A stretch of DNA of 40,260 nucleotides. It comes from Burkholderiales bacterium. GTDB lineage: Bacteria; Pseudomonadota; Gammaproteobacteria; Burkholderiales; Burkholderiaceae_E. Positions 1-40,260 of this stretch are shown here, in pieces; within the stretch, counting starts at the first letter, position 1; the number at the start of each line of letters is the position of its first letter. The translations under genes and the position numbers were made by a program. The stretch spans positions 1 to 40,260 of the forward strand of contig JAFKGG010000381.1 in assembly GCA_017307915.1 (NCBI GenBank). The letters are read 5' to 3'. The notes under the pieces were generated by a model. The model made no database searches and was not told the origin of the DNA. It saw only the letters and a list, made by a program, of their open reading frames with translations.

Positions 1-317
1 CATTGATCGGCCAGGCTGCGGCCGAAACCCAGTACACCCAGCAAGGCTTCGGCCGACAGCAGCAGCGCAAATGCCAGCAGGCCCATCAGCAGACGGGCGC
101 TCGCGGTGCGCGGAACCGACCAGCGCCGCAGTGTCCAGCCGCAGATCGGCCAGCAGGCGGCGAGCATGAACGGGAGCTCGATGAGGGTGGCGGTGGCGCT
201 GCCTAGACTGGGCTCCAGCAGTGTGACGCGCAGCGTGCCCAGGGCGAAGCCGAGCAGGAAGACCAGGCCGAAGTAGGTTGCGGCGGCGGGGATGGTTGGG
301 CTCAAGACGGCTCGCAC
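1..317 (-). CDS. Conserved multi-pass membrane protein, 3' part cut by window edge
   Basis: The minus strand reads as an open frame of about 105 codons that runs off the left edge. It opens at a GTG (317) or an in-frame TTG (335); no ATG is available, so the start is uncertain. The visible protein begins with hydrophobic helices (AATYFGLVFLLGFALGTLRV, then LIELPFMLAACWPICGWTL, then LLMGLLAFALLLSAEALLGV), giving at least three membrane segments. The opening pattern AAxYFxLVFxxGFxLGTxRV resembles a small conserved inner-membrane protein of unknown function that I recall from alpha- and betaproteobacteria; I cannot assign a role. It is divergent from the molybdoenzyme at 463, so the roughly 130 bases between them should hold both promoters. 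Confidence 0.6.
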   Translation of the reverse strand, partial: MRAVLSPTIPAAATYFGLVFLLGFALGTLRVTLLEPSLGSATATLIELPFMLAACWPICGWTLRRWSVPRTASARLLMGLLAFALLLSAEALLGVLGFGRSLADQ

Positions 318-462
318 TTCAGGTGTTATCTTCAAATCTAGTATGCGCTCACGATACCAGGCAAGCCGCCAGGGGCGTCGGGCCGTCGCTAGGCATCGAA
401 AAGTGGTACGTTGACACCTGCCACATCTTTGATCGGGCCCGAGACTCGACTGAGGAACCCGC

Positions 463-2793
463 ATGCACGCCTATACCGCCGCCCATTGGGGCATCTACGA
501 AGTCGAACATGATGCCGACCAGCGCATTGCGCTGAAGCCGTTCGCGCGTGACCCTGCGCCATCGCCGATCGGGCTGGCGATGCTCGATGCCTGTCGCGCG
601 CCGATTCGCGTGCGGCGGCCGTCGGTGCGCAAGAGCTGGCTCGAGCAGGGCCCTCGGGCAGCGCCTGAGCGGCGCGGCCTCGACCCCTTCGTCGAGGTGT
701 CGTGGGATACGGCGCTCACGCTGGTGGCCGACGCGCTGCGACATGTGATCGGCGGTGCCGGCAATGAGGCGATCTTCGGCGGCTCTTATGGCTGGTCCAG
801 CGCGGGACGGTTTCATCACGCGCAAAGCCAGATCCATCGCTTCCTGAATGCGCTCGGCGGCTATGTGCGGCACGTGGATACCTACAGCCTGGGAGCCGGC
901 CGCGTGCTGATGCCGCAGATCATCGCCGGCATGGATCAGCTCATGACGCAGCACCATAGCTGGGATGTGCTGGCCGCGCATACGCGGCTTTTCCTCAGCT
1001 TCGGCGGCGTGCCGGCCAAGAACGCGCAGATCAGCCAGGGGCTGGTTGGCGAACACAATGTGCCGCGCGGCCTGCGCGCGATGCGCGCCGCCGGCTGCCG
1101 CTTCGTCAACGTCAGCCCGGTGCGGCAGGACATCGACACCGGCGGCCCGGTCGAATGGATTCCCATCCGCCCCGGCACCGACGTCGCGATGATGCTGGCG
1201 ATGGCCTATGTGATGCACGACGAGGGATTGCACGACGCGGCGTTCCTGTCCAGCCATTGCGTCGGCTTCGATCGTTTCATTCCCTACCTGATGGGCCACA
1301 GCGACGGCCAGCCAAAGACGCCGCAATGGGCCGAAGCGATCACCGAGGTGCCGGCCGACACGATCACCGCGCTGGCGCGCGATCTGACGCGCACGCGTTC
1401 GATGATCACGGGCGCCTGGTCGCTGCAGCGCTCGCACCATGGCGAGCAGACGTTCTGGTCGCTGGTGACGCTGGCCGCGATGATCGGGCAGATCGGGCTG
1501 CCCGGCGGCGGCTTTGGCATCGGCTACGGCGCCACCAACGGCATGGGTAACGCCTATGCGCGCTTTGGCGGCCCGACGTTGCCGCAAGGCACGAACCGCG
1601 TCGCGGCTTTCATTCCGGTGTCGCGCATCGCCGACATGCTGGAACACCCCGGCAGCAGCTTCGATTACGATGGACAACGCCACCGCTATCCGAACATCGA
1701 ACTGATCTATTGGGCCGGCGGCAATCCGTTTCACCATCATCAGGATCTGAACCGTCTGCTGCGCGCGTGGCGGCGGCCACCGGCGGTGATCGTCAACGAG
1801 CAGTTCTGGACGGCAACGGCGCGACTGGCCGACATCGTGCTGCCGGCAACGACGGCGCTGGAGCGCGACGATATCGGCTACTCATCGCACGAGCGCTACA
1901 TGGTGGCGATGAAGCAGGCGATGGCGCCGCTTGGGCAGGCGCGCAACGATTACGACATTTTCGCCGAACTGGCACAGCGCATCGGTGCCGATCAGCATCG
2001 CAGTTTCACGGAGGGGCTGACGTCGTCGCAGTGGTTGCGTCGCCTTTATGAAGAGAGCCGCCAGCGCGCCGCGGCGGCGGGCGTCGCTGTCCCCGGCTTC
2101 GATGCGTTCTGGGAGCAGGGGCTGATCGATCTGGCCGTGCCCGGCCGTTCGCTGGTGATGCTCGAGGCATTTCGGGCCGATCCGGTCAAGCATGCGCTGC
2201 GCACGCCCAGCGGCCGTATCGAGATCTTCAGCGAGCGCATCGCCGCCCACGGCTACGACGATTGCGCCGGGCACGCGCGCTGGTACGAACCCATCGAATG
2301 GCTGGGTGGCGCGCAGACGCAGCGCTATCCGCTGCATATGCTGTCGGATCAACCGTTCACCAAGCTGCACAGCCAGCTCGATCACAGTGAGTACAGCCGC
2401 GCCAACAAGATCCGCGGCCGCGAGCCGATCGTCATCAACCGTGGCGACGCAGCGCGGCGTGGCATCGCCGACGGCGATCTGGTCGAGGTGTTCAACGATC
2501 GCGGCCGTTGCCTGGCTGGTGCGCGATTGTCCGACGACATCCGGCCCGGTGTCGTCAAGTTGTCGACCGGCGCGTGGTTCGACCCGGCCTCGTGGTCGGA
2601 GCCTGGCACGCTGGAAAAGCACGGCAATCCGAACGTGCTGACGCTGGACGTTGGCGCGTCGAAGCTGTCGCAGGGTTGTATCGCGCAGACGTGCCTGGTC
2701 GACGTGCGGCGTTGGGAAGGCGAGGCACCGCCGGTGATGGCGTTCGAGCCGCCGGTGTTTGTCGAGATTGATTTTCCGGCTGTTCCGGCCTGA
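463..2793 (+). CDS. Molybdopterin-dependent oxidoreductase, biotin sulfoxide/TMAO reductase type
   Basis: This 776-residue protein belongs to the DMSO reductase superfamily, in the BisC/TorA/DorA branch, whose members carry a bis-molybdopterin guanine dinucleotide cofactor and reduce S- or N-oxides. The segment GGSYGWSSAGRFHHAQSQ (about residues 105-122) is the family motif that contains the serine ligand to molybdenum. Cofactor-binding stretches such as WAGGNPFHHHQD, the VNEQFWTATARLADIVLPAT block and the C-terminal MLSDQPFTKLHSQLDHS region are all present, and the length is normal. There is no twin-arginine signal peptide and no N-terminal Fe-S cysteine cluster. That fits a cytoplasmic BisC-like enzyme better than periplasmic TorA, but the physiological substrate cannot be read from the sequence. 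The mobA gene needed to make its cofactor lies at 15337-15933. Confidence 0.9.
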   Translation: MHAYTAAHWGIYEVEHDADQRIALKPFARDPAPSPIGLAMLDACRAPIRVRRPSVRKSWLEQGPRAAPERRGLDPFVEVSWDTALTLVADALRHVIGGAGNEAIFGGSYGWSSAGRFHHAQSQIHRFLNALGGYVRHVDTYSLGAGRVLMPQIIAGMDQLMTQHHSWDVLAAHTRLFLSFGGVPAKNAQISQGLVGEHNVPRGLRAMRAAGCRFVNVSPVRQDIDTGGPVEWIPIRPGTDVAMMLAMAYVMHDEGLHDAAFLSSHCVGFDRFIPYLMGHSDGQPKTPQWAEAITEVPADTITALARDLTRTRSMITGAWSLQRSHHGEQTFWSLVTLAAMIGQIGLPGGGFGIGYGATNGMGNAYARFGGPTLPQGTNRVAAFIPVSRIADMLEHPGSSFDYDGQRHRYPNIELIYWAGGNPFHHHQDLNRLLRAWRRPPAVIVNEQFWTATARLADIVLPATTALERDDIGYSSHERYMVAMKQAMAPLGQARNDYDIFAELAQRIGADQHRSFTEGLTSSQWLRRLYEESRQRAAAAGVAVPGFDAFWEQGLIDLAVPGRSLVMLEAFRADPVKHALRTPSGRIEIFSERIAAHGYDDCAGHARWYEPIEWLGGAQTQRYPLHMLSDQPFTKLHSQLDHSEYSRANKIRGREPIVINRGDAARRGIADGDLVEVFNDRGRCLAGARLSDDIRPGVVKLSTGAWFDPASWSEPGTLEKHGNPNVLTLDVGASKLSQGCIAQTCLVDVRRWEGEAPPVMAFEPPVFVEIDFPAVPA

Positions 2794-2840
2794 CCGGAAG
2801 GTGTATCCGTCGTCTTTTCGTCACGTGGTAGGAGCACCTT

Positions 2841-3130
2841 CTATTCTTCGAGGATATCGGGCGCTCGTCTTCTCGTCGCCCGCGCAAGCGCCGCGATTGC
2901 AAGCACTAGCGGAATGAACGATACCCACAGCACCGTATTCCAGCCGTAGGCGGACAGCAGCCCACCGGAAGAGAACGATCCGCTGGCCTTCAAGCCGCCA
3001 GTATCGGCGTGGGCGCGAGCATGTTTCCGACGATGGAGCCGATGGCATAGATGACCACCGCGTTCGCGCCCGCCAATGCTTGCGCGACGGAAAGTCGCCA
3101 TATGTTCCCGCGCTGGATTTGTTCAGAAGA
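2841..3130 (-). pseudogene. MFS transporter remnant: N-terminus joined to C-terminus
   Basis: On the minus strand, one frame from about 3130 to 2990 reads IQRGNIWRLSVAQALAGANA followed by VVIYAIGSIVGNMLAP, which is the first membrane helix of a major facilitator permease. It stops soon after. A different frame immediately downstream reads SGGLLSAYGWNTVLWVSFIP and LVLAIAALAR up to a stop near 2841, which is the last helix of the same kind of protein. The roughly 300 residues between these ends are missing and the frames no longer match. An internal deletion plus frameshift explains this best. The joint lies near 2985-3000. No intact start or product is expected. Confidence 0.7.
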
Positions 3131-3147
3131 GGCGTGGAGATCGTCGT

Positions 3148-3470
3148 TCAGGGCGGCAGTGCTGTTGGGCTTTCGGTGATGCCGCGTAAGGCTGACGCCA
3201 CGGCGAACGGAACGTTCTGGCTGGTCAGGTACCACGAAAAAATGGCAGCACAGCCGACGATGACCATCACAACCCCGGTCAGCGCCACCGAATCGACGAA
3301 TAGCTGCGGCAGTTCATTGAGCTTCAGGTCGCGATAAACGAACATCGAGACGATCAGACCGTAGACGACTGCCACGACCGCGGCCTCGGTAATCGTGGCA
3401 ATACCGAAACGGATCGTGCCGAGAATCAGAATCGGCATCGCCAATGCCCATGAGGCGGCGCTGTCATTCA
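3148..3470 (-). pseudogene. dctM: TRAP transporter large permease (DctM) internal fragment
   Basis: The minus-strand frame contains ALAMPILILGTIRFGIATIT followed by EAAVVAVVYGLIVSMFVYRD and a helix with VALTGVVMVIVGCAAIFSWY. This is the conserved central region of the TRAP dicarboxylate transporter large subunit, where ALAMPxIILGGIxxGIFTPTEAAxxAVxYA is typical. Intact DctM is about 425 residues; only about 105 remain, with neither the normal start nor the normal end. The fragment ends against the MFS remnant, so this stretch holds at least two transporter genes reduced to scraps. The Met-initiated frame begins at 3501, but the recognisable similarity starts about ten codons later. Confidence 0.75.
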
Positions 3471-4018
3471 TCTGCTCGACCCGGCATTGCTGCAGGCGCA
3501 CCCCGTTCGTGTGATGAGGTTCGGGCGCGGCGTGTCGCGCTTCGAACTGACCATGGTGAATCGCAAGGTGGACGACGGCGATCGGGCGCTGGGGGCCGTG
3601 CGCGAGATGCTTGGCGAAGCGTTGAAAGTTCAGGGGAGCGAACGGTGACTGGGGTCAGACGGTCTTGCTGCGAGCTGGCGGCCGTTTGATTTCTTCGTCT
3701 ATCAGACTGGCTGTGTGCGCTTTTCGAGATAGCGCCTGAGCAGGCGTTCACTGGGTCGCTACAACCTAGTCGCTCTCCAGTAGCTGCGGCCGGCTGCGGC
3801 GCTGGTCGGTCTGCTGCGCGGCCGACCGTATCCCGGCTATTGGGCGCGGGGTTTTCATGTGGCCTGGCCATGCCAGCCGCGCCACACGGGCTGTTCGCCC
3901 ACCGATCCGGCAGCTCGCCAGCGCGAGCGGCAGCCGAAAGCATGCGCCAAACCCGGCCAAAGCCGTTTGACCAGGCCGCTTGTCATCCGGCTTGATACAG
4001 GCGGTTTCGACAGATTTA
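3471..4018. other. Gene-poor stretch between transporter relics and operon A
   Basis: I find no convincing gene here. A plus-strand frame ending at 3647 reads RVMRFGRGVSRFELTMVNRK and continues with a helical VREMLGEALKV tail before its stop. It looks like the C-terminal scrap of a real protein, but I do not recognise the family. From about 3650 to 3960 the DNA is GC-rich with frames open on both strands and no recognisable motif. Near 3970 composition drops sharply to AT-rich, which marks the start of the operon A control region. Confidence 0.4.
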
Positions 4019-4028
4019 TTGCATGCAA
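4019..4028. promoter_or_regulatory. 10-bp palindrome TTGCATGCAA, candidate regulator site
   Basis: TTGCATGCAA is perfectly self-complementary. Its size and TTG...CAA ends resemble operators of FadR/VanR-type GntR proteins (for example TTGTATACAA). It lies about 215 bp before the first gene of operon A, which encodes a GntR/FCD regulator of its own, so that protein is the natural candidate. A related but imperfect TTGCATATGAA overlaps the start of the regulator gene (11182-11192). The assignment is inference. Confidence 0.35.
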
Positions 4029-4084
4029 GAAAATAGAGAAAATAAAATCACAGGCAGGGTTGGCGAATTCAAGAAATACCATTT

Positions 4085-4124
4085 TAATTAGGGTAAACAC
4101 TAAGATTTTCACCCTAATTAGGGT
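4085..4124. promoter_or_regulatory. Two phased TAATTAGGGT elements, the second a perfect 14-bp palindrome
   Basis: TAATTAGGGT occurs at 4085-4094 and again at 4115-4124, exactly 30 bp apart, which is about three helical turns. The second copy sits inside ACCCTAATTAGGGT (4111-4124), a perfect palindrome; the first is a half-site extended by TTT. The copies lie in an AT-rich island 120-160 bp before the M20 gene. Phased identical elements in an intergenic control region look like a binding site for a dimeric regulator. A weak candidate promoter (TTGCGT at 4131, TCTAAA about 18 bp later) lies just downstream. The regulator is unknown. Confidence 0.5.
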
Positions 4125-4243
4125 GGTAAATTGCGTATTGAGAAGGAAATTCGATCTAAAGACAAAAGGCTTTAAAGAGTTAAGTCTTATTTTTGGATGC
4201 ATAGATAGTTAAAAAACTTCATGAAATTGCGGGCAGAATCGGC

Positions 4244-5413
4244 GTGAAAAACCAGATTTCGACAGATAAATCCTGGCTTCAAGAGCGGCTTCCCGGGATG
4301 CTGGCTCTGCTGGAGCAACTGGTGAACATCGACAGCGGCTCCTATGACGCTGCCGGCGTGAATCGGGTCGGCGAACTTCTCGCCGAGCAGCTTCATGCGA
4401 TGGGCTTTGCGTTGCGTCGAAGGACGGTGACCGGGCGTGGCGATCTGTTGGTCGCCGAACGTAGTTATGGCGGGCGTGGGCGGGTGGTCGTGCTGGGCCA
4501 CCTCGATACCGTGTGGCCCGAGGGCACGGCAGAGGAGTGGCCCTTTCAACGGCTCGATGAAACCCTTGCAACCGGGCCGGGGGTGGGTGACATGAAGGGC
4601 GGCTTGGTCATGGCGCTCCATGCCGTGCAGGCGTTGCAGGCTCGGGGCTTCGATGGTGTGGCCTCGGTGCGCTTCGTGCTGGTTCCCGACGAAGAACTGG
4701 GCAGCGCCGGCAGCCGCGCACTGATCGAAGAAGAGGTGGCCGACGCCGACGCCGTGCTCGTACTGGAACCCGGCCGCCCAGGGGGCGGTATCGTGACGGC
4801 GCGGGGTGCATTGGGCGCGTACTTCATCCACGCAACGGGCTGCAGCGCGCATTGCGCAAGCAACTATCACAAGGGTGCAAGCGCGCTGCGCGAGTTGGCG
4901 GTCAAAGTCGCGGCCCTGGATGGTTTGTCGAAACCCGACGAAGGCGTCGTCATCAATGTCGGGGTGTTGCAGGGCGGCACGGCGCGCCAGGTGGTGCCGG
5001 GCGAGGCACGCATGGACATCGATCTGCGGGCACGCACTCAGGCGCAGGCCGAGCAGTTGCAGGCCGATATCCGCCGCATTGCCGAAATGCGCAAGGATGA
5101 CCGAGTGCAGGTTCGCCTTAGCGGCGGCCTTACGCGCCCGGCCTTCGCTGCCGACGGTAACCGCGAGCTGATGCAGGCCGCGCAGACGCTGGCGCAGGCG
5201 CTCTCCGTGCCGGTATTTGAAGTACCGCCGGTCAGCGGAGGCTCGGACGGTAATTTCACGGCGGCATTGGGTATTCCTACCCTGGATGGCCTGGGGCCGA
5301 TTTGTTACGACATCTGCAGCCGGCAAGAAACCATCGAGGTGCAGAGTCTGGTGGATCGCGGCGCGCTGCTGGCTGGCCTGATCGATCTGATCCCGTCCTT
5401 CATCAAACACTGA
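4244..5413 (+). CDS. M20-family metallohydrolase (glutamate carboxypeptidase-like)
   Basis: This 389-residue protein has the two-zinc M20 fold, whose members hydrolyse amide bonds of peptides, N-acyl or N-carbamoyl amino acids. The ligand motifs are GHLDTVWP (His86, Asp88), GVGDMKGG (Asp116), PDEELGS (Glu150 catalytic base, Glu151) and VLEPGR (Glu175). The dimerisation-domain His is in GCSAHC. The usual last ligand, a His in a GPxxxxxH(T/S)R-type motif, seems to be Cys358 in GPICYDICSRQE, an unusual change at a metal site. The start is GTG with no clear ribosome site; TAG at 4200-4202 closes the frame upstream. As first gene of operon A it probably hydrolyses the imported substrate or a ring-opened amide, not a dietary peptide; that role is inferred. 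Confidence 0.88.
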   Translation: MKNQISTDKSWLQERLPGMLALLEQLVNIDSGSYDAAGVNRVGELLAEQLHAMGFALRRRTVTGRGDLLVAERSYGGRGRVVVLGHLDTVWPEGTAEEWPFQRLDETLATGPGVGDMKGGLVMALHAVQALQARGFDGVASVRFVLVPDEELGSAGSRALIEEEVADADAVLVLEPGRPGGGIVTARGALGAYFIHATGCSAHCASNYHKGASALRELAVKVAALDGLSKPDEGVVINVGVLQGGTARQVVPGEARMDIDLRARTQAQAEQLQADIRRIAEMRKDDRVQVRLSGGLTRPAFAADGNRELMQAAQTLAQALSVPVFEVPPVSGGSDGNFTAALGIPTLDGLGPICYDICSRQETIEVQSLVDRGALLAGLIDLIPSFIKH

Positions 5414-5471
5414 TGCGTCGTCGCGAACGCATCGAGATTTCCGTTATTCATTGCTCAGAAAGAGAATTCGT

Positions 5472-6914
5472 ATGGCACTCATGAATGGTGATCGGTACCG
5501 CGAATCGTTGAAAGACGGCCGGCAGGTGTTCATCAATGGCGAGCGGGTGGACGACGTGACCACCCACCCTGCCATCAAGCCGATGGTCGATACGATGGCT
5601 CGGCTCTACGACCTTCAGCACGACGAGCGATACAAGGACGTATTCGGGTTCGTCGATGAAGAAGGCGAGCTGTGCAGCCGCGTATATAAATCACCCGACA
5701 CCATTGACGATCTGCGCAACCGCCGGGAAATGACGGCAGCCATTCTCAACGAGGTCAGCCCGGTCATCGATCGCTTCGGCGATGAAACCGTGACCCCGTT
5801 GTTCGTGATGAAGGATCGGAAAGAGCTGCTCGACCAGTATGACGTTCGCTATTACAAGAACGCGATGAACTGGCTCAAGAAGCTGCAAAAGAAGAATTGG
5901 TTCCTGACCTCGGGCAATACCGACCCGAAAGGGGATCGCAGCAAGCAGCCCTATCAGCAAGATGATCTCGATATGTACACCCGCGTCGTCGAAGAGCGTG
6001 AAGACGGCATCGTCATCCGGGGGGCCAAGTTCGAAACCGGTGCTTGCTACGCCCATGCAGCCTTCGTCAAGCCGACAGTGGGCGCCTGGGTGCCTCAGAA
6101 CGCTGATTACGCCGTAGCCTTCATCGTCCCTTTGAATGCGCCCAACCTGCGGCACATCTGCCGGGCTCCGCACTACGAAAGCCCCAATGGGTTCGACAAG
6201 CCGCTGTCCTCGCGTTTCGATGAAATCGATACGCTGATCGTTTTCGATGACGTGCTGATCCCCTGGGAAAACGTCATCTTTTCGCGCAAACCCGAGTTGG
6301 CTGCGCTCATCCGGCAGGATCTGCACAACTGGGCGTCGCAAGGTTTCCTGAACCGGGCCTATGCGAAAGCCGATACGCTGGTCGGCACCGCGCTGTTGGT
6401 CACCCAGCATACCGGCCTTTCCGATGTCCCGGCGATCCGCGAAAAGGTCTCGAAGCTCATGGGCTATCGCGAAGCGATTCGCGCCTTCATTTCTGCGTCG
6501 GAAGCCGAACACCAGATCAGCGCCAGCGGCATGGTGATGCCCAATCTGTCGATTCAGAACGCAGGCCGTGTCTATGCCTCGTCCAATTTCTTCGACATGG
6601 TTCAGATTCTGCGAGATCTGATTGGTGGAACTGCGGTGATGCAACCCGACGAGGCGATGCTGAACAGTCCTGCGACCAGCGCTGATGTCAAGAAGTACTT
6701 CCGTATCGGCAATGTCTCGGCAGAGGAGCGGCTCAGGGCCTTGAATCTTGCCAATGAGCTGACCGCGTCCAGCTTTGCCGGGCGCATGTGCGCCTATGCG
6801 ATGTTTGCCGAGAGCCCGCCGATGGTTCAGGCGATGTCGCTCTATAACAGCTACGACCGAAAGGGGTCGCTAGAACGCGCCGCCAGGCTGGCTGGTTTGT
6901 CGGTTCAGAACTAA
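5472..6914 (+). CDS. HpaB-family FADH2-dependent monooxygenase, large component
   Basis: The 480-residue product matches 4-hydroxyphenylacetate 3-monooxygenase oxygenase (HpaB) and its relatives, the group D two-component flavin monooxygenases. It opens with MNGDRYRESLKDGRQVFING, the usual N-terminus, and carries WFLTSGNTDPKGDRSKQP, DGIVIRGAKFETGACYAHAA, DDVLIPWENVIFSR and a C-terminal IGNVSAEERLRALNLANELT region typical of the family. Members hydroxylate phenols or N-heterocycles such as pyrrole-2-carboxylate, using FADH2 from a separate reductase; the matching HpaC-type reductase is the last gene of this operon (12956). I chose ATG 5472 because AGAAAGAG sits just upstream; ATG 5481 is also possible. 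The substrate is unknown, and the neighbours do not resemble a homoprotocatechuate cluster. Confidence 0.92.
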   Translation: MALMNGDRYRESLKDGRQVFINGERVDDVTTHPAIKPMVDTMARLYDLQHDERYKDVFGFVDEEGELCSRVYKSPDTIDDLRNRREMTAAILNEVSPVIDRFGDETVTPLFVMKDRKELLDQYDVRYYKNAMNWLKKLQKKNWFLTSGNTDPKGDRSKQPYQQDDLDMYTRVVEEREDGIVIRGAKFETGACYAHAAFVKPTVGAWVPQNADYAVAFIVPLNAPNLRHICRAPHYESPNGFDKPLSSRFDEIDTLIVFDDVLIPWENVIFSRKPELAALIRQDLHNWASQGFLNRAYAKADTLVGTALLVTQHTGLSDVPAIREKVSKLMGYREAIRAFISASEAEHQISASGMVMPNLSIQNAGRVYASSNFFDMVQILRDLIGGTAVMQPDEAMLNSPATSADVKKYFRIGNVSAEERLRALNLANELTASSFAGRMCAYAMFAESPPMVQAMSLYNSYDRKGSLERAARLAGLSVQN

Positions 6915-6938
6915 GCGATCCTTTTTTCTCGAAATCCA

Positions 6939-8051
6939 ATGCCCGAGTTCCAAAGAGGTCAGCATGGCGTGGGTCTGGCGATAGACCACGTCAGTAAGCA
7001 ATACGGTGACTTCCAGGCGCTCAGTGATATCCATTTCACTGTGCCGCCTGGCGCGTTGCTCACGCTGCTGGGGCCGAGCGGCTGCGGCAAGTCGACCTTG
7101 CTGCGCATCATCGCCGGATTCGTTGGGGCGACCGGTGGGCGTGTTCTGCTCGATGGCGTCGACGTGGCGGATGTGCCGCCTTTCCTGCGCGAAACGGCAA
7201 TGGTCTTCCAGAACTATGCGCTCTTTCCGCACATGACCGTGCTCGAAAACGTGATGTTCGGGCTCAAGATGCGCAAGGTGCCGAAAGCCGCCGCCCGCGA
7301 TCGCGCGATGCAAAGCCTGGAAATGGTGAAGCTGACGCACCTGGCCGACCGGGTTCCGGCGCAGCTTTCGGGCGGGCAGCAACAACGCGCCGCGTTGGCG
7401 CGGGCGCTGGTCACTGACCCGAAGATTCTGCTTCTCGATGAGCCTTTTGGCGCGCTGGACAAGAACCTGCGCGAAGAAATGCAAACCGAGCTGCGCAAGC
7501 TTCAACAGCGCGTGGGTGTCACCACCGTATGCGTCACCCATGATCAGCAAGAGGCCATGGCGATCTCCGACTATGTCGCGGTGATGAACCACGGCCGCCT
7601 TGAACAATTCGGCGCGCCGCTTGAAATCTACGATACCCCCCGGTCCCGCTTCGTTTCCACGTTTATCGGCAACTCGAATGTCTTGCAAGCTCGCGTGGCG
7701 GAATCGGATGGCCGCTGGTGCCGTGTAGAGCTTGCCGATGGCACGTTTGCCCGAGTGGCGCAGCGTGGCGCTGCGAGCATCGGCCAGCAAACGGAAATCG
7801 CCGTCAGGCCGGGCGCGATGCGTGCCTTGCCGCCCGGCGTCGAGGCCAGAAACGATGAGGCCTTTGTTCTTCAAGGGCGTGTCGGATACGGCGTCAATCT
7901 CGGCAATGTCGTCCACTATGAAGTCGAGGTACCGACGTTCGGCATCTTGATGGTCGAGCTGCCTCGCAGTCAGAGTGATGATCCATGGCGGCTTGGCGAG
8001 TCGATCCGGCTGGTGGCGGCCGTCGGCGATTGCGTGATGCTGGAGCACTGA
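6939..8051 (+). CDS. ABC importer ATPase, spermidine/putrescine (PotA) type
   Basis: The 370-residue ATPase energises the importer encoded by the next genes. Walker A is GPSGCGKST (residues 45-53), the signature LSGGQ is at 143-147, Walker B is ILLLDEP (163-169) and the switch histidine follows in CVTHDQQEA (His201). After about residue 235 comes a C-terminal regulatory OB-type (TOBE) domain, as in PotA and FbpC. An in-frame GTG at 6969, preceded by AAGAGGT, could be the true start and would remove ten residues that lie before the first conserved segment LAIDHVSKQYG. The gene follows the monooxygenase by 24 bp and is followed by the first permease after 1 bp, so they are co-transcribed. Confidence 0.93.
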   Translation: MPEFQRGQHGVGLAIDHVSKQYGDFQALSDIHFTVPPGALLTLLGPSGCGKSTLLRIIAGFVGATGGRVLLDGVDVADVPPFLRETAMVFQNYALFPHMTVLENVMFGLKMRKVPKAAARDRAMQSLEMVKLTHLADRVPAQLSGGQQQRAALARALVTDPKILLLDEPFGALDKNLREEMQTELRKLQQRVGVTTVCVTHDQQEAMAISDYVAVMNHGRLEQFGAPLEIYDTPRSRFVSTFIGNSNVLQARVAESDGRWCRVELADGTFARVAQRGAASIGQQTEIAVRPGAMRALPPGVEARNDEAFVLQGRVGYGVNLGNVVHYEVEVPTFGILMVELPRSQSDDPWRLGESIRLVAAVGDCVMLEH

Positions 8052-8052
8052 C

Positions 8053-8937
8053 ATGGCGGCTCATCGCGATCCGCCCGGTCATCGCGCCTCGCTCTGGAAT
8101 TTCGCCCCCGCGTTCGTGGTGATGGCGACCTTCTTCAGTGCCTATGCCGTATTCGTTCATACGAGTTTCCTGCAAGCCATTCCAGGGACGGCGCAGTTGG
8201 GCGACAAGATCACGCTGTCCAACTATCTCAAGTACTTCACTTCGGAAGTGGAGTTGAGGATTCTCCGCGAGACGATATGGATCTCTGCGAAGATCATGGT
8301 TTTGGCCTTTCTGCTCGGCTACCCGGTCGCCTACATCATCGTGCGTGCGCAATCGAACTGGCTGCGCAACCTGCTGCTGGCGTCGATCGTCATGACGTTT
8401 CTGTCGGGGTCAGTGACCCGCGCCTACGCATGGCTGGTGCTGCTGGGAAATAGCGGCGTCATCAATACACTGCTGATCAAGCTCTCGGCGATCGCCAAGC
8501 CAGTCCAACTCGTCTACAACGAGGTCGGTGTTTTCGTGGCGCTGCTGCACTTCGTCTTGCCGTTCTTCGTGTTGACGATGATGGGGCCTCTGAAGAACGT
8601 GAACCGCGCATACGAGGAAGCTGCGATCAATCTGGGTGCATCGCGTGTGCAGACCTTCCTGCGCGTGACCTTGCCGCTGTCGTTGCCAGGTATCGTTGCT
8701 GCCAGCTCGCTCGCTTTCGCCATGGCCCTCAGTGCGTTCATCTTCCCGCTGGTCCTGGGCGGCGGGCGCGTCCGGATGGTGGCCAACAGCATCTACGACC
8801 ACATCTTCACCAGTTTCGATTTTCCGTTTGCGGCTGCAACGGCTTGCATCTTCCTGGTGATCTCGCTGTCTTTCGTCCGAGCCTTTACTGCGCTTCAAAA
8901 CGTCGCCATGCGCCACCTTTATCCCAAGAGTGCGTAA
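8053..8937 (+). CDS. ABC importer permease, PotB type
   Basis: This 294-residue inner-membrane protein has about six hydrophobic helices, beginning with FAPAFVVMATFFSAYAVFVH. The cytoplasmic EAA loop reads YEEAAINLGASRVQTFLRVT, followed by LPLSLPGI, the segment that docks on the ATPase. This architecture is that of the PotB/HisM-like permeases of polyamine, putrescine and related cation importers. The start codon comes one base after the ATPase stop and the stop codon overlaps the next start (TAATG), indicating translational coupling. The transported compound is unknown; polyamine-type importers in catabolic operons often carry other amines or amino-acid-like molecules. Confidence 0.92.
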   Translation: MAAHRDPPGHRASLWNFAPAFVVMATFFSAYAVFVHTSFLQAIPGTAQLGDKITLSNYLKYFTSEVELRILRETIWISAKIMVLAFLLGYPVAYIIVRAQSNWLRNLLLASIVMTFLSGSVTRAYAWLVLLGNSGVINTLLIKLSAIAKPVQLVYNEVGVFVALLHFVLPFFVLTMMGPLKNVNRAYEEAAINLGASRVQTFLRVTLPLSLPGIVAASSLAFAMALSAFIFPLVLGGGRVRMVANSIYDHIFTSFDFPFAAATACIFLVISLSFVRAFTALQNVAMRHLYPKSA

Positions 8938-9740
8938 TGCGTAAAGACTATGTGGTGTACTCGCCGGCCACGCTTGCGGTGGCGCTTCTGACGGCGGCCT
9001 TCATGCTCGGGCCGGTGATCTTCATTGTCCTGTATGCGTTCAACCCGAATGCCTATTTCACCTGGCCGGTCGAAAGCCTGTCGCTCAAATGGTTTCGTAA
9101 CTTCTTCGAGAATGAACGCTTCGCCAGCGCGTTCTGGGTCAGCCTGAAGATGGTTGCCATCGTTACGCCAGTGAGTCTGGCGGTGGCAGTGCCCACTGCC
9201 TATGCACTGGTGAGACGCGAGTTCGTCGGGCGCGAACTGATCAATACCCTGGCCATGTCGCCGCTGGTGATTCCCGGTGTGGTGAGCGGCATCGCGTTCC
9301 TGATCTATCTGAGCGCCATTGGCATCGGCCCGGGCTTCTGGGGTCTGGTGATCGGCATGACGTGTTTCAGCCTGCCGTTCGCGGTTCGTGCCTTGGTCGC
9401 CAACATGCACGGCCTGAGGCCCGAACTGGAAGAGGTCGCCCGCAACCTCGGCGCCAGCGATTGGGCAGTGTTCCGGCGCATCGTCTTGCCGCAGTTGCGC
9501 CCAGGCCTGCTGGCCGGCGGCACTTTCGTGTTCGTGGAAGCCATCGATAACTTCTCCATCGCCGTCTTTCTTTCGACCACCGAGGTGTCACCCTTGCCGG
9601 TGGAAGGCTACAGCTACATCCGGGATTTCGATGATCCCACCGTAGCGGCGCTGGCAGTGGTGCTGATCGTCATGTCGACCGCTTTGGTGATGCTCACGAG
9701 CCGGCTCGTCGGGTTGAATCGGATGTTCCATGTCGAATGA
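8937..9740 (+). CDS. ABC importer permease, PotC type
   Basis: The second permease has 267 residues starting at the ATG that overlaps the previous stop; a longer reading from 8844 would overlap the first permease by about 90 bp and is unlikely. It shows the PotC pattern: a first helix LAVALLTAAFMLGPVIFIVL, the extracytoplasmic YFTWPVESLSLKWFRNFFEN segment typical of PotC proteins, and the EAA loop LEEVARNLGASDWAVFRRIV followed by LPQLRPG. It pairs with the PotB-type subunit to form the channel. It is followed after 39 bp by the DUF1028 gene. Confidence 0.92.
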   Translation: MRKDYVVYSPATLAVALLTAAFMLGPVIFIVLYAFNPNAYFTWPVESLSLKWFRNFFENERFASAFWVSLKMVAIVTPVSLAVAVPTAYALVRREFVGRELINTLAMSPLVIPGVVSGIAFLIYLSAIGIGPGFWGLVIGMTCFSLPFAVRALVANMHGLRPELEEVARNLGASDWAVFRRIVLPQLRPGLLAGGTFVFVEAIDNFSIAVFLSTTEVSPLPVEGYSYIRDFDDPTVAALAVVLIVMSTALVMLTSRLVGLNRMFHVE

Positions 9741-9779
9741 GCCGACGCATTCCTACCCTTGAGTGACTGGACATCCCAC

Positions 9780-10427
9780 ATGACGTTTTCGATCGTTGCC
9801 CGCTGTGAAACCTCCGGCCAGGTCGGGATGGCTGTGACCTCGTCCAGCCTTTGCGTCGCCAGCCGCTGCCTGTGGACCCGTTGGGATGCCGGCGTGGTCG
9901 CGACGCAGAATCTGACCGATCCCAGCCTGGGGCCGCTGGGCCTGGATCTGATGGCGAGCGGTCGTAGCGCGGAGCAGGCTTTGGCGATGCTGGTCGCGGG
10001 CGATCCGGGCCACCCGTATCGGCAGCTTCAGCTCATGGACCGGAAGGGGGGGGTAGCTCAGTACACGGGTTCGAAGGCTTTGCCGATCGTCGCTGGCGCT
10101 CGTGGCCGGGAGTGCGCGGCGGCCGGCAATCTTCTCGCCGATGCCGGCGTTCCCCAGGCGATGGTCGCTGCCTTCGAAGGCGCTCCCGATCGGCCCTTGG
10201 TCGAGCGGCTGCTGGCCGCATTGCAGGCGGGCCTGGAAGCGGGCGGGGAAGAACGTGTTCTGCGATCCGCCGGAGTCCAGGTCAGCGATTGCCAGAGCTG
10301 GCCGGTCGTCGACCTGCGGATCGATGACCGGCCCGAACCGATCGCAGCGCTGGCCTCGCTCTGGGCAGTCTATGAACCGCTGATGCCGGGCTATGTATCC
10401 CGTGCCACGCGCCCTGATCTGTATTGA
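9780..10427 (+). CDS. DUF1028 family protein, putative Ntn-type hydrolase
   Basis: The start at ATG 9780 gives MTFSIVARC, the usual opening of DUF1028 proteins; the in-frame TTG at 9759 would add a non-conserved tail. Further family features are GMAVTSSSLCVASRC, a VVATQNLTDPSLGPLGLDLM segment, and a YTGSKALPIVAGA segment in the middle. The length of 215 residues is normal. The family is thought to adopt an N-terminal-nucleophile hydrolase-like fold, but its reaction is not established to my knowledge. It is often found in catabolic operons. Here it lies between the importer and a GST, so a hydrolytic or isomerising step on the pathway intermediate is plausible. An eight-G run at 10046-10053 lies inside the gene. 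Confidence 0.88.
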   Translation: MTFSIVARCETSGQVGMAVTSSSLCVASRCLWTRWDAGVVATQNLTDPSLGPLGLDLMASGRSAEQALAMLVAGDPGHPYRQLQLMDRKGGVAQYTGSKALPIVAGARGRECAAAGNLLADAGVPQAMVAAFEGAPDRPLVERLLAALQAGLEAGGEERVLRSAGVQVSDCQSWPVVDLRIDDRPEPIAALASLWAVYEPLMPGYVSRATRPDLY

Positions 10428-10440
10428 GAGTGGATCGATC

Positions 10441-11064
10441 ATGAAGCTGCTTTATTCGAGTTCTTCGCCGTTCGTTCGCAAAGTGACCTTGGTGGCGCAG
10501 GCGCTGGGATTGGAAGGGCGTATCGAACGCTTGCCTAGTGCCGCGAATCCGTTGAAGCGCGACCCTCGGATCACGGCCCACAACCCTCTCGGCAAAGTTC
10601 CCTGCCTGATCACCGACGACGGTCTGGCGGTGATCGATTCCAAGGTGATCGTCGAGTATCTGTGCGCAATGGCCCCTGACGACAGGGTACTGCCCAGGCA
10701 GGGCGCCGAGCGCTGGATTGCGCTTCGTCAACAGGCCATTGCCGACGGTGCGATCGAGGCGGCGGTCGGCCTGCGCTATGAAGAGGCTGTTCGGCCGGCC
10801 GATCGTCGCTGGGCCGAGTGGGGCGATGGCTTGATGAGCAAGATCGACGCTGCGCTGCTGGTGCTGGAGCAGGAATTCGTACCGCCTCGCGCCGAGGGCG
10901 TGCTCGGGGTGGGTACGCTGGCTACCGTCGCCTTGCTGGGTTATCTCGATTTTCGTTTCGCCGACAGGCAATGGCGAAAAGAGCGTCCCGCATTGGCTGC
11001 TGCGTACGAGCTGGTGCTGAAACGGGAAGATGTTCGGGCGAGTGAACCGTTTGTCGCGACGTGA
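10441..11064 (+). CDS. Glutathione S-transferase-like protein
   Basis: The 207-residue product opens with MKLLYSSSSPFVRKVTLVAQ, the thioredoxin-fold start of GSTs with a serine-rich active site. It contains NPLGKVPCLITDDGLAVIDS with the cis-Pro and the Ser that bind glutathione, then an all-helical C-terminal domain. In catabolic operons GSTs may isomerise maleyl-type products, remove glutathione adducts or open ethers; which applies here is unknown. ATG 10441 is chosen because the longer frame from 10393 overlaps the DUF1028 gene and lacks family similarity. The gap to DUF1028 is 13 bp. Confidence 0.9.
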   Translation: MKLLYSSSSPFVRKVTLVAQALGLEGRIERLPSAANPLKRDPRITAHNPLGKVPCLITDDGLAVIDSKVIVEYLCAMAPDDRVLPRQGAERWIALRQQAIADGAIEAAVGLRYEEAVRPADRRWAEWGDGLMSKIDAALLVLEQEFVPPRAEGVLGVGTLATVALLGYLDFRFADRQWRKERPALAAAYELVLKREDVRASEPFVAT

Positions 11065-11187
11065 CCAGCGCGATGCGGGCAATCGGCGTCGCGGTGTCCG
11101 AAAAAGAAGGCACGATGGAGCGATGCCGATTTTGCCCCTACGATTGCACCGCAACCGTCATCAGCCTGAAGCGAGCGCATTTTGCAT

Positions 11188-11913
11188 ATGAACCGAGAAA
11201 ACGCATTGATTCCCGCCGAATCGAGTGATTCTGAATCGTCGCCGGAAAAGCCGCCGGTGCCTGTGGTGCGCGTCGCCGACCAGATTCACCGGCGTCTGCG
11301 ACAAGCCATCCTCGGTGGTGAACTGCCGGCGCGTACGCGCCTGATCGAACTGGAGCTGGCAGCGAAACTGGAAGTGAGCCGTACTCCCGTTCGTGAAGCG
11401 ATTTCCCGGCTGGTCAGCGACCTCTTGGTGAAACCGCTGCCTCATGGCGGCGTGGAAGTCGTGGACATGTCGCAGGAGCTCGAGGACATCTTCTCGATCC
11501 GGGAAGCCTTGGAGGGAACTGCGGCCCGATTGGCGGCAGAGCGGATCGCCCCCGAAGAGGTCGACAACCTTCAGGATCTGCTCGGCCGTGAACGGGCGCT
11601 GCCGCTCGATGACTACGCCAAACGTGCCGAGCTCAACAACATATTCCACACGGCAGTGCTGCATGCCGCACGCGCTCCCCGCCTGACTTTGATGGTGGAG
11701 GGGTTTCGTGAGTTTTTCCTGCATGAATCGCAGCTGGTCCGCTACGGCAAACGCCATACCGAGTCGGCGCTCAAGCAGCACCAGGACATCATCGACGCGC
11801 TGCGGGCGCGCGATGGCAAGCGCGCCGAGAAAGTCGTTCGCAACCACTTGCGGCAGAGCATGGCGCGCATGCGTGACAGTTCCATTTCGCAGTCCGTTTC
11901 TTTGACCCTGTAA
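11188..11913 (+). CDS. GntR-family transcriptional regulator, FadR/FCD type
   Basis: The 241-residue protein has a winged helix-turn-helix at about residues 28-95 (VADQIHRRLRQAILGGELPA, then LAAKLEVSRTPVREAISRLV) and a C-terminal all-helical FCD domain (about 100-225). The FCD domain has His residues at LNNIFHTAVLHAA, KQHQDII and RNHLRQSM that usually bind a metal and the small-molecule ligand. FCD regulators normally repress a catabolic operon until an acid-type inducer binds. It sits inside operon A, so it probably controls the operon. ATG 11188 is preferred to the TTG two codons earlier. About 120 bp precede it with no clear promoter. Confidence 0.92.
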   Translation: MNRENALIPAESSDSESSPEKPPVPVVRVADQIHRRLRQAILGGELPARTRLIELELAAKLEVSRTPVREAISRLVSDLLVKPLPHGGVEVVDMSQELEDIFSIREALEGTAARLAAERIAPEEVDNLQDLLGRERALPLDDYAKRAELNNIFHTAVLHAARAPRLTLMVEGFREFFLHESQLVRYGKRHTESALKQHQDIIDALRARDGKRAEKVVRNHLRQSMARMRDSSISQSVSLTL

Positions 11914-11930
11914 CTTCAGGAGATTCGATC

Positions 11931-12947
11931 GTGAGAGCTGTTTTGAACTTGCGGCTTGCCGCTGCAACCCTTGCCCTGGGTCTTTGTGCCTCCGCCTCGG
12001 CTCAGCAGCCGCAGTCGATCAGCGTCATGATCTGGGGGGCGACCTGGCAATCCAGCATTCAAACGCTGAGCAAGGAGTTCACCGACAAGACCGGGATTCG
12101 CGTCAACCTGGTGACCCAGGCTTCATCGGGCGAGGGTTTGGTCAAGCTGCAGGCGATGAAGGCCAAGCCGACCGTCGACGTATGGTTCACCACCGCTTCG
12201 GTGGCTGAACGCGCGGTTACGGATGCTGATCTCTTCGCTCCCTTGCCCAAGGACAAAATTCCGAATATCGCCAACGTGACGCCCGGCGCGGCGACATCGC
12301 ATTACACCGCGGTTTATGGTTATCCGATGTCGATCGTCTACCGCACGGATCTGATCAAGTCCAACATTACGCAATGGACCGATCTCTGGAAGGTCGACGA
12401 ACTGGACAAGAAGCTGTCCATCCCGGCCATGTCGATGTATCAGGGGCGGTCGCTCATGATGGCATCGATGGCAAACGGCGGCTCGGCGACCGATGACGAA
12501 AAGGGATTCGAGATGCTCGCCAAGCTCAAGCCCAAAGTCGCGATGTTCTACAGCTCGGATGCGCAAGTGCGCACAGCGATGTCGCAGGGCGAAATAGCGA
12601 TCATGATGGGAACGCCGGCGGCGGCCAGGCGCGTCGCTGATGCCGGTCGGCCGGTCAAGGTCGTGAGCCCCCGGCCGTCGATCATGAACTACGACGTAGT
12701 GACCATCGTCAAGAGCGGCAAGGAGGATCTTGCGGCCCAGTACGTCAACTTCCTGATCGAACGCTCGAACAACCAAAGGATCGCCCAACTCACAAACATG
12801 GCGCCGGTGGTGGCGGGTGCTCAGATGCCGGCTGAGCTGGCCGCTCAGATGCCGAAACCGGAGGATATGGTGGTGCTGGATGAAAAGTGGGTCAATTCGA
12901 ACATGGCCAAATGGGTGGAGCGTTTCAACAAGGAAATCGCCAAGTAA
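11931..12947 (+). CDS. Periplasmic substrate-binding protein of the operon A ABC importer
   Basis: A GTG start with AGGAG seven bases upstream gives a 338-residue protein. Its Sec signal peptide (LAAATLALGLCASASAQQ, cleavage probably after ASA) precedes a mature extracellular-solute-binding fold of the PotD/Fe3+-receptor class (bacterial solute-binding family 1). Features include ISVMIWGATWQSSIQTLSKE near the mature N-terminus and VDVWFTTASVAERAV. It should deliver the substrate to the two permeases. It lies apart from the permease genes, after the regulator, but in the same orientation with a 17-bp gap. The ligand cannot be predicted from sequence alone. Confidence 0.9.
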   Translation: MRAVLNLRLAAATLALGLCASASAQQPQSISVMIWGATWQSSIQTLSKEFTDKTGIRVNLVTQASSGEGLVKLQAMKAKPTVDVWFTTASVAERAVTDADLFAPLPKDKIPNIANVTPGAATSHYTAVYGYPMSIVYRTDLIKSNITQWTDLWKVDELDKKLSIPAMSMYQGRSLMMASMANGGSATDDEKGFEMLAKLKPKVAMFYSSDAQVRTAMSQGEIAIMMGTPAAARRVADAGRPVKVVSPRPSIMNYDVVTIVKSGKEDLAAQYVNFLIERSNNQRIAQLTNMAPVVAGAQMPAELAAQMPKPEDMVVLDEKWVNSNMAKWVERFNKEIAK

Positions 12948-12955
12948 AGCTTGTG

Positions 12956-13474
12956 ATGAGCGCGCGCGAATTGATTGAAGAGGGTGATGCTGCGACGGAT
13001 GGCCGGGGTTTCCGGCGCTGTCTGGGGCAGTTTGCGACGGGCGTTACGGTGATGACCACCCGGCACGAGGGCCAGTACGTCGGCATGGCCGTCAACTCCT
13101 TCGCCGCGCTGTCGCTCGAACCGCCCTTGGTGCTGTGGTCGATTCGGCGCCATTCCGCGATGGCCCCGGCATTTGCGCAAGCCGGGCGATTCGTCGTCAA
13201 TGTGCTGGCGAGCGATCAGGCGGACGTTGCCGAGCTCTTCGCCACTCCGGGTATCGACAAGTTTGCCGTGGCCCAATGGCGTAAGGACGCTGACGACGAT
13301 GCGATCTTGAACTGCACGATTGCAACGATGGCATGCGAACTCGACCGGGTACTCGACGGCGGTGACCACCTCATCTTGATTGGCCGTGTTCGCCACTTCG
13401 CGCGATACGATGGTGAGCCCTTGTTGTTCTCGCAGGGGCGATACGCTGCTGGAATCGGGCCACTTCGTTCGTGA
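12956..13474 (+). CDS. HpaC-type flavin reductase
   Basis: The 172-residue product has the flavin-reductase-like FMN/FAD-binding domain. The key pattern is RRCLGQFATGVTVMTTRHEG, then GMAVNSFAALSLEPPLVLWS, then FVVNVLASDQ and a late DHLILIGRVRHF. It reduces free flavin with NAD(P)H and supplies it to a two-component monooxygenase, here most likely the HpaB homologue at 5472. The start is ATG 12956 or the adjacent GTG 12953, shortly after the receptor stop. It is the last gene of operon A. The frame +1 to its C-terminus stays open beyond the stop with protein-like sequence (see findings), so a recent frameshift near the end is possible. Confidence 0.9.
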   Translation: MSARELIEEGDAATDGRGFRRCLGQFATGVTVMTTRHEGQYVGMAVNSFAALSLEPPLVLWSIRRHSAMAPAFAQAGRFVVNVLASDQADVAELFATPGIDKFAVAQWRKDADDDAILNCTIATMACELDRVLDGGDHLILIGRVRHFARYDGEPLLFSQGRYAAGIGPLRS

Positions 13475-13563
13475 TATGGCGGCCGCCAATCGGCAACGGG
13501 TGATCGAGTTCGAGCGCCGCTGGTTCGAAGGGTTACTGCAGGCCGATATCCAGACGAAACGAA

Positions 13564-13591
13564 AACGCCCAACCGCGAACGGTTGGGCGTT
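13564..13591 (-). terminator. Intrinsic terminator after the catalase gene
   Basis: AACGCCCAACC and GGTTGGGCGTT form a perfect 11-bp stem around a six-base loop (13575-13580). On the minus strand the stem is followed by TTTTCGTTTCG, a T-rich tail, 23 bp after the catalase stop. Read from the plus strand it lies about 90 bp after the flavin reductase and could also weakly stop operon A. Confidence 0.85.
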
Positions 13592-13613
13592 GAACGGACG
13601 GATCAGAACCAGA

Positions 13614-15086
13614 TCAGCCCAGCAGTCCCAGTGCTTTAGCTACACCCGCGCCATAGGCCGGATCGGCCTTGGTGCAGTTGTCGATGTGGCGGCGCTTGAT
13701 GAATTCGGGCGCGTCGCCCATGGCGCGAGCCGTATTGTCGAACAGCGCTTGCTGCTGGGCCGGCGTCATCAGCCGGAACAGGTCGCCGGGTTGCTTGTAG
13801 TAGTTGGAGTCGTCATCGCGGAAGTTCCACCAGTCCGCATCGCCGCTGATCTTCAGCGGCGGCTCGCGGAACTGCGGTTGCTCTTGCCACTGGTTGAAGC
13901 TGTTGGGCTCGTAGTGCGGCAGGCTGCCGTAGTTGCCGTCCATTCGCCCCGCGCCGTCGCGGTGGTTGCTGTGGACCGGACAGCGTGCAGCGTTGACCGG
14001 GATCTGGTGATAGTTCACACCCAGGCGGTAGCGCTGCGCATCGGCGTAGTTGAACAGGCGCGCTTGCAGCATCTTGTCCGGTGAGACCCCAATGCCCGGC
14101 ACAAGGTTGCTCGGCGCGAAGGCGCTCTGCTCGACGTCGGCAAAGAAATTCTCCGGATTGCGGTTGAGCTCGAACTCGCCGACTTCGATCAGCGGATAGT
14201 CGCGCTTCGGCCACACCTTGGTCAGGTCGAACGGGTGGTAGGGTACTTTCTCGGCGTCGGTTTCGGGCATCACCTGGACGTACATCGTCCACTTCGGGAA
14301 GTCGCCGCGCTCGATGGCCTCATAAAGATCGCGCTGGTGGCTTTCACGGTCGTTGCCGATGATGGCGGCGGCCTCGGCATCGGTCAGGTTCTTGATGCCT
14401 TGCTGGGTGCGGAAGTGGAACTTGACCCAGAATCGTTCGCCCTGCGCGTTCCAGAAGCTATAGGTGTGCGAGCCGAAGCCGTGCATGTGGCGATAGCTGG
14501 CCGGGATGCCGCGGTCGCTCATCACGACGGTGACCTGGTGCAGGGCTTCCGGCAGCAGCGACCACCAGTCCCAGTTGTAGGTGGCCGAGCGCAGGTTGGT
14601 GCGCGGGTCGCGCTTGACCGCCTTGTTGAGGTCCGGGAACTTGCGCGGATCGCGGATGAAGAACACGGGGGTGTTGTTGCCCACCATGTCCCAGTTGCCT
14701 TCCTCGGTGTAGAACTTCAACGCGAAGCCGCGGATGTCGCGCTCGGCGTCGGCCGCGCCGCGCTCGCCGGCCACGGTGGTGAAGCGGGCGAACATCTCGG
14801 TCTTCTTGCCGACCTTCGAGAAGATCGCGGCGCGAGTGTATCGGGTGATGTCATGGGTGACGGTGAAGGTGCCGAAGGCGCCTGAACCCTTGGCGTGCAT
14901 GCGCCGCTCCGGGATCACCTCGCGCACGAAGTTGGCCAGCTTTTCGTTGAGCCACACGTCTTGCGACAGCAGCGGGCCACGCGGGCCGGCGGTGAGGCTG
15001 TTCTGATTGTCGGGCACCGGGGCGCCGAACTGGGTGGTCAGGTGGGAAACCGGGCACTTCGGGCTTGTGTCGTCGGGCTTGCTCAT
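13614..15086 (-). CDS. katA: Haem catalase (monofunctional, small-subunit type)
   Basis: The 490-residue enzyme splits hydrogen peroxide into water and oxygen. Active-site His is in [15 protein letters not shown], the distal Asn in [15 protein letters not shown], and the haem-ligating Tyr in [14 protein letters not shown]. The length fits clade 3 small-subunit catalases. AAGGAG lies six bases before the ATG. It is transcribed convergently to operon A, whose flavoenzymes leak peroxide, but it has its own terminator and an upstream OxyR-like site, so its control is probably a general peroxide response. Confidence 0.97.
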
Positions 15087-15143
15087 GGCGGGCTCCTTAT
15101 ATTAGGGAAAGCTGAGCTTAGCAGTAGGGTGAAGCGATACGAA

Positions 15144-15180
15144 ATTGAATTAAGTGCTCGATCTAATAGTCTGTATGTAT
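15144..15180 (-). promoter_or_regulatory. OxyR-like box upstream of catalase
   Basis: On the minus strand four tetranucleotides spaced by exactly seven bases read ATAC, CTAT, AGCA, CAAT. The OxyR consensus is ATAG-N7-CTAT-N7-ATAG-N7-CTAT. Eleven of 16 positions fit, with the first pair strong and the third element poor. The box lies 58-94 bp upstream of the catalase start, the right place for an activator. The match is suggestive only. Confidence 0.4.
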
Positions 15181-15336
15181 CGACGCTGGGAGTGCCGCGT
15201 ATTTGCTGCGGATCCTCGTTGTCGCGCGACGCGGCGATTACTGTCTTAAAGTCTGGGGGCTACGCGGAACCTGATCTGCATCAAGAACTTGCTCGCAAGC
15301 TGGCCCTTGGCCCGTGCCGCCTCGGTGTGCTGCTGT

Positions 15337-15933
15337 TCAGCCGGTGCCCAGGCGGTGCAGCTCCTCGGCCGTGTTCGCATTGAAGAAGGCACTCGCTTCC
15401 GGGAACACGACGTCCACACAGCCGCAGCTGCTCAGCCAGAGATCGATCTTGCGACCGCCTGCGCGCACGTACGCCGCGAGCTTGGCCTCCAGATCGCGAC
15501 GGAGCAGGCAGAAGACGGGCTCCCTCTGTCTCGCGCCTTCCTGCACGGTGACGGCGACCGCCGCCGGCGCGTCGCGCACCGCAGCAGCCAGTCGTGCCAC
15601 CAGGTCGTCCGGGAAGCGGGGGGTATCGCACGGGACGGTGACCATCCACTCGGTGCGGCAGTGGCTCAGCCCGGCCAGGAAACCTGCGAGCGGGCCCGCG
15701 AAGTCGGCATCGGCATCGGGCCATACCGGCGCCCCGAGGGCCGCGTACGCCTCCAGGTTGCGGTTGGCACTGATCATCATGGCGCCGACCTGCGGGGCTA
15801 AGCGCTCCATCGCGTGCCGCGCCAGCGGCAGGCCATGCAGCAGCTGCAGCCCCTTGTCGACGCCACCCATACGGCTGCCGCGGCCGCCGGCGAGGATCAG
15901 GCCAGTGACCTCGTCTTTCGCGATCGTCGTCAT
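15337..15933 (-). CDS. mobA: Molybdenum cofactor guanylyltransferase MobA
   Basis: MobA joins GMP to molybdopterin to make the guanine dinucleotide cofactor that DMSO-reductase-family enzymes such as the one at 463 require. The 198-residue product has the nucleotide-binding signature TGLILAGGRGSRMGGVDKGL, followed by ISANRN, a PDADADFAGPLAGFLAGL segment and TVPCDTPRFPDDL with the metal-binding Asp, all standard for MobA. I chose ATG 15933 because the 17 extra residues from 15984 are not conserved. It is not adjacent to any molybdoenzyme gene. The stretch 15087-15336 before catalase contains only the OxyR-like site and no gene I can support. Confidence 0.92.
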   Translation of the reverse strand: MTTIAKDEVTGLILAGGRGSRMGGVDKGLQLLHGLPLARHAMERLAPQVGAMMISANRNLEAYAALGAPVWPDADADFAGPLAGFLAGLSHCRTEWMVTVPCDTPRFPDDLVARLAAAVRDAPAAVAVTVQEGARQREPVFCLLRRDLEAKLAAYVRAGGRKIDLWLSSCGCVDVVFPEASAFFNANTAEELHRLGTG

Positions 15934-16202
15934 CGTTTCAGCTCCAATGCTTCGGAGGGCGAGGCTTGCGTGCCGGAGCGGCACGGAATTCTGTCTGATG
16001 CGGGGTGACCATGACTACGGCAGCGAAATGCTTCGAGCGGGTTGCCCTCGGATTCTCTACGAAACCCGGACCCTTCGCATCCATGACCAGCGCCCCGACC
16101 GCCGCCCTGGTTCCTGCCGGCTGCACAGCCCACGCGCTGCCTCCGGGCGTCAATGCGCCTTCAGTCGCGACAGGCGAGCTGAAAGAGCCTGTTACCACTT
16201 CC
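15934..16202. other. No recognisable gene between mobA and the promoter at 16.2 kb
   Basis: Short frames are open on both strands (plus 16005-16217, minus 15938-16261), but neither has a plausible ribosome site or a family motif I recognise, and they overlap each other. I see no RNA gene or repeat. The stretch probably holds the mobA promoter on its left and leads into the promoter at 16203 on its right. Confidence 0.4.
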
Positions 16203-16230
16203 TTGAAAAGAGGGTAAACTGAATTATATA
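16203..16230 (+). promoter_or_regulatory. Sigma-70-type promoter before the coxM relic
   Basis: TTGAAA (16203-16208) and TATATA (16225-16230) are separated by 16 bp in a locally AT-rich segment. This is the best -35/-10 match seen in the window. It points toward the coxM fragment 80 bp downstream and is followed at once by the IclR-type operator, so a bound repressor would block clearance. Confidence 0.6.
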
Positions 16231-16242
16231 AATCGAAACAGT

Positions 16243-16259
16243 GTCTCGCTGTGCGAAAC
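16243..16259. promoter_or_regulatory. IclR-type operator, copy 1
   Basis: GTCTCGCTGTGCGAAAC has a near-palindromic core, TCTCGC-TGT-GCGAAA, with one mismatch between half-sites. The identical 17 bases recur at 25266-25282 in front of operon B, which ends in an iclR gene. Here the site starts about a dozen bases after the -10 element. An extra CGAAACA lies at 16233-16239, 21 bp (two turns) before the CGAAACA that ends this site. See findings. Confidence 0.6.
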
Positions 16260-16309
16260 AATAAGTAATGCGATGAGGAGGCTGGCAGTAGTGCGTCCAG
16301 GAGAGCGCA

Positions 16310-16500
16310 ATGTTCCCATTCGAATATGTGCGCGTAGCCACGATAGCTGATGCCGCGCAGCTGTTGGCCGAACGATCAGAGGCCAAGCTGTTGGCAGGTG
16401 GGATGACTTTGGTGCCGACGCTGAAGCAGCGCCTGGCGGCGCCCTCTCATCTCGTAGATCTCACGGCGATTCCGGAGCTTCGAGCGATTAGCCGGAGCGA
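16310..16500 (+). pseudogene. CoxM/CutM-type FAD subunit, N-terminal fragment
   Basis: A frame with AGGAGAG upstream of its ATG encodes MFPFEYVRVATIADAAQLLA, then EAKLLAGGMTLVPTLKQRLA and PSHLVDLTAIPELRAIS. This is the first 65 or so residues of the FAD-binding medium subunit of the CO dehydrogenase/xanthine dehydrogenase family, with the AGGMTLxP flavin-binding motif. An intact subunit has about 270-290 residues. Similarity ends near 16500, where a different gene relic begins, and the frame stops at 16549. Promoter, operator and ribosome site are intact, so a truncated peptide could still be made. Confidence 0.8.
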
Positions 16501-16504
16501 AAAC

Positions 16505-17027
16505 CGGATAAGGATATGCTCGCCGAAATCAATACGATCTGACTTTTGACTGTTATTCGGCTCTCAGGCGCTGCCCCATTCCGGTTGTATCGGCAATCCA
16601 GGGCAGGTGCGCCGGCTTCGGCGCGGCTTTGGCAGCCTTGAGCGATGTGTCGTTCGCAGCGGCGTCGGCGACATTCAGTATTCCCGAAATGGCGCACAAC
16701 ATCATGCCGACAATGGTGATGTCGGCGCTCTTCGATCGGATGAACCGAAACGCGATCCTCCATATGGCCTATTCGACCGAGGCAATCTCCGCTGAGGATG
16801 CGATGAAATACGGGCTGGTCAGTCGAGTGGTATCCGATGGGGAAATGATGGGCGCTGCCGAGGGGATTTGCGAGCGGATCGCTCGCTATCCAAAAGCAGC
16901 AGCAATGGGATTGAAAGAGTATCTGCGCCACGCGCCCTCAGTTCATGAGCATGCGGCGATTGACTACGCGCGAAGCCTCCACGCAATGGTCAACACTTCG
17001 AGCGAAATGAATTCGAACAGGAAGTGA
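16505..17027 (+). pseudogene. Enoyl-CoA hydratase/isomerase, 5'-truncated and frameshifted
   Basis: At 16508-16537 one frame reads KDMLAEINTI, a crotonase-type segment, and then hits a stop. A second frame from about 16546 continues with CPIPVVSAIQGRCAGFGAAL and ALSDVSFAAASATFSIPEMA, then AISAEDAMKYGLVSRVV to a natural end at 17027. The first 60-80 residues of the enzyme are missing and a frameshift lies near 16540. The oxyanion-hole region (CAGFGAAL) and the C-terminal helices survive. Since the coxM scrap is fused directly in front, one deletion probably removed the end of coxM, anything between, and the start of this gene. Confidence 0.8.
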
Positions 17028-17072
17028 ATTGAACCTTTTCGGGAGGCAGTAGAGGCGGCCTACGGAACGGTG

Positions 17073-17876
17073 CTACGAAAGGTCAAGGGCCCGCTGCAAG
17101 CGGTCTCTTGCCTGCTGAAGATCCTGCGCAATCTGGCGCATCTTCTCATCAGTAAAGATCTGCTTTGCACCGCCGCTGCTGATTGAGTAGACGGCGGAAC
17201 CCGATTTCGAACGTAGAGGCATGGCGACAGCGTTGATCTCGTCGTTGAATCGGCCCTTGTTTATGATGTAGCCGTCCTTCTTGTAGCGCTTGAATGCCTC
17301 GGCGAATGCTGCTCCCAGTGTTGACCAGCGTTTGTCGGTCCGTTCAATCTTTGCAATGAGAGCGCTTCGCTGGTCACGCTCCATCCCGGCAAGACATGCC
17401 CATCCGCTCGCGGATGACGCGATCGGGAATCGACCTCCCATCACATGTCCAAGAGAGGATGCGGAACCTTGGACTCGCTGCAGCACGACCATTTCAGTGC
17501 CGTCCACGATGCTGAGCGATACGGCGCTCATGTGCTTGAGCGCGATTTCGCTGAGTTCGCTGCGCGCAAGCTCGGTAATGGGGACGCCTGCCAGTGCCGG
17601 ATACCCAAGGCTGAGAATTCGAACGCCGGGGCGTAGATTGGTACCGGAAGCGGGAACAAGATAGCCCAGCGCTTGAAGCGTATGGCACAAACGCCAAACC
17701 GTCGGTTTTGGCAGGCCGAGCATACGTGCCATCTCGCCGACGCCTAGTTCGGGTGTCTCCACGGTGAAGCAGGCCAAAACCTGGAGCCCACGGGCAAGGG
17801 CGGTCACAAATTGGCGATCGAGCGTATCCGCGTCGTCGCTTGTCTCCGGGCTTGGGGCTTTAGGGGTGCGTTTCAC
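17073..17876 (-). CDS. IclR-family transcriptional regulator of operon B
   Basis: The 267-residue protein has an N-terminal winged helix (ALARGLQVLACFTVETPELG, then MARMLGLPKPTVWRLCHTLQ) and a C-terminal GAF-like effector domain (about 100-260), including the GGRFPIASSASGWACLAGM segment typical of the ligand pocket. IclR proteins repress or activate catabolic genes for aromatic compounds. It is the last gene of operon B, 59 bp after the reductase gene, and starts at GTG. Its likely operator is the repeated site at 16243 and 25266. A degenerate copy (GTTTCACACAG) overlaps its own start codon, which could allow autoregulation. Confidence 0.93.
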   Translation of the reverse strand: MKRTPKAPSPETSDDADTLDRQFVTALARGLQVLACFTVETPELGVGEMARMLGLPKPTVWRLCHTLQALGYLVPASGTNLRPGVRILSLGYPALAGVPITELARSELSEIALKHMSAVSLSIVDGTEMVVLQRVQGSASSLGHVMGGRFPIASSASGWACLAGMERDQRSALIAKIERTDKRWSTLGAAFAEAFKRYKKDGYIINKGRFNDEINAVAMPLRSKSGSAVYSISSGGAKQIFTDEKMRQIAQDLQQARDRLQRALDLS

Positions 17877-17878
17877 AC

Positions 17879-17923
17879 AGAAGACCTCAGGCAGCCAAAC
17901 CTATTATGTTAGCAGGGTCTTCT
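17879..17923 (-). repeat. Inverted repeat just before iclR
   Basis: AGAAGACC (17879-17886) and GGTCTTCT (17916-17923) are exact inverted copies 29 bp apart. They fill most of the gap between the reductase stop and the IclR start. They could be a second operator or a hairpin that reduces iclR translation relative to the enzymes. Nothing in the sequence decides between these. Confidence 0.4.
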
Positions 17924-17935
17924 CAGAGCAAAGAA

Positions 17936-18937
17936 CTAGGAAATCCTGAAAACGATCTTTCCGTAGTGCTCGCCGTTTGCGAGCGACTTCATGGCGGTAT
18001 TGACATCGCCAAAGTTGAGCACCGTGTCGATCGACGGGACGATCTCGTGCCGGGAGACGAAATCGAGCATGGATTCAAAGTCTCTTGGAGAACCCATTTT
18101 GGTTCCCAGCAAGGAAAGCTGCTTCCGATAGAAGTTGCGCATATCCAGCGCCGGGGAAGGGCCGGCAGTCAAACCAAAGTAGACAATGCGTCCACCCGGA
18201 GCAGCGAGATCGACGAATTTGGGGAAATCGTCGCCACAGGCGCTGTCGACGATCAGATCGAAACCTCGCCCGGCCTTGGCTTTCAATTTTGCTTCCCAGC
18301 CAGGTGCCCGATAGATCTCGCCATCGACTGCGCCGAGTGCGCAGGCCCGCGACAACTTGTCAGCGGAGCTGCTCGTTACATAAACGCGGGCGCCCGCCGC
18401 AACGGCATATTGCAGCATGAACTGTGCAACACCGCCGCCGATGCCCGTGATCAACAGCGTTTCGCCGTGCGCCAATTGGCCGCGGCTGAATAGCGCGCGA
18501 TAGCCGGTTAGGCCGGATAAGGGCAGAGCTGCAGCCTGAACGAAGTCGAGATGTTCTGGTTTCCTGCACAGCTGTGCCGCCGAGATGCGCAGCTGCGTTG
18601 CAAAAGTGCCGTTGTCCGGGGTGCCTAGCGTTCTGAAATCATCGGCGGCGTAATGCTCGCTGTCACCCCACCCGATGGCAGGGTTCACGACAACCTCGGC
18701 GCCGAGCCAATCCTGCGAGACGCCTGGGCCGACAGCGCCGACGACGCCGGCTCCGTCGGCGCCGAGCGTGACCGGCAACTTGCTGATGAAATAGTTGCCC
18801 TGCTGAAGCCAGACGTCGCGATGATTCAAGGCGGCAGCGCGGAGTTGTACGATGGCCTCTCCGGGCCCTGGCACAAGATCGTCGACCTCATCCAAGGTCA
18901 GATCCTGGCCGTGCGCTCTCAATGTCCAAGTCTTCAT
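17936..18937 (-). CDS. Medium-chain dehydrogenase/reductase, quinone-oxidoreductase-like
   Basis: This 333-residue protein has the MDR fold: a GroES-like N-terminal domain (ALNHRDVWLQQGNY, LGADGAGVVGAVGPGV) and a Rossmann domain with the NAD(P) motif TGIGGGVAQFMLQYAVAAGA. The GHE motif and ligands of the catalytic zinc are absent, which places it with zinc-free quinone-reductase-like members. In operon B it might oxidise a diol, alcohol or dihydrodiol intermediate, or reduce an enone. The gap to the aldehyde dehydrogenase is 32 bp. Confidence 0.88.
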   Translation of the reverse strand: MKTWTLRAHGQDLTLDEVDDLVPGPGEAIVQLRAAALNHRDVWLQQGNYFISKLPVTLGADGAGVVGAVGPGVSQDWLGAEVVVNPAIGWGDSEHYAADDFRTLGTPDNGTFATQLRISAAQLCRKPEHLDFVQAAALPLSGLTGYRALFSRGQLAHGETLLITGIGGGVAQFMLQYAVAAGARVYVTSSSADKLSRACALGAVDGEIYRAPGWEAKLKAKAGRGFDLIVDSACGDDFPKFVDLAAPGGRIVYFGLTAGPSPALDMRNFYRKQLSLLGTKMGSPRDFESMLDFVSRHEIVPSIDTVLNFGDVNTAMKSLANGEHYGKIVFRIS

Positions 18938-18969
18938 GCTGTTGATGTCCGGTCTGAGTTGGCCGCGAG

Positions 18970-20436
18970 TCAGGAAGCGTCGCTCACGAGGATGTTCACC
19001 GACTTCTCTTCGGTGTAGCCAAGAATGTCGGCCAAACCCTCTTCGCGACCGACGCCGCTGTTCTTCATCCCGCCATAGGGCATGTTTCTATAGTGCGTGC
19101 CCACGCCGTTCACCCACACATACCCGGCCTGGACAGCGGCCGCGACGCGAAGTGCGCGGTCGATATCGCGGCTCCAGACGGCTGCAGTCAGGCCGAATTC
19201 GACCGAGTTGGCGATGTCGATCGCCTGTTCCTCGGTATCGAAGCGCATGATCGACAGCACTGGCCCGAATACCTCTTCGCGGGCCAGTCGCATTTCAGGC
19301 CTGACGTCTCGAAAAACGGTGGGCATCACCCAGTATCCCTTCTCGAACTGTCGCCCTTCGGGCCTCTTGCCACCGGCGATGAGTTCGGCGCCTTCCTGGG
19401 GGCCGAGTTCGATGTAGGACATGACCTTTCGGTAATGCCCCAGAGAATTGATCGGCCCCATGCTCGAGCTGGCATCGAGAGGGTGACCGAGCTTGATGCG
19501 CGCCACACGCTCCAGGACCAATGCGGTGACTTCCTGATAGATGTCTTTGTGCAAGAGAAGGCGGCTTGTTGAGCCGCACGATTGCCCCTGCCAGCTGAAA
19601 TTCATGCCTGCAACCGCCGCATCGGCGACGCGGTGCAAGTCGACATCGGGAAAGGCAATCAGAGGGTTTTTTCCGCCCAGCTCCAGCGACACGTGTTTGA
19701 CTGCAGTCTCTGCCGCCGCCTTCTGGATTGCGCGACCGGCCGGTACCGAGCCAATGAAGGCAATACGCTTGACGTCGGGATGACGCACGAGCGCCTCGCC
19801 GGTTTCGCGGCCGCCGGTGACGATGTTCACGACGCCTGCCGGAAGGTGTTCAGCGCACAGTTCTCCCAAAAGGGAGGCGGAGAGCGGACTTTGTTCCGAC
19901 GGCTTGATCACCATCGTATTGCCGCTGATCAGAACCGATGAAATTCGGGCGGCGGCGAAACCGAATGGGTGATTGAAGGCGACGATGCGTCCCACGACGC
20001 CGTACGGAACACGAGTGGTGAAATGGAGATTGTTTCCAACGCCTGGTACAGAGAACCCCTTTACTTCGTAGCCATATCCGGCGGCGAAGCGGATTCGCTC
20101 CGCAGCGCTTAGCACGTCCTTGTGCATCGGCCCTAGCAGGTTGCCAGTGTCCCTCGCTTCGAGCCGGGCGATCTTCGCTGCGCTCTTTTCGATCGCGTCG
20201 GCCAGCTTGTTCAAGCGCGCGACTCGATCGGGAATCGAGGTTCGTGCCCAGCCGATTTGAGCCCGCTTTGCGGCCGCGACCGCGGCGTTCATGTCAGCAG
20301 CCGAACCCAAGGGCATGCGACCGATGACGCTTTCGTCGGCCGGATCGATCGAGTCCAGCCACGCGCCTGATTCGCTGGCAAGCATCTGGCCGTCGATCAA
20401 CATCCGGCCGTCGAAGAAGCTGTCGGAGTTATCCAT
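18970..20436 (-). CDS. NAD(P)-dependent aldehyde dehydrogenase
   Basis: The 488-residue enzyme belongs to the aldehyde dehydrogenase superfamily and oxidises an aldehyde to its acid. The Glu motif is VSLELGGKNPLI, and the catalytic Cys is in WQGQSCGSTSR (Cys287 counted from ATG 20436). The cofactor-binding FIGSVPAGRAIQKAAAE and the C-terminal EEVFGPVLSIMRF and PYGGMKNSGVGREEG blocks are present. ATG 20436, with GGTGGA just upstream, is preferred to the in-frame GTG 20448. Placed after the GMC oxidoreductase (15 bp gap), it most likely takes the aldehyde that enzyme makes and produces a carboxylate. Confidence 0.95.
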   Translation of the reverse strand: MDNSDSFFDGRMLIDGQMLASESGAWLDSIDPADESVIGRMPLGSAADMNAAVAAAKRAQIGWARTSIPDRVARLNKLADAIEKSAAKIARLEARDTGNLLGPMHKDVLSAAERIRFAAGYGYEVKGFSVPGVGNNLHFTTRVPYGVVGRIVAFNHPFGFAAARISSVLISGNTMVIKPSEQSPLSASLLGELCAEHLPAGVVNIVTGGRETGEALVRHPDVKRIAFIGSVPAGRAIQKAAAETAVKHVSLELGGKNPLIAFPDVDLHRVADAAVAGMNFSWQGQSCGSTSRLLLHKDIYQEVTALVLERVARIKLGHPLDASSSMGPINSLGHYRKVMSYIELGPQEGAELIAGGKRPEGRQFEKGYWVMPTVFRDVRPEMRLAREEVFGPVLSIMRFDTEEQAIDIANSVEFGLTAAVWSRDIDRALRVAAAVQAGYVWVNGVGTHYRNMPYGGMKNSGVGREEGLADILGYTEEKSVNILVSDAS

Positions 20437-20451
20437 ATGTCCACCCACTAG

Positions 20452-22056
20452 TTAGTTGCCCGCCGCAATCCACTCTGAGGCTCGTTCGGCAAGCATCAGA
20501 ACCGCCGCATTGATATGGGCCGAAGGCAGATCCGGCATGACAGATGCATCGACGACTCGAAGCCCTTGAAATCCGTTGACGCGAAACCTCGGATCGAGCA
20601 CTGCCTGCGCATCTGTGCCCATGCGACAGGTGCCGCCTGGATGATTGGCCGTGATCGCGGTCTTGCGTATCCAGGCATCGATGTGTGCGTCATCCTTCAC
20701 CGTGGGGCCGGGCGCCAATTCGGTTCCTCTGAACTCGTCCATCGCGGGTGTAGCGCACAGTTCGCGCCCGAGCTTGAAAGCCTCACGCAGGGTTGCAAGA
20801 TCATGAGGATCGGCCAGAAGGTTGTACTGGATCCGGGGCGCGGCAAACGGATCGCTGGAACGAAGCTCGACTTGACCGCGACTTCTGGGGTGCAGCAGCG
20901 TTGGGCGCAGGCCGAATGCGTCGGCTGTTGGGCGGCGAACGGCGGGAAACCAGACTCGAGCGCCCAAGGGAGCGTTGCGGAACATGTACTCGATATCGGG
21001 CACCTCCGAATCCGGATGCACCTTCACGAAGGCATGCAAGCCGGACGGAAGCGCGGTTGCCGGCCCGGTTCCGAAAAGGTAAGCACGCGTCATCGCGCGT
21101 GCCATTCTGTCGAATCGCAGCAGCGATTGAAACGGGCCCGAGGAACGCCTCGACCACATCATCTGAACAGCGGGGTGATCCTGCAGATTCTGCCCGACCG
21201 GCAAGTCGGCGAGCACCTGTACACCCACACTCCTGAGATGCTCTGCAGGCCCGATGCCGGATAGCATCAGCAGCTTGGGGCTGTCAAAGGTGCCGGCGCA
21301 CAACAGTACTTCTGCGGCTGCGTGCGCCGTGTTCACTTGGCCGCGATGGAGAAACTTCACGCCAACCGCTCGCTGCTGGTCGAAGATCAGGTTCAGCGCG
21401 TACGCGCCGGTCAAGATCGTGAGATTTTTTCGCCCGCGAATCGGGTTGAGATACGCGACGTCTGCGGATGATCGACGACCGGATCCCACCGCGAACTGGC
21501 TTGGCCCAAAGCCTTCTTGCCGCTCGGCGTTGTAGTCTTCATTGATCGGGAAATTCTTTCGCTTTGCCGCTTCCAGCCAGGCGTGCGTCAATGGATCGCG
21601 AAAGCTGGAGTATTGAACGCAAACCGGGCCGTCGCCGCCGCGGTACTCGTTCTCGCCCAGTTGCCAGCGTTCAGAGCGCTTGAAATAGGGGAGCACCTCA
21701 GCGTAAGACCACCCCTGAGCACCACCGGCTGCCCATCGATCGTAGTCGCGTGAGTTGCCGCGGGTGTGCGCCATCATGTTCACCGACGAGGAGCCACCCA
21801 GGAGCTTGCCTCGCATTGAATCAATGACTCGGCCGCCCAGACCGGGTTCCGGCTCGCTTTTATAGCCCCAGCCGAACATCCGGCGCTCGTAGATCATCCC
21901 CGCACCGAGCGGGATGCTGATCAGCGGGTGATGCACGCGGCCTCCCGCCTCGAGCAGCAGAACGCGCGAGCGCGGATCGGTGCTGAGGCGGTTGGCTAAT
22001 ACGCACCCGGCAGAGCCGCCGCCGACGACGATGTAGTCGACGTCAAATCGAGCCAT
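20452..22056 (-). CDS. GMC-family FAD-dependent alcohol oxidoreductase
   Basis: The 534-residue flavoprotein matches choline dehydrogenase and alcohol-oxidase-like GMC enzymes. The FAD-binding start is DYIVVGGGSAGCVLANRLST, followed by GGRVIDSMRGKLLGGSSSVN (GMC signature 1) and LLCAGTFDSPKLLMLSGIGP (signature 2). The catalytic His region is ITANHPGGTCRMGTD, and the C-terminus has DASVMPDLPSAHINAAVLML. It has no signal peptide. Members oxidise primary alcohols including polyethylene glycol and aryl alcohols; here it probably turns an alcohol side chain of the substrate into the aldehyde used by the next gene product. Confidence 0.95.
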   Translation of the reverse strand: MARFDVDYIVVGGGSAGCVLANRLSTDPRSRVLLLEAGGRVHHPLISIPLGAGMIYERRMFGWGYKSEPEPGLGGRVIDSMRGKLLGGSSSVNMMAHTRGNSRDYDRWAAGGAQGWSYAEVLPYFKRSERWQLGENEYRGGDGPVCVQYSSFRDPLTHAWLEAAKRKNFPINEDYNAERQEGFGPSQFAVGSGRRSSADVAYLNPIRGRKNLTILTGAYALNLIFDQQRAVGVKFLHRGQVNTAHAAAEVLLCAGTFDSPKLLMLSGIGPAEHLRSVGVQVLADLPVGQNLQDHPAVQMMWSRRSSGPFQSLLRFDRMARAMTRAYLFGTGPATALPSGLHAFVKVHPDSEVPDIEYMFRNAPLGARVWFPAVRRPTADAFGLRPTLLHPRSRGQVELRSSDPFAAPRIQYNLLADPHDLATLREAFKLGRELCATPAMDEFRGTELAPGPTVKDDAHIDAWIRKTAITANHPGGTCRMGTDAQAVLDPRFRVNGFQGLRVVDASVMPDLPSAHINAAVLMLAERASEWIAAGN

Positions 22057-22098
22057 GGCAGGACGGCCGTGTCAGATGAATCTCGGAAATGAGGTGCA

Positions 22099-23199
22099 TC
22101 AATCCTGCTCGAGAAGGCGTTCCAGAATCCGCTTGCACCGGGCCGGGCCGAGGTCGACGATCATGAGCGTGGGATTGAGCTTTCCGCCCTTCGAATCGAG
22201 AACGCGCTGCTGCGCTTCGATGATCGGAGCATCCTGCTCCGCGAAGGCGTATCGGCGGTTCTTCGCAATCTTCGCGCTCAGTTCATCGTTCGCCCCCGGG
22301 TCGGTTTGAACGTTGAACCTCACAGCCATGAAGTGATAGTGCGTGGTGCGCTCCGTCTCGGGCGTAAGCAGATGAATTCCGTAGTAGCCCACTGCGTTGT
22401 CTCGGGTGTCGCCGGGCAGGCATGCACCCTGAGTCAGCAATAAATAGGATGGCGCCGTCCAGCGGATCGAGCTGAACTTGTCGACCGTATAGGTGTCATG
22501 AGGCCAGTATTCGCGATGCAGGCCCACCAGTTGTACGCCTTTCGCCGACCTGTGCACAATCACGCAATTGCCTTCCTCGACTGCGGTGATCTCGGAATTG
22601 GCGCTGTCTTCGTTCGCCAGCAGGCCGTCGTGCAGGTATATGCCGTGGCTGAGGTCGAGAAGATTGTCGGCCACGAGTTGGACGTGCGCCTTGACGATGA
22701 TGCGATCGCGCTTGGTCGCGTGTGCAGGATCGGCTTTGTCGATGACGCTGTAGTCGGGGATCTGAGACGGATCGGGTTCACGATCGCCCATCCAGATCCA
22801 GAGGCACGTGTGCTTTTCAAGCACGGGCCAGCTTCGAGTGTTCATCCCCGAAGGAATGGCGCCATTGCCATGGGGGTTGTGAACGCACTTTCCCGTGCCA
22901 TCGAACTCCAAGCCATGATAGGGACACCGGATTCGATCGCCGGGCAGGAGCTTGCCTTTGTCCAGCGGAACGAATCGATGCGGACATTGGTTCGTCAGAG
23001 CGGCGACCGTGCCGTCTTCCCGGCGATAGAAGACGATCGATTCATTCAAGATGGTCCGCTCGACGAGGGCGCCCGGCTTCAGATCCTCGGACCACATCGC
23101 CACATACCAGGCATTTCTTAGAAAGCGTGGTTGAAAGTACTCGGAACTCCCGCGGCTCCGGACTTGAATGGGGGAGGAGGGTTGTAATTGTGCAGACAT
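22099..23199 (-). CDS. Rieske non-haem iron oxygenase, phthalate/vanillate type
   Basis: The 366-residue protein is an oxygenase component with a Rieske [2Fe-2S] site, CPH (Cys72, His74) and CPYH (Cys92, His95). The mononuclear iron motif is N-x2-D-x2-H-x4-H (Asn178, Asp181, His184, His189), with the third ligand probably the Asp in FAEQDAPIIEAQQ. This pattern and length fit the family of phthalate 4,5-dioxygenase, vanillate O-demethylase and related alpha-only enzymes. ATG 23199 with GGAAACC upstream is preferred to TTG 23211. It hydroxylates or demethylates an aromatic ring. No ferredoxin reductase gene is in operon B, so electrons must come from a partner encoded elsewhere. Confidence 0.94.
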   Translation of the reverse strand: MSAQLQPSSPIQVRSRGSSEYFQPRFLRNAWYVAMWSEDLKPGALVERTILNESIVFYRREDGTVAALTNQCPHRFVPLDKGKLLPGDRIRCPYHGLEFDGTGKCVHNPHGNGAIPSGMNTRSWPVLEKHTCLWIWMGDREPDPSQIPDYSVIDKADPAHATKRDRIIVKAHVQLVADNLLDLSHGIYLHDGLLANEDSANSEITAVEEGNCVIVHRSAKGVQLVGLHREYWPHDTYTVDKFSSIRWTAPSYLLLTQGACLPGDTRDNAVGYYGIHLLTPETERTTHYHFMAVRFNVQTDPGANDELSAKIAKNRRYAFAEQDAPIIEAQQRVLDSKGGKLNPTLMIVDLGPARCKRILERLLEQD

Positions 23200-23226
23200 G
23201 GCGGTTTCCAATTGATTGGCCGCGAT

Positions 23227-24207
23227 TTAGCCGTCAACGTTGACGAACAGATCGTCGATGGGGACGCGTTTGCCTATGATTGATTGGTCGAGCAGATACT
23301 CCATGAACTTTTCCAACGTATGGCGGTTCGCATCCAGGCCGTATGGATACGGATCCCCACCAAACAGGTCCGCAATCTCGTCGACGTCAGCAGGAAGCCA
23401 GGGAATCATGTTGACTGGGGCCCCGAGATATCGGAGCCGTTTCAGGGCGGCCTGCTTGGACTCTTCGCACGCACGGTAAATGCTTGAGGCTATGAACGGA
23501 TGTTGTTCATAGAGTTCCTTCCGGATCACCATGACATGCATGATCGGAAAGATCCGCGTCCGTTCGTAGTAGTCTTTTTCGACCGCCTTGAAATCTTCGA
23601 ACAGGCGCCGAACGTTCTTGTCCGTGCGGATTGCCTCGGGCAGCGTCGTTCCGATCGTGGCGTCGATTTCGCCGAGGCTGATCAGTTCGCTCAGCGTCTT
23701 GCCGGTTTCGTTCTGAACGATGTGCACCGGCTTGTGCATGGGTAGAACGTTGGGATCGCCGTGCTTTCCCGATGCATTGATGGCGCCTTGAACCCAGGTA
23801 CAGGCAGACAGATCGACCGAGAAGTGCTCCTGCAGCATGCCCCGGATCCAAACCGCTGCACTCATCGTATAAAGCGGAACGCCGATGCGTTTGCCGGCGA
23901 GGTCGCTCGGCTGAGATATCCCGGACCTGGTGTTGATGCTGATCATTCCATGGCGGAACGCCCGCGAAGGAAATACGGGAATCGCGACGAACGGGCATTG
24001 ATCGGCAGTGAAGCGGCTCATGAACTCCGACATCGACATTTCTGCGACGTCGAACTCCAGCTTTCCGGTCATTCTGTCGAAGACCGCGCGGGGCGAGAAG
24101 AAAGGTTCGAAATCAAGCTCGATGCCTTGGGCCTTCACCTCTCCTGTGTAAAGCGCGAGCATTCGGTCATACAAGCTGGCCGCGAATCGGATTCGAACTG
24201 CTGACAT
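23227..24207 (-). CDS. 4,5-dihydroxyphthalate decarboxylase-like protein
   Basis: The 326-residue protein resembles Pht5/OphC, the decarboxylase that converts 4,5-dihydroxyphthalate to protocatechuate. That enzyme belongs to the periplasmic-binding-protein-like superfamily. Typical stretches are RHGMISINTRSGISQPSDLA, GKRIGVPLYTMSAAVWIRGM, LPMHKPVHI and FIASSIYRACEESKQAA. There is no signal peptide, so it should be cytoplasmic and enzymatic, not a transport receptor. ATG 24207 follows AAGGAT. The neighbouring Rieske oxygenase fits a hydroxylate-then-decarboxylate scheme, but many homologues are uncharacterised, so the exact substrate is inferred. The gap to the Rieske gene is 27 bp. Confidence 0.85.
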   Translation of the reverse strand: MSAVRIRFAASLYDRMLALYTGEVKAQGIELDFEPFFSPRAVFDRMTGKLEFDVAEMSMSEFMSRFTADQCPFVAIPVFPSRAFRHGMISINTRSGISQPSDLAGKRIGVPLYTMSAAVWIRGMLQEHFSVDLSACTWVQGAINASGKHGDPNVLPMHKPVHIVQNETGKTLSELISLGEIDATIGTTLPEAIRTDKNVRRLFEDFKAVEKDYYERTRIFPIMHVMVIRKELYEQHPFIASSIYRACEESKQAALKRLRYLGAPVNMIPWLPADVDEIADLFGGDPYPYGLDANRHTLEKFMEYLLDQSIIGKRVPIDDLFVNVDG

Positions 24208-24235
24208 TGGAGATCCTTGGATGATGTGAGGCTGG

Positions 24236-25219
24236 CTATTCGGGTTTGAGGCCGGCTGCCTTCGCCATCTCACCTACGAGCGTGCTGTCCTGGCGAATCG
24301 CGGCCGCGAGATCCTCGGGTTTGCCGATCGCCACTTCCTGACCTTTTGGCGTCACGTTGCGGCGCACGAAATCCGCATCGGTGAGCACGGCCCGGATGTC
24401 CTGATTGATTTTTTCGACGATTGCGGGCGGCGTGCCCGCCGGTGCGAAGACGCCGTACCAGATCGGTGAGAGCAGATATCCATAGCCCTGTTCAGCCGTG
24501 GTCGGGACGTCGGGAAAATCGGCGGAACGCTTGGGCCCCGCATAGGCGATCGGCTTCAAGCGCCCAGCCTTGATCTGAGCGGACGCCACCGCTGCCGAGC
24601 CTGTGGTGAGCGGTACCTCGTTCGCGACAATCGCGGTGAGCAAAGGCGTCACGCCCTTGTAGGGAACGTGCGTCATCTGCACTCCTTCGCGTTGCGCGAG
24701 CAGGCCGAAGAGCAGATGGGGATGGCTGCCTTGCCCGTAAGAGCCGAAGTTCAGCTTGCCCGGCTCGCTCTTGGCCAGGGCAACAACCTCGCGAAGCGAG
24801 TTGGCCGCGACAGAAGGGTGGGCCAGCACGAAGTTGTAGTTGCGCACCAGCATGGCGACCGGCGCAAAACTCTTCTCTGGATCATAGGGTAGCGACTTGA
24901 ACAGATACCGGTTCGCGGTGAAAGGCGAATCGACCGTTGCCAGCAGGGTTTCACCGTTTGGAGCGGCGTTCGCCACGGCCTGAGTGCCAATGATTCCGGC
25001 TGCGCCGCCGCGGTTCTCCACCACTACGGGTTGTTTCCAGCGGATGGAGAGTTCCTGACCGATCGCTCGAATCAGAATGTCGACCCCACCGCCGGCGGGA
25101 TAGGGAACGATGAATCTTACTGGGCGAGAAGGGAAGTCTTCTGCCGCAGAGGAAGGCTGTGCCGAGCACGTGATAGAGGAAAAAAGAGCGGCTATCACGG
25201 CAAATGTTCGTTGCTTCAT
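24236..25219 (-). CDS. Bug/TctC-type periplasmic receptor
   Basis: This is a 327-residue extracytoplasmic receptor of the tripartite tricarboxylate transporter family. The signal peptide ends near SAQPSSAAEDFPSRP, followed by the family opening PVRFIVPYPAGGGVDILIRA, then VVENRGGAAGIIGTQAVANA and MTHVPYKGVTPLLTAIVANE. Bug proteins bind carboxylates and are very numerous in Burkholderiales. No TctA/TctB membrane partners are encoded here, which is common for these orphan receptors. It is the first gene of operon B, has a good ribosome site (AGGAG), and lies 46 bp downstream of the IclR-type operator. Confidence 0.93.
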   Translation of the reverse strand: MKQRTFAVIAALFSSITCSAQPSSAAEDFPSRPVRFIVPYPAGGGVDILIRAIGQELSIRWKQPVVVENRGGAAGIIGTQAVANAAPNGETLLATVDSPFTANRYLFKSLPYDPEKSFAPVAMLVRNYNFVLAHPSVAANSLREVVALAKSEPGKLNFGSYGQGSHPHLLFGLLAQREGVQMTHVPYKGVTPLLTAIVANEVPLTTGSAAVASAQIKAGRLKPIAYAGPKRSADFPDVPTTAEQGYGYLLSPIWYGVFAPAGTPPAIVEKINQDIRAVLTDADFVRRNVTPKGQEVAIGKPEDLAAAIRQDSTLVGEMAKAAGLKPE

Positions 25220-25265
25220 TTGAGTCTCCTAGCACCGTTGGCGGCATATTTGCTATGCGCTTGTC

Positions 25266-25282
25266 GTCTCGCTGTGCGAAAC
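25266..25282. promoter_or_regulatory. IclR-type operator, copy 2
   Basis: The sequence is identical over 17 bases to copy 1 at 16243. On the minus strand, toward operon B, it reads GTTTCGCACAGCGAGAC and overlaps a plausible -35 region (TTTCGC), with CATAGCAAAT about 18 bp downstream as a weak -10. A regulator bound here would directly control operon B. Confidence 0.65.
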
Positions 25283-25610
25283 GATGTTCCGCAAAATTCA
25301 TTTTAGATGAGTGGGCTCCAGCTCTGCAAGCGGCAGGATTCCGAATGGTGATGACGCGCGAAGTGCGGCGCAGCGCAGAAGCCGCCTCCGTTCCCGCAGA
25401 GGCGCCTTTGTCGCGTTTAGTAGAGATCAATAAGCGGCGCCGAGGGCGACTGATCGTGCTTTCCCGCAACCGTCATTCGCGGCCCTTATTGACGGAGGTC
25501 GATTTGAGCCGGCCCAGCCTGTATCGAAATACCTCGGCCGGCACCCTCCCTGCGGGAGAGGGGGGCGGCGATGCGGACCAGGGGCGAAAGGCTGGTGCTA
25601 GGGAGCTGGC
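25283..25610. other. Intergenic region between operon B and the LysR gene
   Basis: I see no gene that I can support; the long plus-strand frame has no recognisable motif. Near the right end, CCCTCCC (25544-25550) and GGGAGAGGG (25554-25562) can pair imperfectly around TGC. This kind of CCCTCTCCCGCAGGGAG element is widespread in GC-rich proteobacteria. It sits 50 bp beyond the LysR stop and may end that transcript, though it has no T tract. Confidence 0.4.
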
Positions 25611-26492
25611 CTACTCCCTCAGCAGCTGTCCGAAGCGCTCCGACAGCGGCGACACGTATCCTCCGCGCCGCCGCATCAGTGCGATCCGACGGTCGAGAGC
25701 GAGGTCCGCGACGTCGAGTTCGCGCAACCCCAGCCGCGTGAATGTCGTTCGGTCCCGGCTGCTGTGCAACGTCAGGAACCGGGTGCCGACGAGCAATGCA
25801 AGCCGCCCGAGCGCCGCCATTTCGCTTTCGATCCGGATCCTAAGCGGCGGCAGGCCCGCATTGACGATGCATTGATCCAGTTCGCGCCGCACTTGAAACT
25901 GCACCGGCTGCAGAACCCACGATTCCGATGCGACATCGACGAGCGTCACCTGCGGTTTGCGCAGCAACGGGTGGCGGCGGTCGGCCAGGATGCGTAGCCG
26001 GTCCTCGTGCAGTACGGTGACCGCCAGTTCCGTAAGCGCAGGCTCGGGCACTGGCGCGACGATGACGTCCAGGGCGCCCCCTGCGAGAAGCGAGGCCAAG
26101 TCTTGCATCAGCCGCGGCACGATCGTCAGCCGAGCGGCGGGCCGCTCCGACGCCAATCTTCGGCACGCGGCGAGCACGAAGCCTTCGTCGATGCTCGGGC
26201 TGTATCCGATGCGCAATGCGCCGAGCCGGCCGCTGCGCATCTGGTCGAGTTCGCCGATCGCATCGCCGCTCTCGGTCCGCACACGCAGTATCCGGCGAGC
26301 AAACGCATTGCCGGCCGTAGTCGGTACCAGTCCCTTGGCGGTCCGGTCGAACAGTGGCAGGCCGAGCCGGGCCTCGAAGCGCGCCAGTGCGCGGCTCAAT
26401 GCCGGCTGTGTAAGGCCCAGCGACTGGGCCGCTCGACCGACGTGCTGGTGCTTCCAGAGGGCGGCAAAGTAGTCAATGTCGTCGAAGTTCAT
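25611..26492 (-). CDS. LysR-family transcriptional regulator
   Basis: The 293-residue protein has the LysR helix-turn-helix at its N-terminus (DIDYFAALWKHQHVGRAAQS, then LGLTQPALSRALARFEARLG) and a two-lobe effector domain starting near residue 90 (LGALRIGYSPSIDEGFVLAA). It is divergent from the amidohydrolase and Bug-receptor pair at 26584, with 91 bp between starts. By the usual LysR arrangement it should control that pair and itself. The inducer is unknown. Confidence 0.95.
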   Translation of the reverse strand: MNFDDIDYFAALWKHQHVGRAAQSLGLTQPALSRALARFEARLGLPLFDRTAKGLVPTTAGNAFARRILRVRTESGDAIGELDQMRSGRLGALRIGYSPSIDEGFVLAACRRLASERPAARLTIVPRLMQDLASLLAGGALDVIVAPVPEPALTELAVTVLHEDRLRILADRRHPLLRKPQVTLVDVASESWVLQPVQFQVRRELDQCIVNAGLPPLRIRIESEMAALGRLALLVGTRFLTLHSSRDRTTFTRLGLRELDVADLALDRRIALMRRRGGYVSPLSERFGQLLRE

Positions 26493-26505
26493 GAAATAAA
26501 GTCAT

Positions 26506-26538
26506 CGGAATATGCCATCTCGATCATCGTATATCCGG
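26506..26538. promoter_or_regulatory. Candidate LysR binding site
   Basis: CGGAATAT and ATATCCGG form an interrupted inverted repeat (one mismatch in the paired half-sites) with 17 bp between them, placed in the gap between the divergent LysR and amidohydrolase starts. Long spaced dyads of this type are typical LysR recruitment sites. Confidence 0.4.
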
Positions 26539-26583
26539 GCCGCCGAAGCTAGTATCGATCCGATGTCGTGAGGAGACCATCAC

Positions 26584-28275
26584 ATGCCGTTGCCCCGTGT
26601 CTCGTTCATGCCCGGCGATGCTTCGCGGGTTACGCATCGACTGTTCGTCGGCGGATCGATCGTGACGATGGATCGCGAACATCCCACGGCCGAGGCCGTC
26701 GCCGTCCGTGGTGGCCGCATCGTCGCCGTCGGGCGATATGACGAAGCCCGCGCGGCGCTCGACGAGGATGTCGAGGTGGTTGATCTCGACGGCCGCACGT
26801 TGATTCCTGGCCTGATAGATTCGCACTGTCATCTGGTCTCGTCGGTACGCAGCCATACGCTATACATTGACGGACACGTGCCGCCGAACCGGTCGATCCG
26901 GGAACTGCTGGCGCGAATCACCGAGCGCGCGTGCAGCCTGGCCGAGGGCGAATGGGTCATCGTGCATGGCAGCCATTTCGGCGCCCGCAAGTTCGTCGAG
27001 AAGCGCTATCCGACGCGTCGCGAACTCGACGAGGCAGCGCCCCGCCATCCGGTCCTGATCATCGACGGCCGGCACACGTATCTCGTCAACTCCGCCGGCT
27101 TGGCGAAGCTCGGCATCGACAGTTCGAGCTCGCCGACGCTCGGGGTCGGCTTCGCGGTCACCGACGCCGCTAGCGGCGAACTGACCGGCGAGCTGAAGTC
27201 GGTGAATCACTTGTTCCCGGACCGCGGCCACACCGAGGACGACGCCTACCGCTACATTCGCGACGTCGTGCCGCGACTCTGGGTCGCGAAAGGATTCACG
27301 TCGGCGCAGGCGTTCATGGATCGAAAAGAGTTCCGTGCCTGCCAGGCCCTGGCGCGCGAGCGCCGGCTTCCGTTGCGCCTGACCGCTCATGCGATCGAAA
27401 CGGCCGGCGGCGCGGATCTGCTCGACGCGCTGATAGGCGCGGGCCTGACGACGGGGTTCGGCGACGACTGGCTGCGCGTCGGTGGCGTCAAGCTGTTCGT
27501 CGACGGCGCCTACATGTCATACACGGCCGCGTCGCGCGAGCCCTATCTGGAGATGGCCTGCCCGTGCTACCGCGGCCTGCTCAAGCTCCAGCCGTCAACG
27601 CTGAACGACGCAGTGCTGCGTGCTCACGAGGCCGGGCTTCAGGTCTGCATCCATGCGATGGGCGATCGTGCCCAGGAGATGGCGCTGGATGCGATCGAGG
27701 CGGCGCTCGCGGTGCTGCCGCGGCCCGACCACCGGCACCGGATCGAGCACTTTGGTTGCGACATGGGCGCGCCGGACCTGCGGGCTCGGGCCCGCGCACT
27801 CGGCGTCGTGCCGAACATGACGACCGGTTGGCTCTACAGCTATGGCGACTACGTCGAGGAGAAGCTTGGCACCGCGCGTCTGCGGGAGTTCATGGCGCTG
27901 CGATCGATCGTCGATGCCGGCCTCGAACCCTGTAACTCGTCCGACGAGACGGGAACTGAGTGGTTGACGCTCGATCCGTTCTTCTCGATTTGGTGTGCCG
28001 TGCGGCGCAGAACCTTCGGTGGTGCCGTGCTGAACGCCGAGCAGTCGATAACGGTCGAGGAGGCGCTGCGGATGTTCACGATCAATGCGGCGCGCGCCGT
28101 GTTCGAGGAAGGAATCAAGGGATCGATCTCGGTCGGCAAGCTCGCGGACTTCGCGCTGCTGAATCGCAACCCGCTCGAGATCGATCCCGACGAGCTTCGC
28201 GAGGTCGCCGTCGACGAAACCGTCATCGGCGGGCTCACTGTCCACCGCCTCAACGAATCGGAGGTCGATCGATGA
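26584..28275 (+). CDS. YtcJ-type amidohydrolase
   Basis: The 563-residue enzyme belongs to the metal-dependent amidohydrolase superfamily, YtcJ/AepA branch. After an N-terminal beta-sandwich (LFVGGSIVTMDREHPTAEAV) comes the metal motif LIPGLIDSHCHLVSS (His81, His83). Later ligands lie in LQVCIHAMGDRAQEM, HRIEHFGCDM and the Asp of CNSSDETG. The C-terminal GSISVGKLADFALLNRNPLE is also typical. Members hydrolyse amides or cyclic amides; the substrate here is unknown. GAGGAGA lies ten bases before the ATG, and the stop overlaps the start of the Bug receptor (ATGA), so the two are coupled and the receptor may bind the same compound or its acid product. Confidence 0.93.
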   Translation: MPLPRVSFMPGDASRVTHRLFVGGSIVTMDREHPTAEAVAVRGGRIVAVGRYDEARAALDEDVEVVDLDGRTLIPGLIDSHCHLVSSVRSHTLYIDGHVPPNRSIRELLARITERACSLAEGEWVIVHGSHFGARKFVEKRYPTRRELDEAAPRHPVLIIDGRHTYLVNSAGLAKLGIDSSSSPTLGVGFAVTDAASGELTGELKSVNHLFPDRGHTEDDAYRYIRDVVPRLWVAKGFTSAQAFMDRKEFRACQALARERRLPLRLTAHAIETAGGADLLDALIGAGLTTGFGDDWLRVGGVKLFVDGAYMSYTAASREPYLEMACPCYRGLLKLQPSTLNDAVLRAHEAGLQVCIHAMGDRAQEMALDAIEAALAVLPRPDHRHRIEHFGCDMGAPDLRARARALGVVPNMTTGWLYSYGDYVEEKLGTARLREFMALRSIVDAGLEPCNSSDETGTEWLTLDPFFSIWCAVRRRTFGGAVLNAEQSITVEEALRMFTINAARAVFEEGIKGSISVGKLADFALLNRNPLEIDPDELREVAVDETVIGGLTVHRLNESEVDR

Positions 28276-29267
28276 TCTTTCGTCGTTTTCGCCGGTCGCT
28301 GACTTTAGTCGCGCCGGCATGCCTGGCACTGTCCGCGCTGCTTGGTTTATGCCCGGCGCCGGCGTCCGCCTGGACGCCAATCCGGCCGGTTCGCGTACTC
28401 GTGCCGCTCGCGCCCGGCTCCAATCTCGACAACCAGGCACGACTGCTCGCGCTTGGCATGTCCCGCGTGCTCGGAACCAGCGTCGTCGTCGAGAACAGGC
28501 CCGGAGGTGGCACGCTGATTGCAGCGCGCGAGGTCGCGCGGGCCGCGCCCGACGGATACACGCTGCTGTTCAACGTTGCCGTTATGACGACGATGCCGCA
28601 TCTCTACAAGGAGGCGCCGTTCGACCTGTTCCGCGACTTCACGCCAATCACGCCTGCCTCTCTCGGCGGCACGGTCTTGGTCACGCGACCTGACACGCCG
28701 TATCGGAACGTCGCCGACGTCGCAGCGGCAGCGAAGGCGAATCCCGGTGGTGTCATGATCGCGTCGTACGGCATCGGGACGCCATCGCACTTGAACATCG
28801 AGGTTCTGAAGTCGCTGATCGGCGTCGATATCGGCCATGTGCCCTACGCCGGCGGCTCGACGCCGGCCAACATTGATTTGATGGGCGGGCGTATCGACCT
28901 CTACTTCGACGGGCCGGCCACCGCGATTCCGAACATGAAGGCCGGTAAGGTCCGAATCCTCGGTGCCGCGAGCGAGCAACGGATTCCGGCGATTCCGGAC
29001 GTGCCGACGTTTCGCGAGCAGGGGTTCGAAGTTGGTACCGATGGCTGGCTCGCTTTCTTCGGTCCTGGGGGGATGCCGGCAGACATCGTGTCGACGCTCC
29101 ATCGCGCGATCGTCGAGGCGATGAAGTCGCCGGAGTTCCGCAAGGCAGTCCTCGACGCTGGGCTGGATTTCGGCGGCGAATCGCCGGTATCGTTCCAGCG
29201 TCGCCTGGAACGCGACTACCGCCGCTGGGGCGAGATCATCCGAAAGGCGGGAATTCGGCTGGATTGA
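28272..29267 (+). CDS. Bug/TctC-type periplasmic receptor
   Basis: This 331-residue receptor has a signal peptide (LALSALLGLCPAPASAWTP) and the family stretches PVRVLVPLAPGSNLDNQARL, VVVENRPGGGTLIAAREVAR and VPYAGGSTPANIDLMGGRID. It starts at the ATG that overlaps the amidohydrolase stop. Like the receptor in operon B, it has no membrane subunits nearby. It differs clearly from that protein in sequence, so the two are not a local duplication. It probably captures the amidohydrolase substrate or an analogue in the periplasm. Confidence 0.93.
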   Translation: MIFRRFRRSLTLVAPACLALSALLGLCPAPASAWTPIRPVRVLVPLAPGSNLDNQARLLALGMSRVLGTSVVVENRPGGGTLIAAREVARAAPDGYTLLFNVAVMTTMPHLYKEAPFDLFRDFTPITPASLGGTVLVTRPDTPYRNVADVAAAAKANPGGVMIASYGIGTPSHLNIEVLKSLIGVDIGHVPYAGGSTPANIDLMGGRIDLYFDGPATAIPNMKAGKVRILGAASEQRIPAIPDVPTFREQGFEVGTDGWLAFFGPGGMPADIVSTLHRAIVEAMKSPEFRKAVLDAGLDFGGESPVSFQRRLERDYRRWGEIIRKAGIRLD

Positions 29268-29339
29268 GCCGCTCGGCACGCCGATCTCAAGGCGCTTCAA
29301 TCCGAGGTAATTCGCAGTAGATGCTCGCGCTGTGTCTCG

Positions 29340-29480
29340 ATCACTCGGCGCGCGCGCGAGCATCGGGTGAGTGCGCAGATCGGCGACCTCGGCCTGCCAG
29401 GCGGCGAGCTGGGTGTTGAAGTCCTCCAGATCGCGGAACTGCCGGCCTGGCACGAAGTTGCGCTTGACGTACTTCACGCC
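29340..29480 (-). pseudogene. istA: IS21-family IstA transposase fragment
   Basis: The minus strand encodes GVKYVKRNFVPGRQFRDLED followed by FNTQLAAWQAEVADLRTH and a proline-rich turn, which matches the region after the catalytic core of IS21-family IstA transposases. Only about 45 of roughly 400-500 residues are recognisable. The frames on both sides are scrambled, and no IstB or terminal repeats were found. Confidence 0.7.
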
Positions 29481-29605
29481 GGCATCGTCCTCGGTCGTGC
29501 CGGTCGTGACCGTGCGCATAGAGCAGCGACTGGCATACGCCACCGAAGTGCGCGAACGCCCGCTCGCGCTAGGATGCGCTCTTGAACAAGGCCGGTGGGG
29601 CAGGT

Positions 29606-29860
29606 CACCCGCAGCGCGTCGAAGAACACGAACGCGTAGCACGGCTCCGGCGGCCGGGCCTGCCACGCCGAGACTTCCCCAATCACCGAGTCGGTGATTA
29701 CCGAGAGCAGGTCGGGCGAATCTCGATGTCGTACAGTTCGCGCACATGGCCGCCTTGGATGTCTCGGGTGCTCATGTCCCGGACGTATAGGGCGATGATC
29801 TTGCCGTCGAAGCCCGGGAATCGCTCCGTGCTCGACCGAGTCGCAATTGCCACCGGCGGT
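29606..29860 (-). pseudogene. IS256-family transposase fragment, frameshifted
   Basis: On the minus strand one frame reads FPGFDGKIIALYVRDMSTRD then IQGGHVRELYDIEI. A second frame continues with SPDLLSVITDSVIGEVSAWQ and PCYAFVFFDALRV, including the DALRV that contains a catalytic-site Asp of IS256-type (mutator) transposases. The frame changes near 29720, and similarity ends at 29606, well short of a full-length gene of about 400 codons. Together with the IS21 scrap it shows that 29275-29960 is an old insertion hot spot without intact elements. The 29861-30044 stretch shows no gene; it must contain the promoter of the next gene. Confidence 0.75.
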
Positions 29861-30044
29861 TACGGAAGGGCTCGGCATCCATGGTCCTGAATTGCCGACG
29901 CCGACACATGGCCGAATGTGGGCTTGTCGAGTACGATCTCCACGTTAGGATGCCCAACATTCTCAGTAGCTGAGCAGCTTGCCCGTCCCCCCGCCCGGCC
30001 GCGTATCCTAACCATCCTGACTCATCGGCGATGGAGGGGACAAC

Positions 30045-33000
30045 GTGCTGCCAGGATGGATCCTGCTGCTCGTTTCGGCTGGCTACGCGGCGCTGCTGTT
30101 CGCGGTCGCCTGGTTTGGCGATCGTTATCCGGACGTGCTGCGCGGGCCCTGGTTGCGGCCCGCGATCTATAGCCTGGCGTTGGCGGTCTACTGCTCGTCG
30201 TGGACCTTCTATGGGGCGGTTGGTACGGCTGTGCACCATGGCATCGGCTATCTGCCGATCTATCTGGGGCCGGTGCTGCTGCTCGTGTTCGGCTGGCGCA
30301 TTCTGGAGCGGCTGGCCCTGATCACGCAATCGCAGAGCACCGTGTCGATTGCCGACTTCATCGGCTCGCGCTATGGCCGCTCGCAACGCCTCGCTGGGCT
30401 GGTCGCGATCATCGCGGTCGTCGCCGCGATTCCCTATCTGGCGCTGCAGTTCAAGGCGGTGGCGATCAGCCTCGGCGTGCTGGGCGGGCAGACGCGAACG
30501 TCCACCTTTGGCGATCCGGCGCTCTACGTGGCCGCGCTGATGGCCTTGTTCGCGATCCTGTTTGGCACCCGTCAGGTGGATGCGACCGAGCACCGCCCCG
30601 GCATGATGCTGGCCGTGGCGCTGGAATCGCTGGTCAAGCTGGTGGCGCTGGTGGCGGTGGGCGTTTTTGCGACGACCTGGCTGAACGCCGAAGCCCTGCC
30701 ACTGGCCGAGGCAACCCGCTCGCTGGTCGAGAACGCCCCCTCCGTCGGCTTCGTCGGACAGACCCTGCTGGCGTTTACGGCGATCATCTGCCTGCCGCGG
30801 CAGTTTCATGTCGCGGTCGTCGAATGCGCCGACGTGGCCGACATTCGCAAGGCTCGCTGGATGTTCGGCACTTATCTGGCGGTGGTCACGGCGATGGTGA
30901 TCCCCATCGCCGCTGCCGGTGTGGCGCTGTTCGGGCGCGACGGTACGGTGGCTGCCGACAGCTTCGTACTGGCGTTGCCGCTGGCGCAAGACCGCGATGC
31001 GCTGGCGCTTTTCGCCTACATTGGCGGCTTCTCGGCGGCCACCGGCATGGTTATCGTGGCTACCGTGGCGCTGGCGACGATGATCAGCAACGACCTGGTG
31101 ATGCCGCCGCTGCTGCGCCGTGGCTGGGCACAGCACCACGGTGGGAACGTGGCGTCCGCGGTGCTGTGGATCCGGCGCGTCGCGATCCTGTGTCTGGCCG
31201 CGCTGGCCTACGGCTACTACCGGGTTAGCGACTCGGGCACGGCTCTGGCGGCCTACGGGCTGCTCGCTTTTGCGGCGGTGGCGCAGTTCGCGCCCGCCCT
31301 GATCGGGGGCCTCTACTGGCGCGGGGCCAGCCGCCAGGGTGCCGAAGCCGGCCTGCTGATCGGCTTTGCGGTGTGGATCTATACGCTGTTGCTGCCCACC
31401 ATCACCGACGCCGGATGGCTGGACGATCGCTGGCTGACCGAAGGTCCGTTCGGCATCCACTGGCTGCAGCCGCGGCAGCTGTTCGGTATGGGCGGGTGGG
31501 ATGCACTAACCCACGGCACGTTCTGGTCGTTGTTGCTCAACAGCGGCGCCTTGCTGCTGGTGTCGGCGCGCTGGCGGCCGACGCTGGACGATCGACTGCG
31601 CGCCGCGCCCTTCCTCGATCCCTACGCCGCGCGCCATGCCATTCCGTCCAGCGACTGGCCGGGCAAGGTCCGTATCGGTGATCTGCAGGTGCTGGCGATG
31701 CGGGTGGTCGGCGAACGCACCACCCGGCGCGCCTTTGCGGAGTACGCGTTTCAGCAGGGACACGGCCTGCAGCCCGGAAACCTCGCCGACCGGAGCTGCA
31801 TCCAGTTCACCGAGCGGCTGCTCGCCGCGGCGGTCGGCGCGGCCTCGGCACGGCTGGTGCTCACCAGCGTGCTGAAGGGCTCGGGCATGGAGGTCGCCGA
31901 AGTGGTTGCCGTGCTGGATCAGGCCGGCCAGGAGCTGCGCTTCAACCGCGAGATCCTGTCAAACACGCTGGAGAACATCGAGCAGGGTGTCAGCGTGGTT
32001 GACCGCGACATGTGCCTGGTGGCCTGGAACCGCCGCTACCAGCGGCTGTTCGGATTTCCCGACGGCCTGCTCTATGTCGGCCGCCCGGTTGCCGACCTGA
32101 TTCGCCACAACGCGCTGCGCGGCGAGCTGGGCGAGCTGACCCCCGCGGCCATCGAGGTCGAGATCCGCAAGCGGATCGCCTACATGCAGGCCGGTTCACC
32201 CCATGCGTCCCAGCGGGTCAGCGCCAACGGCCAGGTGCTCGAGCTGCGCGGCTATCCGTTGCCCGGCGGCGGCTATGTGACGAGCTACAGCGACGTCACC
32301 GACTACAAGCGTGCCGAACGCGAGCTGCGCGAAGTGAACGAAACCCTCGAACAGCGGGTCGCCGAGCGCACCCGCGAGGCCGAGGCGGCGCAGGAGATGC
32401 GTTCGCGATTTCTTGCCGCCGTCAGCCATGACGTGCTGCAGCCGCTCAACGCGGCCCGGCTGTTCGCGTCCGCGCTGCGGGAAGCACCTGCCGGTGACGA
32501 GCAGCATCGGCTCGCCGAGCGGGTCGACGCATCCTTGCGCGCGGCCGAGGAACTGCTCGATGGGCTGCTCGACGTCTCGCGGCTCGACGCAGGCGCGCTT
32601 CGCCCGGAGATCGAGCATTTCGACGTTAGCGAGATGCTGCGCCAGCTGGCTGCGCAGTCGGCTCCGATGGCGGCGGCACGCAACATCGCGCTACGTCTGC
32701 ATGCCCCGCCGACGATCGTGCGCAGTGATCGACGCCTGTTGCGGCGGGTGTTGCAGAACTTCCTGGCCAACGCGCTGCGCTACACGCCGAGCGGCCGAAT
32801 CGTACTGGCGGCACGCGGCCGCGGCGACCGAGTGGCGTTGCAGGTCTGGGACACCGGGCCCGGCATCCCCGATCACCACATGCGGCAGATCTACGATGAA
32901 TTCCACCGCTACGAGCAGCCGTTCGACTGGGACGGGCGCGGGCTCGGGCTCGGCCTGTCGATCTGCCAGCGGATCTCGCGGCTGCTGAATCACGACCTCG

Positions 33001-33497
33001 ATGCGCGCAGTGCGGTCGGGCACGGCAGCATGTTCTCGATCATCGTGCCGCGTGGCGACCCCGTCGCGGTCGTGCCGCCGCCGACCGGCCTCGCCATGCC
33101 GAAGGTCGACGGCTCGCTGGCCGGGGTGCGCGTACTGTGCGTGGACAACGACGCCGACATCCTGGCCGGGATGCAGGCATTGCTCGGACGCTGGCAGGTT
33201 CATGTGCTGCAGGCGACTACCGTGGATGCTGCGATGCAGCAAATCGACGAACGTCCAGACGTATTCTTGGTTGACTACCATCTGCACGACCGTCTCGACG
33301 GCCTGGACACCCTTGATGCACTGCGGGCACGGGCACCGGCCAGTCGCGGTGCGCTGCTGACGGCCGATGGTAGTGATGCGCTGAAGCGGGCAGCACGCGA
33401 ACGGGGCTACGTCGTGCTGACCAAGCCGGTGAAGCCGGCCTCGCTGCGCGCCTTTTTGATCGCGCGACATATCCCGGGCCCGGCTGCGAGCGCCTGA
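30045..33497 (+). CDS. crbS: CrbS/MxtR-like hybrid sensor kinase with transporter-type N-terminus
   Basis: The 1150-residue membrane protein starts at GTG with GGAGGGG upstream. Residues 1 to about 520 form a sodium:solute symporter-like domain with 12 or more helices (SSWTFYGAVGTAVHHGIGYL, VSIADFIGSRYGRSQR). A PAS domain follows (about 635-760), then a histidine-kinase core: phospho-acceptor His795 in AAVSHDVLQPLNAARL, N box NALRYTPSGR near 905, DTGPGIP and GLGLGLSICQ. A receiver domain ends the protein (about 1027-1140, phospho-Asp1077 in LVDYHLHD). This is the layout of CrbS/MxtR kinases, which control acetate uptake and acetyl-CoA synthetase. A LuxR-type regulator lies convergently next to it, with a symporter beyond. 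Whether the N-terminal domain also transports is unknown. Confidence 0.9.
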   Translation: MLPGWILLLVSAGYAALLFAVAWFGDRYPDVLRGPWLRPAIYSLALAVYCSSWTFYGAVGTAVHHGIGYLPIYLGPVLLLVFGWRILERLALITQSQSTVSIADFIGSRYGRSQRLAGLVAIIAVVAAIPYLALQFKAVAISLGVLGGQTRTSTFGDPALYVAALMALFAILFGTRQVDATEHRPGMMLAVALESLVKLVALVAVGVFATTWLNAEALPLAEATRSLVENAPSVGFVGQTLLAFTAIICLPRQFHVAVVECADVADIRKARWMFGTYLAVVTAMVIPIAAAGVALFGRDGTVAADSFVLALPLAQDRDALALFAYIGGFSAATGMVIVATVALATMISNDLVMPPLLRRGWAQHHGGNVASAVLWIRRVAILCLAALAYGYYRVSDSGTALAAYGLLAFAAVAQFAPALIGGLYWRGASRQGAEAGLLIGFAVWIYTLLLPTITDAGWLDDRWLTEGPFGIHWLQPRQLFGMGGWDALTHGTFWSLLLNSGALLLVSARWRPTLDDRLRAAPFLDPYAARHAIPSSDWPGKVRIGDLQVLAMRVVGERTTRRAFAEYAFQQGHGLQPGNLADRSCIQFTERLLAAAVGAASARLVLTSVLKGSGMEVAEVVAVLDQAGQELRFNREILSNTLENIEQGVSVVDRDMCLVAWNRRYQRLFGFPDGLLYVGRPVADLIRHNALRGELGELTPAAIEVEIRKRIAYMQAGSPHASQRVSANGQVLELRGYPLPGGGYVTSYSDVTDYKRAERELREVNETLEQRVAERTREAEAAQEMRSRFLAAVSHDVLQPLNAARLFASALREAPAGDEQHRLAERVDASLRAAEELLDGLLDVSRLDAGALRPEIEHFDVSEMLRQLAAQSAPMAAARNIALRLHAPPTIVRSDRRLLRRVLQNFLANALRYTPSGRIVLAARGRGDRVALQVWDTGPGIPDHHMRQIYDEFHRYEQPFDWDGRGLGLGLSICQRISRLLNHDLDARSAVGHGSMFSIIVPRGDPVAVVPPPTGLAMPKVDGSLAGVRVLCVDNDADILAGMQALLGRWQVHVLQATTVDAAMQQIDERPDVFLVDYHLHDRLDGLDTLDALRARAPASRGALLTADGSDALKRAARERGYVVLTKPVKPASLRAFLIARHIPGPAASA

Positions 33498-33505
33498 TGC
33501 GTCCG

Positions 33506-33521
33506 GCGCCGGGCCCGGCGC
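33506..33521. terminator. Palindrome in the convergent gap, possible bidirectional terminator stem
   Basis: GCGCCGGGCCCGGCGC is a perfect 16-bp palindrome in the 29-bp gap between the convergent kinase and regulator genes. It could form a strong stem on either strand, but no T tract follows, so factor-independent termination is uncertain. Confidence 0.35.
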
Positions 33522-33526
33522 ACGGA

Positions 33527-34195
33527 TTACTCCGGGTCGTCGTGCGGCGCGACGACAGTCTGCGGATCGACCGTGAGCCTGCCGGCCAGCAAGACCGCCT
33601 GCATGCGATTGCTGGCGCCCAGCTTGCGCAGGATTGCCGTCACATGCGCTTTCACGGTGGCTTCGGAAACGCCGAGTTCGTAGCCGATCTGCTTGTTGAG
33701 CAGGCCGGAACCCAGCATCTGCAGCACCCGGAACTGCTGCGGCGTCAGCTCCCGAATGCAGGCCGCGATGTCGTGCTCGTCTTCGGACACCGGCGAAGAC
33801 GGCGCAACCCCGTCCGGAATCCAGCACTCCCCGTCCAGCACATGGCGCAGTGCGCTGACCAGCGTGTCGGCGTCCGACGATTTCGGGATGAACCCCATCG
33901 CGCCGTGGTCGAGCGCGCGCCGCATCACCGTCGACTCCTCGCGTGCGGACACCATCACGATCGGCAACTGCGGATGCTGGGCGCGCAAGTGGACCAGCAC
34001 GCTGAAGCCCTGCGCGCCCGGAATGTTGAGGTCCAGCAACAGCAGATCGGCATCCGGCTGCGCATCGACCATCGCATACAGCCCGTCGGCGTCGTTGGCT
34101 TCGTGCAGTACAGCATCCGGCATCATCCGGGACACCACGCCTCGCAAGGCCTCGCGAAACAGCGGATGGTCATCGGCAATCAGTAGGGTCGGCAT
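33527..34195 (-). CDS. crbR: CrbR/ErdR-like LuxR-family response regulator
   Basis: The 222-residue regulator has a receiver domain with the acidic pocket IADDHPLF, phospho-acceptor Asp55 in LLLLDLNIPGAQGF and Lys in GFIPKSSDADTL. A C-terminal LuxR helix-turn-helix follows (LTPQQFRVLQMLGSGLLNKQ, then VSEATVKAHVTAILRKLGAS). In Vibrio and Pseudomonas the homologous pair (CrbS/CrbR, MxtR/ErdR) activates acs and acetate permease genes. Here it is convergent to the kinase and divergent from the symporter operon, which is therefore its likely target. Confidence 0.9.
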   Translation of the reverse strand: MPTLLIADDHPLFREALRGVVSRMMPDAVLHEANDADGLYAMVDAQPDADLLLLDLNIPGAQGFSVLVHLRAQHPQLPIVMVSAREESTVMRRALDHGAMGFIPKSSDADTLVSALRHVLDGECWIPDGVAPSSPVSEDEHDIAACIRELTPQQFRVLQMLGSGLLNKQIGYELGVSEATVKAHVTAILRKLGASNRMQAVLLAGRLTVDPQTVVAPHDDPE

Positions 34196-34300
34196 CGGGC
34201 TAGGCGCCGGGCGGCGGAGGTTCTAAAGGGCCAGCGGTGAGCGAAAGTGTGGCCCATTCTGGTCGTCCGCGGCAATGCGGCAAGGCCGGATTCGGCCCGG

Positions 34301-34320
34301 TATTCGACTAATGGCGAATA
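34301..34320. promoter_or_regulatory. Candidate CrbR-type binding dyad
   Basis: TATTCG and CGAATA are exact inverted copies separated by eight bases, lying between the divergent response-regulator and symporter genes (106 bp from the former, 153 bp from the latter). Its 20-bp length and symmetry suit a dimeric LuxR-type activator. No second copy was noticed in the window. Confidence 0.45.
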
Positions 34321-34375
34321 GGCGCTGGCGCCGGAATCATGCAGTCTCGGTCACCAGCGGACGAGCATCAGGGTG

Positions 34376-34425
34376 TCGGACGGTCCGATATGCGGTGCTG
34401 GACGGATCCGGTCACTGATCCGTCC
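34376..34425 (+). promoter_or_regulatory. Two successive hairpins in the leader of the symporter operon
   Basis: TCGGAC and GTCCGA (34376-34388) form a tight hairpin. It is followed by GGACGGATC and GATCCGTCC (34400-34408 and 34417-34425), a 9-bp perfect stem with an eight-base loop. Both precede the ribosome site of the DUF4212 gene. If transcribed they could stabilise or attenuate the message; there is no T tract, so simple termination is unlikely. Confidence 0.4.
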
Positions 34426-34472
34426 GCATGTTCCGTCGCAGGCTCGGTACAAAACAAGGAGGGGACTCACCT

Positions 34473-34730
34473 ATGAAGGCTTCGACCACAGAGCATTGGG
34501 TGAAGACACGAAACCTGACGATCATTCACCTGATCATCTGGTTCATCTTTGCCTTTGCCATTCACTGGTTCGTGAACGACCTGAACAAGATCCGGATGTT
34601 CGGCTGGCCGCTGGGCTACTACATGGCAGCCCAGGGCTCGTTGATCGTGTTCGTGGTCCAGCTTTTCCTGTTCAGCCGCCAGCAGCACGCCATCGATGTG
34701 CGGTACGGCGTCCATGAAGACGAAGAATAA
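34473..34730 (+). CDS. DUF4212 small subunit of a sodium:solute symporter
   Basis: This 85-residue membrane protein has two helices (LTIIHLIIWFIFAFAIHWFV and YYMAAQGSLIVFVVQLFLFS) and a short basic-to-acidic tail. It is the DUF4212 partner usually encoded just before the VC_2705-type sodium:solute symporter. ATG 34473 with AAGGAGGGG upstream is clearly the start; the longer frame from 34428 has no support. The stop is 11 bp before the symporter start. It is thought to assist assembly or function of the large subunit. Confidence 0.92.
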   Translation: MKASTTEHWVKTRNLTIIHLIIWFIFAFAIHWFVNDLNKIRMFGWPLGYYMAAQGSLIVFVVQLFLFSRQQHAIDVRYGVHEDEE

Positions 34731-34741
34731 AGGGGGCCGTC

Positions 34742-36586
34742 ATGAGCATGCGATGGGAAGGTAAGTTGTTTACCAAGAATCTGCCGAAGATCTACGCGAT
34801 CTATACCGGCGGCTTTCTGTTGTTCTTCGCGGCGATGGCTCTGCTGGAGCAGTTCGGGCTGAGCGCGCGCGCGATCGGCCTGTTCTTCGTCGGGTTCACC
34901 ATCTTCATCTACGCCTTCATCGGCATCCTGTCGCGAACTGCGGCGGCGGACGCCTATTACCTCGCCGGGCGTAGCGTACCGCCGGTGTTCAACGGCATGG
35001 CCACGGGGGCCGACTGGATGTCCGGCGCGTCCTTCGTCGCGATGGCCGGCGGCATCTTCATGGCCGGCTACCCCTACCTGGCCTTCGTGGTCGGCTGGAC
35101 GGGCGGCTACATCCTCGTGGCGACGCTGATGGCGCCCTACCTGCGCAAGTTCGGCTGCTACACGGTGCCGGACTTCATCGGCACCCGCTATGGCGGCAAG
35201 GCCACGCGGCTGGCGGCGATCGTGGTGCTGATCGTCGCGTCGTTCACCTACGTGACGGCGCAGATCACCGCCACCGGCACCATCGCCGCGCGCGCGCTGC
35301 TGATCCCGTACGAGGTCGGCTGCTGGCTCGGCCTGGCCGGCATTCTGGTCTGCTCGATGCTGGGCGGCATGCGGGCCGTCACCTGGACCCAGGTCGCACA
35401 GTACATCGTGCTGATCGTCGCCTACATCGTTCCGATCGTCTGGATGTCGGGCGTCCAGGGCTTCGGCTGGCTACCGCAGTTCCAGTACGGGCCGGCGATC
35501 GAGCGGATCCAGGAGCTGGAGCCGATCCTCGGCGTCGGCACGAAGCCGACCGAGTCGGTGCCCGGCCTGGCGGCGTTGACCACGCTGCACATCCAGCCCG
35601 GCGCGGGTCTGATGGCGGCCTGGCAGTTCACCACGCTGGCCTTCTGCATGATGGTCGGTACCGCGTCGCTGCCCCACATCCTGATGCGCTACTTCACCAC
35701 GCCGTCGGTCCGCGACGCACGCAGCTCGGTGGCCTGGTCGCTGTTCTTCATCTTCCTGCTGTATTTCTCCGCACCGACGCTGGCCACCCTCAGCAAGCTG
35801 TCGCTGTTCGATCCGAACCTGGCCAGCTCGATCTTCGGCAAATCGATCGCACAGGTGCAGGCGATTCCGTGGGTGCAGAACTGGGGCGAGATCGGCCTGG
35901 TCGCCATACGCGATTCCAACAAGGACGGTATCCTGCAGGTCAACGAGCTGTTCATGAACCCGGACATGATCGTGCTGGCCACGCCGGAGTTCGCCGGCTT
36001 GCCCTATGTAATCTCGGGTCTGGTGGCCGCCGGCGGCTTGGCGGCCGCGCTGTCCACCGCGGACGGCCTGCTGCTGGCCATGGCCAATACGCTGTCGCAC
36101 GATCTGTACTACAAGATCCTCGATCCGAAGGCCGAGACGAGGAAGCGGCTGATGACCGCGCGCATCCTGCTGCTGATCATCGGCGCGGCCGGTGCACTGG
36201 TCGCAGCGATGCGGCTGGAAGGGATCCTCGGCGCAGTGGCCTGGGCCTTCTGCTTCGCGATGTCGGGCCTGTTCGCGCCGCTGGTGCTGGGGGTCTGGTG
36301 GAAGCGGGCCAATCGCCAGGGCGCCCTCGCCGGCATGGTGATCGGCCTGGCGGTGGGCTGGGTCTACCTGCTCGCGGTGCGCAACGGCATGACGCCGTGG
36401 TTCGGTCTTGATCACCTGCGCTTCGGTGTCGTCGGTGTCGTGGCCAGCTTCATCTCGATGATCGTGGTGACGCTGCTGACGCCGGCGCCGGATGCCGAGA
36501 TCCAGCGCATGGTCGACGAGGTGCGGATCCCGCGCGGCGAAACGATCATCGCGCACGGCAAAGACGCGGGGGGCGTCGCGCATTGA
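34742..36586 (+). CDS. Sodium:solute symporter (acetate-type, VC_2705 subfamily)
   Basis: The 614-residue protein has about 13 membrane helices of the SSS family. Conserved parts include AADAYYLAGRSVPPVFNGMA, GADWMSGASFVAMAGGIF, TVPDFIGTRYGGKATRLAAI and GGLAAALSTADGLLLAMANT with the sodium-site serines and Asp. Insertions with soluble loops (about residues 235-270 and 365-420) are usual for the DUF4212-associated subfamily. Its position next to the CrbS/CrbR pair suggests acetate or another short monocarboxylate as substrate. This is inference from known systems. Confidence 0.93.
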   Translation: MSMRWEGKLFTKNLPKIYAIYTGGFLLFFAAMALLEQFGLSARAIGLFFVGFTIFIYAFIGILSRTAAADAYYLAGRSVPPVFNGMATGADWMSGASFVAMAGGIFMAGYPYLAFVVGWTGGYILVATLMAPYLRKFGCYTVPDFIGTRYGGKATRLAAIVVLIVASFTYVTAQITATGTIAARALLIPYEVGCWLGLAGILVCSMLGGMRAVTWTQVAQYIVLIVAYIVPIVWMSGVQGFGWLPQFQYGPAIERIQELEPILGVGTKPTESVPGLAALTTLHIQPGAGLMAAWQFTTLAFCMMVGTASLPHILMRYFTTPSVRDARSSVAWSLFFIFLLYFSAPTLATLSKLSLFDPNLASSIFGKSIAQVQAIPWVQNWGEIGLVAIRDSNKDGILQVNELFMNPDMIVLATPEFAGLPYVISGLVAAGGLAAALSTADGLLLAMANTLSHDLYYKILDPKAETRKRLMTARILLLIIGAAGALVAAMRLEGILGAVAWAFCFAMSGLFAPLVLGVWWKRANRQGALAGMVIGLAVGWVYLLAVRNGMTPWFGLDHLRFGVVGVVASFISMIVVTLLTPAPDAEIQRMVDEVRIPRGETIIAHGKDAGGVAH

Positions 36587-36591
36587 CGCAT

Positions 36592-36662
36592 CGGGATCCC
36601 GCCCGGACGGGATCCCGGCTACCCGCATGCCAGGGCGAGCAACTTGCCCTGGCATTCGTTTT
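36592..36662 (+). terminator. Tandem hairpins ending the symporter transcript
   Basis: CGGGATCCCG occurs twice (36592-36601, 36608-36617) and can pair across a six-base loop. Ten bases later ATGCCAGGGC and GCCCTGGCAT (36627-36636, 36646-36655) form a perfect 10-bp stem with a nine-base loop, followed by TCGTTTT. The second is a good intrinsic terminator and lies 40 bp after the symporter stop. Confidence 0.8.
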
Positions 36663-36685
36663 CCTGCACACGAACGGAGCAAGGC

Positions 36686-37045
36686 ATGGCGACCGGGGTG
36701 CCGCTCTTCGCGGTGTTGATCGACTACCTGCTGGGCATGGTGATGTGGACGCTGATCGGCCGGTTCGGAATGGGTCTGTTCCTGCCCGAGACCAGCAGCT
36801 TCTTTTTCAATCGCTTCTTCGTCCGGGTTACCGATCCGCTGATCAAGCGGTTCGAGCCGATCACCCCGGCGTTTCTGGTCAGGCCGCTGGTGCCGCTCTA
36901 CGTGGCCTGGTTCTTCTACATGGCCCGCTTTTACGTGTTGCCTTGGCTGCTGGGCTATTCGGTGATGGGCATGCTGTCGTTTCCGCTCGAGGGGCAGATC
37001 GCCCAGGGTTTGAACCGGATCCGCCACGTGCTGACCGGCGGCTGA
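36686..37045 (+). CDS. YggT-like small membrane protein
   Basis: The 119-residue product has hydrophobic segments at both ends (FAVLIDYLLGMVMWTLIGRF and VPLYVAWFFYMARFYVLPWL) flanking a segment, FFFNRFFVRVTDPLIKRFEP, that is typical of YggT proteins. ATG 36686 follows GGAGCAAGG; the longer frame from 36644 overlaps the terminator and lacks similarity. It lies behind the symporter terminator, so its expression needs read-through or its own promoter. Homologues follow this symporter in other genomes as far as I recall; the function is unknown. Confidence 0.75.
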   Translation: MATGVPLFAVLIDYLLGMVMWTLIGRFGMGLFLPETSSFFFNRFFVRVTDPLIKRFEPITPAFLVRPLVPLYVAWFFYMARFYVLPWLLGYSVMGMLSFPLEGQIAQGLNRIRHVLTGG

Positions 37046-37067
37046 ACCGGCGCTTCACGACGCGGCG

Positions 37068-37760
37068 TCAGATCCCTTCGGCGACCGCGGCCCGGCCAAC
37101 GGCGGCCGGGTCCAGAACCTGGCGCAGTTCGCTCCGGACCTCCAGCCAGTGGTAGCGTACCGAGCGCTGCACGATGTCCTCGTCCATCCGCTTCAGCGCC
37201 TCGACGACCGGGGCGTACTTCACGAGAGCCGACGGGCTTTCGCGAAAGCAGCCCTCGCCATCGTCGACGTCCGCCCAGGCAGTGAGTGCGATGCGCGCGC
37301 GTACCTGACTGGCGTGCTCGGCGTAATCCGGACCGGCATCGCCGGGCAGGCCGTTGTCGTCGAGTATCGTATCCAGCAGGCTGGTCATCAGGCGACCGAC
37401 CTGTTCGAGCGGCACACCACCGCGCGCCAGCAGCCCCCCGGCAAAGACCGTGAGATCCGACAGGCAGGCAAGCCACATATGCCACTTGGCGACGTTGATC
37501 GACATGACGAAATCATCGTCGTCGAACAGCTCCGGATAGCGCTGGCCGGCACGCGTGCGCAGATAGCCGTAGAGGCTGGTCTGGGCGATGAAGCTGGCCC
37601 GGGACGCCAGGTAGGCCTGCAGCGCCGCCGAAGCGGTGACCGGCTCGCGGCGGACTCTGCCGCCGATGCCCAGATAGCTCAGGCACTGGTCGAACAAATC
37701 CTTCGCGCTGGACCGGACTCGATCGGCAAGCGTTGGACTGCGGGATGGGCCGGGTTGCAT
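37068..37760 (-). CDS. Conserved protein of unknown function
   Basis: The 230-residue soluble protein is convergent to the YggT-like gene, 22 bp away. It is mostly helical: ALQAYLASRASFIAQTSLYG, then YLRTRAGQRYPELFDDDDFV and WHMWLACLSDLTVFAGGLLA, with an acidic patch and a C-terminal helix rich in Arg. The SINVAKWHMW segment and the AWADVDDGEGCFRESPSALV loop look conserved, but I do not recognise a named domain. Its codon use and composition match the acetate block, so I regard it as part of the core genome. No partner or function can be inferred. Confidence 0.75.
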   Translation of the reverse strand: MQPGPSRSPTLADRVRSSAKDLFDQCLSYLGIGGRVRREPVTASAALQAYLASRASFIAQTSLYGYLRTRAGQRYPELFDDDDFVMSINVAKWHMWLACLSDLTVFAGGLLARGGVPLEQVGRLMTSLLDTILDDNGLPGDAGPDYAEHASQVRARIALTAWADVDDGEGCFRESPSALVKYAPVVEALKRMDEDIVQRSVRYHWLEVRSELRQVLDPAAVGRAAVAEGI

Positions 37761-38114
37761 CGCGATGGGCGTACCGGAATGGCGGCAGCCCGCACTGTGA
37801 CCGATGTTGAGCGCGTGGGCAACCTACCGTCGCGGCATCGACGACCTGCGCATGCTCGGCCTATTGCGCCGGGGACTGATCATTCCGGGAAGGGATGGTG
37901 GCAAGGGCACGATCCAAAAAGGTTCGTAAACTTGCATAAACACAAAGCACTTTCAAAAAAAGTCTGAATCAACGGGGGAACAGTTTAGGGAACTGTACTC
38001 GGGCAGACAAGTTGAAGAGAGTGAATGTGCACGACTCTGCGAGCAGAAGAATGTTGTGTGCGCAACAATTCCCATATCTTGAGTCTGGTCGCTGCATGTG
38101 CTGGCGAGGCAGAG
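37761..38114. other. Junction region between core block and right-hand accessory DNA
   Basis: The left half is GC-rich and contains a 41-codon plus frame (37804-37929), beginning MLSAWATYRRGIDDLRMLG, that could be a scrap of a coding sequence; I do not recognise it. From about 37910 the DNA turns AT-rich, with ACAGTT and AACTGT as a small hairpin (37980-37996 area). No tRNA, integrase or clear attachment repeat is visible. The change of composition and gene type across it suggests an island boundary. Confidence 0.35.
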
Positions 38115-39038
38115 CTAAGTCTCCAGCTTCGGCACTCGCCAGCGGCGATCACGCCGAGCTATTGCCTTGCGCCGCTCGGCATCGCGCTTTGGCAGGTATG
38201 CCAGGAGGTTGAAGTTCGACGGGTCGATGAACCGGATGGCCTCGGCCAGCTTGTCCTCGACTTCCTCGAACTCTCGGTCAATGCCGTTTATCCACTTCAC
38301 CCACTCTAGCCGCTTCGGCACGCTGAGCCTGGAAAAATCTAGGCTCGTGAGCTCGTGCATCTTGTTCTGCAGGTCGTTCAGCTGCAGCTCGGGATATGAA
38401 TTGATGAAGCCAACGTCGTGTAGATACCCCTGTGTTACCTGCTCGAACTCGACCTCCTGCCGGCGAAGGCTCGGATTTGCGGCGAGAATGTCGGCAATCT
38501 GTTGGCTTGAACGCTGGCGTTCCTCGACCACTGCCAGATCGCCTCGTTTGGCCCTGTTCTGGAGTTCCACGATCACAGCAGTGCCGACCGCGTCCTTCAG
38601 TTGCCGGCGCGCCCTGACCAACCAGTCTGCGCCGTTCCTACGTTCCCGCAGTTCGCGGATGCGCGCCAGGATTTCGGGCTTGCGAGCGATAGTGGTCGCC
38701 AGGAGCGCTTGTTGCTGACGCAGTTCCTCCCGGCCGCGGTGCAGCCTTACTTGGGTGACCAAGTTCTCGCCAAAGTGCGTGCGGCCACAGTCGTTACCGA
38801 TGTTCGTCTCGTGCCCGTCATCGGTCTCAATCAAATAGCCGTGGTGATGAGGCTGATGGCAGCTCGTCAGGCCGCACCGGACGGAATCCCCAAAGTGATA
38901 CTCGTTGAGTACTCTGACGAGCGCGACTTTCGTAGGGTTAACGTCGCACACGAAGTTCGGTCGCGCAATGAGATCCTCATAGGCCCGGATCTCGATTGCG
39001 TCGGTACTGATCAAATTGACGCGGGTGTCTAGGGTCAT
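38115..39038 (-). CDS. Unknown protein: Cys/His cluster plus long helical region
   Basis: The 307-residue product has a beta-rich N-terminus followed by a probable zinc-ribbon. It reads CGLTSC (Cys55, Cys60) with HQPHHHGYLI, then GHETNIGNDCGRTHFG (Cys84, His88). The rest, from about residue 95 to the end, is highly charged and helical (LRQQQALLATTIARKPEILA, FEEVEDKLAEAIRFID) and probably forms coiled coils. I recall no named family. Similar Cys-ribbon-plus-helix proteins are common on phages, plasmids and defence islands. It lies next to an abortive-infection gene in the same orientation, 228 bp downstream of it, so it may belong to the same accessory module. Confidence 0.7.
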   Translation of the reverse strand: MTLDTRVNLISTDAIEIRAYEDLIARPNFVCDVNPTKVALVRVLNEYHFGDSVRCGLTSCHQPHHHGYLIETDDGHETNIGNDCGRTHFGENLVTQVRLHRGREELRQQQALLATTIARKPEILARIRELRERRNGADWLVRARRQLKDAVGTAVIVELQNRAKRGDLAVVEERQRSSQQIADILAANPSLRRQEVEFEQVTQGYLHDVGFINSYPELQLNDLQNKMHELTSLDFSRLSVPKRLEWVKWINGIDREFEEVEDKLAEAIRFIDPSNFNLLAYLPKRDAERRKAIARRDRRWRVPKLET

Positions 39039-39266
39039 GGTTCTTTGCCCATATTGAGTCGCCCTTGACTCGCACTGGATTTTACAACAGTGGATTAATA
39101 TACAGGCTACGCGCCTGACGCGGTTGACCTCGATGTGGCGGTTTAGTTCTGTGGTCGCGCAGCGGCGGTCGGACGAAATTCCGTGGCAACGTCTGGCAAG
39201 GCCGGCGCGGCGAACGCTTGGGTAGGCGTGTACCGCCGCCTATCCGAGCTAACCAGCGCGCCGTGC
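39039..39266. other. Gap between the defence gene and the unknown gene
   Basis: This stretch holds no gene that I can support. Toward the minus-strand gene at 38115 there is an AT-rich segment (39080-39105) containing TATTAAT, a possible -10 element about 60 bp before the ATG, which suggests that the gene has its own promoter. Confidence 0.35.
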
Positions 39267-40169
39267 TCACGGTCGTTGCGCGTTGTGCGTCTCCACCAGA
39301 AACACGGCCAAGGTGGATGCCGCGCCGATCGCAAGCTTCGCATGGCGCGGCTGCAGGCCCTTGGCTCCCGCGGCTTTGCCGTGGCCGGTGCCATAGTGGT
39401 TGCGCAGCTCAGCCACGCCCTGGGTGATGGTGGCCAGGTTGCTCAGCAGCCGCTTGATCGTGTCCCCGGCCTTCGCTTTTTCCGGGACGTCGTCTGGGGT
39501 GAGATCCAGCTCCTTGCTGGTGAGCTTCACCAGTTCCGGAATGTCCGCGCCCTTGGAGAAGGGCACGCCGCGCTCGGTGAGAATCGTCTTGCAGCAGGTC
39601 TCGAGCAGTTCCTTCGCCGTACCGATAGCGAGGCCTGGATCGGGTACCGCCGCCGCTTCCATCCGCGTAATCTGTTGGGCGACGTAGGTGGGATCGATCC
39701 CTGCGAGTGCTTCCCGCGCTGCTGCAGCCCCCGGCACACCAGCCAGGCCGATGTAGCGGCCGACGAAAATGGGGCGGCCTGACATCCGGGTGCTTTCGAC
39801 TAGCGCGAAGCCGTCCTTGGCCAAATACCCGTTGAGCATCTGGCGCAGCCTCTCTACTTCTGTGGCGCTATCGCGTACCACCGGATGCAGCATCTCGCAC
39901 AGGAACCGCCGCAGCGTTTCGTCGTCGCCGTTCATCAGCCCGAAGCGGCTATCGTGAAAAACCCAATCGTCTCCCCAATCGTAGTTGCTGATCCGATGCT
40001 GGAGTATTTCCGCACGCACGCTTCGGAACCGGGGAATCCCCGATTCCATCGCGTCCAGGTCGTAGATGCGTGCCAGAAAATCGATCTCTTCCAAGCGACC
40101 CCACCAGTTCACGCCCTCGGCCATGATCGAATCCAGAATGTCGCGGCGCGTTAGCTGAGTGATTTTCAT
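39267..40169 (-). CDS. Abortive infection protein, AbiJ_NTD3 plus Abi_C domains
   Basis: ATG 40169 gives a 300-residue protein; a longer reading from TTG 40229 adds a non-conserved tail. The N-terminal half opens with TRRDILDSIMAEGVNWWGRL and EEIDFLARIYDLDAM, then ISNYDWGDDWVFHDSRFGL, which resembles the AbiJ N-terminal domain 3 of phage-defence proteins. The C-terminal half (about 185-300) ends with ELRNHYGTGHGK, the Abi_C signature. Its Arg256, Asn257 and His263 match the R-N...H nuclease motif of HEPN RNases. Such proteins are thought to kill or arrest infected cells by cutting RNA. I see no antitoxin next to it; the upstream neighbour is cut by the window end. Confidence 0.82.
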   Translation of the reverse strand: MKITQLTRRDILDSIMAEGVNWWGRLEEIDFLARIYDLDAMESGIPRFRSVRAEILQHRISNYDWGDDWVFHDSRFGLMNGDDETLRRFLCEMLHPVVRDSATEVERLRQMLNGYLAKDGFALVESTRMSGRPIFVGRYIGLAGVPGAAAAREALAGIDPTYVAQQITRMEAAAVPDPGLAIGTAKELLETCCKTILTERGVPFSKGADIPELVKLTSKELDLTPDDVPEKAKAGDTIKRLLSNLATITQGVAELRNHYGTGHGKAAGAKGLQPRHAKLAIGAASTLAVFLVETHNAQRP

Positions 40170-40179
40170 GGGGTTACGC

Positions 40180-40245
40180 TTACGCTTCGAAGTCCCAGTT
40201 GTCGAGATCGGACGGTAGTTCGTTGTCAAGCCAGGCGGTCGTGGC
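40180..40245 (-). CDS. Possible 3' end of an upstream gene
   Basis: Ten bases upstream of the abortive-infection start, the minus strand has a frame ending in AWLDNELPSDLDNWDFEA and a TAA. The acidic, Trp-containing ending looks like a protein C-terminus, and the close spacing suggests co-transcription with the defence gene. A TAG lies in frame only 22 codons before the stop, so either a frameshift or a chance frame is possible. Confidence 0.25.
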   Translation of the reverse strand, partial: ATTAWLDNELPSDLDNWDFEA

Positions 40246-40260
40246 CTACTGGTCCGCCAA

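Follow-up and report, generated by a model that had tools for sequence, protein, structure and literature searches.

Organization and gene content of the operon

Which compound is taken up and degraded by an operon that combines an HpaB-fold monooxygenase with an M20 hydrolase, a DUF1028 protein, a glutathione S-transferase (GST) and an importer of the Pot type? Such an operon occupies positions 4244-13474 of the window analyzed here, a 40,260-nucleotide stretch of DNA from a Burkholderiales bacterium. Profile searches placed each of its ten plus-strand genes above a Pfam cut-off, and the intergenic gaps were 58, 24, 1, -1, 39, 13, 123, 17 and 8 bases in operon order. This confirmed an earlier sequence-only reading of ten same-strand genes with small gaps or overlaps. 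Start positions of HpaB, PotC, DUF1028, GST, GntR and the flavin reductase were refined from the DNA together with an orthologue and are used in the coordinates below.

The operon begins with an M20 metallohydrolase (4244-5413; PF01546, 107.5 bits against a cut-off of 24.6, and PF07687), followed by the oxygenase component of an HpaB-fold flavin-dependent monooxygenase (5472-6914; PF11794, 296.6 bits; PF03241, 171 bits). Profile matches identified the next three genes as a PotA/PhnT-type ABC ATPase (6939-8051), a PotB-type permease (8053-8937) and a PotC-type permease (8937-9740). Downstream are a DUF1028 protein with an Ntn-hydrolase fold (9780-10427; PF06267, 223.6 bits, cut-off 26.2), a GST (10441-11064; PF13409, 63.4 bits, cut-off 25), a GntR/FCD regulator (11188-11913; PF07729 and PF00392), the SBP_bac_8 periplasmic receptor of the importer (11931-12947; PF13416, 102.7 bits) and a flavin reductase (12956-13474; PF01613, 132.4 bits). 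The GST was nearest to PRK10357 among NCBIfam models and scored 98 bits against NF007682, below the cut-off of 181, and the closest solved relative of the receptor was 4edp (1.5e-26). "Polyamine-type" is the name of the transporter family and nothing more.

The HpaB enzyme departs from phenol hydroxylases

Both HpaB_N and HpaB domains were present in the oxygenase, which shares its fold family, near full-length homology and a separate flavin reductase with the HpaB/TftD two-component monooxygenases (Thermus HpaB, 2yyg; chlorophenol 4-monooxygenase, 3hwc). These domains and closest solved relatives would fit a phenolic-compound operon in which HpaB is a hydroxylase of the 4-hydroxyphenylacetate (4-HPA) or chlorophenol type. 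However, the enzyme fell far short of both 4-HPA equivalogs, with 272 bits for TIGR02309 (cut-off 480.2) and 181.9 bits for TIGR02310 (cut-off 885.2). Two of three aligned active-site positions were also changed: relative to R100, Y104 and H142 of Thermus HpaB, which we take to be the phenol-contacting residues, the arginine is kept (codon 5772-5774), tyrosine is replaced by glutamate (5784-5786) and histidine by serine (5910-5912). This signature was nearly fixed in an alignment of the window clade (the source enzyme and its orthologues) and its sister clade (R99 in 88/88, E103 in 87/88 and S145 in 88/88), and in seven outgroup paralogues F/L and H/E stand in place of the glutamate and the serine. 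Further against a phenolic substrate, Pfam profiles found no ring-cleavage genes among the ten of the operon, and DUF1028 is co-conserved with HpaB. Judged by profile score or by active-site residues, the source enzyme is not a 4-HPA hydroxylase; the 4-HPA/phenol pathway was ruled out on these two grounds, and we regard a phenolic-compound operon as highly improbable. In profile scores and active-site residues, the tight kinship with a 4-HPA enzyme that the sequence-only reading had set against its own proposal was not seen.

The flavin reductase, nearest among NCBIfam models to p-hydroxyphenylacetate hydroxylase reductase and HsaB, scored below cut-off against both NF045919 (157 bits) and NF045630 (153.8 bits) and is the likely partner of HpaB. 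The sister clade comprised 80 rows, mostly located beside RidA and DUF1028 (67/75 and 55/75 loci, respectively). Enzymes bearing the R/E/S signature may be named candidate two-component imidazole monooxygenases, which would mean that a large group annotated as 4-hydroxyphenylacetate hydroxylases degrades heterocycles instead.

Conservation of the gene set

DUF1028 was found beside HpaB in all seven orthologous loci examined (HpaB 52-83% identical), with the same M20 in six and Pot permeases in six, and these loci span Alcaligenaceae, alphaproteobacteria, a plasmid and an NC10 MAG. Among six control loci with other HpaB relatives, one of them on a contig of just 8.2 kb, none had DUF1028, RidA, M20, flavin reductase, Pot permease, a HinK-like LysR or GST above thresholds; two contained either a lone ABC ATPase (41%) or a GntR (27%). 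By these counts, the gene set is not due to chance, and the conservation outside the source genome on which the earlier reading had staked its proposal is present. Gene content was not uniform: GST occurred in only 3/8 window-clade operons (source operon counted), gene order varied, and class II aldolase, 2-hydroxyacid dehydrogenase and NtaA-type monooxygenase genes were present in some orthologues. In the nearest orthologue, Parapusillimonas granuli, the flavin reductase is 34% identical to that of the source and lies at another place in the operon. The patchy GST, the variable order and the aldolase and NtaA genes that come and go would suit a locus without a single pathway, in which a generic polyamine-type importer sits beside unrelated detoxification genes, but the joint retention of HpaB and DUF1028, and largely of M20 and importer, across such distant taxa makes this improbable.

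A related module follows the order of the histamine-degrading hin genes

In the Hin histamine pathway of Pseudomonas, the hinFLHG genes convert imidazole-4-acetate to aspartate, HinK is the imidazole-4-acetate sensor and histamine is taken up by an APC permease. HinF acts there as an FAD monooxygenase, HinL as an enamine deaminase and HinH as an amidase, and HinG has the N-formylaspartate deformylase activity EC 3.5.1.8. Gene order, rather than the Hin sequences, suggests that HinF is a flavin monooxygenase of the FMO type and HinH a DUF1028 protein. Among 30 Pseudomonas loci, which were the best-scoring ones and not a random draw, 17 contained FMO-RidA-DUF1028-M20 on one strand, which is the hinFLHG order, and seven had the FMO on the opposite strand with no RidA within 1.5 kb. 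The HinH-type DUF1028 of these best-scoring 30 was next to an FMO in 24, next to HpaB in one and next to neither within 1.5 kb in five, which ruled out that HinF is an HpaB across Pseudomonas. A HinK-like LysR was found in four of eight longer Pseudomonas stretches and in none of the other four; aldehyde dehydrogenase and aminotransferase were nearby in 4/8. The sister module of the source operon also adjoins homologues of hinK, hinD and hinC in some genomes. Given this order and these neighbors, a described pathway of the same logic does exist, albeit with an unrelated monooxygenase; the earlier reading had known of none with this gene set. For the same reason, an imidazole ring is likelier than pyrrole or pyridine.

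Pseudomonas sp. UMAB-08 (L094) encodes HpaB and a flavin reductase at the place that an FMO takes in L202, a relative whose neighboring genes are orthologous. Partner proteins of the two loci were 87% (RidA), 88% (DUF1028), 76% (M20), 87% (LysR), 82% (aldehyde dehydrogenase) and 89% (aminotransferase) identical, an apparent natural swap between two unrelated monooxygenases within one operon. At E<=1e-80, neither the UMAB-08 genome nor the source genome had an FMO match. At the same threshold, 3/14 genomes with HpaB loci did have one (72%, 64% and 39%), so HpaB and FMO need not be interchangeable everywhere.

The source operon resembles Hin in having a flavin monooxygenase as first enzyme, DUF1028 at the HinH place and an M20 hydrolase. 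In contrast to Hin, it has HpaB and a flavin reductase instead of an FMO, a PotABCD importer and GntR instead of an APC permease and LysR, no RidA, and an M20 of another subfamily without the canonical histidine. RidA was absent from 4244-13474, the best HinL-like match in the source genome being 40%, and no HinK-type LysR was present in the operon, whose regulator is GntR/FCD. By three operon features (FMO, RidA and LysR) the source operon would thus not be a member of Hin, yet it probably works like it. Similar logic is known from the Rut pyrimidine pathway (RutA/B/C/F), where an N-heterocycle is opened by a flavin monooxygenase with its reductase, followed by an amidohydrolase and a RidA-type enzyme, but the enzyme families differ (RutA is luciferase-like, RutB isochorismatase-like) and Rut is not known to include DUF1028 or M20.

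Neighbors of the wider family bear on the ring that is attacked. HutI (imidazolonepropionase) was found in 5/86 loci, two of them in the window clade, and had no match above cut-off in the source genome. A replacement of DUF1028 by HutI in one locus (L096) was weakened as a candidate because DUF1028 lies on another contig of that genome. An ergothioneine/thiourocanate route was set aside, with a urocanase-like gene in just 1/86 loci (L036).

DUF1028 and M20 as candidate ring-opening and deacylating enzymes

The structure model of the DUF1028 protein (pLDDT 97.3) matched 2imh (5e-20, TM 0.86, 37% identity), with weaker matches to proteasome subunits and HslV (1e-4 to 1e-3). Thr2 (codon 9783-9785) was conserved in 41/41 DUF1028 rows, immediately following Met1 in 39/41, and is the predicted nucleophile. 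The source protein is 38-54% identical to sister-clade rows, and the window clade did not form a single group in the DUF1028 tree. DUF1028 would therewith be an orphan Thr-type Ntn hydrolase that probably corresponds to HinH, and the source protein a HinH-like ring-opening amidohydrolase. Its fold and N-terminal Thr are shared with SPO2555 (PDB 2imh), a DUF1028 protein that PMC9140057 lists as a seventh, uncharacterised Ntn-hydrolase subfamily with no known function; unlike there, a pathway role is proposed here. This gives a concrete candidate function to a family with a solved structure and no role in the literature found.

Both Peptidase_M20 and M20_dimer domains were present in the M20 enzyme. 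Its best NCBIfam match was the glutamate-carboxypeptidase-like NF004788 (PRK06133), but at 232 bits it remained below the cut-off of 349, and it is 27% identical to a HinG-like protein, which belongs to another subfamily. All seven window-clade M20s carry Cys-Ser (Cys358 codon, 5315-5317) without the canonical C-terminal histidine, presumably a metal ligand, which was present in both HinG-like M20s aligned. Since the histidine aligns opposite the serine next to Cys358 and a one-residue gap shift would pair it with the cysteine, our claim is limited to loss of the histidine. The enzyme is probably an N-acyl (formyl) acidic amino acid hydrolase.

Proposed pathway

Overall, the operon probably serves uptake and degradation of an acid of the imidazole type, either imidazole-4-acetate or a compound close to it, in a Hin-like manner without being Hin. 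Gene content, conservation, homology, the altered active site, an Ntn fold in the DUF1028 model and the presence of HpaB in one and an FMO in the other of two otherwise orthologous Pseudomonas loci are observed; every reaction of the scheme, and its substrate, is proposed from them. The compound would be imported by the PotABCD-type transporter, and HpaB, with reduced flavin from the flavin reductase, would hydroxylate the imidazole ring to an imidazolone. DUF1028, as a Thr-type Ntn hydrolase, could then cleave the amide bond of the ring, which would give an N-formimino amino acid. After loss of ammonia, the task of RidA in Hin, M20 may remove the N-formyl group and leave aspartate or another acidic amino acid, with GntR as the putative regulator. 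The earlier scheme, in which a charged N-heterocycle is imported, hydroxylated by HpaB, opened with the aid of DUF1028 and cut by M20, was largely supported by these comparisons; its pyrrole and pyridine candidates became less likely than an imidazole ring, and the isomerisation that it assigned to the GST stays a candidate step. Imidazole acetate is a histamine breakdown product, used by bacteria both as food and as a signal.

As the operon has no RidA or LysR and an M20 of another subfamily, its substrate may differ from imidazole-4-acetate. The same enzyme logic could serve a different N-heterocycle (pyrrole-2-carboxylate or a ring resembling hydantoin or pyrimidine), with HpaB hydroxylating, DUF1028 opening a lactam and M20 deacylating. 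In line with this, the window clade is without the HinL-type RidA and ArgE-type M20 of the Hin-like module, and some orthologues add the aldolase, dehydrogenase and NtaA-type genes mentioned above. A carbamoylase in Bacillota sister loci (9/86 loci, one member profiled) makes ureido compounds plausible as further products within the family. We nevertheless consider another ring unlikely, as the sister module could be tied to a known pathway through imidazole acetate only and HutI neighbors indicate imidazolone chemistry; the literature search returned nothing decisive on pyrrole-2-carboxylate.

Returning to the imidazole acid, the source operon appears to have diverged as a branch of this system, with a PotABCD importer and a GntR of its own, an M20 lacking the canonical histidine and no RidA. 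A broader reading is put forward more tentatively: the HpaB fold may provide a widespread second imidazole-acid monooxygenase, two-component and unrelated to HinF (Pseudomonadota, Bacillota, Actinomycetota and others), with DUF1028 as the imidazolone-opening HinH, and the source as a separate branch whose importer and altered M20 metal site would serve an imidazole acid outside described pathways.

Signals around the operon

No Rfam match exceeded the gathering score. Promoter-like sites were fewer than the shuffled mean (1 against 3.0) and terminator-like sites close to it (10 against 9.0). The strongest terminator-like site is a 12-pair hairpin at 13564-13591, located just 3' of the operon and before a convergent catalase gene.

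The operon and its HpaB-type monooxygenase

The ten same-strand genes that the sequence-only reading had grouped into a catabolic operon were borne out, as all fall within 4244-13474 on the + strand, each passed its Pfam cut-off, and the nine junctions range from a 1-base overlap to 123 bases after start refinement. The window is a complete contig of 40,260 bases from an assembly of 521 contigs that is 94% complete. This genome holds one DUF1028 match and five HpaB_N matches over the cut-off, and therefore only the operon's HpaB adjoins a DUF1028. Elsewhere in the window, two likely decayed genes match their profiles only at the middle or end (TRAP DctM, 3151-3501, - strand; enoyl-CoA hydratase, 16629-17027, + strand), a distinct cluster (18970-25219, - strand) encodes an aldehyde dehydrogenase, a GMC oxidoreductase, a VanA-type Rieske oxygenase and a TctC receptor, and a phage-defence-like gene for an AbiJ_NTD3 and Abi_C protein lies at the contig edge (39267-40229, - strand).

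The best solved relatives of the window HpaB are Thermus HpaB (3e-57) and chlorophenol 4-monooxygenase (1.4e-54), and it scored 272 bits against TIGR02309 (cut-off 480.2) and 181.9 bits against TIGR02310 (cut-off 885.2). Thermus R100, Y104 and H142, presumably the phenol-contacting residues, align with window R99, E103 and S145 (columns counted by hand; numbering starts at 5478). Across 88 related HpaBs, eight from the window clade (the window HpaB and its orthologues) and 80 from a sister clade, these positions hold R in 88/88, E in 87/88 (D in the other) and S in 88/88; in seven outgroup paralogues, the E103 position is F or L and the S145 position H or E. By its two family scores and its changed active-site residues, the window enzyme is not a 4-hydroxyphenylacetate hydroxylase. 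In a tree built by a quick method (SH-aLRT support only; long branches flagged, including locus L040), the window clade formed one group with support of 90, and the sister clade had support of 99.

Conservation of the gene set

When 84,980 species genomes were scanned and the best 80 of 587 relatives kept, six of these proved to be orthologues of the window HpaB (52-83% identity), from Parapusillimonas granuli, Alcaligenaceae CAII-56, Rhodovarius crocodyli, Allopusillimonas ginsengisoli, a Zavarzinia MAG and an NC10 MAG; a seventh (54%) lies on a Paracoccaceae plasmid. The branch is patchy, because 399 genomes of the order gave no match above 43% identity outside the window's own genome. Conservation beyond the source genome, which had been proposed as a check, was confirmed by DUF1028 at 7/7 and the same M20 at 6/7 orthologous loci, accompanied by Pot permeases (6/7), a GntR match (6/7, the weakest at 27%), class II aldolase (4/7), GST (2/7) and flavin reductase (3/7 by BLAST, plus one in L165 by its rutF annotation). 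The tallied partners were found at none of six control loci with other HpaB relatives, two of which do carry an ABC ATPase or a GntR. One window-clade locus, L036, also encodes a urocanase-like protein (2834-4480) adjoining imidazolonepropionase (HutI), its top model being S-methyl thiourocanate hydratase at 829 bits (cut-off 880).

The structure model of the window DUF1028 (mean pLDDT 97.3) matched 2imh at 5e-20; proteasome subunits and HslV followed (1e-4 to 1e-3), and PurO and asparaginase reached only 6e-3 to 3e-2. PMC9140057 counts 2imh as a seventh, uncharacterised Ntn subfamily that has Thr at its N-terminus and no peer-reviewed data to describe it. Thr2 is invariant (41/41) and directly behind Met1 in 39/41, and two Bacillota members have four extra residues ahead of the Thr. 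No function for DUF1028, PF06267, SPO2555 or 2IMH was found in the open literature searched.

Relation to the Hin pathway

The classical chemistry of imidazole-4-acetate breakdown involves imidazolone acetate, formiminoaspartate, formylaspartate and aspartate. According to PMC8231116, HinC and HinD convert histamine to imidazole-4-acetate, hinFLHG lead from there to aspartic acid, the LysR-type HinK, whose structure was solved, senses imidazole-4-acetate, and hin genes are common in Pseudomonas. PMC6467879 describes HinF as an FAD-monooxygenase (EC 1.14.13.5), HinL as an enamine deaminase, HinH and HinG (EC 3.5.1.8) as amidases and HinI as an aspartate ammonia-lyase.

The DUF1028 of Pseudomonas sp. 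UMAB-08 (locus L094) was matched in 104/149 genomes of its genus, 101 at ≥66% identity and three only via a 35-37% paralogue. Among the 30 best-scoring Pseudomonas DUF1028 loci, a flavin-containing monooxygenase (FMO) adjoins in 24, HpaB in one and neither within 1.5 kb in five. The order FMO-RidA-DUF1028-M20 on one strand was present in 17 of the 24 FMO-bearing loci; in the remaining seven, the FMO faces the other way and the 3.7 kb stretch shows no RidA. Four of eight longer Pseudomonas stretches carry a HinK-like LysR (L202, L203, L204, L206) and four an aldehyde dehydrogenase and aminotransferase (L202-L205), and a Caballeronia plasmid record is annotated in the order NAD(P)/FAD-dependent oxidoreductase, RidA, DUF1028, argE. 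The L094 LysR matched PDB 3fzv and 6m5f at ~1e-175, both labelled 'probable transcriptional regulator'; we take 6m5f to be HinK. From gene order and neighbours, not Hin sequences, the natural reading is that FMO corresponds to HinF, RidA to HinL, DUF1028 to HinH and M20 to HinG.

An apparent exchange of the monooxygenase

Orthologues in L094 and L202 share 87% (RidA), 88% (DUF1028), 76% (M20), 87% (LysR), 82% (aldehyde dehydrogenase), 89% (aminotransferase) and 82% (solute receptor) identity, and HpaB with a flavin reductase occupies in L094 the place of the FMO in L202. The UMAB-08 genome gave no FMO match at E<=1e-80. An FMO match is also present in 3/14 genomes with HpaB loci (72%, 64% and 39% identity), which counts against strict exclusivity. 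A DUF1028 tree with 73 rows, of which 11 are FMO-linked, requires three changes of the FMO/HpaB label, at least two of them forced by well-supported branches; the window clade is not a single group in this tree. No HpaB-type imidazoleacetate monooxygenase was found in the open literature searched, including the accessible text of PMC6467879, PMC8231116 and PMC8921697.

The 75 sister-clade loci carry RidA (67), DUF1028 (55), flavin reductase (41), HinK-like LysR (38, >90 bits) and ArgE-type M20 (20). Where at least 20 kb of sequence was available, DUF1028 was present in 39/47; for the eight loci without it, it lies elsewhere in the genome for seven, and L062's genome has none. Across 86 loci, clusters were counted for class III aminotransferase (16) and aldehyde dehydrogenase (14), with the L094 members confirmed, for carbamoylase (nine, Bacillota; one member profiled as allantoate/ErtE type) and for aspartate ammonia-lyase (five; one member confirmed by NCBIfam). 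In Pseudomonas dw_358 (L065), a sister-type HpaB is accompanied by an importer resembling that of the window (40% identity for the receptor, 48% for the ATPase), which links the window and sister branches. Five loci (L047, L055, L052, L067, L111) hold two sister-clade HpaB genes with DUF1028 in the same stretch, and an FAD synthetase gene lies near the Bacillota HpaB in eight (L041, L042, L043, L047, L054, L055, L057, L167). In a further locus, L141 (6309-13527), the neighbours of M20, DUF1028 and RidA include a PotA-type ATPase, a GST with 43% identity to that of the window, and an ORF read as 2-hydroxyacid-dehydrogenase-like; HpaB is absent there, and the single FMO match of this genome sits elsewhere.

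The window operon is not a member of Hin; we infer from its genes that it follows the logic of Hin's imidazole-acetate steps through a different monooxygenase, its substrate most likely being imidazole-4-acetate or a close analogue. Within the window clade, HutI after DUF1028 in L039 and upstream in L036 hints at an imidazolone; the window genome has no HutI match over the cut-off. Unlike Hin, the operon lacks RidA (closest match in its genome 40%); its regulator is of the GntR type, its importer is PotABCD, and its M20 comes closest to the glutamate-carboxypeptidase subfamily. The canonical C-terminal His is missing from this M20 in 7/7 window-branch members, which hold an invariant Cys-Ser there (Cys358-Ser359, window 5315-5320; also in L035, L036, L038, L039, L040 and L165).
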